NCBI RefSeq assembly: GCF_963676485.1
Contig: NZ_OY781114.1
Coordinates: forward strand, 2,575,001-2,639,000
Origin: an uncultured Cohaesibacter sp.
Lineage (GTDB): Bacteria; Pseudomonadota; Alphaproteobacteria; Rhizobiales; Cohaesibacteraceae
Length of the DNA stretch: 64,000 nt
Direction: 5' to 3'
Part shown: one piece after another, positions 1-64,000 of the stretch
Layout of the letters: every line of letters starts with the position of its first letter
Position numbering within the stretch: the stretch's first letter is position 1
Position numbers and translations under genes: made by a program
The notes under the pieces: generated by a model
What the model was told of the DNA's origin: nothing
Seen by the model: the letters and a program-made list of their open reading frames with translations, nothing else
Database searches by the model: none

Positions 1-804
1 CGTGCTGTTTTGCAGGTTGCGGCCAAATTTGTTCTGCAGTGACTGTTCGGACATGTAGGTCACATGGGCCGCCATACGCGCCACGGCCAGCCCCTTTTTC
101 GGAGTGACATCATAGTCGTAATAGCGTCCGCCATGCCAGTCCAGATCCGCCATCACCGCTTGGCGACCCACTTCGTAAAGGGCGATATTCTGCGAAGAAT
201 GATGAGAGGCCGTGGCAATCAGAATTGCCGAGTTGACCCGCTCCGGGTAGGCCGCTGCCCACTGCATGGCCTGCATGCCGCCCATGGAGCCGCCAATCAC
301 GCTAAAGAGCTTGTTGATGCCCAGATAGTCAATCAGCTTGGTCTGGGCGCGCACCATGTCGGGCACGGTAATGACCGGTAGGTCAAGGCCATAGGGCTTG
401 CCGGTTGCCGGGTTAATGGAGGCCGGGCCCGTTGAGCCCGAACATCCGCCCAAAACATTGGAGCAAATAACGAAATAGCGTTCTGTGTCTATTGGTTTGC
501 CAGGCCCGATCATCGTCGACCACCAGCCCGGCTTGCCTGTGACAGGTGAAGGGGAGGCCGCATACTGGTCGCCGGTCAGGGCGTGAAAAACGAGGATGGC
601 GTTGGAGCGGTCTTCATTCAGGCTGCCGTAGGTTTCATAGGCGATGGTGAAGGGAGAGAGTTCTCCGCCTGCATCCAGCTTGAGCGGGGTGTCCGGGCCG
701 AAGGTGACGCTGCGGCTGGATGGAGACAGCGCCTCTTGATGGGCGCGCTCTTCCCGACTTTGCGCCCCGGTTTCCGGATTGTTTCTGTCGGTCGGACTGT
801 TCAT
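1..804 (-). CDS. metX: Homoserine O-acetyltransferase, 3' end cut by window edge
   Basis: The protein is an alpha/beta hydrolase-fold acyltransferase that transfers an acyl group from acyl-CoA to homoserine in methionine synthesis. 268 codons are visible and the frame is still open at base 1, so the C-terminal part, including the catalytic Asp and His, lies outside. The nucleophile elbow GGSMGG has its Ser at residue 173. Other family blocks are [12 protein letters not shown] near residue 65, the GKPGWW block, and FGRNLQ just before the edge. The ATG at 804 is chosen because GGAG lies about 10 bases upstream. Acetyl versus succinyl specificity cannot be settled here; the family name is standard for MetX. 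It is transcribed away from the aromatic amino-acid genes. Confidence 0.93.
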
Positions 805-849
805 TGGGCATTTTCTCCAAAGACGGACTTGTTTTTGTCTTGTGCAAAG

Positions 850-878
850 TAGCTAGGGAGCATGGGGGGACAAGTCAA
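850..878 (-). promoter_or_regulatory. Possible metX promoter
   Basis: On the minus strand TTGACT (873-878) and TAGCTA (850-855) are separated by 17 bases, about 45 bases before the metX start. The -35 is good and the -10 is weak, so this is a candidate only. Confidence 0.35.
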
Positions 879-913
879 ATCTTTTCTTTGATTTTGTGGT
901 GCCTCCCTTTTAA

Positions 914-952
914 GGATACTATCCAAACAAAGGGATACTATTCGCTTAAGCG
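914..952. promoter_or_regulatory. Cluster of palindromes and direct repeats between metX and chorismate mutase
   Basis: GGATACTATCC at 914-924 is a perfect 11-base palindrome. GGATACTAT recurs at 933-941, 19 bases on, about two helical turns. CGCTTAAGCG at 943-952 is a perfect 10-base palindrome. The arrangement looks like operator sites for a dimeric regulator of one or both divergent genes. The regulator is unknown. Confidence 0.4.
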
Positions 953-1047
953 TATCAGGTGGCGCATGGAAATCGCCCTGTTGCCAGATGCGTTTCATCA
1001 GCGTCGACCAACGGTTGGTGTGAATCTAAAACGAAGACGGAACGATC

Positions 1048-1893
1048 ATGACGGATAGCAAGCATGGCGGCGCGCAAAAGGACGAGCCGACACTGGACGA
1101 GCTGCGGCAGAGAATTGACAGCATTGATGAGTCCATTCATCGGCATTTGATTGAACGCAGCGAAATCGTTCAGGCCCTGATTGCGGTCAAGCGCACCCAC
1201 AAGCCCGGAGCTGCCTTCCGTCCCGGGCGCGAGATGGACATGATGCGCAGGCTTGTCGGGCGGCATCGGGGCATCCTGCCAATCACGACCGTGGAGCATC
1301 TCTGGCGCGAAATTATCGCCACCTTCACCCATATGCAGGCGCCTTATGATGTCATTGTCGCGCCGGGCGTTGAATTGCGTGATGTGGCCCGCTTCTATTT
1401 CGGTTTCACGGTGGGCTTCAAGCAAGCCTCCGACAGTGCTGGCGTGATCGATCAGGTGCGTGAGGGCGACGGAGCGGCTCTGGGGCTTGTGGCCAATCAG
1501 AAGGATGCTGAGAGCGCCTGGTGGGTTCCTCTTTCCAAAGACGGTGTGCAGATTATCGGCCGCTTGCCGGTGATCAAGCAGGCGGGACGCCCGGTGGATC
1601 AGGATAGCTTCGTGCTCTCCATGCCGCTGATGGATACCACCGTGCCGGATGTGCGTCTGATTGCGCTTTGTGCGCCTCACGAAGAAGGGGTGCAGGAGGC
1701 TGTTGGCAGCATCGGTGGCCAGTTGATCTCCTGCGTTATGGAAGAGGGGCATTGCGAATGCCTTGTCGCCGTACCTTTCTCGGTGTCGGATTTCGAAGTG
1801 GAAGGCCTCACTCGCTCTGCAAACAATCCGATGGTGATCCGCGGGGTTGTCGGTGGCTACTGGTCGCCAATTTCACTCTCTGCTGCCGAATAG
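1048..1893 (+). CDS. Chorismate mutase with C-terminal extension
   Basis: This enzyme converts chorismate to prephenate, the branch point to Phe and Tyr. Residues about 15-95 form a type II (AroQ) helical chorismate mutase domain, with an LRQRIDSIDESI first helix and the later RPGRE segment. About 180 further residues resemble the prephenate-dehydratase/ACT-like extension seen in alphaproteobacterial chorismate mutases, including an APGVELRD stretch and a late GVVGGYW end. It begins a co-directional run with the HisC-type aminotransferase and the prephenate dehydrogenase, which suggests tyrosine synthesis. I cannot tell whether the extension is catalytic or regulatory. Confidence 0.85.
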   Translation: MTDSKHGGAQKDEPTLDELRQRIDSIDESIHRHLIERSEIVQALIAVKRTHKPGAAFRPGREMDMMRRLVGRHRGILPITTVEHLWREIIATFTHMQAPYDVIVAPGVELRDVARFYFGFTVGFKQASDSAGVIDQVREGDGAALGLVANQKDAESAWWVPLSKDGVQIIGRLPVIKQAGRPVDQDSFVLSMPLMDTTVPDVRLIALCAPHEEGVQEAVGSIGGQLISCVMEEGHCECLVAVPFSVSDFEVEGLTRSANNPMVIRGVVGGYWSPISLSAAE

Positions 1894-2049
1894 CACTTGG
1901 TACGGCTTTGACAGGCACGAATCCTTGATCTTCCGATCAAATCTGCTCCTTTGATCGTTCAATCCTACCTTTTTGCTTGAATGGGCTTCCGGCTTGGCTG
2001 TAAGACTGCCGGAAGCAATTGTAGACTTAAGAATTTCAGGAGTGGTGAC

Positions 2050-3159
2050 ATGTCCTCTTCCGGACAACCCCAACGGCCCCAGCCGCGTGAAGGGCTTCTC
2101 GATATCCCGCTGTATGTTCCCGGCAAAGCCGAGATTGATGGCGCGGCGCCCATTCACAAACTGTCCTCCAACGAATCTCCTTTCGGCGCAAGTTCGAAGG
2201 CAATGGATGCCTTCCGTCAGATGACGGGCAATCTGGAGCTCTATCCGGATGGTGCCAGCGTTGTTCTGCGCGAGGTGATTGGCGAGGTGCATGGCCTTCA
2301 TCCTGATCGTCTTATTTGCGGTGCTGGCTCGGATGAAGTGCTCAGCCTCTTGTGCTACACCTTCCTTGAACGTGGCGACGAAGCGATCTACAGCCAATAT
2401 GGCTTTGCGGTTTATCCTATCGCCATCAGGGCTGCAGGTGGCGTTCCGGTCGTTGCCGAGGAAAAAGATCTGACGACCGATGTGGATGCCATTCTTGCTT
2501 CGGTGACCGAAAAGACCAAGATGGTTTTTCTGGCCAACCCGAACAACCCGACGGGCACCTATATTCCTGCGTCTGAAGTGCGCCGGTTGCATGACGGTTT
2601 GCCCGGCCATGTGGTGCTGGTTCTTGATGCTGCCTATTCGGAATATGTGACCGAACATGACTATGAAGCAGGCATCGAGCTTGCCGCGACCACCGACAAT
2701 GTGGTGATGACGCGCACCTTCTCGAAGGTCTATGGTCTTGCTTCCCTGCGTCTTGGTTGGTGCTATGGGCCGCAGGCCATCATTGATGCCATGAACCGTA
2801 TTCGTCCGCCATTCAATATTTCCGGTGCGGCGCAGGCTGCCGGTGTTGCCGCCTTGCGCGATCAGGACTTTATCCGCAAAGCTGTGCTGCATAACAAGGA
2901 ATGGTTGCCAAAGACGTCTGCTGCGCTGGAAGCTTTGGGACTGAAGGTGACCCCGAGTGTGGGCAACTTCATTCTCATTCATTTTCCCGATGCGCCGGGC
3001 AAGAGCGCAGCTGAAGCGGACGCGTTCTTGCAGACCAAGGGCTGTGTTTTGCGACAGGTTGGGGGATATGGTTTGCCAAACGCACTGCGTATGACCATTG
3101 GCACCGCAGAAGCATGTGAGGCCGTGATTGGCCATCTGGCTGAGTTCCTCAAAGGGTAA
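2050..3159 (+). CDS. hisC: Histidinol-phosphate / aromatic aminotransferase (HisC family)
   Basis: This is a fold-type I PLP aminotransferase of 369 residues. Visible blocks are LSSNESPFG near the N-terminus, GAGSDEVL, NPNNPTG, and TRTFSKVYGLASLRLGW with the PLP-binding Lys in FSK. The start is the ATG at 2050 with AGGAG at 2038-2042; an in-frame upstream ATG at 1981 lacks such a site. It lies between chorismate mutase and prephenate dehydrogenase, and only five bases separate its stop from tyrC. Because of that position it probably works at least partly on prephenate or aromatic keto acids. A second hisC-like gene inside a his operon elsewhere would support that. Confidence 0.88.
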   Translation: MSSSGQPQRPQPREGLLDIPLYVPGKAEIDGAAPIHKLSSNESPFGASSKAMDAFRQMTGNLELYPDGASVVLREVIGEVHGLHPDRLICGAGSDEVLSLLCYTFLERGDEAIYSQYGFAVYPIAIRAAGGVPVVAEEKDLTTDVDAILASVTEKTKMVFLANPNNPTGTYIPASEVRRLHDGLPGHVVLVLDAAYSEYVTEHDYEAGIELAATTDNVVMTRTFSKVYGLASLRLGWCYGPQAIIDAMNRIRPPFNISGAAQAAGVAALRDQDFIRKAVLHNKEWLPKTSAALEALGLKVTPSVGNFILIHFPDAPGKSAAEADAFLQTKGCVLRQVGGYGLPNALRMTIGTAEACEAVIGHLAEFLKG

Positions 3160-3164
3160 ATGGA

Positions 3165-4139
3165 ATGACAGACTTTCTTTTCAAGCGCATGACCCTGATC
3201 GGCATCGGTCTTTTGGGGTCTTCCATTTCTTTGGCTGCCCGTCAGAAAGGGCTGGTCGAGCATATCGCGGTGCATACGCGGTCTGAAGCCACGCTGGCAC
3301 GTGCTGAAGAATTGGGCTTGGGGGACAGTTATCACAAGGATGTGGCTGAAAGCGTCAAGGATGCGGACTTTGTCGTGGTCTGTACGCCCGTGGGCGTGTG
3401 TGGCACGGTGGCTGAGGCGATTGCCCCTAACTTGAAAAAAGGTGCCATCGTTACGGATGTCGGCTCGGTCAAGATGTCGATCATTCGCCAGATGCAGCCG
3501 CATTTGCCCGATTACGTCCATTTCGTTCCGGGGCATCCGATCGCCGGTACAGAAGAATCCGGCCCGGATGCCGGGTTCGCCGAGCTCTTCGTCAATCGCT
3601 GGTGCATTCTGACGCCGCCCGAAGGCACGGATGAAGGCGCTATCGAAAAGGTCAAGACCTTCTGGTCAACGGTTGGCTCCAATGTGGAATTGATGGATGC
3701 GCATCATCATGACAATGTGCTGGCCATCACCTCCCATCTGCCGCATCTGATTGCCTATAACATCGTGGGCACTGCGTCGGATCTGGAAATGGTGACCAAC
3801 TCCGAAGTCATCAAATATTCCGCTGGTGGTTTCCGCGACTTTACACGAATCGCGGCATCCGATCCGACCATGTGGCGGGATGTGTTCCTGCATAACAAGG
3901 AAGCCGCACTGGAGATGCTGGGGCGCTTTACCGAAGACCTGACGGCGCTGCAACGGGCCATTCGTTGGGGAGACGGGGATGCCCTGTTTGATCTCTTCTC
4001 CCGCACGCGGTCCATTCGCCGCAGTATTATCGATGCGGGGCAGGAAATTGCTGCGTCGGACTTTGGCCGTCACCTCAAAGAGGGTGAGACGCATGCGCCA
4101 ACCCTGAGCGGCGATGATCACGAATATACCGGCAGCTGA
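3165..4139 (+). CDS. tyrC: Prephenate/arogenate dehydrogenase
   Basis: This 324-residue NAD(P)-dependent oxidoreductase decarboxylates prephenate or arogenate on the way to tyrosine. The N-terminal Rossmann motif reads IGIGLLGSS. Family blocks GHPIAGTEESG, with the catalytic-site His, and the HDNVLAITSHLPHLIAY helix follow. The all-helical C-terminal half is complete and there is no ACT domain. It starts five bases after hisC and so is probably translated from the same message. The choice between prephenate and arogenate cannot be made from motifs alone. Confidence 0.9.
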   Translation: MTDFLFKRMTLIGIGLLGSSISLAARQKGLVEHIAVHTRSEATLARAEELGLGDSYHKDVAESVKDADFVVVCTPVGVCGTVAEAIAPNLKKGAIVTDVGSVKMSIIRQMQPHLPDYVHFVPGHPIAGTEESGPDAGFAELFVNRWCILTPPEGTDEGAIEKVKTFWSTVGSNVELMDAHHHDNVLAITSHLPHLIAYNIVGTASDLEMVTNSEVIKYSAGGFRDFTRIAASDPTMWRDVFLHNKEAALEMLGRFTEDLTALQRAIRWGDGDALFDLFSRTRSIRRSIIDAGQEIAASDFGRHLKEGETHAPTLSGDDHEYTGS

Positions 4140-4195
4140 TCACAATTGCCGGTGTCTATGGCATCCGGTTTTGCCGATCCGGAAGACATGCCGCT

Positions 4196-5251
4196 CTATC
4201 GCAAGGCAGGTAAGGTGCCCAAAGGCAGGAAGCCAGCCTTTATTGAGCCATTGACCAGAGTGATCTTGACTTCAGAGCCTACCAGATCGCCATCGCGCAC
4301 CGGTTTGCCCATCAATTGCAGGCCGGTAAGCGGGCCGTTGAAACCATCACGCTTGGCCGAAAGGGTTGTCTTGACTTGAGCTGTCTCGATGCTCGGGTTG
4401 AGAATGCGCAGTTTGAGGGTGCCATTGGCAAGACCTGCCTGATTGAAGGCGATATTGCCCTTTAGCTTCAATGTCTTCTGCCCGATTTCCAACCGCCCAT
4501 CTATATTCTCGATTTTGCCGGACTGGCGCAGCCAAAGGCCGGTCGGGTCGCGCCGATCCTGCATCAATGCATCCAGCCCCTCTTTGGCAGTGAAGGTCAT
4601 TTCCCCGTTCAGAACAGGGATGCGATCGATGGAAAGCTCGGTTGCCTTGAAGGTGAGATCCAGATCGCCTGCTGTCTGTTGTCGCGGGCTGGCGTTGAAC
4701 TCGAGGCTATCGGCCTTGATGGTGCCGACCGGCTGGCCAAGGGCTGCATTGTTGGCTGCTAGCGTGGCGTCTTCCGCCTTAAAGGAAATGGCTCGCACGC
4801 CATTGGGGGGAGTGAGCAACACAGAACTCTGGATCAGGCTGCCAGTGATATCGTAGCTTTGGCCAAAGGCTGGCTGCGTGATATGCATGGGGGCGTGGGT
4901 CTTGATGCTGGCCTGACCCGGCTCGTGGATTTGCCAATAGACTTGCAGCGGTCCGCCACTGACCTGCCATCCGGAGGCAGGGTCGACAAGAGCGTAGGAT
5001 GAGCAGTCAAGGGCCAACCGCACCGGATAGCCGCCCAATGTGCGGTCCTGACAGGTGAGTATTTTCTGTCCGTTCACCTCGCGGGCAATAAACCGGTCCA
5101 CCAGCGTCTTGGTGGTGGTATAGCCATAATACCAGAAGCCGGACCATCCTGCGGCGATCAGGACAAGAAGGAAGGCAATGCCCCAGAGCACGCGTTTGGT
5201 GCCCATTTTCTGTTTGATCTGGTTGGCTTGATCTGATGTCTGTGCAGGCAT
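4196..5251 (-). CDS. DUF2125 domain protein, membrane-anchored envelope protein
   Basis: The 351-residue protein has one N-terminal transmembrane segment (WGIAFLLVLIAAGWSGFWYY) after about 20 mostly polar residues, then a beta-rich region with repeated short strands. The block with C-Q-D-R-T-L-GGYPVRL near residues 60-80 is typical of DUF2125, an alphaproteobacterial family of unknown function placed in the periplasm. The ATG at 5251 is preferred over a TTG seven codons upstream. It converges on tyrC with 56 bases between the stops. No function is assigned beyond the family name. Confidence 0.75.
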   Translation of the reverse strand: MPAQTSDQANQIKQKMGTKRVLWGIAFLLVLIAAGWSGFWYYGYTTTKTLVDRFIAREVNGQKILTCQDRTLGGYPVRLALDCSSYALVDPASGWQVSGGPLQVYWQIHEPGQASIKTHAPMHITQPAFGQSYDITGSLIQSSVLLTPPNGVRAISFKAEDATLAANNAALGQPVGTIKADSLEFNASPRQQTAGDLDLTFKATELSIDRIPVLNGEMTFTAKEGLDALMQDRRDPTGLWLRQSGKIENIDGRLEIGQKTLKLKGNIAFNQAGLANGTLKLRILNPSIETAQVKTTLSAKRDGFNGPLTGLQLMGKPVRDGDLVGSEVKITLVNGSIKAGFLPLGTLPALR

Positions 5252-5387
5252 TTGGCACTCGTTCTGTTGCAAATGTCGACCGGTGTTGGTATTTCACGAC
5301 CTTTGTTGCGTCATCTTATGGCGCAATCATGGCGGTATTTATGTCAGCAGATTTTATTTGTTTGTATCTCAACAGGAGGCAACTGGA

Positions 5388-5936
5388 ATGCACGATCTTT
5401 GGGTCTTTGGCTATGGTTCTCTCATGTGGCGCCCCGGGTTCGACTTTGAAGAATCCTATATTGGCAGCCTTGAGGGCTATCATCGTGCGCTCTGTGTCTA
5501 TTCCCATGTCTATCGCGGATCGCCGGAAAATCCCGGACTGGTGATGGGATTGAGTGAGGGTGGGTCTTGTCAGGGCATGGTGTTCCGCGTCGAGGCCAGC
5601 CAGCGCGAGGGGGTGATTGACTATCTGCGTGCGCGTGAACAGGTTACCTCGGTCTATCTGGAAGAATTCGCCCCTGTCGAGATCGCTTCCATTACAATGG
5701 ATGGCGCACCGCGCAAGGTGGAAGCCGTGACCTATATTGCAGATACCGCGCATGAACAATTTGCAGGCAAGCTGTCGCTTGAGGAACAGGTTGAAATTGT
5801 GCTGAAAAGCCGCGGTGAAGCCGGACCGAATATCGACTATGTGCTCAACACGGTGGATCATCTCAAGGAAATCAATATCGAAGATGAAGCGCTTTATGCT
5901 CTGGCTGATGCGCTGAGACTGAGAGCTAAGCAATAG
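5388..5936 (+). CDS. ChaC-like gamma-glutamylcyclotransferase
   Basis: The 182-residue protein begins with the ChaC signature VFGYGSLMWRPGF and carries the YHRALCVYS and GMVFRV blocks of the family. ChaC enzymes cleave glutathione to 5-oxoproline and Cys-Gly. The expected catalytic Glu lies in the middle in the usual REQVTSVYLEEF-type context. The start is the ATG at 5388 preceded by AGGAGG at 5374-5379; a longer in-frame reading upstream has no comparable site. It stands alone on the plus strand. A role in glutathione turnover is inferred from the family. Confidence 0.88.
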   Translation: MHDLWVFGYGSLMWRPGFDFEESYIGSLEGYHRALCVYSHVYRGSPENPGLVMGLSEGGSCQGMVFRVEASQREGVIDYLRAREQVTSVYLEEFAPVEIASITMDGAPRKVEAVTYIADTAHEQFAGKLSLEEQVEIVLKSRGEAGPNIDYVLNTVDHLKEINIEDEALYALADALRLRAKQ

Positions 5937-5994
5937 ATTTGTGGAAAATGGGTAGCATATTGGGTTGTCTTGAAATGACGCCTGCGCCCTGTCA

Positions 5995-6015
5995 GATCAG
6001 CCTTTTGGGCTGATC
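5995..6015. other. Stem-loop between convergent genes
   Basis: GATCAGCC (5995-6002) pairs perfectly with GGCTGATC (6008-6015) across a 5-base loop. It lies between the ChaC-like gene and the convergent small gene. No clear T-run follows, so a terminator role is only possible. Confidence 0.4.
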
Positions 6016-6019
6016 GGTG

Positions 6020-6382
6020 CTATGCACTGAGCAGGCAGATTTCCCGCCCGGCATCGCTAGCCAGATCGTCGATCACCTGTTGGCGTTCATGATCGCTGCC
6101 AGCCAGCAAGTGAACATAGACTGTCAGATTCTTGATGTCTTCAGGGGCGATCTCGCGAAAGGCGAGCGGCGACAGGTCCGAGATTTCACCAATCCATTTC
6201 AATTCAGGCTGAAGCGTGTCGCCACTTTCCGTGGCCAGCAACAGGATGCAATTTTCGAAACTGGAAATGTCATCTTCGGGAATCTGCGTGAAAATATATC
6301 GATTGCCGCTCTCGCTCTGCCAGTAGCAGAAGCGGTTGCGCAGGCTGTCGACAGCAAAGTCTCCAATGGCCCCAAACGACAT
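6020..6382 (-). CDS. Hypothetical protein, about 120 residues
   Basis: I do not recognise this protein. It reads MSFGAIGDFAVDSL, continues with an aromatic YWQSESGNRYIFTQIP stretch, and ends acidic. It has no transmembrane segment or signal peptide. The ATG at 6382 has GGGGA about eight bases upstream; in-frame ATGs at 6406 and 6448 are possible but lack a ribosome site. The length and charge suggest a small soluble cytosolic protein. It lies between a convergent ChaC-like gene and the 3' end of plsC. Confidence 0.55.
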   Translation of the reverse strand: MSFGAIGDFAVDSLRNRFCYWQSESGNRYIFTQIPEDDISSFENCILLLATESGDTLQPELKWIGEISDLSPLAFREIAPEDIKNLTVYVHLLAGSDHERQQVIDDLASDAGREICLLSA

Positions 6383-6504
6383 ACTCAATCCCCAATGTAT
6401 CTTCATCTTAATGAGAACAAATGTAGAACATTTCCCCAAGGAATGCAACTTGTTCCTCGCCTACATTATGTAGTTCGATTCTTAAAAAATACAATATTTA
6501 GAAT

Positions 6505-7266
6505 CTAGGCTTCGGTTTTTGTCGGTGGAGGGAGATCTTTGTTGGCGGCGCGGGCTTCGGAAATCAGCCGATTTGAATGCGATTCTATGGTTTCACTAAG
6601 TTGTTCGAAAAATGGCCGCATCCCCATGCCCGGCTCGATGGGAGGCAGAATCTCGATGATGATTTTGCCGGAATGGCGAATCGGGCTGCCTTTTGGCCAG
6701 AACAGACCGGTATTGAGGGCGACCGGATAGCAGGGCACCTTCAGGGCGTGGTAAATATGGCTGATGCCGAATTTATAGGCCGGTTCCGTATCGGGGCGTC
6801 TGCGTGTGCCTTCCGGGAAGATGATGAGCTGCCGGCTGTTGGCGGTCATCTTTTTGCGTGCTTCCACCAGCATGTTGCGCAGAGCTTTCAGGCCAGCGCT
6901 GCGGTCGATGGGAATCATGTCGGTTTTCAGCAGAGCCCAGCCGAAAAGCGGATAGCGCAGCAGTTCCCGCTTGAGGATGAACAGCGGGTCGTCCACCAAT
7001 GGAACAAGCGCAAAGGTTTCAAAGGCGCTCATATGTTTGGACGCTAGAATGATGCTCTGGCCCTTCGGGATATTCTCGGCTCCTCTCACCTCATAGCTGC
7101 CGCCGACGATGGTGGTAAACAGCCATGCGCAGACCTTGGCCCAAATGCCCGCCAGCTTGATCAGATAGCGACGGGGCAGGGGATAGGTGAGGATGGAAAA
7201 GATCAGCATGATGGCCGTCGAGAGATAGAAGGCTGCATTGAATAGCACGGATCGGATAATCAGCAT
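6505..7266 (-). CDS. plsC: 1-acyl-sn-glycerol-3-phosphate acyltransferase
   Basis: This 253-residue integral membrane enzyme acylates lysophosphatidate to phosphatidate. It has an N-terminal hydrophobic segment (residues about 5-28), the acyltransferase box ASKHMSAFE near residue 75, and the FPEGTRRRP box in the substrate-binding motif. The catalytic box is HX4E rather than the textbook HX4D, a substitution found in other bacterial PlsC proteins. It is the last gene of the ftsE-ftsX-ydcF-plsC run, an order common in Hyphomicrobiales. Confidence 0.9.
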   Translation of the reverse strand: MLIIRSVLFNAAFYLSTAIMLIFSILTYPLPRRYLIKLAGIWAKVCAWLFTTIVGGSYEVRGAENIPKGQSIILASKHMSAFETFALVPLVDDPLFILKRELLRYPLFGWALLKTDMIPIDRSAGLKALRNMLVEARKKMTANSRQLIIFPEGTRRRPDTEPAYKFGISHIYHALKVPCYPVALNTGLFWPKGSPIRHSGKIIIEILPPIEPGMGMRPFFEQLSETIESHSNRLISEARAANKDLPPPTKTEA

Positions 7267-7460
7267 CTGGGTCTTGTTCCGCTCGGGTTATCTGAAGCGT
7301 TTCTCTCGCTTTCGGCTCGGCCGGTTGGAAAGAAACGCGCTGGTCCACTTGATTGATATGCCGTTGTGCCGTTCCGCGCTTGCGGCTCTCGAATCTGGCT
7401 CGACAAGCCTATTTATCGGTGAAATCGAAAGGGCTGTCCAGTGACATGATCGTCTCAGCA

Positions 7461-8102
7461 CTATTGCCCCCGATGGCTTAAAAGCCTCTCGGTGGTGCCA
7501 TGTAGAACTGAGGCCAGCAGCTTGAAATATTCCTTGGTTAGCAGGTGTGCCGTGTTCCAGTTGATCAGGCGCGAGAGCAAAGGCTGCGTGGTCGGCCCTG
7601 CCACAAGGTCGCTTTGGAAAGTGACTTCAGGCGCAGCGCGGCGCATTTCCAATAGGGTACGGGGCATATGATAGGCACTGGTGACGATGATGAGGCTTTT
7701 GAAATTGTTTTCCTTGGCCCAAATCGCGGTTTGGGTGGCATTGGCGACCGTATTCAGCGCTTCCCTGTCCAGATCGACACAGCAGTCGAACGTTTTTTCA
7801 TCCAGATCGAAGCGGGCAAAGAGCGTACGGTCCGAATTCCGGTAGTGAACCCCGGAAATGAGCAGTTTGCGGCCCTTGCCTTCCTTGAGCAGTTCAATCG
7901 CGCGCTCCAGCCGACCAGCGCCCCCCGTTACGACGACAATGGCATCGGCGGGTTCGGGTTGGGTTTCACTGGCCGTCAATGCATAGCCAATGAAGATCGC
8001 CCAGCCAATGAACAGTGCGCACAGCCCGATAAAGGTTGCAAAGACAAGTGCGAAAAGCACTTTTCTCAAGGCAGAGCTCTGTTGTGTGGGTGACTGGGGC
8101 AT
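7461..8102 (-). CDS. YdcF/SanA-family DUF218 membrane protein
   Basis: One transmembrane helix near the N-terminus (VLFALVFATFIGLCALFIGW) is followed by a DUF218 Rossmann-like domain. Visible landmarks are DAIVVVTGGAGR, KLLISGVH, NTVANA and VTSAYHMPR, the conserved blocks of the family. Members of this family are linked to cell-envelope or peptidoglycan-related steps, but the reaction is not established. The ATG at 8102 is taken; a TTG at 8153, 17 codons earlier, is an alternative. It lies downstream of ftsX, which fits an envelope role. Confidence 0.8.
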   Translation of the reverse strand: MPQSPTQQSSALRKVLFALVFATFIGLCALFIGWAIFIGYALTASETQPEPADAIVVVTGGAGRLERAIELLKEGKGRKLLISGVHYRNSDRTLFARFDLDEKTFDCCVDLDREALNTVANATQTAIWAKENNFKSLIIVTSAYHMPRTLLEMRRAAPEVTFQSDLVAGPTTQPLLSRLINWNTAHLLTKEYFKLLASVLHGTTERLLSHRGQ

Positions 8103-8173
8103 TCCGGGTCCGGTGTTGGTTCTTTTGGGTGTTTTATCCGCATTTGGGCTCAATCTGTCGAGGCAAATTCCGC

Positions 8174-9352
8174 TCAGGACAGCTTTTTCAACGTATTCAT
8201 GACGGTTAATCGTGTTGTGATAGCGGTGAATACAGCGATCAATATCACCAGAGCGAAGGTGCCAAGATAGGCATTGGCGCCCAGTTGCACCACGCCGAGC
8301 AGGGCTTGCATCTGATCAAGGGCGGCAGAGCCTTCCTGTGCACGCAGGAGACCCTGAATGATGAGGAAGGTAACCACTGCAGTTCCCCCACCAGCAAGGG
8401 CACCCTGAAAGCCGAGGGTGAAGAATTTGCGTTGGAATTCGCCTGCAATGAATTTGTTGCTGGCCCCGACAAAGTGAAGCACCTCAATCGTTTCCTTATT
8501 GCCGGACATGGCCGATCTGGTGGCAAAGACAACGGTCAGCACTGTCGCGGTGACGACCAGAACCATTATGGTGAAGCCGATAAAGATGGCTGTTTCTGCC
8601 ATGGATCTCAGCCTCTCCACCCAGAAACGGTGATTGTCAAGAATGGCGCCGGGGACTTGCTCGTGCAATTTTCGGCTCAACGAGTCAAAATCCACTGACG
8701 CTGGGTTGTCGATGGTCAGCTCTATGAGGCGTGGAATGGGCAGATCATCAAAGGTGATATCCAGCCCCAGCCATGGTTCAAGCAGAGAATTGGACTCACC
8801 CGTGGTAAGAGCCCTGGCACTTGTGATGCCGGGGGTCTGGCGCGCAATGTTGATGGCTTTTGCCAACTCCCCTTCCATCTCGACGCCTTCAAGCTGCCTG
8901 ATCTGGATGGTTGCGCCCCGACTGATGTCAGATTGCCAATCTCTGGTGGCATCGGAAATGATCGTCACTGCGGCAACGGTCAGCGCCGCAAGAAAGCTCA
9001 TGATGGCGATGACCAGCACCAGCGCGTGGCCAGCGATGGTGCCTTTGGGCACAATCGGGCCGGGCTTTTTGTCAGAGAAGGGGATCTGCTGGATGAAACG
9101 CTTGGGTTTCATCTGACGGATCTGACGCATTCTGGAGCCCTTCTTGCGTACTTTACCCGGTTTGGAGAGCGGATTTTTGCCTTTTGTCAGGGAGGGGAGC
9201 TCATTGGGGCTTGCTGTTCTTCTGGAGCTGGCATTCGGCTCGAAGGCCTCCTTGCCCACCGGGCCAAGATTGGGGCCGACGCGTGGCGTGCTGGAAGGCA
9301 GCGGGGCGTGTGACATGTCTTGTCCGTCTCTATCTGTTGGGCGTCCGGCCAT
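8174..9352 (-). CDS. ftsX: Cell division protein FtsX
   Basis: This 392-residue permease-like subunit pairs with FtsE to regulate septal peptidoglycan hydrolysis. A long basic, proline-rich cytosolic N-terminus of about 100 residues precedes four transmembrane segments: one near residue 115, then a periplasmic loop, then three in the C-terminal third. The last two thirds show the FtsX pattern RSAMSGNKETIEVLHFVGA. The ATG at 9352 has GGAGAGGAGAG just upstream. Its start is 14 bases after the ftsE stop, so the two are co-transcribed. Confidence 0.9.
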   Translation of the reverse strand: MAGRPTDRDGQDMSHAPLPSSTPRVGPNLGPVGKEAFEPNASSRRTASPNELPSLTKGKNPLSKPGKVRKKGSRMRQIRQMKPKRFIQQIPFSDKKPGPIVPKGTIAGHALVLVIAIMSFLAALTVAAVTIISDATRDWQSDISRGATIQIRQLEGVEMEGELAKAINIARQTPGITSARALTTGESNSLLEPWLGLDITFDDLPIPRLIELTIDNPASVDFDSLSRKLHEQVPGAILDNHRFWVERLRSMAETAIFIGFTIMVLVVTATVLTVVFATRSAMSGNKETIEVLHFVGASNKFIAGEFQRKFFTLGFQGALAGGGTAVVTFLIIQGLLRAQEGSAALDQMQALLGVVQLGANAYLGTFALVILIAVFTAITTRLTVMNTLKKLS

Positions 9353-9366
9353 GGGGCTCTCCTCTC

Positions 9367-10026
9367 CTAATCGTAAATGTAGAGAGTTCCATCGTTCAGC
9401 ACAATGCGGCGCGCTTCGATCTGATCCATCAGACTGGTGTCGTGCGTTGCGATGACGATGGAGGTACCTGACCTGTGTAATTCAACAAACAGGCGCAGGA
9501 GGCGGCGGGCCAGAATGGGGTCGACGTTACCGGTCGGCTCGTCTGCCAGCAGAAGTTTTGGGCGGGAGATCAGGGCTCTGGCAATGGCCGCACGCTGCTT
9601 TTCTCCGCCCGACATAACCGGTGGATAGACATGCATGCGATGACCAAGGCCGACCCATTCCAGCAATTCGGCAACATCGGTTCTGTAGGTGCTCTCTGAC
9701 ATGCCTTTGACGCGCAACGGCAGGGCGACATTTTCGAAGGTGGTCAAATGATTGAGCAGCCGGAATTCCTGAAAGACGAAGCCGATCTGTCGGCGCAGCT
9801 TGGCTAGCTCGTCATGATCAAGGCGAGCGGTATCACGGCCGAAAATCTTGATCAGGCCACGGTTGGGTTTGAGCGAGAGAAACATCAGCTTGAGTAAGGT
9901 TGTTTTGCCCGCTCCTGAGGGGCCGGAAAGAAACTGAAAGGAGTTCTGAGGGATGTGAAAAGACACATCGCGCAGCACTTCTTGTCCCATTCCATAACGC
10001 AGGCCAACTTTCTCAAAGCGAATCAA
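9367..10026 (-). CDS. ftsE: Cell division ATP-binding protein FtsE
   Basis: This 219-residue ABC ATPase has Walker A GPSGAGKTT, Q-loop VFQEFRLL, signature MSGGEKQRAAIARAL, Walker B LLLADEPTGNVD and a switch His in IATHDTSL. It energises FtsX at the divisome. The ATG at 10026 has AAGGAAGAT in front. It heads the operon and is divergent from the zinc-ribbon repeat protein across about 225 bases that must hold both promoters. Confidence 0.95.
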   Translation of the reverse strand: MIRFEKVGLRYGMGQEVLRDVSFHIPQNSFQFLSGPSGAGKTTLLKLMFLSLKPNRGLIKIFGRDTARLDHDELAKLRRQIGFVFQEFRLLNHLTTFENVALPLRVKGMSESTYRTDVAELLEWVGLGHRMHVYPPVMSGGEKQRAAIARALISRPKLLLADEPTGNVDPILARRLLRLFVELHRSGTSIVIATHDTSLMDQIEARRIVLNDGTLYIYD

Positions 10027-10252
10027 TATGATCTTCCTTCTGGTCGTTTGATGGCAGCTTGCATGATTTGGTATCCCGATTCACCCGATAACTATACACA
10101 ATCATTGATCTTTGAGCGGGGCTTGGCAAAGCCTTAATGGCTGATATCCTATGTTGTGGATGATTCGCCTGCTTTCAATGCTTTGTCTAGAATGTGGGCG
10201 TCAAAAGGCGGTGAGCCGCTTATACCCATTCCTTTGCAGCGTTGAAGCACCG

Positions 10253-11587
10253 ATGAAGATAACCTGCCCAAATTGTGCGACAAGCTATCAGGTTCCCGAT
10301 GATTATATCGGTGCTGAAGGGCGGTCCGTGCGTTGTTCCAGTTGCGGGGAAACCTGGCATGCGGAGCAGACTCCTGAAGTTTGGCCTCAAAAGGACCCTG
10401 ATCCCCAACCGGACGCAAAGCCTGCGACAAATGAGCCCGAGGCAGCAGCTGAGGCGTCCAAGGAACAGAGCCAGGATGATATTGATGCGCTGTTCGATAG
10501 CCCGTCAGGCGGTGAAGAGCAAAGTCAGGATGATATCGATGCGCTGTTCGATAGCCCGTCAGGCGGCGAAGAGCAAAGTCAGGATGATATCGATGCGCTG
10601 TTTGACAGCCCGTCAGGCGGCGAGGAGCAAAGCCAGGACGATATCGATGCGCTGTTTGACAGCCCGTCAGGCGGCGAAGAGCAAAGTCAGGACGATATCG
10701 ATGCGCTGTTCGATAGCCCGTCAGGCGGTGAAGAGCAAAGTCAGGATGATATCGATGCGCTGTTTGACAGCCCTTCAGGTGGTGAAGAGCAAAATCAGGA
10801 CGATATCGACGCTTTGTTTGATAGCCCCTCAGGTGGCGCAGAACAAAGTCAGGATGATATTGACTCTTTGTTCGATGAACCTGCTGGCAAGGCTGATAAA
10901 GCTGACAATGCCGCTAAATCGAAAAAGGATGAGGGCGCGTCCGGCACCACAAAAGTCGACGATGATGAGTCACCCAAGCCTTTTGTCGTGAAAGGGGATG
11001 GCGGCGAAGATTTCCAGCCCCCGGTGGTCGATCTTATGGATGCGGCTGGCTTTGAAGCGCAAAAGAAGGTTGCGCGTGGCGGTACGGAGGCCCGGGCCCG
11101 GCGCAGACGGCGCAAGGCACGCGCCAAAAAGCAAAGATTGGCAGCAGGGGGCAACCGATCAGCCAACCGGGAGTGGATGCTTGGTGGCGCGGCGCTGGGA
11201 GCCACGGTGATTTTGCTGGGCGCCCTGTTCATGGCGCCGCAATTCTGGGTCAAGCGCGTTCCTAATCTGGCTTCTCTTTATTCCATGTTTGGCATCAATG
11301 TGAATATTGTTGGCGTCAATATCGATATGGTTGATGTGCGCCTTGAGCAGAAATCAGGTTCGCCGGTGCTCGCAATCGAGACTGAATTGGTCAATCCGGG
11401 GACTGAACCTGTGATTCTTCCCTCTGTGGAGTTTTCCGTCCTTGGCAAGGAGCGTCTTGAGCTTTATTCATGGACCATCGGACCGGACCATGTGGGTCTG
11501 GGGCCGGGGGAGCGCAAGCTGATCGAGACCTCGATTGCTGCGCCCGCGCAAGCAAGATATCTTTCGCTTCGCGTGTTCAACGAATAG
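10253..11587 (+). CDS. Zinc-ribbon membrane protein with eight SQDDIDALF repeats
   Basis: This is a 444-residue protein. Residues 1-40 form an MJ0042-type zinc ribbon (CPNC, about 20 residues, CSSC). An acidic linker follows, then eight tandem 18-residue units whose core is SQDDIDALFDSPSGG. Next come a Lys/Asp-rich segment, an Arg-rich stretch (about residues 280-300), one transmembrane helix (LGGAALGATVILLGALF) and an extracytoplasmic DUF3426-like beta domain. Zinc-ribbon plus one helix upstream of ftsE is a familiar Hyphomicrobiales arrangement; the long repeat block is unusual. The ATG at 10253 fits because CPNC follows directly; an upstream in-frame start would add 34 poor residues. The cytosolic half can bind partners; the function is unknown. 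Confidence 0.85.
   Translation: MKITCPNCATSYQVPDDYIGAEGRSVRCSSCGETWHAEQTPEVWPQKDPDPQPDAKPATNEPEAAAEASKEQSQDDIDALFDSPSGGEEQSQDDIDALFDSPSGGEEQSQDDIDALFDSPSGGEEQSQDDIDALFDSPSGGEEQSQDDIDALFDSPSGGEEQSQDDIDALFDSPSGGEEQNQDDIDALFDSPSGGAEQSQDDIDSLFDEPAGKADKADNAAKSKKDEGASGTTKVDDDESPKPFVVKGDGGEDFQPPVVDLMDAAGFEAQKKVARGGTEARARRRRRKARAKKQRLAAGGNRSANREWMLGGAALGATVILLGALFMAPQFWVKRVPNLASLYSMFGINVNIVGVNIDMVDVRLEQKSGSPVLAIETELVNPGTEPVILPSVEFSVLGKERLELYSWTIGPDHVGLGPGERKLIETSIAAPAQARYLSLRVFNE
10460..10891 (+). repeat. Eight in-frame tandem repeats of 54 bp
   Basis: The array encodes eight 18-residue units. Units 2-6 are identical in protein sequence yet differ at silent positions; unit 7 changes Ser to Asn; units 1 and 8 are diverged ends. 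Each unit holds SQDDIDALF, close to the FliM N-terminal CheY-binding consensus LSQxEIDALL. The mostly silent differences suggest selection on the peptide. Confidence 0.95.
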
Positions 11588-11645
11588 ATCAATGAAGGCC
11601 AGGCCAGCTGACAGAGTCTGGGTCTGAAGGGAAGCCGAAAAATTC

Positions 11646-12170
11646 ATGACAGATACCATTGAAGTCCTCTATGACGAGGCGACACTCGCCAGCCGCAATC
11701 AGGAACTGGCAAACGCGATCGCAGGGGCTGACTATAAAAATCTGCTCGTTATTGCGGTTCTCAAGGGAAGCTTCGTTTTCGCAGCTGATCTGCTGCGCTC
11801 TCTTTATCGTGCGGGTGTGCCGCTTGAAGTGGAGTTCATGTCGCTTTCAAGCTATGGAACAGGGACCAAATCTTCCGGCAATGTGAAGGTGGTGCGTGAC
11901 ATCGAGGTGATCGTCAAGGATCGCGATGTTCTTCTGGTTGATGACATTCTGGAATCCGGGCGTACGCTGGCTTACGCCAAAAACCTGTTGCAGGAGCGTG
12001 GAGCCAACCGCGCAGACATCGCCGTTCTGCTCGACAAACCGGGCAAGCGGGTTGTTGATCTGAATGCAGAATATGTCGGCTTCGAGTGCCCTGACAAATT
12101 TGTTGTCGGCTACGGAATGGACAAGGCGCACTCATACCGCGAAGTGCCTTTTGTTGGCTATCTGGCATAG
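11646..12170 (+). CDS. hpt: Hypoxanthine phosphoribosyltransferase
   Basis: This 174-residue purine salvage enzyme joins hypoxanthine or guanine to PRPP. The PRPP-binding loop LLVDDILESGRT is intact. The VAVLKGSFVF-type block (LKGSFVFAADL) and the late GFECPDKFVVGYG segment complete the family pattern. The start ATG lies 58 bases after the zinc-ribbon gene. A hairpin terminator follows about 45 bases after the stop. The family usually has about 180 residues, so it appears full length. Confidence 0.93.
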   Translation: MTDTIEVLYDEATLASRNQELANAIAGADYKNLLVIAVLKGSFVFAADLLRSLYRAGVPLEVEFMSLSSYGTGTKSSGNVKVVRDIEVIVKDRDVLLVDDILESGRTLAYAKNLLQERGANRADIAVLLDKPGKRVVDLNAEYVGFECPDKFVVGYGMDKAHSYREVPFVGYLA

Positions 12171-12215
12171 ATTTTTAAATAAAATCAAATGTTTGAATTT
12201 GATTTGGATATCGAG

Positions 12216-12254
12216 GCGCAGGTCAAACCCGAGGGTGGATCTGCGCTTTTTCTT
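12216..12254 (+). terminator. Rho-independent terminator after hpt
   Basis: GCGCAG (12216-12221) pairs with CTGCGC (12241-12246), with an inner ACCC/GGGT pairing in the loop, and is followed by TTTTTCTT. Confidence 0.65.
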
Positions 12255-12389
12255 ATGTGTAAACATGCCGGTTCTTCAATTTTTCCCTCCCGTTTTCGCT
12301 TTTGGTAAACCTTTTGGCTGTCAAATAGGCGAGCAAGATCGGCAAAAAGATCTTGGTGTGACTAAAAAGAGTATTTTGGGGGTAAGGTT

Positions 12390-12800
12390 ATGGCCCGAAT
12401 TCTTCTAACCGAAGATGACGACGGGGTTCGCATGTTTGTGCAGCGGGCATTGATGATGGACGGGCATGACGTCAAAACCGCAGAAGACGGAACAGATGCA
12501 CTGGACCTTCTTTTTGAGCATAAAGGATCGTTCGATCTGCTCCTGACTGATATCAAGATGCCTGAAATGGATGGTATTGAACTGGCCAAATCCGCCGCAA
12601 CAAGCTGGCCGGCCCTGACCATTCTCATGATGACCGGATTTGCCGATCAGCGCGAGCGTTGCGACAGCCTCGCCGCTATTGTGCATGATGTGGTGTCAAA
12701 ACCGTTTTCTCTGGCCGAAATTCGCCGCGCAGTGAGAGAAGCCCTGTCCGGTGAGGCTTCGCTTGGTCCGGTTTCCATGTCCCGTGCGATGTATGGATAA
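12390..12800 (+). CDS. cpdR: Single-domain response regulator CpdR
   Basis: This 136-residue receiver has the acidic pocket EDDD at residues 8-11, the phospho-acceptor Asp54 in LLTDIKMPEMDG, Thr in MMTGFAD, and Lys in SKPFSL. There is no output domain. The start MARILLTEDDDGVR is characteristic of CpdR, the adaptor that, unphosphorylated, delivers ClpXP to substrates in the CtrA cell-cycle network. The hpt/cpdR neighbourhood recurs in Hyphomicrobiales. A strong hairpin terminator follows. Confidence 0.9.
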   Translation: MARILLTEDDDGVRMFVQRALMMDGHDVKTAEDGTDALDLLFEHKGSFDLLLTDIKMPEMDGIELAKSAATSWPALTILMMTGFADQRERCDSLAAIVHDVVSKPFSLAEIRRAVREALSGEASLGPVSMSRAMYG

Positions 12801-12834
12801 GGGTGTCTTGCCCTGAGATAAAACAAGAGTTTAA

Positions 12835-12868
12835 AAAAGGGATGGCTGGTGCCACCCCTTTTGTGTTT
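12835..12868. terminator. Terminator between cpdR and lysA, usable on both strands
   Basis: AAAAGGGATGGC (12835-12846) folds with GCCACCCCTTTT (12851-12862) across TGGT, with one mismatch. T-runs lie on the right and A-runs on the left. Confidence 0.75.
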
Positions 12869-12918
12869 TTGGGCCTTTTGCATTTTCGGGCCGCTTATAT
12901 TCTCGGATTGTACGGCGA

Positions 12919-14190
12919 TTACGCTTCCAGCCAGTCCGGCACGCTATCCAGCGCGAGCAATTCTTCATAGCTTTTGCGGGCACGGATCACATGCCACTTG
13001 TCGCCACTGACCAGCACTTCGGGCACCAGCAGGCGGCTGTTATAGGTGCAGGATTGCACCGCGCCATAGGCTCCCGCTGACATGATTGCCACCAGATCGC
13101 CCGCATCCATATGCGGTAGGGGACGATCCTGAGCCAGAAAATCCCCCGTTTCGCAAACAGGCCCCACGATGTCCACATTTGAGACGGGGGTGTTGTAGGA
13201 TGGCTCACGGACGGGCTTTGCCTCGTGCCATGCTTCATAAAGCGTGGGACGGATGAGGTCATTCATGGCGCCATCGACGATGACGAAGGTCTTGCCTTCC
13301 CCTTCCTTGCGATAGATGACCTCGGTGACCAGCACACCCGCATTGCCTGCGATCAGGCGGCCGGGTTCGAAATAGACCTTGCAGTTCAGATGCTTGACAT
13401 GCTTCTTGACCGTTTCGGCATAATCTCGCGGCAGAGGTGGTGGGGATTGGGTGTTCTGATAGGGAATGCCAAGGCCTCCGCCCAAATCCACATGGTCGAT
13501 CTCGAGACCATCGCTGCGCAGTTGATTTACCAGCTCCTCAAGGCGCTTGAACGCGGAATCGAACGGCTCCAGATGGGTGATCTGGCTGCCGATATGCATG
13601 TCGATGCCGGTGACCTTGATGCCGGGCAGGCTGTCCGCATGCTTATAGACTTCGCGGGCGCGCTTCCAAGGAATGCCGAATTTGTTTTCCGACTTGCCGG
13701 TTGCGATCTTGGCGTGGGTTTTCGCATCGACATCCGGGTTGATCCGCAAGGAAATGCGGGCTTCTTTGCCAAGCTCGGTGGCAATTTTGCTCAAATGCTC
13801 GAGTTCGGGCTCGGATTCGACATTGAAGCACAGAATGTCTTGCTCCAGGGCAAAGGTCAGCTCGCGCCGGGTTTTGCCAACGCCGGAGAAAAGGATTTTC
13901 GAGGCCGGAATACCTGCAGCCAATGCGCGGCGCATTTCCCCTTCAGAGACAACATCGGCACCTGCTCCAAGACGGGCAAGCACTTTCAGCACGGCCTGAT
14001 TGGAGTTGGCCTTCATGGCATAGCAGAGCATGGAATCCACATCACCAAACGCTTCAGAGAATACCTTGTAATGGCGTTCGAGCGTTGCGGTTGAGTAGAC
14101 ATAGAAAGGGGTGCCGACTTGTTTGGCGATTTCCGGAATGGAAACGCCTTCGGCATGCATCACGCCGTCGATATAATCGAAATGGTGCAT
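12919..14190 (-). CDS. lysA: Diaminopimelate decarboxylase
   Basis: This 423-residue fold-type III PLP enzyme makes lysine from meso-diaminopimelate. The PLP Lys is in CYAMKANSN near residue 60. HIGSQI, DLGGGLGIPY, the EPGRLIAG block and the C-terminal GAYGAVQSCTYNSR sequence are intact. It is the last gene of the argH-lptM-lysA run, where the lipoprotein lies just upstream. Length matches the family. Confidence 0.95.
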   Translation of the reverse strand: MHHFDYIDGVMHAEGVSIPEIAKQVGTPFYVYSTATLERHYKVFSEAFGDVDSMLCYAMKANSNQAVLKVLARLGAGADVVSEGEMRRALAAGIPASKILFSGVGKTRRELTFALEQDILCFNVESEPELEHLSKIATELGKEARISLRINPDVDAKTHAKIATGKSENKFGIPWKRAREVYKHADSLPGIKVTGIDMHIGSQITHLEPFDSAFKRLEELVNQLRSDGLEIDHVDLGGGLGIPYQNTQSPPPLPRDYAETVKKHVKHLNCKVYFEPGRLIAGNAGVLVTEVIYRKEGEGKTFVIVDGAMNDLIRPTLYEAWHEAKPVREPSYNTPVSNVDIVGPVCETGDFLAQDRPLPHMDAGDLVAIMSAGAYGAVQSCTYNSRLLVPEVLVSGDKWHVIRARKSYEELLALDSVPDWLEA

Positions 14191-14301
14191 GGTTATCTCT
14201 TTTCTTTGGGCCCTTCAGTCAAAAGCGCAGGCTTTTGCGCGGGGAGAAGAGCTGGGCAGGGTCTCGATCATGGGTGCCTTAAGCCGTGGCTATGGACGGA
14301 G

Positions 14302-14550
14302 CTAAAGCAGAGGGTCGAGGAAAAAGTCGTCATCGACCGTTTTCGTCGGGGTTGCCTGAGGTTCTGGCTCGTCAACAGCCCCTTCGCTGGCCACCGGATC
14401 CTTGATGGTGCTTTGCGCAGTGGTGTTGGCCGAGGGGGGCTTCAGTGGTCCGCGTACGCCACAGGCGGCCAAGCTGGCCACCATGCCCAATGCGATGAGG
14501 CCGGTTGCGGCGGTTTTGACGACGGACTTTGAAAAAATGCCATGAGCCAT
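14302..14550 (-). CDS. lptM: LptM-like small lipoprotein
   Basis: This 82-residue lipoprotein has a signal peptide ending SLAAC with Cys30 as the lipidated residue, followed directly by GVRGPLKPP. The CGxxGPL start of the mature part is the hallmark of LptM/YifL, which helps assembly of the LptDE LPS translocon. The rest is short, acidic and probably disordered. It lies between argH and lysA, the usual place in this group. Confidence 0.82.
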   Translation of the reverse strand: MAHGIFSKSVVKTAATGLIALGMVASLAACGVRGPLKPPSANTTAQSTIKDPVASEGAVDEPEPQATPTKTVDDDFFLDPLL

Positions 14551-14613
14551 CGCTTGATATCCCTTTTTCTTCGCATGGTCTGGATGGTGACGGAGGTAAG
14601 CGCACCATGAACG

Positions 14614-14639
14614 AGGCCGGGCCTTGCTGGCTCCGGCCT
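14614..14639. other. GC-rich stem-loop between argH and lptM
   Basis: AGGCCGG (14614-14620) pairs with CCGGCCT (14633-14639) across a 12-base loop. On the argH strand there is no T-run, so it may be an attenuator or RNA-stability element. Confidence 0.4.
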
Positions 14640-14656
14640 AATTTTGTCTTTTTTGA

Positions 14657-16057
14657 CTATTGCTTGGCTGCTTTTTCTTTTTCAAGCTTTTTCAGCCAGC
14701 TTTTTGCCTGTTTTTTGACATTGGCCGGTGCTGTGCCACCAAAAGAGACGCGGCTGCGAACGGATTTGTCGACCGAGAGCACCGAGAATACATCTTCGGT
14801 GATTGTTGGTTCGACCGTCTGCATGTCTTCAAGGCTCAGTTTGTGCAGCTCGATGTCGCGCTCGGCGGCCATGGCAACAAGGCTGCCGGTGACATGGTGG
14901 GCGTTGCGGAAAGGCATGCCCAGGGTCCGGACGAGCCAGTCGGCCAGATCCGTTGCAGTGGAGTAGCCGGAGCCGGCGGCTTTTTTCAGCTCTTTCACAT
15001 TCGGTTCCAGATCGCCGACCATGCCGGTCATGGCTGCAACGCACAGGGACAGATTCTGCAAGGCGTCGAAGACCTGTTCCTTGTCTTCCTGCATGTCCTT
15101 GGAATAGGCGAGTGGCAGACCCTTCATCACGATGAGCAGAGCATTCAGCGCACCGATGATGCGGCCGGATTTGGCTCGAACCAGCTCGGCGGCATCCGGA
15201 TTGCGTTTCTGAGGCATGATGGAGGAGCCGGTGGAGAATTTGTCCGAGAGCTTCACGAAGCGGAACTGGGCCGATGACCAGATGACCAGCTCTTCGGCAA
15301 ACCGGGAAAGATGCATGGCGCAGATGGAGGCAGCGGACAAAGCTTCTAGGGCAAAATCGCGATCGGAGACTCCGTCCAGCGAGTTGGCTGTCGGGCGGTC
15401 AAAGCCGAGCGCTTTGGCGGTCATGTGGCGGTCGATCGGGAAGGAGGTCCCAGCCAGCGCCGCCGAGCCCAGAGGGCATTCATTCATGCGCGTGCGCGCA
15501 TCCTGCACGCGGCCACGGTCGCGGGAAAGCATTTCCACATAAGCCATCATATGGTGCCCGAAGGTCACTGGTTGAGCGCTCTGCAGATGGGTGAAACCGG
15601 GCATGACGGCATTGGCAAATTCTTCTGCCTTTTCCGCGAAGGTGGTCTGCAGCTCCAGCAACTGCCCATCAAGGGTGTCGAGGGTGTCGCGCACCCAGAG
15701 GCGGAAATCCGTCGCAACCTGATCATTGCGCGAGCGGGCTGTATGCAGCCGTCCGGCATTGGGACCGATGAGATCTGCAAGGCGGCTTTCCACATTCATG
15801 TGAATGTCTTCCAGCGCACGCGAAAAAGTGAAGTCTCCTGCCTCAATTTCTCCAGCGATTGTGTCTAGACCTTGTTCAATGGCTTTGGCATCATCGGCAG
15901 GGACGATCTCCTGCTGGGCCAACATGCGCACATGTGCTTTGGATCCGGCAATGTCCTGGGAGTAGAGTTTTTTATCGAAATCGATGGAAGCATTGATTTC
16001 TTCCATAATGGCGTCCGGACCCTCGGAGAAGCGGCCGCCCCACATTTTATTGCTCAT
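14657..16057 (-). CDS. argH: Argininosuccinate lyase
   Basis: This 466-residue fumarase-superfamily enzyme splits argininosuccinate to arginine and fumarate. The signature [12 protein letters not shown] with its catalytic-loop Ser is present, as are the [12 protein letters not shown] and [10 protein letters not shown] blocks. The ATG at 16057 gives [13 protein letters not shown], the normal start. An upstream extension of 88 codons in frame is not family-like and is rejected. It is divergent from the TlpA-like gene across about 160 bases. Confidence 0.95.
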
Positions 16058-16218
16058 GATGCTTATTCCATTGATCAGATCGGTAAGTCGTGCTGCTTTA
16101 TGCCATAACAAAATAAGGCTGTCAGCGCCAATACTGAGGAAAAGAACGTTCACTTGTGGCTCATTATGATGATATCCCGTCTTTGGCGTGGCTTTTGATG
16201 GAAGAAGGGGAAACAGAA

Positions 16219-16851
16219 ATGCTTTCATTTGCTCAAAAATTCCGGCCCTTGCGTGCTGGCCTGCTTTTTCTGCTGGCCCTTTCCGGCACTGTTGCCATGG
16301 CGCCCCTGTCGGTCTTGGCACAAGAGAGCTGCCCGGCTGCCAAGCAGCAGATTAAGACCATCGATCCGCTGATCAAGGGGCCGATTGCGGCGCTTCAAAC
16401 CAACGGTCATCCGGTCAACTTCTCCGGACTTGCCTTCAAGCGTGAGGATGGCAGCGCCATTTCTCTTGCCGATTTCAAAGGCAAGACGGTTCTTCTCAAT
16501 CTATGGGCAACATGGTGCGCGCCTTGCCGTCATGAGATGCCTGATCTGGATGGACTGCAGGCCAAGCTCGGGGGCGATGACTTTGAAGTGGTCACCGTCA
16601 GCCTTGATCGCAAATCGCCAGACAAACCCCGTGCTTTTTTTGACGAAATCGGGATTGAGCATCTGACGTTGTATTATGATGAGAAAATGGCGATGTTCCC
16701 GGCTTTGCGGTCCAAGGGCATGGCCTTTGGCATGCCGTCAACGTTGATCATCAACAAGGATGGCTGTTCGCTGGCGCATATGGCCGGGCCGGCTGCCTGG
16801 GCATCTACAGAAGCACAGGAGCTGGTGAAAAGGCTTGAGGAGGCTGACTAA
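16219..16851 (+). CDS. TlpA-like thiol:disulfide oxidoreductase
   Basis: This 210-residue protein has a cleavable signal peptide ending near SVLAQES. The thioredoxin-fold domain has [15 protein letters not shown] with the active CXXC, and a later [12 protein letters not shown] holds the cis-Pro. It should act in the periplasm reducing disulfides, for example in cytochrome c maturation. The ATG at 16219 follows GAAGGGGAAA; 21 extra codons upstream are less likely. Divergence from argH matches other Hyphomicrobiales. Confidence 0.87.
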
Positions 16852-16974
16852 GATCGCGCCGGGAAAAATGCGCGCGGAGGCTGGTTGCTTTTTCGGCCAA
16901 CAGCGCAGCTTTAAGCGCGCAGGCCTCTCATGACGGGCTGCGCGGCTTTGATGTCGGGTCGCGTGTGAGCGACC

Positions 16975-17181
16975 TTATGCCTTAATGTTGACTGCCTGAC
17001 CCATGCCTTCAGGGGCAGAGCTTCTATTCTGCATACCCTTTTGGACGAGGGCATCAAGGGTGTTGGCCATGTTCATGTCGGCGTTATGGGCCATCTTTAT
17101 TAGGGTTGAACCCAGATCCATGCTTGACTGGGCTGCGTTGGTGTAGGCGATTGCCGCACCGGACGAAGCGACGCTGGACAT
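16975..17181 (-). CDS. Small YjfB-like putative motility protein
   Basis: The 68-residue protein is alanine, methionine and asparagine rich and helical, with no hydrophobic segment. Its pattern resembles the short YjfB-type putative motility proteins (helical with Ala, Gln and Asn, ending near a LDALVQKG stretch). The assignment rests on composition and length, so it is moderate. A triple TTAA array with 11-base spacing lies about 70-90 bases upstream, consistent with CtrA control of motility genes. No flagellar gene lies nearby. Confidence 0.55.
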   Translation of the reverse strand: MSSVASSGAAIAYTNAAQSSMDLGSTLIKMAHNADMNMANTLDALVQKGMQNRSSAPEGMGQAVNIKA

Positions 17182-17248
17182 TAAGTATTCTCCTTTGGGG
17201 TTACTCCTGTTTCATGGTTTGACTTGGCTCAATTATGCCGCAGCTTCT

Positions 17249-17274
17249 TTAAGGCTTTGTTAAAGTGTGTTTAA
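17249..17274. promoter_or_regulatory. Tandem CtrA-type boxes
   Basis: TTAA occurs at 17249, 17260 and 17271, giving two overlapping TTAA-N7-TTAA sites upstream of the small motility-like gene. TTAA-N7-TTAA is the consensus of the cell-cycle regulator CtrA. Confidence 0.65.
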
Positions 17275-17306
17275 GTTGTTTTCTGTTCTTTTCTGTATGT
17301 CTACGC

Positions 17307-17335
17307 AGAAAAGCCAGCGCCCTTTCGGGGCTGGC
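17307..17335 (-). terminator. Terminator after 3-hydroxybutyryl-CoA dehydrogenase
   Basis: On the minus strand GCCAGC...GCTGGC (17313-17335) forms a GC-rich hairpin with an inner CCC/GGG stem and a following TTTTCT. Confidence 0.7.
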
Positions 17336-17378
17336 CTGATTGCTGATTCGGTGCTGTCCGATTGGGTGGGCAAGGGCC

Positions 17379-18257
17379 CTAGCGTGTCGGAATCGGAATC
17401 TCGCTGCGATAGTCGTAGAAGCCGCGATGTGTCTTGCGTCCCAGCCAACCGGCTTCGACATATTTCACCAGCAATGGACAGGGGCGGTATTTGCTGTCTG
17501 CCAATCCATCATAAAGCACCTGCATGACCGACAGGCAGGTGTCCAGACCGATAAAGTCGGCCAGTTCCAACGGACCCATGGGGTGGTTGGCGCCCAACCG
17601 CATGGCCGTGTCGATGGAATCCACGGTGCCAACCCCTTCATAGAGGGTATAAATGGCTTCGTTAATCATCGGAAGCAGAATACGGTTGACAATGAAGGCA
17701 GGGAAATCTTCTGAAACGGCAACGGTCTTGCCCAAGCTTTCAACGAATTTTTCCGAGATTCTGAAGGTTTTCTCGTCGGTTGCGATGCCGCGTACCAGTT
17801 CGATCAGCTTCATGACCGGTACAGGGCGCATGAAATGCATGCCGATGAACTGTTCGGCTCTGTCGGTGGCGGCCGCAAGGCGTGTGATGGAATAGGACGA
17901 GCTGTTGGACGCAATGAGGGCTTCAGGCTTCAGGAATGGCGTGATGGATGCAAGAACCTTGCGCTTAGTTTCCTCATGTTCGGTAACCGCTTCGATAACC
18001 AGATCTACATCCGACATATTCTGTAGATCGAGCGTCGTGGTGATCTTGGCAAGTGCTGCCAGTTTCTGTCCGTCCGAAATGCGGCCCTTGGTCACCTGCC
18101 GGTCCAGATTGCTGGTGATTTCGGCAATGGCTTCATCGAGTCTTTCCTGATTGATGTCATTCAGGAGTACATCATAACCGGACAGACCGCAGACATGCGC
18201 AATACCGCTGCCCATTTGTCCGGCCCCAATGATACCAACTTTCTTGATTTCAGACAT
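17379..18257 (-). CDS. 3-hydroxybutyryl-CoA dehydrogenase
   Basis: This 292-residue NAD(P)-dependent enzyme oxidises or reduces 3-hydroxyacyl-CoA. Rossmann motif GIIGAGQMGSGIAHV is at the N-terminus. The catalytic region GMHFMRPVPVMKLIELVRG holds the active His, and RILLPMINEAIYTLYEG and GANHPMGPLELADFIGLD complete the family. The ATG at 18257 is chosen over a GTG four codons earlier, matching the usual length. It lies downstream of etfBA but is separated by a terminator. It can link to the C4 acyl-CoA steps at 25-33 kb. Confidence 0.92.
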   Translation of the reverse strand: MSEIKKVGIIGAGQMGSGIAHVCGLSGYDVLLNDINQERLDEAIAEITSNLDRQVTKGRISDGQKLAALAKITTTLDLQNMSDVDLVIEAVTEHEETKRKVLASITPFLKPEALIASNSSSYSITRLAAATDRAEQFIGMHFMRPVPVMKLIELVRGIATDEKTFRISEKFVESLGKTVAVSEDFPAFIVNRILLPMINEAIYTLYEGVGTVDSIDTAMRLGANHPMGPLELADFIGLDTCLSVMQVLYDGLADSKYRPCPLLVKYVEAGWLGRKTHRGFYDYRSEIPIPTR

Positions 18258-18593
18258 TTCACTGCTCACCGATTGCTCTGCTATGGGTCTCTGCTCGTTG
18301 ATCAGGCGGCTGGAAGATGCCTAAGGCATGGCCTCCAGATGGTCGGGCAAGTTTGGCAGATTGTGCAATGCTTCGCAAATGCAAATGAATGTATGGAATG
18401 GGTGCATCCAGAACGAAGTGCCTTTGCTCATGAAAAGTACGATCAAAGTCGGATAATTGTGCGCGGATATGGGGATAATTTGCCAGTCTCCTGATGCCGC
18501 TCATGAAAAATCCCGCACCCTTGGGAGGCGCGGGATGATGATTGGGCATTCCGGCTCGTTAACTGAGTAGGGCCAGTTTTCTTGCGCGCATGA
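18258..18593. other. 336-base spacer between the 3-hydroxybutyryl-CoA dehydrogenase gene and etfA
   Basis: No gene is seen. It holds the etfBA terminator at its right end and, to the left, room for a promoter of the dehydrogenase. I see no clear operator. Confidence 0.6.
18505..18536 (-). terminator. Terminator after etfA
   Basis: On the minus strand ATCCCGC and GCGGGAT (18510-18516 with 18530-18536) form a 7-bp stem, followed by TTTTTCA. Confidence 0.75.
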
Positions 18594-19523
18594 TCAGAGC
18601 GCTTTTTCAAGCTCTGGCAGAATGTCAAACAGATCGCCCACGATGCCATAATCGGCAACTTGGAAGATCGGTGCTTCTTCATCCTTGTTGATGGCAACGA
18701 TGACCTTGGAATCTTTCATGCCTGCCAGATGCTGGATGGCACCGGAGATGCCTGCCGCGATGTAAAGCTCGGGAGCCACTACTTTACCGGTCTGGCCAAC
18801 CTGCAGGTCGTTTGGTGCGTAGCCAGCATCAACGGCTGCGCGCGAAGCACCAATGGCAGCACCTAGCTTGTCGGCAATCGGTGTCAGAAGGCTGTTGAAC
18901 TGGTCTTCAGACGCTAGACCGCGGCCTCCTGCGATGATGGCGCGGGCGTTTGCAAGCTCGGGACGATCCGAGGTGGAAAGCTCTTCGCTCACGAAGGTCG
19001 TGGTGTCGGGCGCGTCCGCTGCAGGGACGCTTTCGATGGCGGCAGAGCCATCAGATGCCGCGGCTGCAAAGTTGGCGGTCCGCACCGTCACGACCTTTTT
19101 GCTGTCGGCGCTTTTAACGGTCTGGATGGCATTGCCAGCATAGGTCGGGCGCTCGAAAGTGTCGGCCGAGATAATCTTCGTGACTTCGGAAAGCTGCATG
19201 ACGTCGAGCAGAGCGGCAACACGCGGCATGAAGTTCTTGCCAATGGAGGTGGCCGGAGCCACGATTGCATCATACTTATCAGCCATCGCAACAACCTGTG
19301 CAGACAGGGCTTCAGCAATATGGTGACCAAGGGCATCGCTTTCGGCAACCAAAATCCTGGCTGCACCGCTCAGCTTGGCTGCTTCTTCGGCTGCTGCTGC
19401 ACAGTTCTTGCCAGCGATCAGGATGTCCACGTCGCCGCCCAGTTGGAGTGCTGCGCTCAGGGCCTTCGCCGTGGCGTCATTCAAAGCCGCGTTGTTATGT
19501 TCGGCAATCAGAAGGGTTGTCAT
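18594..19523 (-). CDS. etfA: Electron transfer flavoprotein alpha subunit
   Basis: The 309-residue subunit binds FAD and takes electrons from acyl-CoA dehydrogenases for ETF:quinone oxidoreductase. The C-terminal FAD domain has [47 protein letters not shown] and the final [13 protein letters not shown]. The ATG at 19523 follows GAGGAGATA. It lies 21 bases after etfB, so one operon is likely. The methylsuccinyl-CoA dehydrogenase in this window is a plausible electron donor. Confidence 0.95.
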
Positions 19524-19544
19524 AATCTATCTCCTCACTTTGCC

Positions 19545-20294
19545 TTAAAGCACGCTGGCTTCGTTTTTCAGTTTGTCGACCAGTTCGGCCACGCTCTCAA
19601 CCTTGATGCCTGCCTTGCGGGCTTCTGGCTCTGCGGTGGAAAGCACTTCAAGACGTGGTGCGATGTCAACGCCATAGTCAGCGGCGTCTTTCGTTTCAAG
19701 CGGCTTTTTCTTGGCCTTCATGATGTTTGGCAGAGAGGCATAGCGCGGTTCGTTGAGGCGCAAGTCTGCGGTCATCACGGCAGGCAGCTTGATCTCGACA
19801 TTCTGCAGACCACCGTCGATTTCACGGATCACTTTGGCAACGTCGCCTTCGACCTTGATGCCCGAAGCAAAGGCTCCCTGACCCCAGCCCAGAAGAGCAG
19901 AGAGCATCTGGCCTGTCTGGTTTGCATCATCATCAATGGCCTGTTTGCCCAGGATGACCATGCCGGGTTGCTCTTCTTCCACAACGGCCTTGAGCAGTTT
20001 GGCAACACCTAAAGGTTCGACGGTTGAGTCCGTCTTGATGAGGATGGCGCGGTCAGCCCCCATGGCCAGGCCGGTGCGCAGGGTTTCCTGCGCCTGTTGT
20101 ACGCCAATGGAGACAACAACGATCTCGCTTGCCACGCCGGCTTCCTTCAGGCGCACGGCTTCCTCTACCGCGATTTCATCAAACGGGTTCATGGACATTT
20201 TGACATTGGCCAGATCGACACCAGTGCCATCGGCCTTGACGCGGATTTTGACGTTGTAATCGACAACCCGTTTGACGGGTACAAGGATCTTCAT
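19545..20294 (-). CDS. etfB: Electron transfer flavoprotein beta subunit
   Basis: The 249-residue AMP-binding partner of EtfA starts [19 protein letters not shown] and has [33 protein letters not shown] and the [25 protein letters not shown] recognition loop. The ATG at 20294 has GGAGAATTAATCC before it. It is first in the etfBA operon. Confidence 0.96.
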
Positions 20295-20644
20295 GGATTA
20301 ATTCTCCCATGTGAACCGGCATCAGGCCGGCTCAATTGACTTGAGCGTTGTGCTAGAGAGCGGGCTTTGGCTCGCCTGCGAGCGCCTTGGAGTCTTTGTG
20401 CTCCGCTATGCCGTCCCTGCTGTTTGAGGCCCACGAGATCAAATTCTGATGTCTTGGGATTTCAGAAAATTGATCACAGATATTATTGGGCTGACATTAT
20501 TTGGAAAAGACCATCCAATATCAGCGGATAAATTGGTTTGTTCCTGATCGGGGAGGACGGTAATGGCAGCTTTTCGGCCTGTCAACAATCCGTCAGTCTG
20601 AGACGCATGAGTTTCTGTCATGGTCCTTCAACCTTTGGGTAATT
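20295..20644. other. 350-base spacer upstream of etfB
   Basis: No credible gene is present. A GCTCGC-CT-GCGAGC hairpin sits near 20370. It must contain the etfBA promoter; none is clear by eye. Confidence 0.5.
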
Positions 20645-21334
20645 TCACGTAGCGCGCTGGAACAGGGGAACCGATTTTCGCTTCATAAAGGGGATAAGAA
20701 GGGCCCCTGTAATCGCTCCCCCAACATGGGCCCACCAGGCAACGGTGGTCTCTGTGCTGGTCAGCGAGTTGAAAAGTTGCAGCCCGAGCCAGGCGCCGAG
20801 GCAATAGAGTGCGGGAATCGGAAGGGGAATGCGTCCGAGAATCAAAATCCAGACGCGCACATCCGGGTGCAGCAAGAGATAGGCAGCAATGATACCCGCC
20901 GTGGCACCAGAGGCGCCGATGAGCGGCACAGGTGATCCCCAGTTGGCCAATGCATGCAGAAGAGCGGCCCCTGCGGCGCAAAGGCAATAAAACACAAGAA
21001 AGCGGGCATGGCCCATTGCGTCTTCGATATTGTCGCCAAAGACCCAGAGAAAGGCCATGTTGCCGATGAGATGCATCCAGCCGCCATGCAGAAAGGCATA
21101 GGATATGAAATTGCTCCAATGCACCGCAGATGTTGCGCCCAGCAGGTCGGGGGATTGCGATAGCAAGCTGCCCGGAATAAGTCCGTAGGACAGGGCGAAT
21201 CTCTGCAGCATTTGGCCATCCCCCGCGCCACCACTGATCAGAAAGACCACAAGGTTGGCAAGGATGAGACCGAGCGTGACATATTGCCAACGAACATAGT
21301 GAAGGGCATTTCTGTCATGCAATGGAATAAACAT
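20645..21334 (-). CDS. Rhomboid-family intramembrane serine protease
   Basis: The 229-residue protein has about six transmembrane segments. The catalytic Ser is in IGASGATAG after residue 120, and a later WWAHVGGA supplies the His of the Ser-His dyad. A HGGWMHLIGNMAFLWVFG block, typical of rhomboids, is in the first half. It cleaves substrates within the membrane; the substrate is unknown. It lies directly downstream of the adenosyltransferase. Confidence 0.93.
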   Translation of the reverse strand: MFIPLHDRNALHYVRWQYVTLGLILANLVVFLISGGAGDGQMLQRFALSYGLIPGSLLSQSPDLLGATSAVHWSNFISYAFLHGGWMHLIGNMAFLWVFGDNIEDAMGHARFLVFYCLCAAGAALLHALANWGSPVPLIGASGATAGIIAAYLLLHPDVRVWILILGRIPLPIPALYCLGAWLGLQLFNSLTSTETTVAWWAHVGGAITGALLIPFMKRKSVPLFQRAT

Positions 21335-21416
21335 GGCTGTCGTGCCTCCCTCATGGACCTTGCCGATCTGCCCTGTCGCCTGCGGCGTCTCTCACGTGCC
21401 TTTCAGGTCATGCTTC

Positions 21417-21995
21417 TTAACGGTTTTGTCCGGGAACCCAGAGAACATCTGCGGTGCCCTTGTCGTTGGTCCAACGGGCCGCAACAAAGAAGAAGTCGGA
21501 TAGGCGGTTGAGATATTGGATCGCTGCGGCGGATACGGGTTCGCTTTCTTCGGCGGCCAAGGCTGTTACCAGCCTTTCGGCGCGACGCGAAACCGTGCGG
21601 GCATAATGCAAATAAGCCGAGGCTCTGGTGCCGCCGGGCAGGATGAAGCTTTTGAGAGGTTCGAGATCCTTGTTCAACAGGTCGATCTGCTTTTCAAGGC
21701 GCTCGACCTGGCTGGCGATGATCCGCAGGGGCTCATAGTCGAGCTTTTCGCCGCTATCAGGGGTGCAGAGATCGGCCCCCAGATCAAACAGGTCGTTCTG
21801 GATCTGGGAAAGCATTTGATCAAGCTCAGGGCAGTCTGCTGTCTCAAGCCGTGCCAGTCCGACAATCGAGTTCGTTTCGTCAACTGTACCGTAGGCTTCA
21901 ACACGTAAATCATGTTTGGCGCGGCGTTCGCCTGTGCCAAGCATGGTTGTTCCCTTGTCGCCTGTGCGCGTGTAGATTTTGTTGAGACGAACCAT
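21417..21995 (-). CDS. ATP:cob(I)alamin adenosyltransferase (PduO type)
   Basis: The 192-residue enzyme makes adenosylcobalamin, cofactor of mutases such as the ethylmalonyl-CoA mutase at 30.8 kb. The N-terminal ATP site reads YTRTGDKGTTML, and the catalytic region includes YGTVDETNS, LPGGTRASAYLHYARTVSRRAERL and LNRLSDFFFVAARW. The length fits the PduO class. It and the twin-helix protein upstream are commonly paired in Hyphomicrobiales. Confidence 0.93.
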   Translation of the reverse strand: MVRLNKIYTRTGDKGTTMLGTGERRAKHDLRVEAYGTVDETNSIVGLARLETADCPELDQMLSQIQNDLFDLGADLCTPDSGEKLDYEPLRIIASQVERLEKQIDLLNKDLEPLKSFILPGGTRASAYLHYARTVSRRAERLVTALAAEESEPVSAAAIQYLNRLSDFFFVAARWTNDKGTADVLWVPGQNR

Positions 21996-22092
21996 CGAAG
22001 ATCTTTCCGTTTCTGGCTATGGGATTACGGCGCTGTCACGAACGAGGCGCGCCGCTGACTGAGATAGAGGCACCTGATTGATTGTGTCGGCA

Positions 22093-22128
22093 CAAACAAA
22101 AAATGCGCCTGATGTGATGTCAGACGCA
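22093..22128 (-). terminator. Terminator downstream of the PagL-like gene
   Basis: On the minus strand TGCGTCTGA pairs with TCAGGCGCA (22104-22128, one mismatch) and is followed by TTTTTTGTTT. Confidence 0.7.
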
Positions 22129-22214
22129 CTTTAAATGGTTCCTGATCAGAAGCAAGATGACGGATTGTCAATCTTTGGGCTTCTAGCGGGCCCTGATTTC
22201 GGGCCGTTGGCTCA

Positions 22215-22778
22215 TCAGAATTTATATCCGACGCGTGCGCCGACATTGGTCAAGCCATGGTTCCAGTTGCCCAGACCGGCATTGGAGCTGTGCTCAACGG
22301 TCAGCATCACGCGGATGCGATCATAGTCCATGCCGATGGAGGCCGATTCGTGGAACAGAGCGCGGGTGCCCAGAGGCTCACGGTCAGAGTCGGTGTTGTT
22401 CAGCTTGCCGTCATGGACCATACCGCCGAAGCTGCCTTCAACGAAAACAGGGCCGTAGACAGGGAAGAGCCAACTGAAGCCAGCATAACCGTAAGAGGTC
22501 TTGCCATCTGTGTTAAGGGACGCACCGATATGAGGACGCGGTGTCAGAAAACGTTGCCAAACCGAGGCATCATCAGCCGGAGTGCCGAAGGCGTTGAAGA
22601 GAACTTCCGCCTGCAGATCAACCGTACCATCTTCGCGACGGGTTGCATCATGTGCCATGACGCCCATGCGGAGTTCGCTGAGAAAGCCCATATTGCCCGG
22701 TGCGGAATAGTCGGCTGCGTTGGCTGCGCCAGCTGCACAGGTGAGCATTAGTGCTGAAATAAGAGTGGCATGTTTCAT
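22215..22778 (-). CDS. PagL-like lipid A 3-O-deacylase / outer-membrane beta-barrel
   Basis: The 187-residue protein has a signal peptide ending AANAADYS. The remainder is beta-strand rich with alternating aromatic residues, ending in GARVGYKF as outer-membrane barrels do. VEHSSNAGLG near the C-terminus matches the PagL His-Ser active-site stretch. PagL removes an acyl chain from lipid A. The ATG at 22778 gives a normal signal sequence; 11 codons upstream in frame are possible. Confidence 0.75.
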   Translation of the reverse strand: MKHATLISALMLTCAAGAANAADYSAPGNMGFLSELRMGVMAHDATRREDGTVDLQAEVLFNAFGTPADDASVWQRFLTPRPHIGASLNTDGKTSYGYAGFSWLFPVYGPVFVEGSFGGMVHDGKLNNTDSDREPLGTRALFHESASIGMDYDRIRVMLTVEHSSNAGLGNWNHGLTNVGARVGYKF

Positions 22779-22921
22779 GCAATTCGTCCAAGGCAAAGGT
22801 TTTGTTTTCATATCTTTAGCCTAAGCAAGCCTTGGATGTCACCCGAAATCGGGAAATTTTTGCCTGAATACAGGCTTCTTCAGGATGGCGTGTCGTTTTG
22901 GTCACAGGGGCGTGTTGCCCC

Positions 22922-23110
22922 CTATTGCAGGAAGTACATACTCGCCATGACAATAACGATGGCCAGAAGCTGCAACAGAACACGCCAGCGCATCAGCCTT
23001 TGCGAGCGATTCGGGTTGCTGCCGCGCATCATATTGACAAGACCTGCCACCAGAATGAGAGCAACAGCGAGTAGCGCGATGGGAACTAGAACGGGTAATA
23101 TCGAGGACAT
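22922..23110 (-). CDS. Twin-transmembrane (HIG1-like) small protein
   Basis: This 62-residue membrane protein has two hydrophobic helices (PVLVPIALLAVALILVAGLV and VLLQLLAIVIVMASMYFL) joined by a basic loop, NMMRGSNPNRSQRLMRWR. That is the alphaproteobacterial twin-transmembrane family, related to HIG1-domain proteins. Its function is not established. The ATG at 23110 is preceded by GGAGTGCAGC. Confidence 0.8.
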   Translation of the reverse strand: MSSILPVLVPIALLAVALILVAGLVNMMRGSNPNRSQRLMRWRVLLQLLAIVIVMASMYFLQ

Positions 23111-23196
23111 GCTGCACTCCTGGCTTGGGGATAAGCAACATGCGCGTATCTTCTATTTTGCTGGATGCTGCCATGCCGCCCAATGCGTTGGTCATT

Positions 23197-23229
23197 GCCT
23201 CTCTTGTGCTCCTTGTAGGAAAGAGAGGC
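23197..23229. other. Perfect 9-bp stem-loop upstream of the twin-helix gene
   Basis: GCCTCTCTT (23197-23205) and AAGAGAGGC (23221-23229) pair across a 15-base loop. There is no T-run, so it may be a leader structure or weak terminator after the SDR gene. Confidence 0.4.
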
Positions 23230-23313
23230 GCTTACAAGGGCTTGTGTGGGCAGTTTAGCAGGCAGGCATAAGAGCAGGAAAGGTGCCCCATACTGAACTT
23301 TGGTTGGTCGGGC

Positions 23314-24144
23314 TCAATCACCATAGGCGCGCAAAAAAGCATCGAGCGCTCTTGTCGGCATAAAACGCCGCATGAAATTCATGATGTATGTCGGCACAGT
23401 CACCATGTAGCGGGGTTTGGGTTTGCTATCATATAGGGCATGGTGCAGCTTCTTGTAGACCGCTTCTGGCGGCAGCTCGAACTTGCCTGGCGCGTCGGAT
23501 GCCATGGCCTTGAGGCGGTTCCTATAGCGGTCGCGATAGACGGATTTTTCGGTGTCGACTGTCTTGATGAAATTCAGGCGGGCATTTTCGCGAAACTGGC
23601 TGGTGATCGGCCCGGGCTGGATCAGCGAAATGGAAATGTTGCTGCCGTGCATTTCAATGCGCATGGTGTCGGTCAGGCCTTCAAGGGCATATTTGGAGGC
23701 CACATAGGCGCCGCGGAAGGCCAGACCGGTGAGCGCGAGAACCGAGGAACAATGAATGATCCGGCCGTATCCCTGACGCCGCATGACGGGAATGATCTGT
23801 CGGGTGAGTTCGTGCCAGCCAAACAGGTTGGCCTCGAACTGGGCGCGCAGAACATCCGTTGTAAGGTCCTCAACAGCACCGGCTTGCCCATAGGCACCAT
23901 TGTTGAACAGGGCATCGAGTTTGCCGCCGGTATGGTTCAGAACCGCTTCCACGCAGGCCTTGATCGACTGATCGTCAGCATAGTCCATGTAAATGGCTGT
24001 GAGGCCTTCACTCCTCAGTGCCTCTATGTCTTCGCTCTTGCGTGCGGTGGCAAAAACCTGCCAGCCCTCTGCATGGAGTTTCAGAGCACAGTGGCGTCCG
24101 ATGCCGGTTGAACAACCGGTGATAAGGATAGATTGCTGCATCAT
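23314..24144 (-). CDS. SDR-family NAD(P)-dependent oxidoreductase
   Basis: The 276-residue classical short-chain dehydrogenase has ITGCSTGIGRH at the nucleotide site, NNGAYGQ, and the catalytic Ser in IIHCSSVLAL with Tyr and Lys in YVASKYALEGL. Substrate is not evident. It stands alone between the VOC gene and the twin-helix gene. Confidence 0.87.
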   Translation of the reverse strand: MMQQSILITGCSTGIGRHCALKLHAEGWQVFATARKSEDIEALRSEGLTAIYMDYADDQSIKACVEAVLNHTGGKLDALFNNGAYGQAGAVEDLTTDVLRAQFEANLFGWHELTRQIIPVMRRQGYGRIIHCSSVLALTGLAFRGAYVASKYALEGLTDTMRIEMHGSNISISLIQPGPITSQFRENARLNFIKTVDTEKSVYRDRYRNRLKAMASDAPGKFELPPEAVYKKLHHALYDSKPKPRYMVTVPTYIMNFMRRFMPTRALDAFLRAYGD

Positions 24145-24285
24145 GCTGATATTCTCATACTTTATGAGTATAAAGGTTTAGCAGACACAACGGAAAAGAA
24201 AAGGGCAGATCACGACAGGGTCATATCGAGGCGTGGATAAGATAGGTAGTTATTCATATATGTTGGTTTGGTCTTTACCCGCCTG

Positions 24286-24831
24286 TCATTCTCTTGGTGG
24301 CAGGGTGCGCATGGCTTCTTTCATGAAGTCACCGCGCCATTCTGGCCGACGGGCTTCTTCATTCTTCATTGCCTTTTTCCATCTCATATAAGCGCCGATC
24401 GAGGGTATGCGCGGGATATGGGCCAATTCCCAATGGATGCCGTTGATAGGATCGTCGAAAAAGACGGCATAGTAGCCCGGTGCGTAGAGACCATATTCGG
24501 CGGGTTTCTCTGTGACATTGACATTGTTGGGGGCAAGGAACTCGCTATAGAAGTCATCCACTTCCCTGCGGCCTTTTGCCCAAAGAGCCACATGGTGGAT
24601 ACCGGTCTTTCGGGCTTCGTGGTCGAGCTTGTCTCCGCTGCGGGCAGGCTGAAATCCGATGTAACTGTGCGGGATAGGAAAGCGGGCCATATAGTAGGTT
24701 GAGCGATACCCTACATCGAGTGTCCAGAAGCTCTTGTAACCAAGCCATCCGAACATCTTGTCATAGAAGGCAATCGAGTTTTCATAATCAAGGACCGAAA
24801 ATTCTACATGATTGATTCCGCGCCAGCGCAT
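24286..24831 (-). CDS. VOC-family (glyoxalase/dioxygenase fold) protein
   Basis: This 181-residue protein starts with a VOC beta-alpha-beta pattern (GINHVEFSVLDYENSIAFYDKMFGWLG), has a second repeat with HHVALWA, and ends in a PINGIHWELA segment that keeps the metal-type Glu. Possible metal ligands are the His in the first strand, His in HHVALWA and Glu in WELA. The reaction is unknown. It follows methylsuccinyl-CoA dehydrogenase on the same strand but after a strong hairpin. It is a possible epimerase of the pathway, but the sequence does not show that. Confidence 0.78.
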   Translation of the reverse strand: MRWRGINHVEFSVLDYENSIAFYDKMFGWLGYKSFWTLDVGYRSTYYMARFPIPHSYIGFQPARSGDKLDHEARKTGIHHVALWAKGRREVDDFYSEFLAPNNVNVTEKPAEYGLYAPGYYAVFFDDPINGIHWELAHIPRIPSIGAYMRWKKAMKNEEARRPEWRGDFMKEAMRTLPPRE

Positions 24832-24902
24832 GGGGTTGTTCTTTCCAAAGTTTGCAAGTCGGGGTTACCCTCTATATAGGATCTGACCTTGGAATTTTTA
24901 TG

Positions 24903-24948
24903 GCCAATGCAAAAAGGGAATTTAATCCCTTTTCCTTTTTGCATTGGC
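24903..24948. terminator. Two competing hairpins between mcd and the VOC gene
   Basis: GCCAATGCAAAAAGG (24903-24917) and CCTTTTTGCATTGGC (24934-24948) form a perfect 15-bp stem. Inside, AAAAGGGA (24912-24919) and TCCCTTTT (24926-24933) form another 8-bp stem that uses part of the same left arm. A terminator on either strand is likely. Confidence 0.75.
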
Positions 24949-24973
24949 ACCTTGCGCGCGGGTTTGGCGTTGA

Positions 24974-26659
24974 TCAGGTCTTGCTGTCCAGAAGGCGGCG
25001 TGCAATCACCTGCGCCTGAATTTCGCCTGCCCCTTCAAAGATGTTGAGAACGCGGGCGTCACACAAGACGCGGGAAATGGCATATTCCAGCGCGAAGCCG
25101 TTGCCGCCATGGATCTGCAAGGCGTTGTCGGCTGCGGCCCATGCCACGCGCGCGCCAAGCAGCTTGGCCATTCCCGCTTCCAGATCGCACCGCTTGTCAT
25201 GGTCTTTCTGGCGGGCTGAATAATAGGTGAGCTGACGGGCTACCATGATTTCAGCGGCCATCATGGCCAGCTTGTCGATCACGCGCGGGAAATTGATCAG
25301 TGACTTGCCGAACTGCACCCGCTCCTGTGCGTAGCGGAGGCCCAGATCGAGTGCGTTTTGTGCGACGCCAATGGCGCGGGCGGCGGTCTGGATGCGGGCG
25401 GCCTCGAAGGTTTGCATCAGCTGCTTGAAGCCTTGCCCTTCTTCCCCGCCCAGCAGATTTTCCTTGCTGACTTCGAAATTGTCGAAGGCAATGTCATATT
25501 CCTTCATGCCGCGATAGCCTAGGACTTCGATTTCGCCGCCATCCATGCCTTGCGCCGGGAAGGGATTGTCATCATCACCGCGCGGCTTTTCTGCCAGCAG
25601 CATGGAGAGCCCTTTGTAGCCGGCTTCGGCCGGATTGGTCCGCACCATCAAGGTCATCAGGTCTGCACGCACCGGATGAGTGATCCATGTCTTGTTGCCG
25701 GTCACCTTGTAGATGTCCCCGTCCAGAGTGGCGCGGGTCTTGAGGCTGGCAAGGTCCGATCCGGTGTTCGGCTCGGTGAAAACCGCAGTTGGCAGGATCT
25801 CGCCGGAGGCGATCAGCGGCAGCCATTTTTCCTTCTGTTCGTCGGAGCCGCCACACAGGATGAGTTCTGCGGCGATTTCGGAGCGGGTGCCAAGGGAGCC
25901 AACGCCGATGAAGGCGCGTGAGAGGGCTTCGGAAACCACGCACATGCTTTCCTTGCCAAGGCCCAAGCCACCATATTCTTCCGGAATGGTGAGGCCAAAG
26001 ACCCCCATTTCAGCCATTTGCTCAATGATTTCCATGGGGATATAGGCATCTTTGAGGTGCCATTCATGCGCATTGGGGGTGACTTCGCTCTCTGCAAAGC
26101 GGTTCATTTCATCGCGGAACGCTTCCATGGTTTCGTCAAGGCCAGCGTCGCCAAAGGAAGCAGCGCCTTCGGCAGCCTCCATAAGGGCGACGAGGCGGGT
26201 GCGGGTTTCCTTGGTGTTGCCTTCTGCCATGAGGCGCGCAATTTCCGGGCTTTGGGCGGCGGCGATGGCCTCGGCAGATACACCAAAATCGGAAAGACGC
26301 ACGATTTCGCCCTGCGTCATGGGAATGCCGCCGAAGATCTGCGCCAGATATTCAGCAAAAGCCAGACGGGTGACGAGAGATTCCATTTCGCCGTAGCGGC
26401 CTTCTTCGCTCATGGTCTTGCTATAGCCGCGCATTTCCTTGAGCGCTTCCACATAGGTGGCAAACCATGCAAGCCCGTGGGTGAGGCGCTGTTCGGCTTC
26501 TACCTTGCCGGATTTGACGCGGCCATCTTCGGCCACCTTTTCATAGACGATATCGACAAGGCTGTTGAGCAGGCTTTCGCAGGTGGCGACCGCGGCGTCC
26601 ATGTCGGACATCAATGTATCAGGAATGGCGATCGGCTGGGTCTCGATGGTCAAAGACAT
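24974..26659 (-). CDS. mcd: (2S)-Methylsuccinyl-CoA dehydrogenase (acyl-CoA dehydrogenase family)
   Basis: This 561-residue acyl-CoA dehydrogenase is longer than the usual 380-400 residues by an N-terminal extension of about 150 residues, as methylsuccinyl-CoA dehydrogenases have. The FAD domain has FGLTIPEEYGGLG, TAVFTEPNTGSDLAS and ITHPVRADLMT. The C-terminal part has RIQTAARAIGVAQNALDL, IHGGNGF and DARVLNIFEGAGEIQ. It would make mesaconyl-C1-CoA from methylsuccinyl-CoA. Assignment rests on its length and its position beside ccr and ecm. The ATG at 26659 follows GGGGGAGAAACC. Confidence 0.88.
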   Translation of the reverse strand: MSLTIETQPIAIPDTLMSDMDAAVATCESLLNSLVDIVYEKVAEDGRVKSGKVEAEQRLTHGLAWFATYVEALKEMRGYSKTMSEEGRYGEMESLVTRLAFAEYLAQIFGGIPMTQGEIVRLSDFGVSAEAIAAAQSPEIARLMAEGNTKETRTRLVALMEAAEGAASFGDAGLDETMEAFRDEMNRFAESEVTPNAHEWHLKDAYIPMEIIEQMAEMGVFGLTIPEEYGGLGLGKESMCVVSEALSRAFIGVGSLGTRSEIAAELILCGGSDEQKEKWLPLIASGEILPTAVFTEPNTGSDLASLKTRATLDGDIYKVTGNKTWITHPVRADLMTLMVRTNPAEAGYKGLSMLLAEKPRGDDDNPFPAQGMDGGEIEVLGYRGMKEYDIAFDNFEVSKENLLGGEEGQGFKQLMQTFEAARIQTAARAIGVAQNALDLGLRYAQERVQFGKSLINFPRVIDKLAMMAAEIMVARQLTYYSARQKDHDKRCDLEAGMAKLLGARVAWAAADNALQIHGGNGFALEYAISRVLCDARVLNIFEGAGEIQAQVIARRLLDSKT

Positions 26660-26884
26660 GGTTTCTCCCCCATTGATGCAATGTCTGGCCTGCCCATGAC
26701 CTTGTGCCGAAAAGGCGGTTCGGGCAGGAAGACGGGTGCAATCAAACTCTTTTATGTTGCAGTGCACATTGAAGGGCAAGGGCCATATTTGCAATAAGCC
26801 AAAGGGGTAAGGCGCCAGAGACGTTCGTCGGATATGTTGCGGTGCACACTACTTTTGTCGCAGGCTTTGCCACCGCATCAGCCA

Positions 26885-27769
26885 TCAGGATCGGCTGCGA
26901 CTGGCCAGAATGACGCCAAGAGCGGTGACAACCATACCGATCACCTGCATGGGGGTGATGGGTTCGCCAAAGAGCAGGAAGGAGATGGTCGCTGTTACGG
27001 CTGGCACCAGATAAAAGAGCGATGCCGTGTTGGACACAGCGCCCTTTTCGATGAGCCAGAGCAACAGGAAGATGGCGCCGATGGAAAGCACCAACACGAG
27101 CCATACCAGAGCAAAGATGAATTCCCCTGACCAGACGATGGTCTGGCTTTCCATCATCAAGCTCAAGCCGCCGCAGAAAAGCACTGCTGCGGTATATTGC
27201 CAGATAGTGGCCGTGCGGATGTCCAGATTTGCCGCGAAGCGCTTCTGGTAGACTGTTCCGAAGGAAATGGCGATCACAGCGACGAGGGCGACGAAGATTT
27301 GCGTCGGGGTGACGGAGAAAGCGCCACCGCTCAAGCGGGGTAACAGCACCATGGAGATGCCGACCAAACCGAGGACAAACCCAAGGGCGTGGTTTCTGGT
27401 GATCTGCTCTTTCAGCATAAGATGGGCGAAAAAGGCCGTCAGCACGGGCTGTAACCCGGTCATCAGGGCGAACAGCCCGGCGGGCATCCCGTCGTCAATG
27501 GCCCAGAAGACACCTGAAAGATACATCCCGTGGATCATGAAGCCGGAAACAAAGGCATGAAGGCCTTGGCGCGGATTGGGCCAACGGGCGCGCTGAATGA
27601 GGGAGATAGCCAGCAAAAGCAACAGGACCAAGCCAAAACGCAGCGTCAGGAAAGTCATGGGCTCGGAATAGGGCGCGCCCATGCGCGAGCCGACAAAGCC
27701 TGTTGACCAGAGGACAACAAACAAGAGGGGAGTCAGGATCGGCACTATGCCTGCGGTTCTGAAAGTCAT
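26885..27769 (-). CDS. DMT-family (EamA) transporter
   Basis: The 294-residue membrane protein has about ten transmembrane helices in two EamA repeats, with VLWSTGFVGSRMG at the first helix and AINFLSFLFGEP-like ends near the C-terminus. EamA proteins export amino acids or metabolites. The substrate is unknown. It sits between mcd and the YihY gene and has no obvious pathway link. Confidence 0.87.
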   Translation of the reverse strand: MTFRTAGIVPILTPLLFVVLWSTGFVGSRMGAPYSEPMTFLTLRFGLVLLLLLAISLIQRARWPNPRQGLHAFVSGFMIHGMYLSGVFWAIDDGMPAGLFALMTGLQPVLTAFFAHLMLKEQITRNHALGFVLGLVGISMVLLPRLSGGAFSVTPTQIFVALVAVIAISFGTVYQKRFAANLDIRTATIWQYTAAVLFCGGLSLMMESQTIVWSGEFIFALVWLVLVLSIGAIFLLLWLIEKGAVSNTASLFYLVPAVTATISFLLFGEPITPMQVIGMVVTALGVILASRSRS

Positions 27770-28088
27770 GGCGTATCCTGAATAGCTGGGCGGAAGAATA
27801 GGCAGAGAGTAGGAGTTACAGCTTTATCCGCTGGGGGCGGAAAAGTCCAATGGGAACCGAAACCTGCGGCCATGCATTGATACTGATGGCACAAAAAGGC
27901 CGTTTCCAAAGGAAAATGGACTGGTTTGCTTTTTCAGAACAAAAGCCTATAAAGGCTGCGCGCATGGCAGGAACGGTTTCTGGAAACCGGAACGAGCGCG
28001 TCTTTCTCCGTAATGGTCTTTCAAATGGGTGTGCTGTGTTTGTGGTTTTCTGTATTTGCGTGAGACTGAGAAGTTCGGATAGTTGGAA
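27770..28088. other. 319-base divergent spacer
   Basis: The spacer lies between the divergent EamA and YihY genes. An 80-codon open frame at 27850-28092 reads unlike any protein I know. The spacer must hold two promoters; neither is clear. Confidence 0.5.
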
Positions 28089-29006
28089 ATGATGCGTCTT
28101 TGGGAATGGATAGTCGTGCCGGTCCGGATTTTCTGGCGGTTCTCCGATAATCATGGCTTTGCGCTGGCCAGCAACATCGCCTTCTCCATGCTGCTTTCGA
28201 TCTTTCCGTTTCTGCTGCTACTCACGGGGGTGTCCGTGTGGATCGGTGGCGACGCACTGGGCAAGGTGCTGCAGGATATGCTGAGCTTGCTGTTGCCGGA
28301 TGCGATTGCCGATATTCTGCAGCCCGATGTGGACGCGGTTATTGCAGAGCGCACCCGCAGCCTTTTGTCTATTTCACTGGTCGTCTTCCTCGTTACCCTG
28401 ACGTCGTTGGTGGAGAGCCTGCGCGAAGGGCTGAATCGCGCATATGGCTATTATGAACGCCGCTCGATCCTGTCGCGTCGGGCGATGGGGCTGCTGGCTA
28501 TCTTCGGAGCGACCGGGGTGATGATCATCGTTGCTTCGGCTCTGTTCTTTGCGCCCATCGCATGGAACATGCTCAAGCCGCATATTTCATGGATCAAGGA
28601 TTTCCAATATACCTTCAACGTGGTGCGCTTTGGTATCGCCATTCCGCTTCTGACTCTCTTTCTGGTGGCGAGCCACCGTTGGCTTCCCATGCGCACGACC
28701 GAATGGGCTGATCTCTGGCCCGGCGCTCTGTCCACACTGGTTCTGTGGTGGATCACGGCTGAGGCCTATTCCTACTATCTATCGCACTTTGCCCAATATG
28801 CCCGTGTTTATGCCGGGCTGGCCGGTGTCGTGGCGACGCTGATCTTCCTGCAGATCATTTCAATGATTTATCTGTATGGTGCCGAGGTGAATGCCTGGAT
28901 CATTCGCTGGCGGCGCATACAGCGCAGCAAGAATGCCAAGCCCTATTCCGATCCAGATGAAAAATCAGCGACACCTTCGCCTGAAAAACCGGCAAATGAT
29001 TATTAG
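28089..29006 (+). CDS. YihY/virulence-factor BrkB-family membrane protein
   Basis: The 305-residue protein has about six transmembrane helices. N-terminal SDNHGFALASNIAFSMLLSIFPFLLLL, middle LREGLNRAYGYYERRS and C-terminal TAEAYSYYLSHFAQYARVYAGLAGVV are family blocks. A charged tail follows. BrkB proteins have no agreed role, despite the older RNase BN name. The ATG at 28089 is used. A bidirectional terminator follows. Confidence 0.9.
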   Translation: MMRLWEWIVVPVRIFWRFSDNHGFALASNIAFSMLLSIFPFLLLLTGVSVWIGGDALGKVLQDMLSLLLPDAIADILQPDVDAVIAERTRSLLSISLVVFLVTLTSLVESLREGLNRAYGYYERRSILSRRAMGLLAIFGATGVMIIVASALFFAPIAWNMLKPHISWIKDFQYTFNVVRFGIAIPLLTLFLVASHRWLPMRTTEWADLWPGALSTLVLWWITAEAYSYYLSHFAQYARVYAGLAGVVATLIFLQIISMIYLYGAEVNAWIIRWRRIQRSKNAKPYSDPDEKSATPSPEKPANDY

Positions 29007-29071
29007 AAGTGCGCTCGCGAGACGCGCTCTCATGGTTTGAGAAGGGCGTGACTAGATAGGATGGATGGAAG

Positions 29072-29096
29072 AAAAAGCCGGGGTGTCCCGGCTTTT
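29072..29096. terminator. Bidirectional terminator between yihY-like gene and ccrA
   Basis: GCCGGG-GTGT-CCCGGC (29077-29092) has AAAAA on the left and TTTT on the right. Confidence 0.9.
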
Positions 29097-29118
29097 GTTT
29101 GTCTGCCCAGTGGTAGGG

Positions 29119-30405
29119 CTATGCGTCACGGCTGGCCAGGATTGTTTCTTCCAGCGTTTTGAGACCTGTCCTTGTGGCATTGACCATGCAGGACATGTTG
29201 CCCGGCTGATGTTTGTTGCTCAGCATCAATTCATGGGCCTTGGGAATTTGCTCCCATGTGAACACATCTGACATGCAAGGGTTGATATGGCTATCAATGA
29301 CCATCTGGTTGGCGGCCATGGCCTGCTTGAGATGGGCAAAATGGGACCCCTGAACCCGCTTCTGGTGCATCCAGACATAGCGGGCGTCCATGGTCAGGTT
29401 AAAGCCCGAGGTGCCCGCACAGATGACCACCATGCCTCCGCGTTTGACGACAAATGTTGAGACTGGCATCGTGGCTTCACCGGGATGCTCGAAGACCATG
29501 TCGACATTCTTGCCCTTGCCGGTGATGTCCCAGATGGCCTTTCCGAATTTTCGTACTTCGGCAAACCATTCTGCATATTCGGGAGAATTGACCTTGGGAA
29601 GCTGACCCCAGCAATTGAAGTCCTTGCGATTGATAACGCCCTTGGCGCCAAGGCTCATGACGAATTCGCGTTTGCTCTCGTCGGAAATGACGCCGATGGC
29701 ATTGGCTCCGGCTGCGGCAGCAATCTGTATTCCGAAGACACCCAGTCCGCCTGAAGCCCCCCAGACCAGCACATTCTGGCCCGGCTTCAGCTCATGAGGC
29801 ATATGGCCGAACATCATGCGGTAGGCTGTGGCGAGCGTCAGCACATAGCAGGCGCTTTCTTCCCATGTGAGATGTTTGGGGCGCGGCATCAACTGTTGGG
29901 CCTGCACCTTGGAGAATTGGGCAAATGAGCCATCCGGTGTCTCATAGCCCCAGATGCGCTGGGTGGGTGAAAACATCGGGTCGCCACCGTTGCATTCTTC
30001 GTCGTCGCCGTCATCCTGATTGCAATGGATGACAACCTCGTCGCCGACTTTCCAGTTGCGCACCTTGCTGCCAACGGCCCAGACGATACCCGACGCGTCC
30101 GATCCTGCGATATGGTAGGGCTGCTTATGTACGTCGAAGACGGAGACCGGCTCGCCAAGGCCTGCCCAGATGCCATTATAATTGACCCCGGCAGCCATGT
30201 TCAGAACCAGCACTTCGTGGCTGTCCAGCTCCCATGTTGGCACCACTTCGACCTGAAATGATTTCTCCGGTGGTCCCTGGCGGTCTCGGCGGATGGCCCA
30301 GGCATACATTTCTTTGGGCACATGGCCCAGCGGCGGAATGTCTCCTATTTCATAGAGATCTTTCTTCTCGCCGGTTGTGCCTTGGGCAAGCAAGTCCTCG
30401 GTCAT
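29119..30405 (-). CDS. ccrA: Crotonyl-CoA carboxylase/reductase
   Basis: The 428-residue NADPH-dependent enzyme makes ethylmalonyl-CoA from crotonyl-CoA and CO2, the key step of the ethylmalonyl-CoA pathway. It is a zinc-independent MDR reductase with VLVWGASGGLGVFGIQIA at the NADPH site, plus the Ccr-specific long insert GDDEECNGGDPMF and the late GSHFAHLKQA block. Length matches Ccr, not ordinary alcohol dehydrogenases of about 340 residues. It is divergent from ethylmalonyl-CoA mutase. Confidence 0.95.
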   Translation of the reverse strand: MTEDLLAQGTTGEKKDLYEIGDIPPLGHVPKEMYAWAIRRDRQGPPEKSFQVEVVPTWELDSHEVLVLNMAAGVNYNGIWAGLGEPVSVFDVHKQPYHIAGSDASGIVWAVGSKVRNWKVGDEVVIHCNQDDGDDEECNGGDPMFSPTQRIWGYETPDGSFAQFSKVQAQQLMPRPKHLTWEESACYVLTLATAYRMMFGHMPHELKPGQNVLVWGASGGLGVFGIQIAAAAGANAIGVISDESKREFVMSLGAKGVINRKDFNCWGQLPKVNSPEYAEWFAEVRKFGKAIWDITGKGKNVDMVFEHPGEATMPVSTFVVKRGGMVVICAGTSGFNLTMDARYVWMHQKRVQGSHFAHLKQAMAANQMVIDSHINPCMSDVFTWEQIPKAHELMLSNKHQPGNMSCMVNATRTGLKTLEETILASRDA

Positions 30406-30766
30406 TGGTGCTCCTCCCGATCAGTACAAACTGTCAGCTACATCGCTTATGGTGCAACGCAGCATTAATGGGCGTATTTGGTCCCATTTTATGGTGCGGT
30501 TGCGAAATTATCCAAAATTATTGGGTCAGAAGATATAAGTCTTATTGCCAATTTGAATTTTGCGTGTGCGAAGAGACACTCTGTGCTCCAAGAGAAGCGA
30601 TCTCTCCTGTGGCGGCCTAGGGAGGCCCTCAGAACGGGAGAGCAGAGGGAAAAAGCCGTAAGACCTTGTCTCCATTGCGCTGTCCGGATGCTTCCGGTTG
30701 CAAAGAGATCAGGACGGGCTCGCTTTAGGGGGTGGGGCCATGCGGCCTTTGCGGGAGGAAAGCAAG
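30406..30766. promoter_or_regulatory. 361-base divergent control region of ccrA and ecm
   Basis: AT-rich sequence lies at the centre. TTGCGAAATTATCC and GTGTGCGAAG share a TGCGAA core in this spacer. No regulator site can be named. Both pathway genes must be promoted here. Confidence 0.5.
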
Positions 30767-32785
30767 ATGAGTGGCGATAAGGCTATAAACAAAAGTATGG
30801 ACGCTACCGGTGTTAAAAAGCCAACAGCCGGTCAGGAAAAGGACCGCCCTTGGATCTTTCGTACCTATGCGGGGCATTCAACCGCCAAGGCTTCCAATGC
30901 GCTTTACAGGAACAACCTCTCCAAAGGGCAGACAGGTCTGTCGGTCGCCTTCGATCTGCCGACCCAGACGGGCTATGATCCGGATCATCCGCTGGCGCGC
31001 GGCGAGGTTGGCAAGGTCGGTGTGCCAATCGCCAATATCGGCGATATGCGGGAATTGTTCGACCAGATACCGCTTGAGCAAATGAATACCTCGATGACGA
31101 TCAATGCAACAGCCGCCTGGCTGCTTGCGCTCTATATTGCTGTGGCTGACGAGCAAGGGGCTGACAGGACCAAGCTTGCAGGAACCACGCAGAATGATCT
31201 GATCAAGGAATATCTCTCGCGGGGGACTTATGTGTTCCCGCCCAAGCCATCCCTGAAGCTGACCACCGACATTATCGGATTTACCTATAGTCATATGCCC
31301 AAATTCAACCCGATGAATGTGTGCTCCTATCATTTGCAGGAAGCGGGGGCGACGCCGGTGCAGGAATTGGCCTTTGCGTTGTCAACGGCGATTGCCGTGC
31401 TGGATGCGGTCAAGGCGAGCGAAGTGCTCGATGACGAGGATTTTCCCAAGGCCGTGGGGCGTATTTCCTTTTTCGTGAATGCGGGCATGCGCTTTGTGAC
31501 CGAGATCTGCAAAATGCGCGCCTTTGCTGAATTGTGGGAGGAGATTTGCCGCGAACGCTATGGGGTCGAAGAAGAGCGCTATCGCCGCTTCCGCTATGGG
31601 GTGCAGGTGAACTCGTTGGGGCTTACAGAGCAGCAGCCGGAGAATAATGTCTATCGCATTCTGATCGAGATGCTGGCTGTGGTGTTGTCCAAGAATGCCC
31701 GCGCCCGGGCGGTCCAGTTGCCCGCCTGGAACGAAGCGCTGGGCTTGCCACGCCCGTGGGATCAGCAATGGTCCCTGAGAATGCAACAGGTCATGGCGTA
31801 TGAGACGGATCTCCTGGAATATGGGGATCTGTTCGACGGATCGTCAGTGATCGATGCCAAAGTCAAGGCGCTCAAGGCCGAAGCTCGTGAGGAAATGGTA
31901 CGCATTGAGGAAATGGGCGGTGCCATCTCGGCTATTGAATCAAGCTATATGAAGCAGAAGCTCGTTGAATCCAACGCCAAACGCCTTGAGGGGATCGAGA
32001 GCGGCGAGCAGATTCTTGTCGGGGTCAATAAATATCTGGAAAGCGAGCCTTCGCCGCTGTCATCGGGAAAGGATAGCGGCATTTTGACGGTTGATCCGGC
32101 GGTTGAGGAAGAAGCCGTTGCCAAGATAAAGGCATGGCGCGAGGAACGTGACGATCTGGCTGTCGAAGACGCCTTGACCGCCCTGCGCGAGGCGGCCAAG
32201 GCCGGAGCCAATATCATGGAGCCATCCATCTCCTGCGCCAAGGCGGGGGTGACAACCGGTGAATGGGCGGCTGTGTTGCGCGATGTCTTTGGTGAATATC
32301 GCGCGCCAACCGGTGTTGGCAAATCCGCTCGCATGGAAGGGGACGATGTTTCCGAAGTGCGCGAGGCGGTCAACAAGGCCTCTGCTGTGCTTGGCCGACG
32401 CCTCAAAATCCTGGTTGGAAAGCCGGGGTTGGATGGACATTCAAACGGTGCGGAACAGATTGCCGTGCGGGCACGGGATTCTGGCATGGAGGTTGTCTAT
32501 CAGGGCATTCGCTTAACGCCTGAGCAGATCGTCAATACAGCCCTTGAAGAAGGCGTGCATGTGGTCGGATTGTCCATTCTGTCCGGCTCGCATCTCGCGC
32601 TCGTGGGCGATGTGATGAAGCTGATGAAGGAAGCGGAACTGGATGACGTACCTGTCGTGGTGGGCGGGATCATTCCGCCGGCGGATGAAGAGATCCTCAA
32701 AGGCTATGGTGTTGCGGCTGTTTACACGCCGAAGAATTTTCAGATCAACGAGATTATGAAGAATATCGCAGGGCTGGTTGCCTGA
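30767..32785 (+). CDS. ecm: Ethylmalonyl-CoA mutase
   Basis: The 672-residue B12-dependent mutase converts ethylmalonyl-CoA to methylsuccinyl-CoA. The N-terminal catalytic domain has SVAFDLPTQTGYDPDHPLA and a central NLQEAGAT-like region (SYHLQEAGATPVQELAF). The C-terminal cobalamin domain has the DxHxxG motif in KPGLDGHSNGAEQI and VVGLSILSGSH plus VVVGGIIP. GGAGG precedes the ATG at 30767. Its single-chain size and its position opposite ccrA separate it from ordinary methylmalonyl-CoA mutases. Confidence 0.94.
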   Translation: MSGDKAINKSMDATGVKKPTAGQEKDRPWIFRTYAGHSTAKASNALYRNNLSKGQTGLSVAFDLPTQTGYDPDHPLARGEVGKVGVPIANIGDMRELFDQIPLEQMNTSMTINATAAWLLALYIAVADEQGADRTKLAGTTQNDLIKEYLSRGTYVFPPKPSLKLTTDIIGFTYSHMPKFNPMNVCSYHLQEAGATPVQELAFALSTAIAVLDAVKASEVLDDEDFPKAVGRISFFVNAGMRFVTEICKMRAFAELWEEICRERYGVEEERYRRFRYGVQVNSLGLTEQQPENNVYRILIEMLAVVLSKNARARAVQLPAWNEALGLPRPWDQQWSLRMQQVMAYETDLLEYGDLFDGSSVIDAKVKALKAEAREEMVRIEEMGGAISAIESSYMKQKLVESNAKRLEGIESGEQILVGVNKYLESEPSPLSSGKDSGILTVDPAVEEEAVAKIKAWREERDDLAVEDALTALREAAKAGANIMEPSISCAKAGVTTGEWAAVLRDVFGEYRAPTGVGKSARMEGDDVSEVREAVNKASAVLGRRLKILVGKPGLDGHSNGAEQIAVRARDSGMEVVYQGIRLTPEQIVNTALEEGVHVVGLSILSGSHLALVGDVMKLMKEAELDDVPVVVGGIIPPADEEILKGYGVAAVYTPKNFQINEIMKNIAGLVA

Positions 32786-32836
32786 ACTTGTTTTGGCTGC
32801 GGCGTCATAGCCACGCGACATTGCCGGAAAGGAAAC

Positions 32837-32864
32837 AAAGGGCCCTAATCTGTGGGCCCTTTTG
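32837..32864. terminator. Bidirectional terminator after ecm
   Basis: AAAGGGCCC (32837-32845) and GGGCCCTTT (32854-32862) form a perfect 9-bp stem with a short T-run. Confidence 0.82.
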
Positions 32865-32899
32865 GTCTTCATCAGCGGTCTACTCTATTTTCATGGACC

Positions 32900-34045
32900 C
32901 TAAAGTTGGGAGGGTGTTCTTTCGGCAAGGCAGGTTGTCACCAACTCATAGAGCCTGTCTGCTTCAATCGGTCGTGTGATCCATGCCTTGAAGGGAGCAA
33001 TCGCCTCTGGGGGATCGTCGGCGGAAATGGCGATGACGGGTAGCGCTGCGCATTTTTCCGTTTGTTGGAGCCGCTCTATCAGCTCCCATCCGCTCATGCC
33101 TTCCATGCGAATATCAAAGATCGCCAGATCCGGCAGGTCCCTTTCAAGCAGGTCCAAGGCCTCGCTGCCCGATTGCGCCGTGATCGGGTCTAGGCCCAGC
33201 GCTTTCAATATTTCGGCCAGAATGAGCAGATTGGTTTTGTTGTCATCGACAATGAGAATCTTTGCTTTTGCCTCTTCTTCTTCCTGCTTGGGTTGCGCGA
33301 AAGGAGGCTGGTTGATGCGCAGCCCTGTAGGTGGTGTCTTTTGCCATTCAGAAGAGCGGGCTTCTTCGAGCGGCAGGGTTATGAGAAAACAGGCACCATG
33401 GGGCTCGTTTTCTTGCGCCTTTATGGTGCCTCCCATGACGGAAAGAATATGGCGTGCGCTCCATAGGCCAAGCCCTTTGCCATCAGAAGCGTCCTGCTCC
33501 TTCCCGCGATGATAGGGCTCGAACAGCAGTTCGGGATTTTCTTCTCGAAAGCCCGGCCCATTATCGCATAGGGTGAGCAGGATCTCGCTGTCTGATTTGA
33601 GTGTGGCTGTCAGCTCTATCTGCGCTTGATGGGCATATTTCAGGGCATTGTCGAGCAATAGCATCAGGGTTCTGTGCAAGTAGCCTGGCGCAGGTGCCAT
33701 CGGGGTTACGGCCTCAAGGGCTTGGGAAATCTCCAGCTTGAACCGGGCTCCATGGGAATTGGCCAACAGGGAGGCAAGGCCCTCGAATTCTCTTAGCCAA
33801 CAACTGAGCAGGATCGTGTCCTGCTTGGGTTGCTTGAAGAGTTCCGCACCGCCTTCCACAATGGTCATGGCATTGCTGGCAGTAAAATGCAGCGCCTCGA
33901 TGAGGGCGGCGGTCTTCTCCTGATCTTCAGATTTGCGGATAAGGTCAGTCAGAGACACAATAGCGCTCAAATGTGTGCGCAAATCGTGACGAAAGCTGTC
34001 CGTTTTTTGTTTTTTTGTATCGGTCTTCAGGCTGTTTCTTGTCAT
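32900..34045 (-). CDS. Soluble hybrid kinase: HisKA-HATPase-REC
   Basis: The 381-residue protein has no transmembrane segment or sensor domain. The phospho-acceptor His is in SFRHDLRTHLSAI near residue 20. The ATPase has LLLDNALKYAH, DNGPGFRE and GKGLGLWSARHIL. A C-terminal receiver has LIVDDNKTN and the acceptor Asp in LAIFDIRMEGMSG. The start is at 34045. The missing sensor suggests it reads a partner protein or relays signals. Its neighbours give no clue. Confidence 0.88.
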   Translation of the reverse strand: MTRNSLKTDTKKQKTDSFRHDLRTHLSAIVSLTDLIRKSEDQEKTAALIEALHFTASNAMTIVEGGAELFKQPKQDTILLSCWLREFEGLASLLANSHGARFKLEISQALEAVTPMAPAPGYLHRTLMLLLDNALKYAHQAQIELTATLKSDSEILLTLCDNGPGFREENPELLFEPYHRGKEQDASDGKGLGLWSARHILSVMGGTIKAQENEPHGACFLITLPLEEARSSEWQKTPPTGLRINQPPFAQPKQEEEEAKAKILIVDDNKTNLLILAEILKALGLDPITAQSGSEALDLLERDLPDLAIFDIRMEGMSGWELIERLQQTEKCAALPVIAISADDPPEAIAPFKAWITRPIEADRLYELVTTCLAERTPSQL

Positions 34046-34244
34046 AATCTATGCTATAGGCACACACTGTTGTTTCACTATAGTGCAGTCATGCATCCTA
34101 AGATGCCCTGTATCGTCCGCAGGTTCCAACACATTTTTCCTCGAACCGCTTGTCTTTTCGGTCAATGGTCCTTTGTCGTGGGTTCTTTTGCCAATCTCCG
34201 AGGAACAACGCCCCGCGAACGTCCTTCCTTTTCGGAGCTTTTAT

Positions 34245-35201
34245 ATGCTCGATATTTTTAATATTGTCTTCCCCATCTTCGCCTTGATAGCCATTGGCTA
34301 TGGGCTAATCTACAGTGGCCTCATTCCCAAGGAAGCTGGCGCTGCCTTGTCGAAATTCGTCTTCACTGTGCCTTTGCCGCTGACCATGTTCCGATCACTG
34401 GCTACGGCCAACCTGTCTGAACAGGCTCCATGGTCCCTGTGGGGGGCCTTCTTTCTTTGCGTCTTTGCCATGTTTGGGCTTGGCATGCTGGTCACCCGCT
34501 TTCTTTTTGGGAGGGAAGGAAGCGTGTTGGCTGTGGCTGGTATTTCAAGCGGCTTTTCCAATCTGGTGCTGCTGGGGATTCCTGTCATTTCGGCCGTGTT
34601 CGGGGAAGATTCTCTGGTGCCGCTGGTCATGTTGCTTACAATCCATCTGCCGATCATGACCCTGCTCAGCTCGATTCTGGTCGAGATCTATGCGCGCGAA
34701 CCGGGGCAGGCGCTGCATTTCGGCGCCATCCTGCTCAAGGTTGGCAAGGGACTGATGCGCAACGCCATTATCCTTGGTATTCTGGCCGGTGGCATCTGGG
34801 GCTTTCTCGGTTTGCCAATTCCCGAATTGGCGTCAGGCGTGATTGATCGCATTGTTCCTGTTACCGTGCCGCTGGCATTGATGGCCATGGGTATGAGCAT
34901 GCGCGAATATGGGCTGCAAGGGGATATCCTCAATGGCCTTGCTCTGGCGATTATCAAGACGGTGGCTTTTCCTGCTCTGTTCTATCTGGTCACGGCCACC
35001 ATTCTGCCTCTGCCCAATGCATGGACGGCGGTGATCCTGCTGGGGGCTGCCAGCCCGACCGGGGTCAACGCCTATCTGTTGGCCAACCATTTCGGCGTGG
35101 GGCACAGATTGTCTGCCAATACGATTTCCCTGTCAGTTCTGGTCAGTCTTGTGACCCTGCCATTCTGGATTTCGGTGGCGCATACCATCATGGGGCACTA
35201 G
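34245..35201 (+). CDS. AEC-family permease (auxin efflux carrier fold)
   Basis: The 318-residue protein has about ten transmembrane helices. It begins MLDIFNIVFPIFALIAIGYG and has a central break with PVISAVFG and a late GAASPTGVNAYLLA. AEC proteins move organic anions such as malonate or malate. The ATG at 34245 follows CGGAGC; an upstream in-frame start adds 54 unlikely residues. Its stop overlaps that of gluQ by four bases. Confidence 0.87.
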   Translation: MLDIFNIVFPIFALIAIGYGLIYSGLIPKEAGAALSKFVFTVPLPLTMFRSLATANLSEQAPWSLWGAFFLCVFAMFGLGMLVTRFLFGREGSVLAVAGISSGFSNLVLLGIPVISAVFGEDSLVPLVMLLTIHLPIMTLLSSILVEIYAREPGQALHFGAILLKVGKGLMRNAIILGILAGGIWGFLGLPIPELASGVIDRIVPVTVPLALMAMGMSMREYGLQGDILNGLALAIIKTVAFPALFYLVTATILPLPNAWTAVILLGAASPTGVNAYLLANHFGVGHRLSANTISLSVLVSLVTLPFWISVAHTIMGH

Positions 35202-36130
35202 GCAGGTGTGAAGGCTTCAAGGTCGGCGTCGCTCCAACGGATCAGTTTTTTGATCTCGGCCGGGGTGACGCCGTCTTTGCGTAAAGCCTTGAGGCTGAGG
35301 CTCTGGCGTGACTTGGACAGCTTTTGCCCCTCAATATCGGTGAGCAGCCGGTGATGATGATAAAGCGGTGCGGGCAAGCCAAATATGGTTTGCAGGAGCC
35401 TGTGCAGGCTTGTCGCTGCATAAAGATCCTGACCGCGCACGATATGGGTGATGCCTTGGGCTGCATCATCAAGCACCACCGAGAGGTGATAGCTCGTCGG
35501 GCAATCCTTGCGCGCAAGAATCACATCGCCCCAATGGGGCGGGGTTGCCTCGATCTGGGCTCCTTGAGGATAGGAGGGGGCAGAAGGGCCGGTTTCCTGC
35601 CAGAATAGTTGGCTTGGGTGGCTTTCCAGCGCTTTCTTCATATCGAGGCGCCAGGCCGCTTCGCCTTCGTCCTTTTCTCTCTCAATGAGCATTGCGCGTG
35701 GATAGTGAACGGCGCCATCCGGATCGCGCGGCCAAGGGGCTTCGGATGCGGTCTCCCATTCCTTCACAGCGATCTGGATTTCCTTGCGGCTTGCTTGCGA
35801 TGGATAGACGAGGCCCTTGCCTTTCAGGCTTTTCAAGCTTTCCTCATAAAAGGAGAACCGTTTCGACTGGCGCATGACCGGCTCTTCCCAGCGGATGCCG
35901 AGCCAGTCAAGATCCTCAAGCATCTGTTCGATCTTGTCTTCAGTGCAGCGGACTGTATCGATATCTTCAATGCGTAGCAGGAAGCGGCCACCGGTCTGTT
36001 TTGCTGCCTCGAAATTGAGAAGCGCCGAGAGGGCGTGACCCAGATGCAGGGCGCCGTTTGGACTGGGGGCAAAGCGGAAGAGTGCGGGCATGAGAGCGAA
36101 ATGGAATCCGGCTGGTGTTGCGTGCTGCAT
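35198..36130 (-). CDS. gluQ: Glutamyl-Q tRNA(Asp) synthetase
   Basis: The 310-residue truncated GlxRS paralogue glutamylates queuosine in tRNA(Asp). The HIGH-type motif is FAPSPNGALHLGHA and the KMSKS loop reads GQKLSKSRQS. It lacks the anticodon-binding domain. The usual zinc Cys cluster after the VYP stretch is absent here (YPSQASRKE). The start at 36130 is used; an ATG at 36091 is possible. Confidence 0.9.
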   Translation of the reverse strand: MQHATPAGFHFALMPALFRFAPSPNGALHLGHALSALLNFEAAKQTGGRFLLRIEDIDTVRCTEDKIEQMLEDLDWLGIRWEEPVMRQSKRFSFYEESLKSLKGKGLVYPSQASRKEIQIAVKEWETASEAPWPRDPDGAVHYPRAMLIEREKDEGEAAWRLDMKKALESHPSQLFWQETGPSAPSYPQGAQIEATPPHWGDVILARKDCPTSYHLSVVLDDAAQGITHIVRGQDLYAATSLHRLLQTIFGLPAPLYHHHRLLTDIEGQKLSKSRQSLSLKALRKDGVTPAEIKKLIRWSDADLEAFTPA

Positions 36131-36208
36131 TGATAGCCTCTAGATGTGGGGTTCGTCCAGCATATTGGCCGCTACGGGCTTGCTTCCCGTAATTATGAAG
36201 GAGACGCC

Positions 36209-36853
36209 GTGGTGTCCTATTTGCAATGTCAGGCCGATCTTGATGCCTCGCTCTTGCGGCTGGTTCAACGTGATCCTCGCCTTGCGCCTTATTTGGCGCA
36301 GTGCGAGCCAATTGCCTTGCGACGGCAGCCTGCCGGACTGGAAGGGCTTTTGCAGATCATTCTGGCTCAGCAGGTGTCTGTGGCGTCCGCCCGTGCAATC
36401 TGGCAGAGATTTAAGGCGCAATTTCCGGGATGTGACGTTGAGTTGCTGGCCCAAGCGCGTGAAGAAGACTTGCGTGCCTGTACTCTGTCGCGCCCCAAGA
36501 TCAAGACGGTGCAACGGATCGTCGAGGCGATCACGGATGGGTTCGACCTGGATGCGTTGGCAACAAAAGAACCAACAGAGATCCGGCGTGCGCTTATATC
36601 CCTTCATGGCGTGGGACCATGGACAGCGGATGTCTATATGCTTTTCTGTCTGGGGTTGGCCGATGTCTTTCCTGCTGGTGATCTGGCTCTGCAGGTGTCC
36701 GTGGCCTCGGCGCTGGCGCTTGAAGACCGGCCGGGCGAGAAAGCGCTTGCGGCGATGGCTGAAGCGCAATGGGCGCCAGAACGTGGAGCTGCAGCCCATT
36801 TATTTTGGGCATTTTATCGGCAGATAAAAAAAGGGCGCGAGGGCGTTCTGTAG
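36209..36853 (+). CDS. AlkA-like DNA-3-methyladenine glycosylase
   Basis: The 214-residue HhH-GPD protein removes alkylated bases. The helix-hairpin-helix has ISLHGVGPWTADVY, and the catalytic Asp lies in FPAGDLALQ. The QVSVASARAIWQRF block is in the first half. GTG at 36209 is chosen because AAGGAGA lies seven bases upstream; an earlier in-frame GTG at 36146 lacks a site. It is divergent from gluQ. Confidence 0.87.
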   Translation: MVSYLQCQADLDASLLRLVQRDPRLAPYLAQCEPIALRRQPAGLEGLLQIILAQQVSVASARAIWQRFKAQFPGCDVELLAQAREEDLRACTLSRPKIKTVQRIVEAITDGFDLDALATKEPTEIRRALISLHGVGPWTADVYMLFCLGLADVFPAGDLALQVSVASALALEDRPGEKALAAMAEAQWAPERGAAAHLFWAFYRQIKKGREGVL

Positions 36854-36892
36854 CCCGCACGCTCCTGATTTTTGTTTCGCTTCTAGGATCGA

Positions 36893-37477
36893 TCAGGCGC
36901 GATCCTTGATGAGGGCCTGCATCCAGTTGCCAAGAAACGGCAGGCGCGCAAACAGGGGCGCCAGAGCATCTTTGCAAAGGAAAGCACCACACAGCGCGAT
37001 GATGGCCTCAATGGAAGACAGCACGGCATTCCAGCCGCCAAAGGAGAGGCCAAGAATGCGCAACTGGGCGACATCGCAGCTGATCAGCTTTGTTGTTCTG
37101 AGCTGGGCCAAAAGATTGGCGGCATCCTTGGTAACGGGGATGGTATTGGCGCAATCGTTCGGACCAAGCCAGAATTCCCATTCGGCTCCTGCCTGATAGA
37201 TGCCCACTCCGGCACCGTAGATCAGCACGCCAGCCAGTATGATAAAGGCAAAGCGCGCAATGACTGGGGGCAGATTGCGCCCTACAATGAGCAGTGTAAC
37301 CAGCGTCAGCGGGATCAGCGCATAGTGAATATGGCGTTGAATGTAGCATAAGTGGCAGGGCTGATAGCCGCCAATATGCTCAAAGCCCAGGGAACATGCC
37401 GAAATGAAGAGAGCGCCGAATAGGAGGAGTGCAGCAGCCAGTGCTTGAGGCTTGCCAATGGGAGCGGACAGATTCAT
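36893..37477 (-). CDS. dsbB: Disulfide bond formation protein DsbB
   Basis: The 194-residue protein has four transmembrane helices. The first periplasmic loop has CXXC in YQPCHLCYIQR, and a second Cys pair is present in GPNDCANT and KLISCD. DsbB reoxidises DsbA with quinone. The ATG at 37477 is used; 16 codons upstream in frame are possible. It lies downstream of the YqaA gene. Confidence 0.88.
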   Translation of the reverse strand: MNLSAPIGKPQALAAALLLFGALFISACSLGFEHIGGYQPCHLCYIQRHIHYALIPLTLVTLLIVGRNLPPVIARFAFIILAGVLIYGAGVGIYQAGAEWEFWLGPNDCANTIPVTKDAANLLAQLRTTKLISCDVAQLRILGLSFGGWNAVLSSIEAIIALCGAFLCKDALAPLFARLPFLGNWMQALIKDRA

Positions 37478-37586
37478 GAAACTATCTTTCAGAAGGATAT
37501 CTTGCGATATGTCGCTAAAGAGCAACCATGTTCAAATTTTGTCAATGGCTTTGCTTGCTGCAATTCGTCTCAAGGGGGGATATGGC

Positions 37587-38168
37587 CTACAAAACATATT
37601 TCACCGCGGCAAAGCCGCCGACAAGCAGCAGCATGAGAATTGTGAACACAAGACCGAGGCGTTTCTCGATGAAATCGCGGATTGGAGGGCCAAGCCAGTA
37701 AAGCAGAGCTGCCAAAATGAAGAAGCGCAATCCACGCGCTACGATGGAGGCCACCATGAAGACGGGCAGCGACAACCCTGTTGCGCCCGATGCGATGGTG
37801 ATGACCTTGTAGGGGAAGGGGGTCAGTCCTGCGATCAGCACAATCCAGACACCCCATTCATTGTAGCGTTCGGTAAATGTCGCAAATTGGTCTGCATAGC
37901 CATAAAAGGCGAGAATGGGCTCGGCCACCTGCGTGAAGAGCAAGGCGCCGATGGTATAGCCTAGCAAACCGCCAATCACCGAGGATATGGTGCAGATAGC
38001 GCCGTAAAACCAGGCCTTCTCCTTTTGGGCGATGACCATCGGCACAAGCAGGGTGTCGGGTGGAATAGGAAATACGGAGCTTTCTATAAAGGAGACACCT
38101 GCCAGCGCCCATGTCGCGCGTCGGCTGCTGGCCAGCCCCATAGTCCAGTCATATAGTCTGCGAAGCAT
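37587..38168 (-). CDS. YqaA/DedA-family membrane protein
   Basis: The 193-residue protein has four to five transmembrane segments and the SNARE-associated/VTT pattern (SFIESSVFPIPPDTLL, GLLGYTIGALLF, LTPFPYKVITIASG). DedA-family proteins take part in membrane lipid or proton homeostasis; the exact role is unknown. It precedes dsbB. Confidence 0.85.
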   Translation of the reverse strand: MLRRLYDWTMGLASSRRATWALAGVSFIESSVFPIPPDTLLVPMVIAQKEKAWFYGAICTISSVIGGLLGYTIGALLFTQVAEPILAFYGYADQFATFTERYNEWGVWIVLIAGLTPFPYKVITIASGATGLSLPVFMVASIVARGLRFFILAALLYWLGPPIRDFIEKRLGLVFTILMLLLVGGFAAVKYVL

Positions 38169-38377
38169 GGCCGCTGCTTTCCTTATGCTTATGCGCTTTC
38201 GCCGATCTTCAAGGGTCTCTGTCTGCCGAAGAGAAGATGGGTGGCGCCTGCAAATTCTTCAAAAGTTGACGCCTATCAGTAAGCAATTGCGCGTGCTAAT
38301 ACCAGTCGCGTTCATATCGGATGGTGGAAACAAGTGTCAATTCGTGTTGACTATAAGAAATTTATGACGGTTATGAG

Positions 38378-38405
38378 TTGACGGGAAAAATTTTGCTTCT
38401 ATATT
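38378..38405 (+). promoter_or_regulatory. tRNA-Leu promoter
   Basis: TTGACG (38378-38383) and TATATT (38400-38405) are separated by 16 bases and lie 13 bases before the tRNA. Confidence 0.8.
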
Positions 38406-38418
38406 CGGCCCTCACAAA

Positions 38419-38505
38419 GCCCCTGTGGCGGAACTGGTAGACGCGACGGATTCAAAATCCGTTTCCTTCACCGGAGTGCCCGTTCGAGTCGGGCCAGGGG
38501 CACCA
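38419..38505 (+). tRNA. tRNA-Leu (CAA)
   Basis: An 87-base tRNA with CCA encoded. The acceptor stem GCCCCTG pairs with CAGGGGC. The anticodon arm is ACGGA-TTCAAAA-TCCGT, anticodon CAA, and a long variable arm is as expected for leucine. The T arm GTTCGAGTC is intact. Confidence 0.97.
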
Positions 38506-38523
38506 TCCATTTTATGGATTATC

Positions 38524-38560
38524 AAAACCACCTTGACCTTAACTGGTTGGGTGGTTTTTT
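38524..38560 (+). terminator. tRNA-Leu terminator
   Basis: AAAACCACC (38524-38532) and GGTGGTTTT (38550-38558) form a 9-bp stem, followed by TTTTTT. Confidence 0.88.
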
Positions 38561-38815
38561 GTATTTGGCTATTTGCCGTGGCACAAAGCAGTTCCCTTTT
38601 TATGAATTGAAGCGCGTGCTTTGGAAGTGAACCAAGCTACGAATGCTTGATTTCAAGTATAGACCAAAATTTTCAGTTCTCCGTGCGCCCTTTATTTGTT
38701 CGTTTCTTTTGCCCGACAAGTGTTTGTGTTCAATCCCGTTCACTAACGTGGCACGCCCGGTTCTGTTGGATTTAAGTATGTGTTTGATTGCAAACCATAA
38801 TCGTGTTAATTATTT

Positions 38816-38830
38816 GTTAACAATTGAATT
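38816..38830. promoter_or_regulatory. CtrA-type box
   Basis: TTAA-TTATTTG-TTAA is a perfect TTAA-N7-TTAA site 67 bases before the REC-kinase start. Confidence 0.65.
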
Positions 38831-38896
38831 GATTCTAAACTTGTCTTTATTTGATGTTTCCGGTGAAAAGGCGGTGTTGCTGACAGGGGGTTAGCC

Positions 38897-40117
38897 ATGC
38901 ACTTGGAGGAATGGGATCTGGGGGGCTTGTCTTTAAGTGAAGCTCTGAGTGAAACTGCGTCTGGCGATTTGTTCTCGGAGGAGCATCATCCGCCTGAGAA
39001 GACACTGCGCGTTTTGGTGCTGGAAGATGATGAAACGGACTTCCTGATTACCAAGAAAGCGCTTCTTTATCTTGATTCCTACAGTGTGGATCTGGATTGG
39101 GAGACGTCTGTTTCCGATGCTGTGAGTGCTGCCAGAAAGAAGAGTTACGATGTGGTGCTCGTGGATTTCTGGGTTGGTATGGAAACGGGCGTGGCGGCGA
39201 TCAACGCCTTCGGGGATATCAATTCCAATTCGGTCGTTATCCTGCTGACTGGAATGCCCGGCGAAGATGTGCAGAAAATCGCGCTCAAGGCAGGCGCTCG
39301 GCATTGCATCAACAAAAGCCAGCTGACGCCTGTCTTGCTGGAAGCGACCATTCGCAGCGCACGCCATACCCATCGATTGGAACAGCAGCTGCAGCAAACA
39401 ATTGCCAATCTCAAGAAGGCAAATGAAGCCAAGGATCGCTTTTATGCCACCATGGGGCATGATTTGCGCACGCCTCTTAATGCCATTCTGGGCTATTCTG
39501 AAATGATATTGGGCAACAGCCTCAATCTGCAGGTGCCTGAAGAATATCAGAAATTTGCAGCCAAAATCCATACCGGCGGTTTGCATCTGCTCGAGGTCAT
39601 CAACAATCTGATGCTGCAGAATGGGAATGCGCTGGAAACGGTCGAGCAACAGCTTGAGGATGTCTATCTCGATGAGGTGATCACCAGAGCGCACGAACTC
39701 GTTCAGTTCTTTGCGTCTGACAAGGGCATGGAGCTCGCCGTTCATTTGCCCGATGAAAGGCTCTGCGTGCGTTGTCATCGCTCGTTGATGACACAGGCAC
39801 TGGTAAACCTTCTGTCCAATGCGATCAAATATACTCCGGCGCATGGCCGGATCGATGTGACGCTCTTGGCGACACCGGATGTCTTTACCATGGAAGTTAA
39901 GGACAACGGGCCGGGCATGCTCCCCGAAGAGATTGAACTGGCCCGCAAACCTTATGGCCGTGTACAATCTCCTGCAGAGCTGGCGCAGGAGGGAACCGGG
40001 CTCGGGTTGCCAATTGTTGAGAAAATCATGGAGGGTCACGATGGGGCGCTTGTGATTGACAGTGCGCCGGGTAAGGGGACTTGTGTTTCCTTGCGTCTGC
40101 CCCGGACGCGAGAGTGA
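38897..40117 (+). CDS. REC-histidine kinase hybrid
   Basis: The 406-residue soluble protein has an N-terminal receiver (LVLEDDETD; acceptor Asp in VVLVDFWVGMETG) and then a kinase with the acceptor His in ATMGHDLRTPLNAILGYSE. The ATPase has LLSNAIKYTP, VKDNGPGML and GTGLGLPIVEK. It should be controlled by phosphorylation of its receiver, which fits a relay. A CtrA-type box lies 67 bases upstream. The next gene overlaps by four bases (GTGA). It has a degenerate relative at 46473. Confidence 0.9.
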   Translation: MHLEEWDLGGLSLSEALSETASGDLFSEEHHPPEKTLRVLVLEDDETDFLITKKALLYLDSYSVDLDWETSVSDAVSAARKKSYDVVLVDFWVGMETGVAAINAFGDINSNSVVILLTGMPGEDVQKIALKAGARHCINKSQLTPVLLEATIRSARHTHRLEQQLQQTIANLKKANEAKDRFYATMGHDLRTPLNAILGYSEMILGNSLNLQVPEEYQKFAAKIHTGGLHLLEVINNLMLQNGNALETVEQQLEDVYLDEVITRAHELVQFFASDKGMELAVHLPDERLCVRCHRSLMTQALVNLLSNAIKYTPAHGRIDVTLLATPDVFTMEVKDNGPGMLPEEIELARKPYGRVQSPAELAQEGTGLGLPIVEKIMEGHDGALVIDSAPGKGTCVSLRLPRTRE

Positions 40118-40557
40118 AAGAATTCTGGCAGTTGACTCCCGAAATCGAAAGCAAGGCAACCCTGTTGCTCGTCGAAGATGATCAGGCAGATGTGTTTCTT
40201 GTCAAACGCGCTTTGACAAAGCATGGCGGAAAAATACGTCTTGCCACCGCCCGTGACGGGGCTGAGGCATTGGAGATGTTGCGCGGCAAGCAGATTGAGC
40301 GCCCGTTCGTCATTTTGTCCGATCTCAATATGCCCGGCATGTCGGGATACGAGTTTCTGGATGAAATCAGGGCCGATGAGGCTTTGAGAGACAGTATCAT
40401 TTTTGTTATCTCCAGCTCCAATTTGGCCGAAGATGTCAATCTGGCCTATCAGCATTTCGCTTCCGGCTATATTGTCAAGGATATGGACCCCGCCAAAATG
40501 ACCCGCTCCATGCAGCTGTTGTTCGACTTTTGCGAGATCATCCGCTTGCCCTCCTGA
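40114..40557 (+). CDS. Single-domain response regulator (Rcp1-like)
   Basis: The 147-residue receiver has LVEDDQADV and the acceptor Asp in VILSDLNMPGMSG, Ser in VISSSN and Lys in YIVKDMDPAK. No output domain is seen. A GTG start at 40114 overlaps the kinase stop as GTGA, so the pair is coupled; no ATG start is nearby. The VEDDQADVFLVKRAL start resembles Rcp1-type partners of phytochrome-like kinases. It probably takes phosphate from the preceding or the following kinase. Confidence 0.87.
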   Translation: MKEFWQLTPEIESKATLLLVEDDQADVFLVKRALTKHGGKIRLATARDGAEALEMLRGKQIERPFVILSDLNMPGMSGYEFLDEIRADEALRDSIIFVISSSNLAEDVNLAYQHFASGYIVKDMDPAKMTRSMQLLFDFCEIIRLPS

Positions 40558-40573
40558 TGCTGGCTTGTTCCAA

Positions 40574-43500
40574 TTAATTTCTCTGCTTGGGCCAGATAAA
40601 ACGGAATGTGGTGCCCGGCTCTTTTGACGGGTCTGACAGGATCGTTAGCGTGCCGCCAATGGATTCAATGGCCTTTTTGACCAAGGCAAGCCCCATGCCG
40701 TTTCCGGGAACCTTGTCCTTGCGTTCGAGCTTTCTGAAAGGCAGCAAGATCTTGCCATGATGCTTGGGGTCAATACCGGGGCCATCGTCAGAGACAGAAA
40801 AGGCCCAGGCGTCGCCCAGATCCTCTTGCCAGACTTTTACAATGCCATGGTCTTTGTCGTGATATTTGATTGCGTTTTCAATCAGATTGCGCAGCACCAG
40901 TAGCAAGGGCGCTCGGAAGGTGTGAATGGTCTCGTGTGGTAGATCGGTTTCAAAGCGGATGGCGTCGCTGCCATCCACGATGTCGAATATGTCCTGCAAA
41001 CTGACGGTCAGATTGATTTCTTCGGCTTCCTGAACATTCGAACCGGCCTTGGAATAGTCGGAGAGATCGGCAATCAGGCTGCCCAAATGTGAAATCTGGT
41101 CTTTCAGTCGATCAATATGCTCCTTGATCTCGGTTTGGATATTATCACTCAGATCTTCCTCGATCCAGGTTGCCGTATGCTGGATGGCGCGCAGCGGTCC
41201 TGCCAGATCATGGCTGATGATATGGGTAAACTGATTGAGATTATCATTGATGAGCTTCAGTTCCTGATTTTGCGCTTCCAGTTCCTTTTCAGCTCGCACC
41301 CTGTCTGACACATCGGCCAGCACGGTGCGTGTCTGCTCGATGCCCCTGCCGTCTGCTACAATGATGGTAGACATTTCGACATCTATGATGTCGCCATCCT
41401 TCTTGACCATTTGGAACGGAACATTTTCGGCCTGCTTGCTCCTGTTCGTTTCGGGCAACACCACCTCACAGGCATATTGTCTGGAGGCCTCGGTCAAGAA
41501 GTCTTCCCAATGGTGGTCGATGACTTCCTCGCGTTCATAGCCCAGTGTTGTGAGCCATTCTTCATTGGCCTCAACGATGATGCCATCCTTGTTGAGGGAA
41601 TGCATGATGACCGGTGTTTCCATATAGAGTTGGCGGAACCGCTTTTCTTCTTCCATGAAGAGATTATTGAGCATTTCCAGCTTCTCTTGCTGATCCTGCC
41701 GAAACAGTTCATAGCCGATCCAGTCGGCAATGCGATCAACAATCGGCTGATAGTTTTCCAGATAGCTTTTGTTGATCGGGAACTTGGACGCGAAGAGAAT
41801 TGCTCCGTTCATCGCGCCATTGCTCATGAAGGGAGCGCCGATGACCGTTTGATAGCCTTGAGAATGGAATATGTCCGAGGTTCTGACAATGCAGTCGATG
41901 AAATCATCCCGATGAGGGGAGCCGTCATCAGAAGCCTTGCTATGCTGGCAAGACACGCAAGGGGTTGTGAAGGTTTGCCCGATCGAGAGCGCGCCCTTTT
42001 CAATCCCGATTAGGTTATCGATTTCTATCTGCTGATTTTCAAAGCTGATCTTTAGTGCCGCTGTCAGGCGCGAAACCTCTGATACGCGGGATAGAATCTG
42101 CTCGACCTTGTCGTTGAAGTCGAGGCCGGTATGGGCGGCTATGCGGTTGAATTCGCCAATCAGATTTTCCCGCTCGACAATCTCCGTCACATTATGCAGG
42201 ACTATCTGGATTTCAAAAATCGTTCCATGTTCGTCTCGCAGGATATTGAAGCGGGATTGCAGCCACTTTCTGGTCTTGTCCGCTTGTTCGAATTCCCATT
42301 CGAAAGAGACATCCTGTTCCGGATTTTCTATGGCATTGATCAGATCGTCTTTATGCGGTGCTTTTAAAAGACTCTTGAAAAGAATCCCTTTTGTCTGATC
42401 TGGTTCGAGGTTGAAAAAGGCACAAAAGGCACTGTTGGCATAGGTGATGGTTGTGTCGGGTTTGAAACGACAAATGAGATCGCTCTGTAGATCAACCAGA
42501 GCCTTGTAGAACTCGCGCTCCTGACGCACGCGCTCCTGAGCGCGCTTCAATTCGTCGACTTCGATCACAGTGATAACTGCGCCGGTCGTGGTGTCCTGTT
42601 CTGTCTTATAGGGTAGAATATTGAGCAGATAGACAATGCCGTCACATTCAACCTCTCTGGAATGCTCGGTGCTTCTGGAGATGGTTTGCAGTGTCTGTTC
42701 CAGCAAATCCGTGCTGTCGAAGCGACTGGTGACATGGCCAATCGGACGTCCGACATCGTGTGGCATAAGGTTGAATGCCTTGGTTGATGCTGGTGTGAAG
42801 CGCCGTATCCTTGCCTCCTCATCGAGGAAGACGGTTCCTATCTGCGTGCTCCGCAGCAGATTTTCCATGTCGTCCGTCAATTCTGTCAATTCGACAATCT
42901 TGCGCTGATGTTCGGCACTGACGGTATAGAGTTCTTCGTTGACCGAATGAAGCTCCTCATTCGTGCTCTGGAGTTCTTCGTTGGATGCGGTCAGCTCTTC
43001 GTTTGTGGCCTGTAGCTCCTCGTTGCTTGCTTCCAGCTCCTCAATGGTGGTCTGAAGACTTTCGCCTGTCGAGCGGAGTTCGTTTTCCAACTCCGCGATC
43101 CTGTTGGTGTAGATTTCCTCATTTTCCAGCTTTGGCGCATTGGGGTTTTTGATCGTGCTTTGGGAAGGAATTGCCTTTCTTTCTTCCAATGTAATCAGCA
43201 GGAAAATGTTGTGGCTTTCTACAGTCAGTATCCTGGTGACGCGGATGGTCACGCGGGTCGGATTGTCTTTGAGATCCTTTATCTGAATGGAGCGTTCGAA
43301 TTCCGGCTCATGACTGAGCGTCATGGCGCGTTCGACACCGTCTGTGATTGCGAGCCGGAGATCCTGCTGCACCAGATCCACGATGCGATTGCTGAAAATA
43401 CCTTTTCGCACCTGCAGGAACTTGTCTGCATTGCCAAAGACATGCATCAATTCGCCCTGCTCATTGACCAGAAATCCTGTTGGCGCGTAACGCTCAAGAA

Positions 43501-45253
43501 CCCTGTCATAGGCGTTATAGAGGGCTTGTCGGGCAAGGCTTTCCCTTTTGGCCACTGCGAGGTTGTGTGCGCGCGTGTCTCTTAGAGACAGCTCGTCCTC
43601 CATGCCCTCTCTGGAGCGAGATGTGGCTGGAAGCAGGAAGGCTGCATCCCGGATCTGGCTATTGCGTATTTTTTGAAAAATGCGCCATCTCTTGTCGATG
43701 GAATGGAACTCGTTGTCTAGATTGCCCACGGTCTCGCTTGATCCAAGAAACAGATAACCTTTATCCTTGAGGGCAAAATGGAAGAGTGACAGCACCTTGC
43801 GCTGTGCTAATTCATTAAAATAAATCAACAGATTGCGACAGGTTATGAGGTCGATTTTCGTGAAGGGTGGGTCTTTGAGCAGGTTCTGCGTCGAGAAGAC
43901 CACCTTGCGCCGGAGGCTCTTCTTCACCTGATAGCGGTTGTCGACATAATTGAAATAGTCTTCAAGGAGTGGCTCAGGGATATGAGCGACGCTCTCTGCG
44001 TTATAGCTGCCTTCCGCCGCAATGCCGAGCGACTTGAAATGGATGTCGGTTGCGAAAACTTTCAAATTGGGTGTGATGCCGTTGCGTTTGGCGATTTCGC
44101 TAACCAATATGGCAATGGAATAGGGCTCCTCACCGGTTGCGCAACCGGGCACCCAGATGCGGATTTGTCTTTCCTCTGACATATCTGCGACAAGCTTTGA
44201 GAGAACCTTCGTTTCGAGAGCTTCGAAGGCGCCTTTGTCCCTGAAGAATTCCGTGACACCGATCAGCAAGTCGCAATAAAGGGTGTCCATCTCGTCCTTG
44301 TCAAACAGCAGGCTCTCGCAATATTTATCAAGGCTGGGTTCGCGCTTGAGCAGAGCGCGGCGTTGGATCCTGCGATGGATTGTAGCATTCTTGTAGAACG
44401 TGAAATCCGTGCCATAAGACTTTTGCAAGATGCTCAGAATGCGGGCTTCAGGATTGTCTGCATCGATTGCTTCCGGCTCCGGGCGGGGGACTTTAGAGCC
44501 ACTGACCACTGCTTTGATGATTTCCGGCATGTCTTTGACGTCGGCCACATAGGCGGTGGGGATGGTGTCGATGACCTTGCGGGGCATGGAATCAAATTTT
44601 GCCGTGGAGGACTCTTGGGCAATGACGACGCCACCATTCTGGACGATTTGCAAGCTGCCCCTGGTGCCGTCAGATCCTGTCCCCGACAAGATAATCCCAA
44701 TGGCATGCTCGCCTTCTTCCTTGGCCAAAGAAGAGAAAAAGGCATCAATGGGCATGCTCAGCATATTGTTGTCTGGATAGGCCTTCGTAGACAGTTTGCC
44801 ATTTTCTATCGATAGTTCAGTTCTGGGGGGATTGAGATAGATGACATTGGGTTCGATCTCCATCTGATCTTCCGCATGTACAATGCGCATATGCGTGTGG
44901 CGTGCGATCAGCTGATCCATCATCGATTGGAAATTGGGGGAGAGGTGCTGAATGATAACAAATGCCACATTTGGCTTTGTGGGCAAGGCATCGAAAAACT
45001 GTTCTATGGGCTCCAGCCCGCCAGCGGATGCGCCGATTGCGACAACCCGGATCGTCCTGTTCGTTTCAGGTGCTTCAGGCGCTTCTGTCTCTGAGGCCTG
45101 ATGTTTGGTGTCCTCTGCTTGCGGACTGGCTACTTGCGCGGGTTTATCGTCTGCTGGCTGTGCAGAAGGAGCAGAGATATCTTGCTTGTCTGCCTTGCCA
45201 GCTTCTTGTGCCTTTGTCGCAGAAAGCTTTTTTGAATCAGTATCTTTACTCAT
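40574..45253 (-). CDS. CheB-CheR-PAS-GAF-histidine kinase multidomain protein
   Basis: The 1559-residue protein has no transmembrane segment. After a Glu/Ala-rich tail of about 65 residues comes a CheB methylesterase domain without a receiver (GASAGG Ser, QHLSP His, GTGSDGTRG Asp). A CheR methyltransferase follows (VPGCATGEEPYSIA, TCRNLLIYF). Next is a long coiled coil built of EELQATNEELxSxNEEL repeats, then PAS domains, a GAF domain with CVSCQHS, another PAS, and a kinase (HIISHDLAGPLRAI; NLIENAIKYHD; SDDGPGIDP; GNGMGLALV). CheB-CheR-PAS-kinase fusions are known; the reaction on their target is poorly understood. AAGGA precedes the ATG at 45253. It converges on the small receiver with 16 bases between. 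Confidence 0.93.
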   Translation of the reverse strand: MSKDTDSKKLSATKAQEAGKADKQDISAPSAQPADDKPAQVASPQAEDTKHQASETEAPEAPETNRTIRVVAIGASAGGLEPIEQFFDALPTKPNVAFVIIQHLSPNFQSMMDQLIARHTHMRIVHAEDQMEIEPNVIYLNPPRTELSIENGKLSTKAYPDNNMLSMPIDAFFSSLAKEEGEHAIGIILSGTGSDGTRGSLQIVQNGGVVIAQESSTAKFDSMPRKVIDTIPTAYVADVKDMPEIIKAVVSGSKVPRPEPEAIDADNPEARILSILQKSYGTDFTFYKNATIHRRIQRRALLKREPSLDKYCESLLFDKDEMDTLYCDLLIGVTEFFRDKGAFEALETKVLSKLVADMSEERQIRIWVPGCATGEEPYSIAILVSEIAKRNGITPNLKVFATDIHFKSLGIAAEGSYNAESVAHIPEPLLEDYFNYVDNRYQVKKSLRRKVVFSTQNLLKDPPFTKIDLITCRNLLIYFNELAQRKVLSLFHFALKDKGYLFLGSSETVGNLDNEFHSIDKRWRIFQKIRNSQIRDAAFLLPATSRSREGMEDELSLRDTRAHNLAVAKRESLARQALYNAYDRVLERYAPTGFLVNEQGELMHVFGNADKFLQVRKGIFSNRIVDLVQQDLRLAITDGVERAMTLSHEPEFERSIQIKDLKDNPTRVTIRVTRILTVESHNIFLLITLEERKAIPSQSTIKNPNAPKLENEEIYTNRIAELENELRSTGESLQTTIEELEASNEELQATNEELTASNEELQSTNEELHSVNEELYTVSAEHQRKIVELTELTDDMENLLRSTQIGTVFLDEEARIRRFTPASTKAFNLMPHDVGRPIGHVTSRFDSTDLLEQTLQTISRSTEHSREVECDGIVYLLNILPYKTEQDTTTGAVITVIEVDELKRAQERVRQEREFYKALVDLQSDLICRFKPDTTITYANSAFCAFFNLEPDQTKGILFKSLLKAPHKDDLINAIENPEQDVSFEWEFEQADKTRKWLQSRFNILRDEHGTIFEIQIVLHNVTEIVERENLIGEFNRIAAHTGLDFNDKVEQILSRVSEVSRLTAALKISFENQQIEIDNLIGIEKGALSIGQTFTTPCVSCQHSKASDDGSPHRDDFIDCIVRTSDIFHSQGYQTVIGAPFMSNGAMNGAILFASKFPINKSYLENYQPIVDRIADWIGYELFRQDQQEKLEMLNNLFMEEEKRFRQLYMETPVIMHSLNKDGIIVEANEEWLTTLGYEREEVIDHHWEDFLTEASRQYACEVVLPETNRSKQAENVPFQMVKKDGDIIDVEMSTIIVADGRGIEQTRTVLADVSDRVRAEKELEAQNQELKLINDNLNQFTHIISHDLAGPLRAIQHTATWIEEDLSDNIQTEIKEHIDRLKDQISHLGSLIADLSDYSKAGSNVQEAEEINLTVSLQDIFDIVDGSDAIRFETDLPHETIHTFRAPLLLVLRNLIENAIKYHDKDHGIVKVWQEDLGDAWAFSVSDDGPGIDPKHHGKILLPFRKLERKDKVPGNGMGLALVKKAIESIGGTLTILSDPSKEPGTTFRFIWPKQRN

Positions 45254-45724
45254 ATTCAATCCTTCCCCCAAGGAATGAAAACCAAGACCCGTGCTGTAAA
45301 TCCGTGTCTTGACCTGCTTTTCTGGAATTGATGCAAAAAGGCAGTTTTATCTAGGCATATCTGACGCTTAGGGAAAAGGTTAGCACTAAATTGACCATAG
45401 TTAAATATGCTTATGCATCTCATGGTTGCTTTATGGAGGATTTTTATTTTGCCAAGGTTGTATATTTTCTAAATAGGGAAGATCAGCTTCTTGAAATTCT
45501 CGGCCAATAGAGGCTGTTGGCATGGTCCATCGATAATCATTTTCGTTTTTCTATGCAGAATCCCTGGCAACTTTCTTTGGCAGGTGGAGGTCTCGCCAAA
45601 GGCGAGCCGTTCCTTGCGCTGCTAGCTGACAAGTGCTTGCCCCTTTGGGCCTTTCTGTATCTTGACGAAGGATGGCTTTGCCAACATCCTTGTGTGCTTG
45701 AGGGAAGCAAAGGGGGGGAGCTTT
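45254..45724. other. 471-base AT-rich divergent spacer
   Basis: It lies between the divergent CheB-CheR gene and the kinase-like gene at 45725. CTTTGGC and GCCAAAG can pair around 45575. A 97-codon frame at 45517-45810 is a shadow. No clear promoter is seen. Confidence 0.5.
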
Positions 45725-46414
45725 ATGACAGAGCAGGAAGAGGGCGATGCCTTTTCAACTGGGCAACGCATGGAGGCACGCTACGAGCTCAGTCGGCGGA
45801 TAGCCCATGATACGAAGGCACCTATCCGGCAAATTGCACAACTGACCGAGATCCTGGTGGCTGAAAATTCCGGCTCGCTTGATGAGGATGCACTTTCCAT
45901 CCTGAGCATGGTGCAAGACAAGGCCCGGCATCTGGGTGAGATGACACAAGCCGTGCGCGATTACACTGATGCCATGTGCAAGCCGCTTGCTGTTCAGAGG
46001 ATCGACTTCACAGTGCTCTTGAAGGCAGAAATAGAATCACTCCAATTCGAAAATATCCTTTTCAAATGTGAAAATCCGATCTTCGTGAACGCCGATCCCC
46101 AATTTTTACGGCGGGTTGTTCAACAGCTCTTGAACGTGGTTTCTATTGACCCTTCTGGACGTAAAACCGGAGACGTGACGATTGCCGTCCATGGTGCAGA
46201 GACTTCAGCCACCCATATCGCTTTGATATTCTCTCCCTGCAGCATTGATTTTACGGGGAAACTCCCTTTGACAGGGCTTGCGCAGTATAAGTCGGCAAAC
46301 CTCTTCGAACTTCTTTCTATTTCTGAGTGTAGTGAGATTTTGCTCCGGCATGGCTGGACAATCTACATGGAGAAGACCGATGCAGAGACGCTCGAAATGA
46401 ATATCTGTTTGTGA
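45725..46414 (+). CDS. Degenerate histidine-kinase-like protein
   Basis: The 229-residue soluble protein has a HisKA-like helix with RRIAHDTKAPIRQIAQL, the acceptor-type His followed by D-T-K-A-P. The ATPase half is badly reduced: the N-box reads VVQQLLNVVS without its Asn, and no DxGxG or GxGLG box follows. It may dimerise or accept phosphate but should not bind ATP normally. The ATG at 45725 follows GGGGGAG. It is 58 bases before another degenerate relative and probably shares its message. Confidence 0.75.
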   Translation: MTEQEEGDAFSTGQRMEARYELSRRIAHDTKAPIRQIAQLTEILVAENSGSLDEDALSILSMVQDKARHLGEMTQAVRDYTDAMCKPLAVQRIDFTVLLKAEIESLQFENILFKCENPIFVNADPQFLRRVVQQLLNVVSIDPSGRKTGDVTIAVHGAETSATHIALIFSPCSIDFTGKLPLTGLAQYKSANLFELLSISECSEILLRHGWTIYMEKTDAETLEMNICL

Positions 46415-46472
46415 TTTGCAGATTTTTATCTATCCTTTTCTGGACCGATATTCTGATCACGGGGGCTTTCAG

Positions 46473-47672
46473 ATGTGTGCGGCCTGGATGAACGATTCTC
46501 AGGGAATGGCGAGCGAACTCGAGCGGATATCTCAAGTCGCTGGAGAGGAGATTCATCTTTCTTGTCTTTTGCTGGATGATGATCCGATTGACAGACGCTA
46601 TGTGCATTGGTTGTTGCAACAGCTCGCGGGGTTCCGGTTTAATGTCACCTTTGCCGACAGCTTGAATGAGGCCAAGCGGCTTTGCTCGGAAAAACGCTTT
46701 GATCTTTATCTCTTCGATTACTGGATGGGGGAAGATTCCTCTGCTTCCCTTGTTTCTTTCTTGAGGGAAGAGGGGGACAATGCTGGAACGATTGTCGTCC
46801 TATCATCGCTGGACGATGCGTCCTTTCAGGATGTCAGCCTCAAGTCGGGCGCGGACATGTTTCTGGCCAAGCAGGAGCTTTCGGCCAAGACCCTTGAACG
46901 GATGCTGCGCAACATTGCCCAGATCGCATCCAATGCCCGCTTGCAATATCATCAGAAGCAGCTGGATGCAGACAAGATTGGCGGCTGGCTGAAGCATGTC
47001 AATGGCGGGCTTGATCAGTCCCACGGCTTTGCCGTTCTGGCTCTGGATGCGCTCAAGGCCGGGCGCGGGCAAGAGGCTGAACACCTGATTTCAGATGCGC
47101 TCGAGCAGATTGCCGCCTTGCGCAATGAAGTGTCCTATGTCGGTGTCGGCATGTCCATGCTGAACAAGGAGAGCGCACTCAATCTCAGGCCGTTTGACGT
47201 CAGCTCGATCTTGACCGAGGTGGTTGAGGACTGTCGCTTCGAGGCGGAACAATTCGGCAAGACGCTCAATTTCTGTGAGCATGTGTCGGATTCGATTGTC
47301 CTCAGTGATGAAGGGCTGCTCAAGGAGCTGTTGTTTGTCTTGCTACGCGGTGCCGTGCGCTATTCAGGCGAAAGGACCGATGTCGCTGTGAGCTACGAGC
47401 TTGGCCCTGAGGCTTTGGTTGTTTATATCTCCGAGTTCGGCTCGGCAGAGGATCATGGGTTGGATCTTCGCAAATTTGATGTTTCGGGCACCATCAGTCT
47501 GGCCTATCTGTTTGGAACAGAAAGGGCGGGCAGTCTTTTGGTGGCCGAACATATCCTGCAAATACTTGGCGGCGACTGGTCGGTTGGCTATGCGAACCGC
47601 AATCTTGAAATACGCTGCCGGATTCCTCTCAATGTAGACCTCTTGTCGGATGACAGCTCGGGCCAGCCATGA
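46473..47672 (+). CDS. REC protein with degenerate kinase module
   Basis: The 399-residue protein has an N-terminal receiver with LLDDDPIDR and the acceptor Asp in LYLFDYWMGEDS, closely like the receiver of the kinase at 38897. At the kinase position it has GGWLKHVNGGLDQSHG, so the HDLRTPLNAI stretch is lost. The ATPase has only a vague fold with no Asn box and no DNGPG. It looks like a receiver-driven scaffold. The ATG at 46473 has GGGGG eight bases before it. Confidence 0.78.
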   Translation: MCAAWMNDSQGMASELERISQVAGEEIHLSCLLLDDDPIDRRYVHWLLQQLAGFRFNVTFADSLNEAKRLCSEKRFDLYLFDYWMGEDSSASLVSFLREEGDNAGTIVVLSSLDDASFQDVSLKSGADMFLAKQELSAKTLERMLRNIAQIASNARLQYHQKQLDADKIGGWLKHVNGGLDQSHGFAVLALDALKAGRGQEAEHLISDALEQIAALRNEVSYVGVGMSMLNKESALNLRPFDVSSILTEVVEDCRFEAEQFGKTLNFCEHVSDSIVLSDEGLLKELLFVLLRGAVRYSGERTDVAVSYELGPEALVVYISEFGSAEDHGLDLRKFDVSGTISLAYLFGTERAGSLLVAEHILQILGGDWSVGYANRNLEIRCRIPLNVDLLSDDSSGQP

Positions 47673-47696
47673 TGCGCCAGCCCGAGTGGTAGAGGC

Positions 47697-49556
47697 CTAA
47701 TACTGCATCGAGCTCATGGACAGACTGTCCCAGATTTCCTTCACCGTATGCTGAAGATCCTTGCGGCGGTCTTCATAATGGGTGTGCAACAGGTGATGGG
47801 CTTTTTCCGAGTTGGGGGCTTCAAGGAAATCCCTGTAGAGAGCCTGAACCTGCAGATTCTTGTGCGACTGGCGCACATTGGTTTTGCGGTCGACATTATA
47901 AATGGTTTCCCGCCGCGCCATGGCGAGAGGCAGATAGGCCTTTTTGGAGCGCAAGGAGCCGCCGCCGTCGACGCAGCCTCCCGGACAGGCCATGACTTCT
48001 ATGAAATCATAATCGGCTTTGCCAGCACGGACCATTTCGACCAGCTTGCGCGTGTCGCCCAGCCCGTGCACCATGGCCACCTTGACCGAGCCGATCGGGC
48101 CGCCCAGATCGACCATTGCCTCACGCACGCCTTCAAAGCCACGCAACTGTGTGAGCTCTACCTTATCGAGTTCCTTGCCGTTGACTACCGAATAGATGGT
48201 CCGCACCGCCGCTTCCATGACACCGCCCGTGGTGCCGAAAATGGCTGCTGCTCCGGAATATTCACTCATGTAGGGATTGTCGAAGCTGGAGGGCTTGATG
48301 GTCTTGAGATCAATCCCCTCGCGCCGCAGAAGGCGAGCAAATTCGCGCGTGGTCAGCACCACGTCCGTATCCTGCTTGCCGGCTTCTCCCAATTGTGGGC
48401 GGGCTGCTTCGTCCTTCTTGGCGATGCAGGGCATGATGGAGATGACACGGATTGTTTCCGCCTCGATTTCCTGCTTTTCGGGCAGATAGGCTTTGGCGAT
48501 GGTAGAGAGCACCTGCTGGGGTGACTTGGTTGAAGACAGGAGCGGCAGGATATCGGGATAGTGGGTTTCTGCGAAATTGATCCATGCGGGACAGCAGGAG
48601 GTGAAGGTCGGCTTGCGGCCCTCCTTGAGGCGAGCGAGCAATTCGGTGCCTTCTTCCATGATGACAACGTCAGCGGCGAAATTGGTGTCGAGCACGATAT
48701 CGACGCCGATCTTGCGGCAAGCGGCAATCACCTGCCCCTCAACATTCGTGCCCGCAGGCATGCCGAACTCTTCCCCGAAGGCAACGCGCACGGCTGGAGC
48801 GAATTGGACCACCGTGGTGATAGCGGGATCGCAGATATAATCGAGCGCCTTGTCGATCTCGTCTCTCTCGCCCAGAGCGCCTGTGGGGCAGACCAGAACG
48901 CACTGGCCGCAGGAGACGCAGATATTGCTCATCGGGTCGTTGCCATCACGCAAGGCTACGACGCGGTCATTGCCGGTGCCTTCCATGACAAGGGCATCGA
49001 TGCCCTGATGATCGCGGCAAATGGCGACGCATCGTTGACAGCGGATGCAGCGGCGCATGTCACGTATCATGGATGTGGATGCTTCATCCACCGGACGGCT
49101 TTCAGCAAGATCCCGATCAAAGAAGCGGTTTTCCGAAAGGCCCACATATTGGGCGACATCCTGCAATTCGCAATCGCCATGGCGAATGCAGGTGGCGCAA
49201 TCCTGCAGATGGTCTGCCATGAGCAGCTCGACCTGGAGCTTCTGCATGTCCCGGGCTTTTTTGGACCGGGTCTGGACGGTCATGCCTTCTCGGACAGGGG
49301 TGTTGCAGGACGTGACGATCTGCGCGCCCTTGTGCTTTGAATGGGTAATCTCCACCACGCAGACACGGCATGTGCCCGGCGTGTGATCGATGTCATCCAG
49401 TTCGCACAAGGTGGGGATGTAGATATCATGGCGTCTTGCGCATGACAGGATGGTCTCGTTGGGAAAGGCCATGCATGGCTTGTTGTTGATTTCAAGCGAG
49501 ATGGTTGCTTCGGCGGGGTTGCGTCCGGCATGGCTGACAGGTTCAGTGATGCACAT
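47697..49556 (-). CDS. hydA: [FeFe]-hydrogenase catalytic subunit
   Basis: The 619-residue protein has all three H-cluster blocks: TSCCPAW (319-325, Cys321 the likely proton relay and Cys322 a ligand), MPCIAKKDE (Cys377, Lys380, Glu383) and EVMACPGGCVDGGG (Cys524, Cys528). FGTTGGVMEAA and the small-subunit-like tail with RQSHKNLQVQ and HHLLHTHYEDR are present. The accessory domain has a [2Fe-2S] site (C51, C63, C66, C84), a His-Cys3 site (H116, C120, C123, C129) and two ferredoxin clusters (C170-C180, C213-C223). This is an M3-type, group A enzyme. No signal peptide is present. It follows the electron-transfer subunit by three bases. It should interconvert H2 and protons with NAD(P)(H) through that partner. 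Confidence 0.96.
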   Translation of the reverse strand: MCITEPVSHAGRNPAEATISLEINNKPCMAFPNETILSCARRHDIYIPTLCELDDIDHTPGTCRVCVVEITHSKHKGAQIVTSCNTPVREGMTVQTRSKKARDMQKLQVELLMADHLQDCATCIRHGDCELQDVAQYVGLSENRFFDRDLAESRPVDEASTSMIRDMRRCIRCQRCVAICRDHQGIDALVMEGTGNDRVVALRDGNDPMSNICVSCGQCVLVCPTGALGERDEIDKALDYICDPAITTVVQFAPAVRVAFGEEFGMPAGTNVEGQVIAACRKIGVDIVLDTNFAADVVIMEEGTELLARLKEGRKPTFTSCCPAWINFAETHYPDILPLLSSTKSPQQVLSTIAKAYLPEKQEIEAETIRVISIMPCIAKKDEAARPQLGEAGKQDTDVVLTTREFARLLRREGIDLKTIKPSSFDNPYMSEYSGAAAIFGTTGGVMEAAVRTIYSVVNGKELDKVELTQLRGFEGVREAMVDLGGPIGSVKVAMVHGLGDTRKLVEMVRAGKADYDFIEVMACPGGCVDGGGSLRSKKAYLPLAMARRETIYNVDRKTNVRQSHKNLQVQALYRDFLEAPNSEKAHHLLHTHYEDRRKDLQHTVKEIWDSLSMSSMQY

Positions 49557-49559
49557 GGC

Positions 49560-51557
49560 TCAGGCCGCTCCTTCAGGGATGGAATGCTTGGTGATGACCG
49601 AATAGAGGCGATAGCAGCGCATGCAGCGCTGCGCCTCTGTGTAGGCGTCTTCCAGACTGATGGTCTGTTCCACCTCGCCGAACATCTTCTTGCGCAAGTC
49701 CGGATCAAGGGCGGGATTATGCACGCGGTAGCCGTTGCGTACCGGTGTTTCGACCGCGTCATTGGCAAGGAAGGCATTCTCGTTGATCAACTCCCTCATA
49801 CGGGAGCGCTTGAAGAAGCGCGGTGTGCCAAACTGGATCCAGTCGTCAATGCTGCGCGCCGCTTTCAGCCCTGCCGACATGGCATAGATGAGGGTGGAAG
49901 GGCCGGTGACGCAGTCGCCTCCAGCAAACACGCCGGGTCTGGATGTGGTCAGGGACTTGTCCGCCTCCACGCATTTCCATTTGTTGAAGTCGATGCCTTC
50001 CTCTGCGATGATTTCCTGACTTTCCACCTGCTGGCCAATGGCCGCGATAAAAGTCGTGCAGGGCATGACATGTTCCGTTCCGGGGATGGGGCGCACCTTG
50101 CGCCGTCCGCTTTCGTCCGGTTCGGTTTCTTCCATGTGTACCAGCTCAATGCCGGTGATCTTGCCATTTTCGCTGAGAATGCGGGTTGGTGTGCACAGGG
50201 TGTGGAAGTCGATATCTTCCCTTTCGGCTTCTTCCACCTCTTCGGTATCGGCAGGCATGGCGTCGCGGGTGCGGCGATAAATCAGGTGTGCATTGTCGGC
50301 CCCCAGACGCACAGCCGAGCGGACACAATCCATGGCAACATTGCCGCCACCGACCACCACCACGTCGCCCTTGAGCTGGAAGGTGTCTATGCCATCCACA
50401 TGATCATGGACTTTGAGCAGGAAATCGATGCCTGTGAAATAGCCCTCCCGAACCTTCTCTTCATTTTTGAGACCAAGCATCGTGCCTTCCTGACAGCCAA
50501 GCCCGAGGAACACGGCCTTGTAACCGCGCTGGAAGAGATCGTCGATGGTGAAGTCGGTCCCCAGTTGCTGGCCAAACAGGAACCGTCCACCCAGATCGAC
50601 AATGATGTCGGTTTCCATGGCAAGGGTATCCTTGGGCAGGCGATAATTGGGAATACCGATCTGGGCCATGCCACCTGCTTTGTCCTGCTTTTCAAATACA
50701 TCCACATGATAACCATGCAGCAGCAGATGATAGGCGCAGGAAATTCCTGCGGGCCCTGCTCCGACAACGGCGACTTTCATGCCGTCTGCGAGCGGCTTCT
50801 GGATCATTTCGCGGGTGAATTTAAGCGCATGCGGGCCCTTTTGCTGGTCGGCGACGAAGCGCTTGAGGGTCTTGATGCCCACCGCTTCATCGACGAATTT
50901 GCGCCGACAGGCCTGTTCGCAATATCGCACGCAGACACGACCGCATGTGGCGGCCATGGGATATTTCTGCAAAAGGACACCCAGCGAGTTTTCCGGCTTT
51001 CCATCGCGGATATAATCAATATAGCGCGGCACATTGACCTTGGACGGGCAGGCCTCAATGCAGGGGGCGGTCATGTAGGCCATGCCGTGCTGAGCGCGGA
51101 TTGGCATATGATCGGCCACTTCCTTTTCGATCTGCTCACGGAAGTGATGGATGACCTCCAGAAGGGCGATGCAACAGGTTTGTCCCAGCCCACAAAGGGA
51201 GGTTTCTTTCATCTGGTTGGCGAGCATTTCGATGTCGTCGAAATCGAGCGGCGTATCAAGGCCGCGTCGCATCTTGTCCAGCGCGTCCCGTATCAGCACA
51301 GTGCCCATGCGGCAGGGCGTGCAGGCGCCGCAGGATTGTTCTGCCGCCTTGTTGATGTAATGGAAAAGCCCTTCGACCAGACTGACGGTTTCATCAAAGA
51401 CGAAAAAACCCCTGTCTGCGAAAAAGGCGCGGACAGCGTTTCCTTCATCGAATTCATCGAAATTTTGCAAGGCTGCGAGCGGGGTGTCATGGCCGGGCAA
51501 ATTGCGCCGTGCATCATGAACAACCCCATCCCAAACGCCATACACCACTTGTGTCAC
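49560..51557 (-). CDS. NuoF-tail/GltD-like electron-transfer subunit of the hydrogenase
   Basis: The 665-residue protein joins two parts. Residues about 1-165 match only the C-terminal [4Fe-4S] tail of NuoF (SCGACTPCRMG, ETSLCGLGQTC); the FMN and NADH domain of NuoF is missing. The rest is a GltD-type flavoprotein: Cys clusters CIEACPSKVNV and CGRVCVRYCEQACRR, FAD site VVGAGPAGISCAY, NAD(P) site VVVGGGNVAMDCV and a late FAGGDCVTGPST. It should pass electrons between NAD(P)H and HydA. The GTG at 51557 is preferred over a TTG at 51623. The stop is three bases before hydA. Confidence 0.9.
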   Translation of the reverse strand: MTQVVYGVWDGVVHDARRNLPGHDTPLAALQNFDEFDEGNAVRAFFADRGFFVFDETVSLVEGLFHYINKAAEQSCGACTPCRMGTVLIRDALDKMRRGLDTPLDFDDIEMLANQMKETSLCGLGQTCCIALLEVIHHFREQIEKEVADHMPIRAQHGMAYMTAPCIEACPSKVNVPRYIDYIRDGKPENSLGVLLQKYPMAATCGRVCVRYCEQACRRKFVDEAVGIKTLKRFVADQQKGPHALKFTREMIQKPLADGMKVAVVGAGPAGISCAYHLLLHGYHVDVFEKQDKAGGMAQIGIPNYRLPKDTLAMETDIIVDLGGRFLFGQQLGTDFTIDDLFQRGYKAVFLGLGCQEGTMLGLKNEEKVREGYFTGIDFLLKVHDHVDGIDTFQLKGDVVVVGGGNVAMDCVRSAVRLGADNAHLIYRRTRDAMPADTEEVEEAEREDIDFHTLCTPTRILSENGKITGIELVHMEETEPDESGRRKVRPIPGTEHVMPCTTFIAAIGQQVESQEIIAEEGIDFNKWKCVEADKSLTTSRPGVFAGGDCVTGPSTLIYAMSAGLKAARSIDDWIQFGTPRFFKRSRMRELINENAFLANDAVETPVRNGYRVHNPALDPDLRKKMFGEVEQTISLEDAYTEAQRCMRCYRLYSVITKHSIPEGAA

Positions 51558-52107
51558 AGTGACCCCCGTCGCGCAGAATAACCAACATAAGCAGGAAGGT
51601 GCCGAAGCTTGGCTGCAGAGCATAAAGGCAAAGCGTTCCGCAGCTATTTTGGTGCCTTCATTATAGATCCACTCTTTGGACTAAGTTATCTTGTTGCTTG
51701 CGATTATGTTCGGCCAGAAATGGGTGAAAACCTTGCGGTAAATCAAAGTGGTTCATAGCAACGAATGGCCAATAAGGATGTATGTTTTTAATTCACCTTG
51801 TGAAATATTTTATGGCTCTTTGTTTCGGTATCTCATTTGTTTGAAAAGGTGTTTAGATTGAGTGTATTACGGAAAATATGCTTTTTTCTTCAATATGTTG
51901 TTTTGTCGCGGTAATAATACAGAGGGTTGCTCTATTTTGAGCGGGATAGATATTTTTATACTTTCGTATTATGGGTAAGAAAGATGTGTTGAATGTGATC
52001 CTTTGGGATTGGTTTTGGCAATTATTTGTCGAATTCTATTCTTCTCTTCGAACCTTTCTGGTTTTCTATTGGGTGGAACAGACAAGGGTTAAAAGGGAGG
52101 TTGGGAG
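51558..52107. promoter_or_regulatory. 550-base AT-rich divergent control region
   Basis: The region separates the hydrogenase operon from the ABC importer. It is clearly more AT-rich than the flanking genes. It contains a FixK/FNR-like box and a TTCAC-CTT-GTGAA palindrome (51792-51804). An 87-codon frame at 51971-52234 is not credible. Confidence 0.6.
51733..51746. promoter_or_regulatory. FixK/FNR-like anaerobox upstream of the hydrogenase operon
   Basis: TTGCGGTAAATCAA fits the FixK2-type TTG(A/C)-N6-(T/G)CAA pattern, and its right half is the FNR half-site ATCAA. It lies about 176 bases before the GTG start. Confidence 0.5.
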
Positions 52108-53121
52108 ATGCTTTTACAATCCGACAGACAGCTTGATCGGCGCTCTTTGCTCAAATGGGCTGGATGGCTGGCCGCTGCGGGGACGCCCTTTCTTCCTGGG
52201 TGCCTTTCGGCCCGTGCCGCTTCGGGCGGCCTGACTCTTTGGGGCATTCCGGCTTCCCCTTCTGCAGTCTTTGCCCGGGCGGTGGCTTCGGGTGCTTTGG
52301 ATCACATCGCTCCGGATATGCGGTTTGCTGTTTGGAAGAGCACTGACCAGATGCGGGCGGGCATTGTTTCTGGTGATTTCAAGCTGTTTGCGACCTCCAC
52401 CTATGCTGCCGCCAATTTCTTCAATCGCGGAGCAGGCACGGTGATGCTCAATGTGGTGACTTGGGGTGTCCTCTATGTAATGGCGCGCGAGGAGGGCATA
52501 ACCAAAATCGAGGATCTGGCGGGCAAGCGGGTTTTATTGTCGAACAAGAATGAGGCGCCCGACCTGTTGTTCCGCCTTGTGCTCACATGGGCGGGAATGG
52601 ATCCGGACAAGGATGTCATTCTGGACTATGTCGGATCGCCGGGAGAAGCGGTGCCGCTTTATCTTGCAGGGCGCGGCGATGTGGCTCTGCTGCATGAACC
52701 AGCCTCCACGGCGGCGTTGTTTCGCGCCAGCAAGGCCGGGGTGCCGCTCTATCGCGCCATCGATATCACGGAGGTTTATGGCAACCATACAGGGCGGGGG
52801 CCGCGTATTCCGCAAGTGGGGTTGGCAGTCAATCCGGCCTTTCTTGAGGAACAGCCTGAGATTGTTGCTGCCGTTCATCAGGCCTGTGTCGATGCGGGAG
52901 AATGGACAAGGGCCAACTGGGGGGCAGCAGGGAAGCTGGCGGCGCACTCGCTGCCCTTGCCTGCGCCGGTGATCGCCCAGTCGCTACCCTATGTGCATCT
53001 GGATGTACAATCGGCCAAAGAGGCGCGGGCTGATATCGACCTCTATTTCGAGCATCTCATGAGCCTTGATCCGGGCATCATTGGTGGCAAGATGCCTTCA
53101 TCGGGCTTTTACTGGGGGTAA
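52108..53121 (+). CDS. ABC substrate-binding lipoprotein, NitT/TauT-like
   Basis: The 337-residue protein has a Tat-like start (DRRSLLKWAG) and an LPGC-type lipobox, so it is probably a Tat-exported lipoprotein. The mature part has the NitT/TauT fold with the repeated pattern of a solute-binding protein (AGRGDVALLHEPASTAA). The ligand is unknown. It is followed by a permease and an ATPase in an operon. GGGAGGTTGGGAG lies just before the ATG. Confidence 0.83.
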   Translation: MLLQSDRQLDRRSLLKWAGWLAAAGTPFLPGCLSARAASGGLTLWGIPASPSAVFARAVASGALDHIAPDMRFAVWKSTDQMRAGIVSGDFKLFATSTYAAANFFNRGAGTVMLNVVTWGVLYVMAREEGITKIEDLAGKRVLLSNKNEAPDLLFRLVLTWAGMDPDKDVILDYVGSPGEAVPLYLAGRGDVALLHEPASTAALFRASKAGVPLYRAIDITEVYGNHTGRGPRIPQVGLAVNPAFLEEQPEIVAAVHQACVDAGEWTRANWGAAGKLAAHSLPLPAPVIAQSLPYVHLDVQSAKEARADIDLYFEHLMSLDPGIIGGKMPSSGFYWG

Positions 53122-53124
53122 CGG

Positions 53125-53919
53125 GTGAGCAATCGCTACCAGAAACGCGCCAGACAGTTAAGACGCAGCCTGTTGTTTACTGCAGGGGTGTTGGTGATGC
53201 TGGCACTTTGGCAGATTGGGCATGACGCCTATGGTTCGCTCGTTCTGCCCGGAGTGGGCGAAACCTTTGTCATGCTTGGGCGGATGATCGGATCTGGTGA
53301 AGTGGTCGCAGCCCTTAAGGCCACGGCCTTCAATGCCCTTGCGGGCTGGAGCATCAGCGTGGTGATGGGCGTGATTGCCGGAGGAATAGCCGGGCGGTTC
53401 GAGATTGTGCGTTTTTTGCTTCAGCCGGTTTCCATCATTCTCATTGGCATTCCGGCGATTGCCTGGGTGGTGCTGGCGCTTTTGTGGTTCGGCGGTCGAT
53501 GGGCCGTGGTCTTTACGGTCGCGGTGGCTACTGCGCCGATGATTTTTGCCGCTGCAGTGCAGGCGGTGCGCAGCCTTGACGGAGATCTGGCGCGTATGGC
53601 GCGCGCCTTCAAGACCCCGCCGGGGGCGATGGTGCGTGACGTTTATGCGCCACACATGCTGGCCTATCTCTATCCGGCACTGGCCACAACGCTGGCCATG
53701 TCCTGGAAGGTCTCTATCATGGCCGAGTTGCTGTCCGGTTCTGGTGGCATTGGTGATGGCATTGCAGCGGCAAGGGCGCGGGTGGATACGGCGCAATTGC
53801 TGGCTTGGGTGGTCGTGGTTGTGATCATCCTGCTTGTGCTCGACCAGCTGCTGCTGAGCCTTGTGCGCGAGCGTATGCATGTTTGGCGCAGTCAGGAGGA
53901 AGGGGGCAGGCATGGATGA
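53125..53919 (+). CDS. ABC permease, NitT/TauT-like
   Basis: The 264-residue protein has about six transmembrane segments. The EAA-type loop is ARMARAFKTPPGAMVRDVYAP. GIPAIAWVVLALLWFGG and a late SGGIGDGIAAARARVDT are like those of TauC and SsuC. A GTG start at 53125 lies three bases after the binding-protein stop. Its end overlaps the ATPase start (ATGGATGA), so it is coupled. Confidence 0.9.
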   Translation: MSNRYQKRARQLRRSLLFTAGVLVMLALWQIGHDAYGSLVLPGVGETFVMLGRMIGSGEVVAALKATAFNALAGWSISVVMGVIAGGIAGRFEIVRFLLQPVSIILIGIPAIAWVVLALLWFGGRWAVVFTVAVATAPMIFAAAVQAVRSLDGDLARMARAFKTPPGAMVRDVYAPHMLAYLYPALATTLAMSWKVSIMAELLSGSGGIGDGIAAARARVDTAQLLAWVVVVVIILLVLDQLLLSLVRERMHVWRSQEEGGRHG

Positions 53920-54670
53920 TCGTCTGCTCACGCTTGAAGCTGTCGACTTTGCTTATGACAAAGAGCCGGTGCTGTCGGGCATTGCTCTTCGCGTTGGCAA
54001 GCGGCAAGTGGTGGCGCTGATGGGGCCTTCGGGCTGCGGCAAGACAACGCTGCTTTCCTTGATCCTGAGGGAGCTGCATCCCGATGCGGGCCGCATCGAG
54101 TGGGCTGCAGAGCGCCTTTCTGTGATGTTCCAGGATCCGCTGTTGCTGCCGTGGCGCACCGTCCTTGACAATGTCGCGTTCGCCCTGAAGGGGCAGATCG
54201 CATCACGCGAGAAGCGGGAAGAAAAGGCATCAGCGATGCTGAAGGCGGTTGGGTTGCCTGAAGAGCATTTTCGGCAGTTCCCCCACCAGCTTTCCGGAGG
54301 CATGCGCCAGCGGGTGTCGTTGGCGCGGGCGCTTGTTGTCGAGCCGGATATGCTGCTGCTTGATGAACCGTTCCATGGGCTCGATTTCAATCTGGTGCAA
54401 CAGATGCAGGCCCTGCTGCGCAGCCATGTAAATGAGCGCGGGATGGGGCTTTTGATGGTGACCCATGATGCGCGCCATGCCGCTGCGATGGCAGACGAGA
54501 TTCTCGTTCTGTCTTCAGGGCCTGCATGCGTCATGGCCCGCTTTGATGCGCGTTTCTATGATGCTAAGGGAGAGAGCGCTGTTCCCTCCCATCTGCTGTT
54601 GGCCGATGAGATAGAGCAAGCCTTCATGGGGCCTATCAAAGGATGCTCCGTGCGCCGCCAAAAAGCATGA
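53912..54670 (+). CDS. ABC ATPase, NitT/TauT-like
   Basis: The 252-residue protein has Walker A GPSGCGKTT, Q-loop VMFQDPLLLPWRT, signature LSGGMRQRVSLARAL, Walker B LLLDEPFHGLDF and the switch His in VTHDARHA. The VFQDPxLLPWRT stretch is typical of nitrate and taurine type importers. The ATG at 53912 overlaps the permease by eight bases. Its 3' end overlaps the convergent TSUP gene by 35 bases. Confidence 0.93.
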   Translation: MDDRLLTLEAVDFAYDKEPVLSGIALRVGKRQVVALMGPSGCGKTTLLSLILRELHPDAGRIEWAAERLSVMFQDPLLLPWRTVLDNVAFALKGQIASREKREEKASAMLKAVGLPEEHFRQFPHQLSGGMRQRVSLARALVVEPDMLLLDEPFHGLDFNLVQQMQALLRSHVNERGMGLLMVTHDARHAAAMADEILVLSSGPACVMARFDARFYDAKGESAVPSHLLLADEIEQAFMGPIKGCSVRRQKA

Positions 54671-55403
54671 GCAGCGCCAACGCCGTGATGATCACTCTGA
54701 AGATCTTGCGAAACAGAGTCTCATCCATGACATGGAGCAGCTTGCTGCCGGCGCGGGTGCCCAGATAGCCAGACAGGATCATGGCGCCGATAAGACCCAG
54801 CCAGTTTGTGAAGGCAAAGCCTAAAAAGCCGAACGCGATGATTTTCAGGGCATGAGAGAGCGTCATGGCTGCTGCATGGGTTGCGACGACCCCTTGCCGG
54901 TTGGCAATCTTACCTGAAATAAGCCCGGCGATGAGCGGGCCTGTGGCTCCCACAAACATACCGGCCAGAGAGGCGATGAATGCCCCAACGCCAACGGCAC
55001 TGTCTGCATTGGTGACCAGTCGCGGAATGGGGAGCCAGGTGATCGCCAGAATGAACAGGGCAAGAATGATCTGGAGCAGGGCTTCGGGCAAGGCGATGAC
55101 AATCTGTGACCCCACAAGAGTGCCAGCGATCGTTCCCAGCAGGATAAGACCGATCAGACGCCAATTGATATGCTCGCGCAGGTGCCATGCGCGTCCGGCG
55201 TTGGACCCCAGTTGCACGGTGCCGTGTAAGGGAATGAGTGTGGTAACAGGAATGACCATGCCCAGAATGGCCAGTAAGGTCACGCCGCCGCCGATGCCGA
55301 AGGCTGCTGTAAAAGCTGAGGTAAAGAAGCTCGCGATAATGAGCCCCCAGAGCGTGACTTCGCTAAGCTGGGTATGGGCAAAGAGGGGTAGGGTTTCCAG
55401 CAA
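54636..55403 (-). CDS. TSUP (TauE/SafE)-family permease
   Basis: The protein has eight or so transmembrane segments with the TSUP pattern (FGIGGGVTLLAILGMV; VGVGAFIASLAGMFVGATGPL). The family exports sulfite or organosulfonates. No ATG exists near the start; a TTG at 55403 is used and a TTG at 55451 is possible. It lies downstream of a terminator for the M20 gene. Confidence 0.85.
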   Translation of the reverse strand: MLETLPLFAHTQLSEVTLWGLIIASFFTSAFTAAFGIGGGVTLLAILGMVIPVTTLIPLHGTVQLGSNAGRAWHLREHINWRLIGLILLGTIAGTLVGSQIVIALPEALLQIILALFILAITWLPIPRLVTNADSAVGVGAFIASLAGMFVGATGPLIAGLISGKIANRQGVVATHAAAMTLSHALKIIAFGFLGFAFTNWLGLIGAMILSGYLGTRAGSKLLHVMDETLFRKIFRVIITALALLMLFGGARSIL

Positions 55404-55453
55404 AGGTCTTCTATCTTTCTTCTGCAATGGAGGGTAGGGCCTGCGGGGCAACG

Positions 55454-55484
55454 AAAAAGAGCCGGGCTTGGTGCTCCGGCTCTT
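55454..55484 (-). terminator. Terminator after the M20 amidohydrolase
   Basis: AAGAGCCGG and CCGGCTCTT (55457-55465 with 55476-55484) form a perfect 9-bp stem, and on the minus strand TTTTT follows. Confidence 0.85.
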
Positions 55485-55498
55485 GCAACTGGCTTGCT

Positions 55499-56665
55499 TT
55501 AAGCTGGCAATAACTCTTCGACCAGTTTGGCCCAGTAGGACGCGCCGACGGGAATGACTTCATCGTTGAAATCATAGTCCGGGTGATGAAGAGGAGCTGA
55601 ATCACCATTGCCGAGAAAAATGAAGGCTCCCGGACGTTCTTGCAGCATGAAGGAAAAGTCTTCAGCACCCATGGTTGCAACGAAATTGTCATTTACCTTG
55701 TCCGCACCGGCGATGGACTTGGCCACCTTGACGGCGGTCTCCGTCTGGGCTGGATGGTTGACCGTGACCGGATAATCGCGCTTGTAATCGAGGGTTGCCT
55801 TGGCACCATAAACGGCCGCCGTGCCTTCGATGATTTCCTTGAGGCGCTTTTCGGCCATGGTGCGAACTTCCGGATCAAGCGTGCGCACGGTGCCTTCGAT
55901 CAGGCCTGTTTGCGGGATTACATTGTCGGTGAAGCCTGCCTCAACATGACAAAGGGAAATGACAATCGATTTCTGCGGATCGACCGTGCGGCTGGCGATG
56001 GTCTGGATGGCCTGAATGATGGCGGAAATGACCACCACAGTGTCGATGCATTCATGAGGTTTGGCTGCATGGCCCCCCTTGCCTTCGACAGTGATGTAAA
56101 TGCGGTCGGCTGAAGCCATCAGGGCGCCCGGGCAAATTTCGAATGCACCAGCCGGAATGCCCGGCCAATTGTGCATGCCGTAAACCTGCTCGATATTCCA
56201 GCGATCCATCAGGCCGTCTTCCACCATGGCGCGTGCGCCGCCGCCGCCTTCTTCTGCAGGCTGGAAGATGAGAACCACTTCGCCATCGAAATTGCGCGTT
56301 TCCTGCAGATATTTGGCCGCAGCCAGCAGCATGGAGGTGTGACCATCATGGCCACAGGCATGCATTTTGCCTTCGACCTTGGAGGCGTATGGTTTGCCGG
56401 TCGTTTCTTGTAGTGGCAAGGCATCCATATCGGCGCGTAGGCCGATGGTGCGCCCTGACTTGTTGCTCTTGCCCTGAATAACGGCAACAACGCCGGATTG
56501 GCCGACGCCGGACGTGATGTTGGAAATGCCGTAGGATTTCAACTCGGCTATGACGCGGGTTGTCGTTTTGTGGACGTCATATTGCAGTTCCGGATATTCA
56601 TGAAGGTCCTGACGTACTTTCTTGATCTGGTTCTGAAATTCGGCAATTCGGTTGATAATAGGCAT
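55499..56665 (-). CDS. M20-family amidohydrolase (hippurate hydrolase-like)
   Basis: The 388-residue metallohydrolase has RADMDALP, KMHACGHDGHTSML, EEGGGGARAMVEDG and a late GAEDFSFML. These hold the metal ligands and catalytic Glu of the M20D class, whose members cleave N-acyl amino acids. The substrate is unknown. Length is normal and a good terminator follows. Confidence 0.9.
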   Translation of the reverse strand: MPIINRIAEFQNQIKKVRQDLHEYPELQYDVHKTTTRVIAELKSYGISNITSGVGQSGVVAVIQGKSNKSGRTIGLRADMDALPLQETTGKPYASKVEGKMHACGHDGHTSMLLAAAKYLQETRNFDGEVVLIFQPAEEGGGGARAMVEDGLMDRWNIEQVYGMHNWPGIPAGAFEICPGALMASADRIYITVEGKGGHAAKPHECIDTVVVISAIIQAIQTIASRTVDPQKSIVISLCHVEAGFTDNVIPQTGLIEGTVRTLDPEVRTMAEKRLKEIIEGTAAVYGAKATLDYKRDYPVTVNHPAQTETAVKVAKSIAGADKVNDNFVATMGAEDFSFMLQERPGAFIFLGNGDSAPLHHPDYDFNDEVIPVGASYWAKLVEELLPA

Positions 56666-56981
56666 TGAAGTGACCTTTTGCTTTTCCGGGAGGCTTCTCG
56701 CGCGTCGTCAATTTACGGCGATTTTTATGTCTGGATAAGACTGCATGGTGATGTGGTTTGCCATGCTTTTGGGAGCAGATTAGTCATATGGCTAGGAGGG
56801 GGCAAGCGCTTTTGTTGCAAAATCGAACCTTCTTCGCACCCTTTCTTGCCCTCTTCGTGCGGGAGGGGAGAATGGATCTTTGAAGGGCTGCTCTCTTGTT
56901 CATGCCATGATCTTGCGCTAGAGAAGGGGCTGGATAATTTGCCAAGCCATCGCCCGCTGTTTTTGGGAGCTCTCTTTTTTC
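56666..56981. other. 316-base divergent spacer
   Basis: It lies between the M20 and carboxypeptidase genes. No gene or named site is seen. It must hold two promoters. Confidence 0.5.
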
Positions 56982-58205
56982 ATGATCGACCTTTCTGTCA
57001 TCAGATGCCTGCGTCTGTCCATCAAACGGGCGGTCTGCCGTCCTTTTTTCTTGGCCTTTTTGATGCTGGTTGCCGTTTTTCATGCCCAGCTGGCCTTGGC
57101 CAACGCTGCCGCAAATGGACAGAATAACCTGCCGGATCTTGAGATTTCTCCCAATCCCTTGTTGCTGATGGATGTGGCGACGGGCAACGTGCTGTATCAG
57201 CGTGATGCCAACAAGAAATGGTATCCGGCTTCGCTGACAAAGCTGATGTCGGCCTATGTCATTTTCAAAGCCATCGAAGCGGGCGAGATTTCTGAAGACA
57301 GCGTGCTGACGGTTTCCAAGCATGCACTTTCCTATCCGCCCTCCAAGATGGGGTTGCCGGTGGGGACAAAACTCACCGTGGGCAATGCCCTGCGCATGAT
57401 GCTAGTCAAATCTGCAAATGATATAGCGGCAGCGCTAGCAGAGCGGGTTGCCGGCAGCGAGCCTGCATTTGCCAAGCGCATGAATGCCGAGGCGCAGCGG
57501 CTTGGCATGCACGCTTCCCATTTTGTCAATGCCAACGGGCTCTATGCATCGGGGCATATTTCATCCGCGCGGGATATGGCGTTGGTCGCAAGACAGCTTC
57601 TTGTCGAGTTTCCGCAATATCGGACCTTGTTCCAGATCCCGGCCATCCGGCATGGAAAGAAGGTTCTGCGCTCTTACAATATCTTGCTGGAACATTTTCG
57701 CGGAGCCAATGGCATGAAAACGGGCTTCGTGTGCGCATCCGGGTACAATATCGTCGCGTCGGCCACCCGTGGCGGGCGACAGTTGCTTGCTGTGGTCATG
57801 GGCGCGCCCAATGCGCAAATCCGAGCGGAAACCGCCGCTTTCCTGCTGACCGAAGGTTTCCGGCGGCAGGATATGCGCAGTGGAGCTGGCGTTCCGATCA
57901 CTCAGGAAGCTGCCTTCGGGCCCATCACGTCTGCGGGCAATATGCGCTCTGTGGTCTGCCCCAATGGGCAAGTCAAATGGAACCCGAAAGTGAAATATAG
58001 CAGCAGCTATCTATCGCCTCGCTTCAAGCTCATGGAGCCGGTGCGGGTCTATGCGGGTGTTCGTTCTGTGGAAAGACCGGTGATCCTGCCTCACATGCTG
58101 CCGCAACTGCCTTTGTATGCGCCGAGAGAAAAATCCGTGCTGCCGCTCAAGCAGCAGAAGGGCTCGATCGTCAAATTGGTTCAAATGCCGCGGTCCAAGC
58201 CATAA
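56982..58205 (+). CDS. D-alanyl-D-alanine carboxypeptidase (class C low-molecular-weight PBP)
   Basis: The 407-residue protein has a signal peptide ending ALANAAA. The catalytic SxxK is in PASLTKLMSAY, SxN in MLVKSANDIAA and KTG in NGMKTGFVC. It trims pentapeptides in peptidoglycan. The C-terminal tail is basic and lacks a clear amphipathic anchor of the PBP5 type. GGGAG precedes the ATG at 56982. Confidence 0.92.
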   Translation: MIDLSVIRCLRLSIKRAVCRPFFLAFLMLVAVFHAQLALANAAANGQNNLPDLEISPNPLLLMDVATGNVLYQRDANKKWYPASLTKLMSAYVIFKAIEAGEISEDSVLTVSKHALSYPPSKMGLPVGTKLTVGNALRMMLVKSANDIAAALAERVAGSEPAFAKRMNAEAQRLGMHASHFVNANGLYASGHISSARDMALVARQLLVEFPQYRTLFQIPAIRHGKKVLRSYNILLEHFRGANGMKTGFVCASGYNIVASATRGGRQLLAVVMGAPNAQIRAETAAFLLTEGFRRQDMRSGAGVPITQEAAFGPITSAGNMRSVVCPNGQVKWNPKVKYSSSYLSPRFKLMEPVRVYAGVRSVERPVILPHMLPQLPLYAPREKSVLPLKQQKGSIVKLVQMPRSKP

Positions 58206-58319
58206 TGTTCTTTTGTGTCTCATTGGCCCAATGCGTGCGCCTTTTGTCTTGGCCTTTGCGTTTTGTGCAGGCATGATGGCGCTTTAAGGGTGGCCCATAC
58301 GGGGAATGGGCATCCGAGT

Positions 58320-58556
58320 TCAGCTTTGCCCTGCCTGTGATCCTTTTTCAATGAGAAAGGTCAGGACATCGCCTTCCTTGCTGCTTTCCAGCAGTTTGTG
58401 GCCTTTCTGATTGCAAAAATGTGGCAGGTCAATTGCTGCCATGGGGTCTGTGGCGAGAACGCGCAACTGGGCCCCTGACGGCATTTGTCCGATGGCCTTT
58501 TGGGTATGAAGGACGGGCAAGGGGCATTTGAGGCCCGTCAGATCCAGATCTTTCAT
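58320..58556 (-). CDS. TusA-family sulfur-carrier protein
   Basis: The 78-residue protein has the TusA CPxP-type motif in LTGLKCPLPVLHTQKAI, with the conserved Cys, and a DLPHFCNQKGH tail. TusA relays sulfur for tRNA thiolation or cofactors. The ATG at 58556 follows TTGGAGCAGCAG; an ATG at 58610 would add a Cys-rich 18-residue piece. Confidence 0.85.
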   Translation of the reverse strand: MKDLDLTGLKCPLPVLHTQKAIGQMPSGAQLRVLATDPMAAIDLPHFCNQKGHKLLESSKEGDVLTFLIEKGSQAGQS

Positions 58557-58701
58557 CTGCTGCTCCAATTCCTTGTGTGCGGGGCAGGTCATGTTGGGGC
58601 AAGCAGACATAGGCCAGCGTGGCTTCCTGCTTGTCTTCCATTTTTCATTTAAATCTGCAAAAGATCTATATGCGTTTTTGCCTAACTTTGCGAGACAAGA
58701 T

Positions 58702-59241
58702 ATGACTGAACCAAATGATGTCCTGAATTTCTGGTTTTCTACTGATCCCAAGCTCTGGTTCAGCAAGAATGCCGCCTTTGACATGCGCATCCGTGTGGCC
58801 TTCGGGCTGGCGCTGGAAGAGGCGCGCGCGGGGCGTCTTGAGCATTGGGAAAGGGACCTTCGGGGCAAGCGGGCTCTGATCATTCTGCTCGATCAATTTT
58901 CCAGAAATCTGTTTCGGGGGCTTCCCGATGCATTCTCCCATGATGATGTTGCCTTGAAGCTTGCCTATGAGGTGGTTGCGATGCCTGGTTGGGATGACCT
59001 TGAAGCCGCCGAGCAGCAGTTTTCTGTCATGCCGATGATGCATTCAGAGGCGTTGGAAGATCAGCAGAATTGCCTTGCATGGATGAAGCGGATTGGCATC
59101 GAAGCGGCGATTGAGGCCGCGCAGGAGCATTGTGACATTATCAAACGCTTTGGCCGCTTTCCCCATCGCAACGCGGTTTTGGGGAGGAAGACGACAGACG
59201 CCGAGCGTTCATTCCTCGCCAATGGCGGCTTTTCGGGCTAG
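58702..59241 (+). CDS. DUF924-family protein
   Basis: The 179-residue helical protein starts with DVLNFWFSTDPKLWFSKNAAFD and has IILLDQFSRNLFRG and HCDIIKRFGRFPHRN, DUF924 hallmarks with tetratricopeptide-like helices. No function is known. It is divergent from tusA. Confidence 0.85.
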   Translation: MTEPNDVLNFWFSTDPKLWFSKNAAFDMRIRVAFGLALEEARAGRLEHWERDLRGKRALIILLDQFSRNLFRGLPDAFSHDDVALKLAYEVVAMPGWDDLEAAEQQFSVMPMMHSEALEDQQNCLAWMKRIGIEAAIEAAQEHCDIIKRFGRFPHRNAVLGRKTTDAERSFLANGGFSG

Positions 59242-59269
59242 CGTAACGGGCATTTTTTAGTATTTGCGG

Positions 59270-59284
59270 TTAACCAAAATTTAA
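59270..59284. promoter_or_regulatory. CtrA-type box
   Basis: TTAACCAAAATTTAA is a perfect TTAA-N7-TTAA site about 200 bases before the GNAT gene. The spacer TTAACC start is as in many CtrA sites. Confidence 0.65.
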
Positions 59285-59484
59285 GGATTGGGTTTCTTGT
59301 CGGGGGTAATGCGTATAGATTGGCGCTCAGACAAGCGAAAGCGTGGTTGAGGCGGTCTTGACTTTATCTTTGGTAAGAAGCTTTCTAATCTTTGCATTTT
59401 GGAAACGCATTTGTGAAAAAATCTCGTTCTCCAATCGGCTATAAACCAACCGAATGACCGCCGTTTTTTGGGGAAATTGCATTA

Positions 59485-60591
59485 ATGCTCCAGCAGACGA
59501 GGTTTACTCAGAAAATTGCCAGTTTGACCGATCAGTTTGATAATCCATTTGTTGATGACACCTTTATGCGCGCCAGTGAGGGCTTCTTTACGGCGGGCAC
59601 ACTCGATTGTGTCCAATCGGGTGGATATCGACTGCCGTTTGAACATATACGCAATGCAAGCTCGCTGGGCGTCCCCGTTGTGCGGTTTCTTGCTCATGGC
59701 AGCAGTCCTATTGGTGGGGCTTTCTTCAATCCGGAAGGAACGCATGTGCGTGGGGAAGCTGCTTTTCATGCTGCCCTTGATCGTCTCGCTGCTGAAGCGA
59801 AGGCTGATATGTTGCTCTGGCCCTTCTTTCCGCTGGAAGCGCGGGAATATGCCTGGCTGGAAAACTGGTTGGCAAACCGGTTTGGTCTTTCCGATGCGTC
59901 GCATTCCATTCCCATGGCGCGACGCCATAAACGCGCCTATCTCAATTGTGCGTCGGACGCTGTTACCGCCGAGAATGGCGGGCTGCATTTAAGCCGAAAC
60001 AAGCGCAAGACAACAGGGCGCCAATGGCGCAGACTGTCCGAGTTGGGCAAGCTTGAAGTCCTGTCCACACAGGATAGCCTGGATCACACAGAAGCCATCG
60101 AAACTTTCCTGCATGTGGAAGCGTCCGGCTGGAAGACCTCAAAGGGCACGGCTCTTGCTGTCGATGCCCAGTTGAATGCCTTTGTACATACAGTGTTGCC
60201 CACGATGATGGCTGAGGATCACGCAAAGATTGATCTGCTGGTGCTTGACGGGCGGTGTATCGGCGGCCTGGTCAGCTTCAAGGTAGGGCGCGGGCTCTTC
60301 ACCTGGAAGACCGGGATGGACGATGTGTATAAGCGCTATTCTCCCGGCGTTCAGATTCTGCTGGAGACAAGCCGACACGCTATCGCGGATCCGAGTATCG
60401 ATTATATTGACAGTCTGGCAGATAGCGGCCATCCGATTGCGGAGCATATCTGGGGTGGGAGACGATCCGTGGCCTTGCTGTTCATTCCCCTCAATGCACG
60501 CGGCAAACTTGCCGCGTATGGTTTGAGTAAGGCCTATATCGCCAGAGACAGTGCCCGTTATTGGGCGAAAAGGGCACTTGGTCGTGTTTGA
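59485..60591 (+). CDS. GNAT-family (CelD/BcsL-like) acetyltransferase
   Basis: The 368-residue protein has a double GNAT architecture. The N-terminal half has GGYRLPFEHIR and the C-terminal half has RRLSELGKLEV, HVEASGWKTSKGTAL and LVLDGRCIGGLVSF, typical of Acetyltransf_6 proteins linked to exopolysaccharide work. The substrate is unknown. The ATG at 59485 follows GGGGAAATTG. Its end overlaps the convergent lipoprotein gene by 34 bases. Confidence 0.8.
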   Translation: MLQQTRFTQKIASLTDQFDNPFVDDTFMRASEGFFTAGTLDCVQSGGYRLPFEHIRNASSLGVPVVRFLAHGSSPIGGAFFNPEGTHVRGEAAFHAALDRLAAEAKADMLLWPFFPLEAREYAWLENWLANRFGLSDASHSIPMARRHKRAYLNCASDAVTAENGGLHLSRNKRKTTGRQWRRLSELGKLEVLSTQDSLDHTEAIETFLHVEASGWKTSKGTALAVDAQLNAFVHTVLPTMMAEDHAKIDLLVLDGRCIGGLVSFKVGRGLFTWKTGMDDVYKRYSPGVQILLETSRHAIADPSIDYIDSLADSGHPIAEHIWGGRRSVALLFIPLNARGKLAAYGLSKAYIARDSARYWAKRALGRV

Positions 60592-61133
60592 CTGAGCGGC
60601 TGATGGTTGATGCCGTCATCCGGCTTGGCCAGAATGAGAGACCAGAAGACCTTGTATTTCGCGTCACCTCTGAACTGGGTGGCGATCCCCATTTCGGTCA
60701 CGCCTTTTTTGAGCATATTCTTGTTATGCTTGCGAGAATCCCGCCAGCCTGAAAAGGCTTCTGCCAGGGTCCAGTATCCAGCTCCGATATTCTCAGTGGC
60801 CAGAACCGGATCATATCCCGCGCGCTTGAGACGCTTGATGAGAGTCAGATTCGGAGTGAGGGCATGGCTGACCTTGACGGCCTTGGCCATGGCATCGGCT
60901 TCTTCCTGAGCGGCTTCGTTGAGCTTTTCATTGAGGGTCAAGGTCGAGAGCCCGTGGCGCTGGCGGTAGGCGTTGAGCATGTTCAGCGCCGCCTGCGGGT
61001 TGACGCTGACATCGCCTCTGCCAAGATTATCATACATTGCCGGAGAGCTCGGCCCCGGGCCGTTTGAGCAGCTTGCAACGAGCAAGGTCGCCACTGCAGC
61101 TGCTATCATTTTTGTCTTAGTCATCGGCCGCAT
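60558..61133 (-). CDS. CAP-domain (SCP/PR1) lipoprotein
   Basis: The 191-residue lipoprotein has a signal ending LLVASC. The CAP domain has LNAYRQRHGLSTLTLNEKLNEAAQEEADAM and ENIGAGYWT plus GWRDSRKHNKNML. The ATG at 61133 is preceded by GAAGGTG. It overlaps the mscS-family stop by 17 bases, so coupling is likely. The role is unknown. Confidence 0.85.
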   Translation of the reverse strand: MRPMTKTKMIAAAVATLLVASCSNGPGPSSPAMYDNLGRGDVSVNPQAALNMLNAYRQRHGLSTLTLNEKLNEAAQEEADAMAKAVKVSHALTPNLTLIKRLKRAGYDPVLATENIGAGYWTLAEAFSGWRDSRKHNKNMLKKGVTEMGIATQFRGDAKYKVFWSLILAKPDDGINHQPLSQTRPSALFAQ

Positions 61134-63774
61134 CGACGTCACCTTCTGCTGTGTCTATGGTCTGGGCATCTTCAATGTCAATTTCGTCGGCTTTGGGGCG
61201 GCTTTTGCTTTTCCTCGATTTTCCCGTTACGGCCTTCAGTTCTTCAGGCATAGTGACCGAGCGCACATGCACATCGCGCTGCGGGAACGGGATTTCGATT
61301 TTTGCCTCTTTGAGAGCGCTGAAGATTTCAAAGCGCAAATCGCTCTTCGCCGTCAGCGAGTTGTTGACATCCTGCACATAGCAGCGCAAATCGAAATCGA
61401 GCGAGGAAGCACCGAAATCCATGAAATAGACAACGGGAGCCGGGTAGCTCGTGACATAGTCATTGGCGTCGGCCACCGCGAGCAGGATTTCGCGGACACG
61501 GTCCGGATCGGCATCATAGGAGACGCCAATAGGAACGATGATGCGGCCCATGGAGCCGTTATGCATCCAGTTCATGACCCGGTTGGAAATCAACTCCGAA
61601 TTGGGCACCACCACAGTGGCCCGATCGAAGGTTTCGATCGTTGTGGCACGCACGGAGATTTTCTTCACATAGCCCTGATCAGCCCCCACAACGACCCAGT
61701 CACCGGTCTTGATCGGGCGCTCTACCAGCAGGATGAGGCCGGAGACGAAGTTATTGACGATGCTCTGTAAGCCAAAACCGATACCAACCGAAAGAGCACC
61801 GGCAACCAAAGCGATGTTGGAAAGATCAAGCCCCATATAGGAAAAGGAGACCATCGCGGCGATGATCACGCCCAGATAGCCAAGGCTTGTCTGAATGGAA
61901 CTCTTGAGCCCTGAATCGAGATTGGTGGCGGGCAACCAGCGTTGTTCAATCCAGCGTTCGACGCTTTTGAGCAGCACGATTGCAATGACGAACACCACCA
62001 ATGCACCGATGATGTTGATCGGCGATATGGTCAGGTCACCCAGCTTGACGTTGAAGATGGCATTCTGCAGTGAGGTTATGAAGTCTGTGGACTCAACGCC
62101 CCAGGGCGTGAAGATCAATAGCGCGGCGCTGATATAAAGGAAGATCCGGACGATACCATTCAGCAATACGCCAAGCTGGTTGACCGCGCTGGTGGATACA
62201 CCGATCGCCTTTGAAATGCGTTTCTTGGGCCCATCCGTCGAGCTGAGATGTTCAAGCAGGAAATTGTCTGTGAGGGCGGAGAAAATGCCAAGAAGCCCCA
62301 AAATGACGAACAAGCGCCCCAGTTGCTCGGCGACGAAGGCACCCAGCGAGACATATCCGAGGATGGGGGCCACCGCGATGATCACGCAGATCAACCAGAT
62401 CAGTGGTTGCAGAAAGCGAATGAAGCGGGGCAGGGAAAAACCGCCTTGCTTTTCTTCTGGTAGCACTGTTGTGCCATCACTGTCAGGCTGGGCCGCAATC
62501 AGCATGCGCATGCCGAGGGTGACGAACAGAGCCACGAGGAAAGACGCCGCGCCGTTGATGAAGATGGTGGTTTCCAGTGGAGCGAAGAGCAGCTCGTCCA
62601 CTTCATCAAACAGGGTTTCCACCATGAAGATAGTGATCAGGGCCAGCGTAATGCTGAAGAGGCGGGTCGCGGCGCCTGTTTCCAGATTAAGCGGACGGTA
62701 GTTTGGTCGTCCAGGTGCCAGGAGCACCCGCGCAAGGCCATAAGACAGAGAGGAGGCAAAGACCACAAAAGACAGATGGTGGAACAACATCTCGATACGG
62801 CCGGGCAACAGGTTGGCGTTGCTCAGGATAAGCGTGATGGCCCAGAAAACGGAAATGGGGAAAATCGTGTAGACCAACACGGCCCAGCTGGCAAAATAGC
62901 TGCGTTGCAGCGCTGTCGGCGATTCAAGGCGTGCAAGGCGCGATAGCCCCGTAAAAAGCAAAATGCGCAAGGGGCCGAAGATGAGCAGGAAGACGAAGGT
63001 TAGCGTGGCGAGTATCTGCCAGATCTGCTCGGAGCCCTTGGTGGAAAGATATCCGCCCCAATCGGACATCAGGGTCATGGTGACGCGCCATGTTGTGACG
63101 AGACCGGCCAGCCCTTTAACCCAGAGGGTGGGATCGAGGATCGTATTGCTGCGCTCGAGCAACTGGCTTGTGAAGCGCTTCTGCCTTGCCACTGTGATGC
63201 GGTTGCTCAGCTGTTCGGCGCGCACAAGGGTTGCCGTGACCAGCTTCAGCTGGGAATCAAGCTCGGAGATGTGGGCTTCAAGTTCGTTGCGGCGTTTGGC
63301 CAGCTCTTCGGTTTCGCTGTTTGGACCTGCGATGACCGGTGGTGCGGCTGCTGTGGTTGTCTCCGTATCGCCCTGCGTATCTTCTGACTGTTGCTGCAAT
63401 TGTAACGGATCGGTGAGAGAGGGCGTTTGGGTATCGCTCTTGGCTTTGCTGTCCGGCTGGGGCGTGGCCGGTTTGAGGGCGTCAAACCGAGCCTGGGCTT
63501 CCTGCAGCTGGGGTTGCAAGCGCTCTTTCTGGTTGGTTGCCTCGGTCTTGATATCGTTGAGCTCTGTTCTGAGTTCGGCATAGGCCTTATCGGATAGAGA
63601 CGTCCGTGACAGAGTGGCCTCTATTTTATCAAGTCTGGCAATAAGCGACTCGGTGCTGTTGGAGCTGGAAGTCGGTATGGTCTGCGCACTGGCAAACGAG
63701 AGTGCAGCAAGAAGCAGGCATATTGCCAGATTGGCAATGATCAGGAAGCGATGAACAGGGTTGGTATGTGCCAC
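61117..63774 (-). CDS. MscS-family mechanosensitive channel with DUF3772-like N-terminus
   Basis: The 885-residue protein has a signal peptide (LLLAALSFASAQT), a periplasmic coiled coil with Gln and Glu-rich stretches of about 200 residues, then about eleven transmembrane segments. The pore-lining helix is the glycine-rich ALVAGALSVGIGFGLQ, and the MscS beta domain and cytosolic alpha/beta end (VVPNSELISNRVMNW) follow. It is a MscK-like osmotic valve. The GTG at 63774 follows AGAGGA; an earlier TTG at 63816 is possible. Confidence 0.93.
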   Translation of the reverse strand: MAHTNPVHRFLIIANLAICLLLAALSFASAQTIPTSSSNSTESLIARLDKIEATLSRTSLSDKAYAELRTELNDIKTEATNQKERLQPQLQEAQARFDALKPATPQPDSKAKSDTQTPSLTDPLQLQQQSEDTQGDTETTTAAAPPVIAGPNSETEELAKRRNELEAHISELDSQLKLVTATLVRAEQLSNRITVARQKRFTSQLLERSNTILDPTLWVKGLAGLVTTWRVTMTLMSDWGGYLSTKGSEQIWQILATLTFVFLLIFGPLRILLFTGLSRLARLESPTALQRSYFASWAVLVYTIFPISVFWAITLILSNANLLPGRIEMLFHHLSFVVFASSLSYGLARVLLAPGRPNYRPLNLETGAATRLFSITLALITIFMVETLFDEVDELLFAPLETTIFINGAASFLVALFVTLGMRMLIAAQPDSDGTTVLPEEKQGGFSLPRFIRFLQPLIWLICVIIAVAPILGYVSLGAFVAEQLGRLFVILGLLGIFSALTDNFLLEHLSSTDGPKKRISKAIGVSTSAVNQLGVLLNGIVRIFLYISAALLIFTPWGVESTDFITSLQNAIFNVKLGDLTISPINIIGALVVFVIAIVLLKSVERWIEQRWLPATNLDSGLKSSIQTSLGYLGVIIAAMVSFSYMGLDLSNIALVAGALSVGIGFGLQSIVNNFVSGLILLVERPIKTGDWVVVGADQGYVKKISVRATTIETFDRATVVVPNSELISNRVMNWMHNGSMGRIIVPIGVSYDADPDRVREILLAVADANDYVTSYPAPVVYFMDFGASSLDFDLRCYVQDVNNSLTAKSDLRFEIFSALKEAKIEIPFPQRDVHVRSVTMPEELKAVTGKSRKSKSRPKADEIDIEDAQTIDTAEGDVDAADD

Positions 63775-63821
63775 GCAGTGATCCTCTTGCAAAGTGAAAC
63801 AGGCAGAGCCCGCCAAGCAAA

Positions 63822-63946
63822 GTGTCTTTGTTGTCTAATGGAAATCGAAGGCGAACTCAATTCCTTCGATGGGGCAATCAAATCATACGCCAAATATGAA
63901 GGAAATATGTCTTTTTGGAACTTCCCTACTGGTGTCTTTGTTGTCT
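63822..63946 (+). repeat. Short direct repeat of 15 bases
   Basis: GTGTCTTTGTTGTCT occurs at 63822-63836 and 63932-63946. The second copy lies within the open frame at the edge. Confidence 0.8.
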
Positions 63947-64000
63947 CAGCAGTAGGTTTTAATTCAGGATGCTTGATTAAAGAGGGTGAAGCAATAATAT
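63838..64000 (+). CDS. Unrecognised reading frame, cut by the right edge
   Basis: An ATG at 63838 opens a frame of 54 codons that runs off the window. It reads MEIEGELNSFDGAIKSYAKY and continues with a hydrophobic FPTGVFVVSAVGF. No ribosome site is clear, so either it is not a gene or it starts elsewhere. The composition is protein-like, and the region is AT-rich compared with its neighbours. Confidence 0.35.
   Translation, partial: MEIEGELNSFDGAIKSYAKYEGNMSFWNFPTGVFVVSAVGFNSGCLIKEGEAII

Follow-up and report, generated by a model that had tools for sequence, protein, structure and literature searches.

Constrained [FeFe]-hydrogenases in alphaproteobacterial genomes without HydE, HydF and HydG, and an ABC importer encoded beside them

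The 64,000-nucleotide stretch of an uncultured Cohaesibacter genome analysed here (hereafter the window) encodes a group A [FeFe]-hydrogenase, HydA, next to a GltD-like flavoprotein, and our searches found none of the maturases HydE, HydF and HydG in that genome. The same absence was found in 30 HydA-bearing genomes. We could place 28 of them in a HydA tree, where they fall in two supported clades: clade A, with Cohaesibacter, Rhodovulum, Rhodopseudomonas, Tropicimonas and Rhodobium, and clade B, with Rhodoplanes and Blastochloris. Judging from the sequence comparisons, HydA is not decaying in these bacteria, since the constraint on its H-domain equals that of maturase-bearing relatives. The puzzle itself is known: for Rhodospirillum rubrum, an alphaproteobacterium like the organism studied here, an [FeFe]-hydrogenase has been reported together with an absence of the maturases from the genome (PMC4967309). 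The HydA of R. rubrum is absent from our tree. Beyond that single species, the present analysis covers two clades and 30 genomes, tests of selection, and an associated importer.

Table 1. Features of the hydA-gltD locus, in window coordinates.
Feature	Position	Strand	Remarks
hydA, group A [FeFe]-hydrogenase catalytic subunit	47697..49556	-	619 aa; profile matches, motifs
gltD-like flavoprotein gene	49560..51557	-	665 aa, GTG start; frame open to 51623
TTGATTTACCGCAA, CRP/FNR-family-like palindrome	51733..51746	-	176-189 bp upstream of gltD
Substrate-binding protein (SBP) of ABC importer, NMT1/SsuA/phosphonate-binding type	52108..53121	+	divergent from gltD-hydA
Importer permease, BPD_transp_1	53125..53919	+	
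Importer ATPase, ABC_tran	53861..54670	+	start likely near 53912

HydA matches TIGR02512 (FeFe_hydrog_A) with 518.3 bits, above the curated cut-off of 405.95, as well as the Pfam families Fe_hyd_lg_C (300.7 bits) and Fe_hyd_SSU (75.7 bits). Its domains run from an N-terminal [2Fe-2S] through a His-Cys3 [4Fe-4S] and two further [4Fe-4S] clusters to the H-domain and the SSU domain. The H-domain motifs TSCCPAW, MPCIAKKDE and MACPGGCVDGGG (L1, L2 and L3) keep their four Cys intact. An earlier note on this DNA had described HydA as retaining every H-cluster and accessory-cluster ligand, and indeed none is missing from the sets for the [2Fe-2S], the His-Cys3 site, the two [4Fe-4S] and the H-cluster. 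Profile, motifs and pocket residues together make the protein a member of the group A [FeFe]-hydrogenase sequence family. The highest-scoring HMM, NF040763 (group A6, NADH-dependent), gives 718.9 bits, under its cut-off of 765, and the closest PDB sequences are the HydA1 chains of 7q4v and 8a6t, presumably from A. woodii and T. kivui. The window HydA thus shares its best HMM and its N-terminal cluster set with the group A6/HydABC type, whose partners are a HydB/HydC pair, whereas its own partner is GltD-like.

The gltD-like gene lies upstream of hydA, 3 bases apart. The two-gene operon with a GltD-like NAD(P) flavoprotein proposed in the earlier note is correct in its anatomy, to which we add this gene order and a NuoF-type domain. 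The partner combines a NADH_4Fe-4S domain of the NuoF C-terminal type, Fer4_20 and a FAD/NAD(P) Pyr_redox_2 domain, which makes it GltD-like with an additional N-terminal iron-sulphur domain; TIGR01959 covers the NuoF C-terminal 4Fe-4S part with 60.5 bits, under the cut-off of 558.65. Twelve Cys (98, 101, 104, 144, 188, 192, 227, 231, 235, 239, 667 and 670, in 687-aa numbering) are invariant in 76 rows, and the protein carries the motif GGGNVAMD...YRRTRDAMPA. It is an intact electron-entry module, and the homology of its domains suggests an NAD(P) linkage of HydA. HydDB defines subtype A2 as "glutamate synthase-linked (putative)", with a gene of the GltA/GltD type and not NuoF immediately downstream of hydA, and leaves the role of the subtype undetermined (PMC5037454). 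Assignment to A2 is plausible but does not strictly follow this rule. A group A HydA is likewise paired with a GltD-type flavoprotein, but in the window the gltD gene precedes hydA and its product includes a NuoF-type 4Fe-4S domain, in a genome without maturases.

In the genome of origin (5.08 Mb, 2 contigs, 96.7% complete), the HydG and HydE profiles gave no match at E 0.001 and HydF_dimer gave none either, while the 10 matches of the full-length HydF model were all under the cut-off and confined to the GTPase part. The absence of hydE, hydF and hydG noted earlier for the 64 kb thus extends to the whole genome, as the search proposed at that time reveals. Hence, the operon is complete-looking in its hydA-gltD anatomy but not as a maturation system, whose genes are missing from this genome and from 12 other HydA-bearing Cohaesibacter. 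All three families were sought in 41 HydA-bearing genomes, of which 11 have them together and 30 have none: HydE over the cut-off, HydF_dimer and HydG over the cut-off are each found in 11/11 vs 0/30, with no exception to the covariation. Six of the 30 (G001, G003, G004, G012, G013 and G014) are single contigs at least 98% complete, so the absence is not a matter of gaps in the assemblies. We give very little credence to maturases that are present and were missed, in an assembly gap or because HydE, HydF or HydG diverged past the profiles. Some genomes are not closed, and profiles and loose first-look searches have limits, but the absence recurs across all 30 genomes and identical searches recover the three families in all 11 relatives that have maturases. 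In another Cohaesibacter, G012, one weak pair resembling HydE and HydG was examined and proved to be CofG/CofH of F420 synthesis; hits with a similar layout occur in the HydA-negative G006 and G011, not in G000. This explanation is largely refuted. HydEFG is regarded as obligatory for H-cluster assembly, and we know of no [FeFe]-hydrogenase that builds its [2Fe] site without it.

HydA was above the cut-off in 19 of the 385 sampled Alphaproteobacteria (own genome counted), in agreement with the earlier view that [FeFe]-hydrogenases are uncommon in this class. It was found in 13 of the 18 Cohaesibacter genomes and in none of 43 further genomes from the same family and order. On the HydA tree the maturase-less label needs two changes, both forced by starred branches. 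A placement relative to clostridial and deltaproteobacterial HydA had been suggested, and our tree provides it in part: the window HydA groups with alphaproteobacterial HydA, apart from six Desulfovibrionaceae rows, in a tree that holds no clostridial rows. The HydA of Pleomorphomonas is in the sister group of clade A; it is 70-71% identical, and has the GltD partner and the linked importer in common with the window, but its genomes encode HydE, HydF and HydG. None of 15 records examined for plasmid-borne close relatives reaches 60% identity.

The constraint on the H-domain was assessed with 18 H-cluster pocket and proton-path residues of CpI, mapped onto HydA by alignment, with CpI roles and numbering. 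Seventeen are invariant in every row of clade A (28) and clade B (7). Among them are the Cys, the Ser and both Glu of the proton relay as well as the Lys and Met close to [2Fe]; the window HydA also has the remaining residue, Arg 309. The chance of 17 all-invariant H-domain columns is about 2e-6, and the invariance persists in 34 rows (31 different) when L028 is dropped. The median ratio of H-domain to F-domain divergence is 0.79 in clade A and 0.80 in clade B, against 0.78 and 0.74 in two HydG-bearing sets, with the outcome unchanged when L028 is left out of clade A and L083, from a HydG-negative genome, out of the HydG-bearing set. The median dN/dS of the H-domain is 0.029 among 7 close Cohaesibacter (21 pairs) and 0.081 among 13 clade A rows (71 unsaturated of 78 pairs). 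No residue is fixed jointly in clades A and B and missing from HydG-bearing rows, and four H-domain residues are peculiar to clade B, including Ser for Thr directly before the two active-site Cys (position 319). The earlier note held that a genome-wide absence of hydEFG would argue against an active H-cluster, but with the catalytic site under such strong purifying selection a verdict of inactivity is not automatic. At the level of sequence, this conservation is evidence that the cavity is used, not of H2 chemistry.

The SBP of the neighbouring importer has a Tat signal whose twin Arg is invariant in 20 aligned relatives, and its alignment contains no invariant Cys or His. Its fold neighbours include PqqT (PQQ) and thiamin-precursor- and sulfonate-binding proteins, with 12-20% identity among the matches listed. 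Loci were compared by BLAST of the window proteins, because antisense ORFs confounded longest-ORF clustering where loci are rich in G+C. In clade A, the importer is linked to hydA at 16/16 loci that have long flanks, and its arrangement takes three forms; it was not found in the stretch around hydA in five Rhodoplanes-type loci (L054, L058, L060, L061 and L079). SBP orthologues (at least 400 bits) were identified in 22 of the 25 genomes searched in clade A and 6 of the 7 in clade B (28/32), in 8 of 39 HydG-bearing HydA genomes, all Pleomorphomonas, and in 0 of 42 HydA-negative genomes, with a profile made from linked loci, so that 18 of its 37 positives are so by construction. The orthologue is missing from four maturase-less HydA genomes, G008, G013 and G016 (Cohaesibacter) and G082 (Blastochloris), and from 13 of the 14 HydG-less HydA genomes beyond the two clades. 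Over 28 loci, the distances between SBPs are correlated with those between the HydA proteins (Spearman 0.93), as co-inheritance alone would also produce. A riboswitch near the importer that might name its ligand was looked for, but 46000-56000 has no Rfam match at E up to 1. A TonB receptor as general partner of the importer was ruled out, L050 being the sole HydA locus with one. Our searches of an open-licence library listed no paper on Cohaesibacter HydA or on a hydA-linked importer.

The palindrome upstream of gltD, which we assume to be a hybrid Fnr/NnrR-like site, occurs within 1 mismatch upstream of 11/19 clade A, 0/7 clade B and 0/5 maturase-bearing operons, in counts whose pattern was derived from the very regions counted and whose shuffle control is partly circular. 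A plain FNR site by the operon was rejected, as there is no excess across the window. NnrS adjoins hydA in L050 (11788-12993) and the orthologous importer in the Rhodoplanes-type stretches L181 and L183; in the clade A stretches retrieved, BLAST found none near hydA. Three Rhodoplanes-type loci have long conserved frames that run divergently from gltD, without a Pfam match at E 1e-6.

A maturase-less HydA kept under strong selection implies either an iron centre obtained by an unknown route or an enzyme with another function. We lean tentatively, at a little under an even chance, towards an [FeFe]-hydrogenase that works, is NAD(P)-linked and would obtain its diiron centre by a route other than HydEFG: if HydA is kept functional where the three maturases are absent, it must receive the [2Fe] subcluster, or something closely equivalent, independently of them. 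The enzyme would be soluble, and electrons would pass from NAD(P)H to the FAD of the GltD part, the two Fer4_20 clusters, the NuoF-type [4Fe-4S] and HydA, where the [2Fe-2S]/[4Fe-4S] chain would lead to the H-cluster. Under anoxia it may serve as a redox valve that reduces protons, or it may run in reverse. What the sequences show is the genes and their ligands, the lack of matches to the three maturase families, the two clades, the purifying selection and the associated importer; the route of the electrons, the specificity for NAD(P), regulation by anoxia, enzyme activity and any alternative maturation are proposals. Against this reading count the lack of any known [FeFe]-hydrogenase that makes its [2Fe] site without HydEFG, the earlier judgement on R. 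rubrum, a conservation that speaks for use of the cavity and not for H2 chemistry, the four residues peculiar to clade B and the fact that we found no candidate enzyme to replace HydEFG. It is rather unlikely, yet deserves weight, that the H-cluster of HydA consists of its [4Fe-4S] half alone and that H2 chemistry went with HydEFG, leaving an electron-transfer or diaphorase subunit of the flavoprotein (an NAD(P)H:acceptor oxidoreductase) or a redox sensor. The lack of any maturase match and the fully conserved electron-entry module would fit, as does the judgement of earlier authors on R. rubrum HydA (PMC4967309). However, the relaxed diiron-pocket and proton-path residues expected of such an apo-protein, or of a Nar1-like one without [2Fe], are not seen in clade A or B rows, and constraint on the H-domain matches that in relatives with maturases.

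An improbable variant is that the conserved cavity holds another ligand or substrate, such as another iron complex or a diatomic gas, and that HydA-GltD reduces something other than protons. The NnrS genes near hydA or the importer hint at nitric oxide chemistry, and the palindrome before 11 of 19 clade A operons points the same way, but the two clades share no pocket change and clade A stretches around hydA lack NnrS by BLAST. As a special case of the HydEFG-independent hydrogenase, the importer may take up a diiron centre or precursor released by other bacteria, which we consider quite improbable. In its favour are the distribution of SBP orthologues over the two clades, other HydA genomes and HydA-negative genomes, the linkage to hydA, the correlated distances, the fold neighbours PqqT and thiamin-precursor proteins, and the additional TonB receptor of L050. 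In PqqT/PqqU uptake, an SBP of this fold class binds a redox cofactor, PQQ, imported by many bacteria whose enzymes need it and that cannot make it; the hydA-associated SBP resembles PqqT by fold match. A synthetic [2Fe] complex reportedly loads apo-HydA spontaneously. On the other side stand the maturase-less genomes without an orthologue, inside and outside the clades, the co-occurrence of importer and maturases in Pleomorphomonas, an SBP without invariant Cys or His in a fold that also binds sulfonates, the five loci whose stretch around hydA lacks the importer, and the origin of the profile. That two lineages of purple and marine Alphaproteobacteria are diiron-cluster auxotrophs that lost HydEFG and load a working hydrogenase with an organometallic cofactor or precursor, taken up through a Tat-type ABC importer and in one relative with a TonB receptor as well, is highly improbable.

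The H-cluster enzyme is the most active H2 catalyst known. A conserved HydA in many cultured bacteria without maturases, the laboratory strains Rhodopseudomonas palustris XCP and Rhodovulum adriaticum among them, would mean either that there is another path to this catalyst or that the protein has a second selected function, in which case the [FeFe]-hydrogenase fold would have been reused with an unchanged active site. If true, importer-fed diiron auxotrophy would be the first natural between-cell trade in H-cluster parts. Another path and a second function would each bear on the maturase-less hydrogenases discussed for anaerobic eukaryotes.

The earlier note had described a hydA with complete metal ligands in a two-gene unit with a GltD-like flavoprotein gene. 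Both points hold: the [2Fe-2S], His-Cys3, two ferredoxin-type and H-cluster ligands were all found in the sequence, and the gene order is gltD, then hydA. HydA, a group A [FeFe]-hydrogenase catalytic subunit, scores 518.3 bits against TIGR02512 (cut-off 405.95), 300.7 against Fe_hyd_lg_C and 75.7 against Fe_hyd_SSU, and among PDB sequences it is closest to the HydA1 chains of 7q4v and 8a6t. The gltD product combines Fer4_20 and Pyr_redox_2 domains with an NADH_4Fe-4S domain of the NuoF C-terminal type. The cysteines of its clusters do not vary across 76 rows, it carries a GltD-like GGGN...YRR motif, and its closest PDB sequences are 9n5u NfnA, 9bov and 8oh5. A passage of PMC5037454 gives HydDB group A2 as glutamate synthase-linked, its role listed as undetermined.

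Features of the hydA region, in window positions unless a locus is named (SBP, substrate-binding protein; clade A, a group of the HydA tree)
Feature	Position	Strand or orientation	Description
hydA	47697-49556	-	619 aa; TIGR02512, Fe_hyd_lg_C and Fe_hyd_SSU matches
gltD-like flavoprotein gene	GTG start at 51557, frame open to 51623	-	665 aa; ends 3 bases upstream of hydA
ABC importer SBP, permease and ATPase genes	52108-54670	divergent from gltD-hydA	
Hybrid FNR/NnrR-like palindrome	51733-51746		upstream of gltD; at most one mismatch in 11/19 clade A operons examined
Histidine kinase/response regulator gene cluster	38897-47672		adjoins hydA; one gene encodes a 1565-aa CheB-CheR-PAS-kinase; counterparts of three genes flank hydA in C. 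marisflavi (L022) and C. haloalkalitolerans (L023)
Neighbouring CofH and CofG genes	L124 (genome G012), 649-3319		radical-SAM genes of F420 precursor synthesis

The earlier note saw no gene for HydE, HydF or HydG, the known builders of the diiron centre, in the window, and this absence extends to the whole genome (5.08 Mb, two contigs, 96.7% complete; the window is C1:2575001-2639000): HydG and HydE gave no match at E 0.001, and all 10 matches to the full HydF model were under the cut-off. We searched 59 genomes for HydG; setting aside 7 without HydA and 3 repeats (G061, G062, G067) leaves 49 different genomes with HydA, of which 19 have HydG over the cut-off and 30 do not. HydE (over cut-off) and HydF_dimer, searched in 45 genomes, were each found in none of these 30, all 11 HydG-bearing genomes included (of the 19), and none of 4 without HydA. 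A further 58 HydA-bearing genomes, given little weight because many are MAGs, include 35 with HydG over the cut-off, a 36th (G101) with HydG split over two contigs, and 22 without; among the HydG-negative are L030 and L061, rows of clades A and B searched for HydG only. Weak HydE/HydG-like matches, with a layout like that of the CofH-CofG locus, occur in most other Cohaesibacter searched and not in the window's genome.

HydA over the cut-off is present in 13/18 genomes of the genus, in 0/2 others of the family and in 0/41 of the order; in a sample of Alphaproteobacteria the count is 19/385. Among the best 80 of 575 matches, the named organisms whose HydA is most similar to that of the window are Cohaesibacter marisflavi (95% identity) and C. 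haloalkalitolerans (91%). Other Alphaproteobacteria with HydA and no HydG match at E 1e-20 are G137, G188, G189, G300 and G282 (96-100% complete). MAGs labelled Eisenbacteria, Verrucomicrobium and Acidobacteria (L044, L046, L047, L062) carry HydA 66-70% identical to that of the window, reflecting transfer or binning error. In a HydA tree of 93 rows (quick method, SH-aLRT support alone, without clostridial HydA, rows L016, L001, L013 and L093 removed beforehand), the rows lacking maturases fall into two groups, both supported. Clade A (27 rows, support 100) comprises Cohaesibacter, Rhodovulum, Rhodobacter sp. Har01, Rhodopseudomonas, Tropicimonas, Aliiruegeria, Rhodobium and one MAG; clade B (7 rows, support 100) comprises Rhodoplanes, Blastochloris, a Xanthobacteraceae isolate and Rhodovulum sp. 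PH10. Rows exist for 28 of the 30 maturase-less genomes; G002 (near-duplicate row dropped) and G016 (not fetched then) were assigned by genus to clade A. This clade and a Pleomorphomonas/Oryzibacter group join at support 97. The starred branches force at least two changes of the maturase-less label, whose direction depends on a root placed by midpoint only.

We mapped 18 pocket and proton-path residues, with numbering and roles that we take to be those of CpI, onto HydA through the PDB sequence comparison. Seventeen show no variation across the 28 rows of clade A and the 7 of clade B, a set that includes near-duplicates and L028, whose genome is outside the maturase-searched set; without L028 the invariance is unchanged (34 rows, 31 different). 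The exception, Arg 309, varies in maturase-bearing rows as well. As 172 of 364 columns of the H-domain (the H-cluster part) are invariant in these rows, the chance of 17/17 is ~2e-6. The median divergence ratio of the H-domain to the F-domain, in searched genomes only, is 0.79 in clade A (12 rows) and 0.80 in clade B (7 rows), against 0.78 and 0.74 in HydG-bearing sets of 14 and 8 rows; counting the HydG-negative L083 among the latter leaves medians within 0.01. Median dN/dS among close Cohaesibacter (21 pairs of 7) is 0.029 for the H-domain and 0.052 for the F-domain, and 0.081 for the H-domain across clade A (71 usable pairs of 13 rows). A comparison for residues that are fixed in both clades and missing from the HydG-bearing rows found none. 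Taken singly, clade A has one such residue, which lies outside the H-domain, and clade B has eight, of which four lie within it. One of these four is Ser for Thr at position 319, beside the active-site Cys: clade B HydA (L050, L054, L056, L058, L060, L061, L079) has SSCCP for TSCCP in H-cluster loop L1, with Ser 319 directly before SCC. Judged by its sequence, HydA is no decaying relic; this selection pattern alone is no proof of H2 chemistry.

Of the clade A loci with long flanks, 16/16 have relatives of the importer within the stretch fetched around hydA, either upstream (divergent or co-directional) or downstream and co-directional. Importer relatives are also near hydA in nine loci of Pleomorphomonas and in L050; in L067 the SBP and permease are present. 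L050 additionally has NnrS and a TonB receptor next to gltD-hydA and the importer. We searched 127 genomes with a profile of 20 aligned SBPs, in which a twin-Arg is invariant, at a threshold of 400 bits set after a score gap was seen (416-586 vs at most 369); for some genomes, not every candidate was scored in the first look. Orthologues were found in 29/46 HydA genomes without HydG (clade A 22/25, clade B 6/7, others 1/14, namely G499, whose match contains a stop), in 8/39 with HydG, all Pleomorphomonas, and in 0/42 without HydA, some incomplete. Eighteen of the 37 positive genomes contributed their own SBP to the profile; the remaining 19, which lie out of sample, are G001-G004, G007, G012, G014, G070, G098, G081, G084, G085, G094, G496 and five Pleomorphomonas. 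Distances between SBPs are correlated with those between HydA proteins (Spearman 0.93 over 28 loci, 0.66 over 17 clade A loci). The importer is not strictly required, since G008, G013, G016 (Cohaesibacter) and G082 (Blastochloris) keep HydA with neither maturases nor an SBP orthologue found. In the importer-less Cohaesibacter loci (L178, L179, L180), a TRAP DctM gene adjoins gltD-hydA in G008 and G013, and a phosphotransacetylase-domain gene adjoins hydA in G016.

Paralogous SBP-permease-ATPase clusters (L172, L176, L177, L187, L188) occur in four HydA-negative Cohaesibacter genomes and the HydA-bearing G010, with families assigned by profile in L172 and by BLAST elsewhere. The clusters are accompanied by NnrS genes (two in the HydA-negative genomes), a second SBP and a TonB receptor, which scores to a copper-receptor model, under its cut-off. 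The AlphaFold2 model of the window's SBP (mean pLDDT 89) matches 3hn0, SsuA, PqqT with PQQ, Thi5 and a pyrimidine-precursor-binding protein; a passage of PMC12124388 describes bacteria that take up PQQ without making it themselves.

In passages of Degli Esposti et al. 2016 (PMC4967309), a few Alphaproteobacteria, R. rubrum for one, are said to possess such hydrogenases 'but not the maturases'; the authors judge these enzymes probably inactive or of other role, and describe maturases from Pleomorphomonas and others. Passages of PMC6288185, PMC7460606, PMC10711303 and PMC8924675 hold nothing further on maturase-less bacterial HydA. HydA could be an apo-enzyme serving electron transfer, a reading that we find doubtful and rank below a working hydrogenase, which is preferred mainly because the diiron pocket is conserved. 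We remain cautious about a working hydrogenase mainly because we know of no alternative maturation without HydEFG; its boldest version, in which the diiron unit itself would be imported, is improbable. The single most likely account, held tentatively, is that HydA would be part of a working NAD(P)-linked hydrogenase with a cofactor supply independent of HydEFG.
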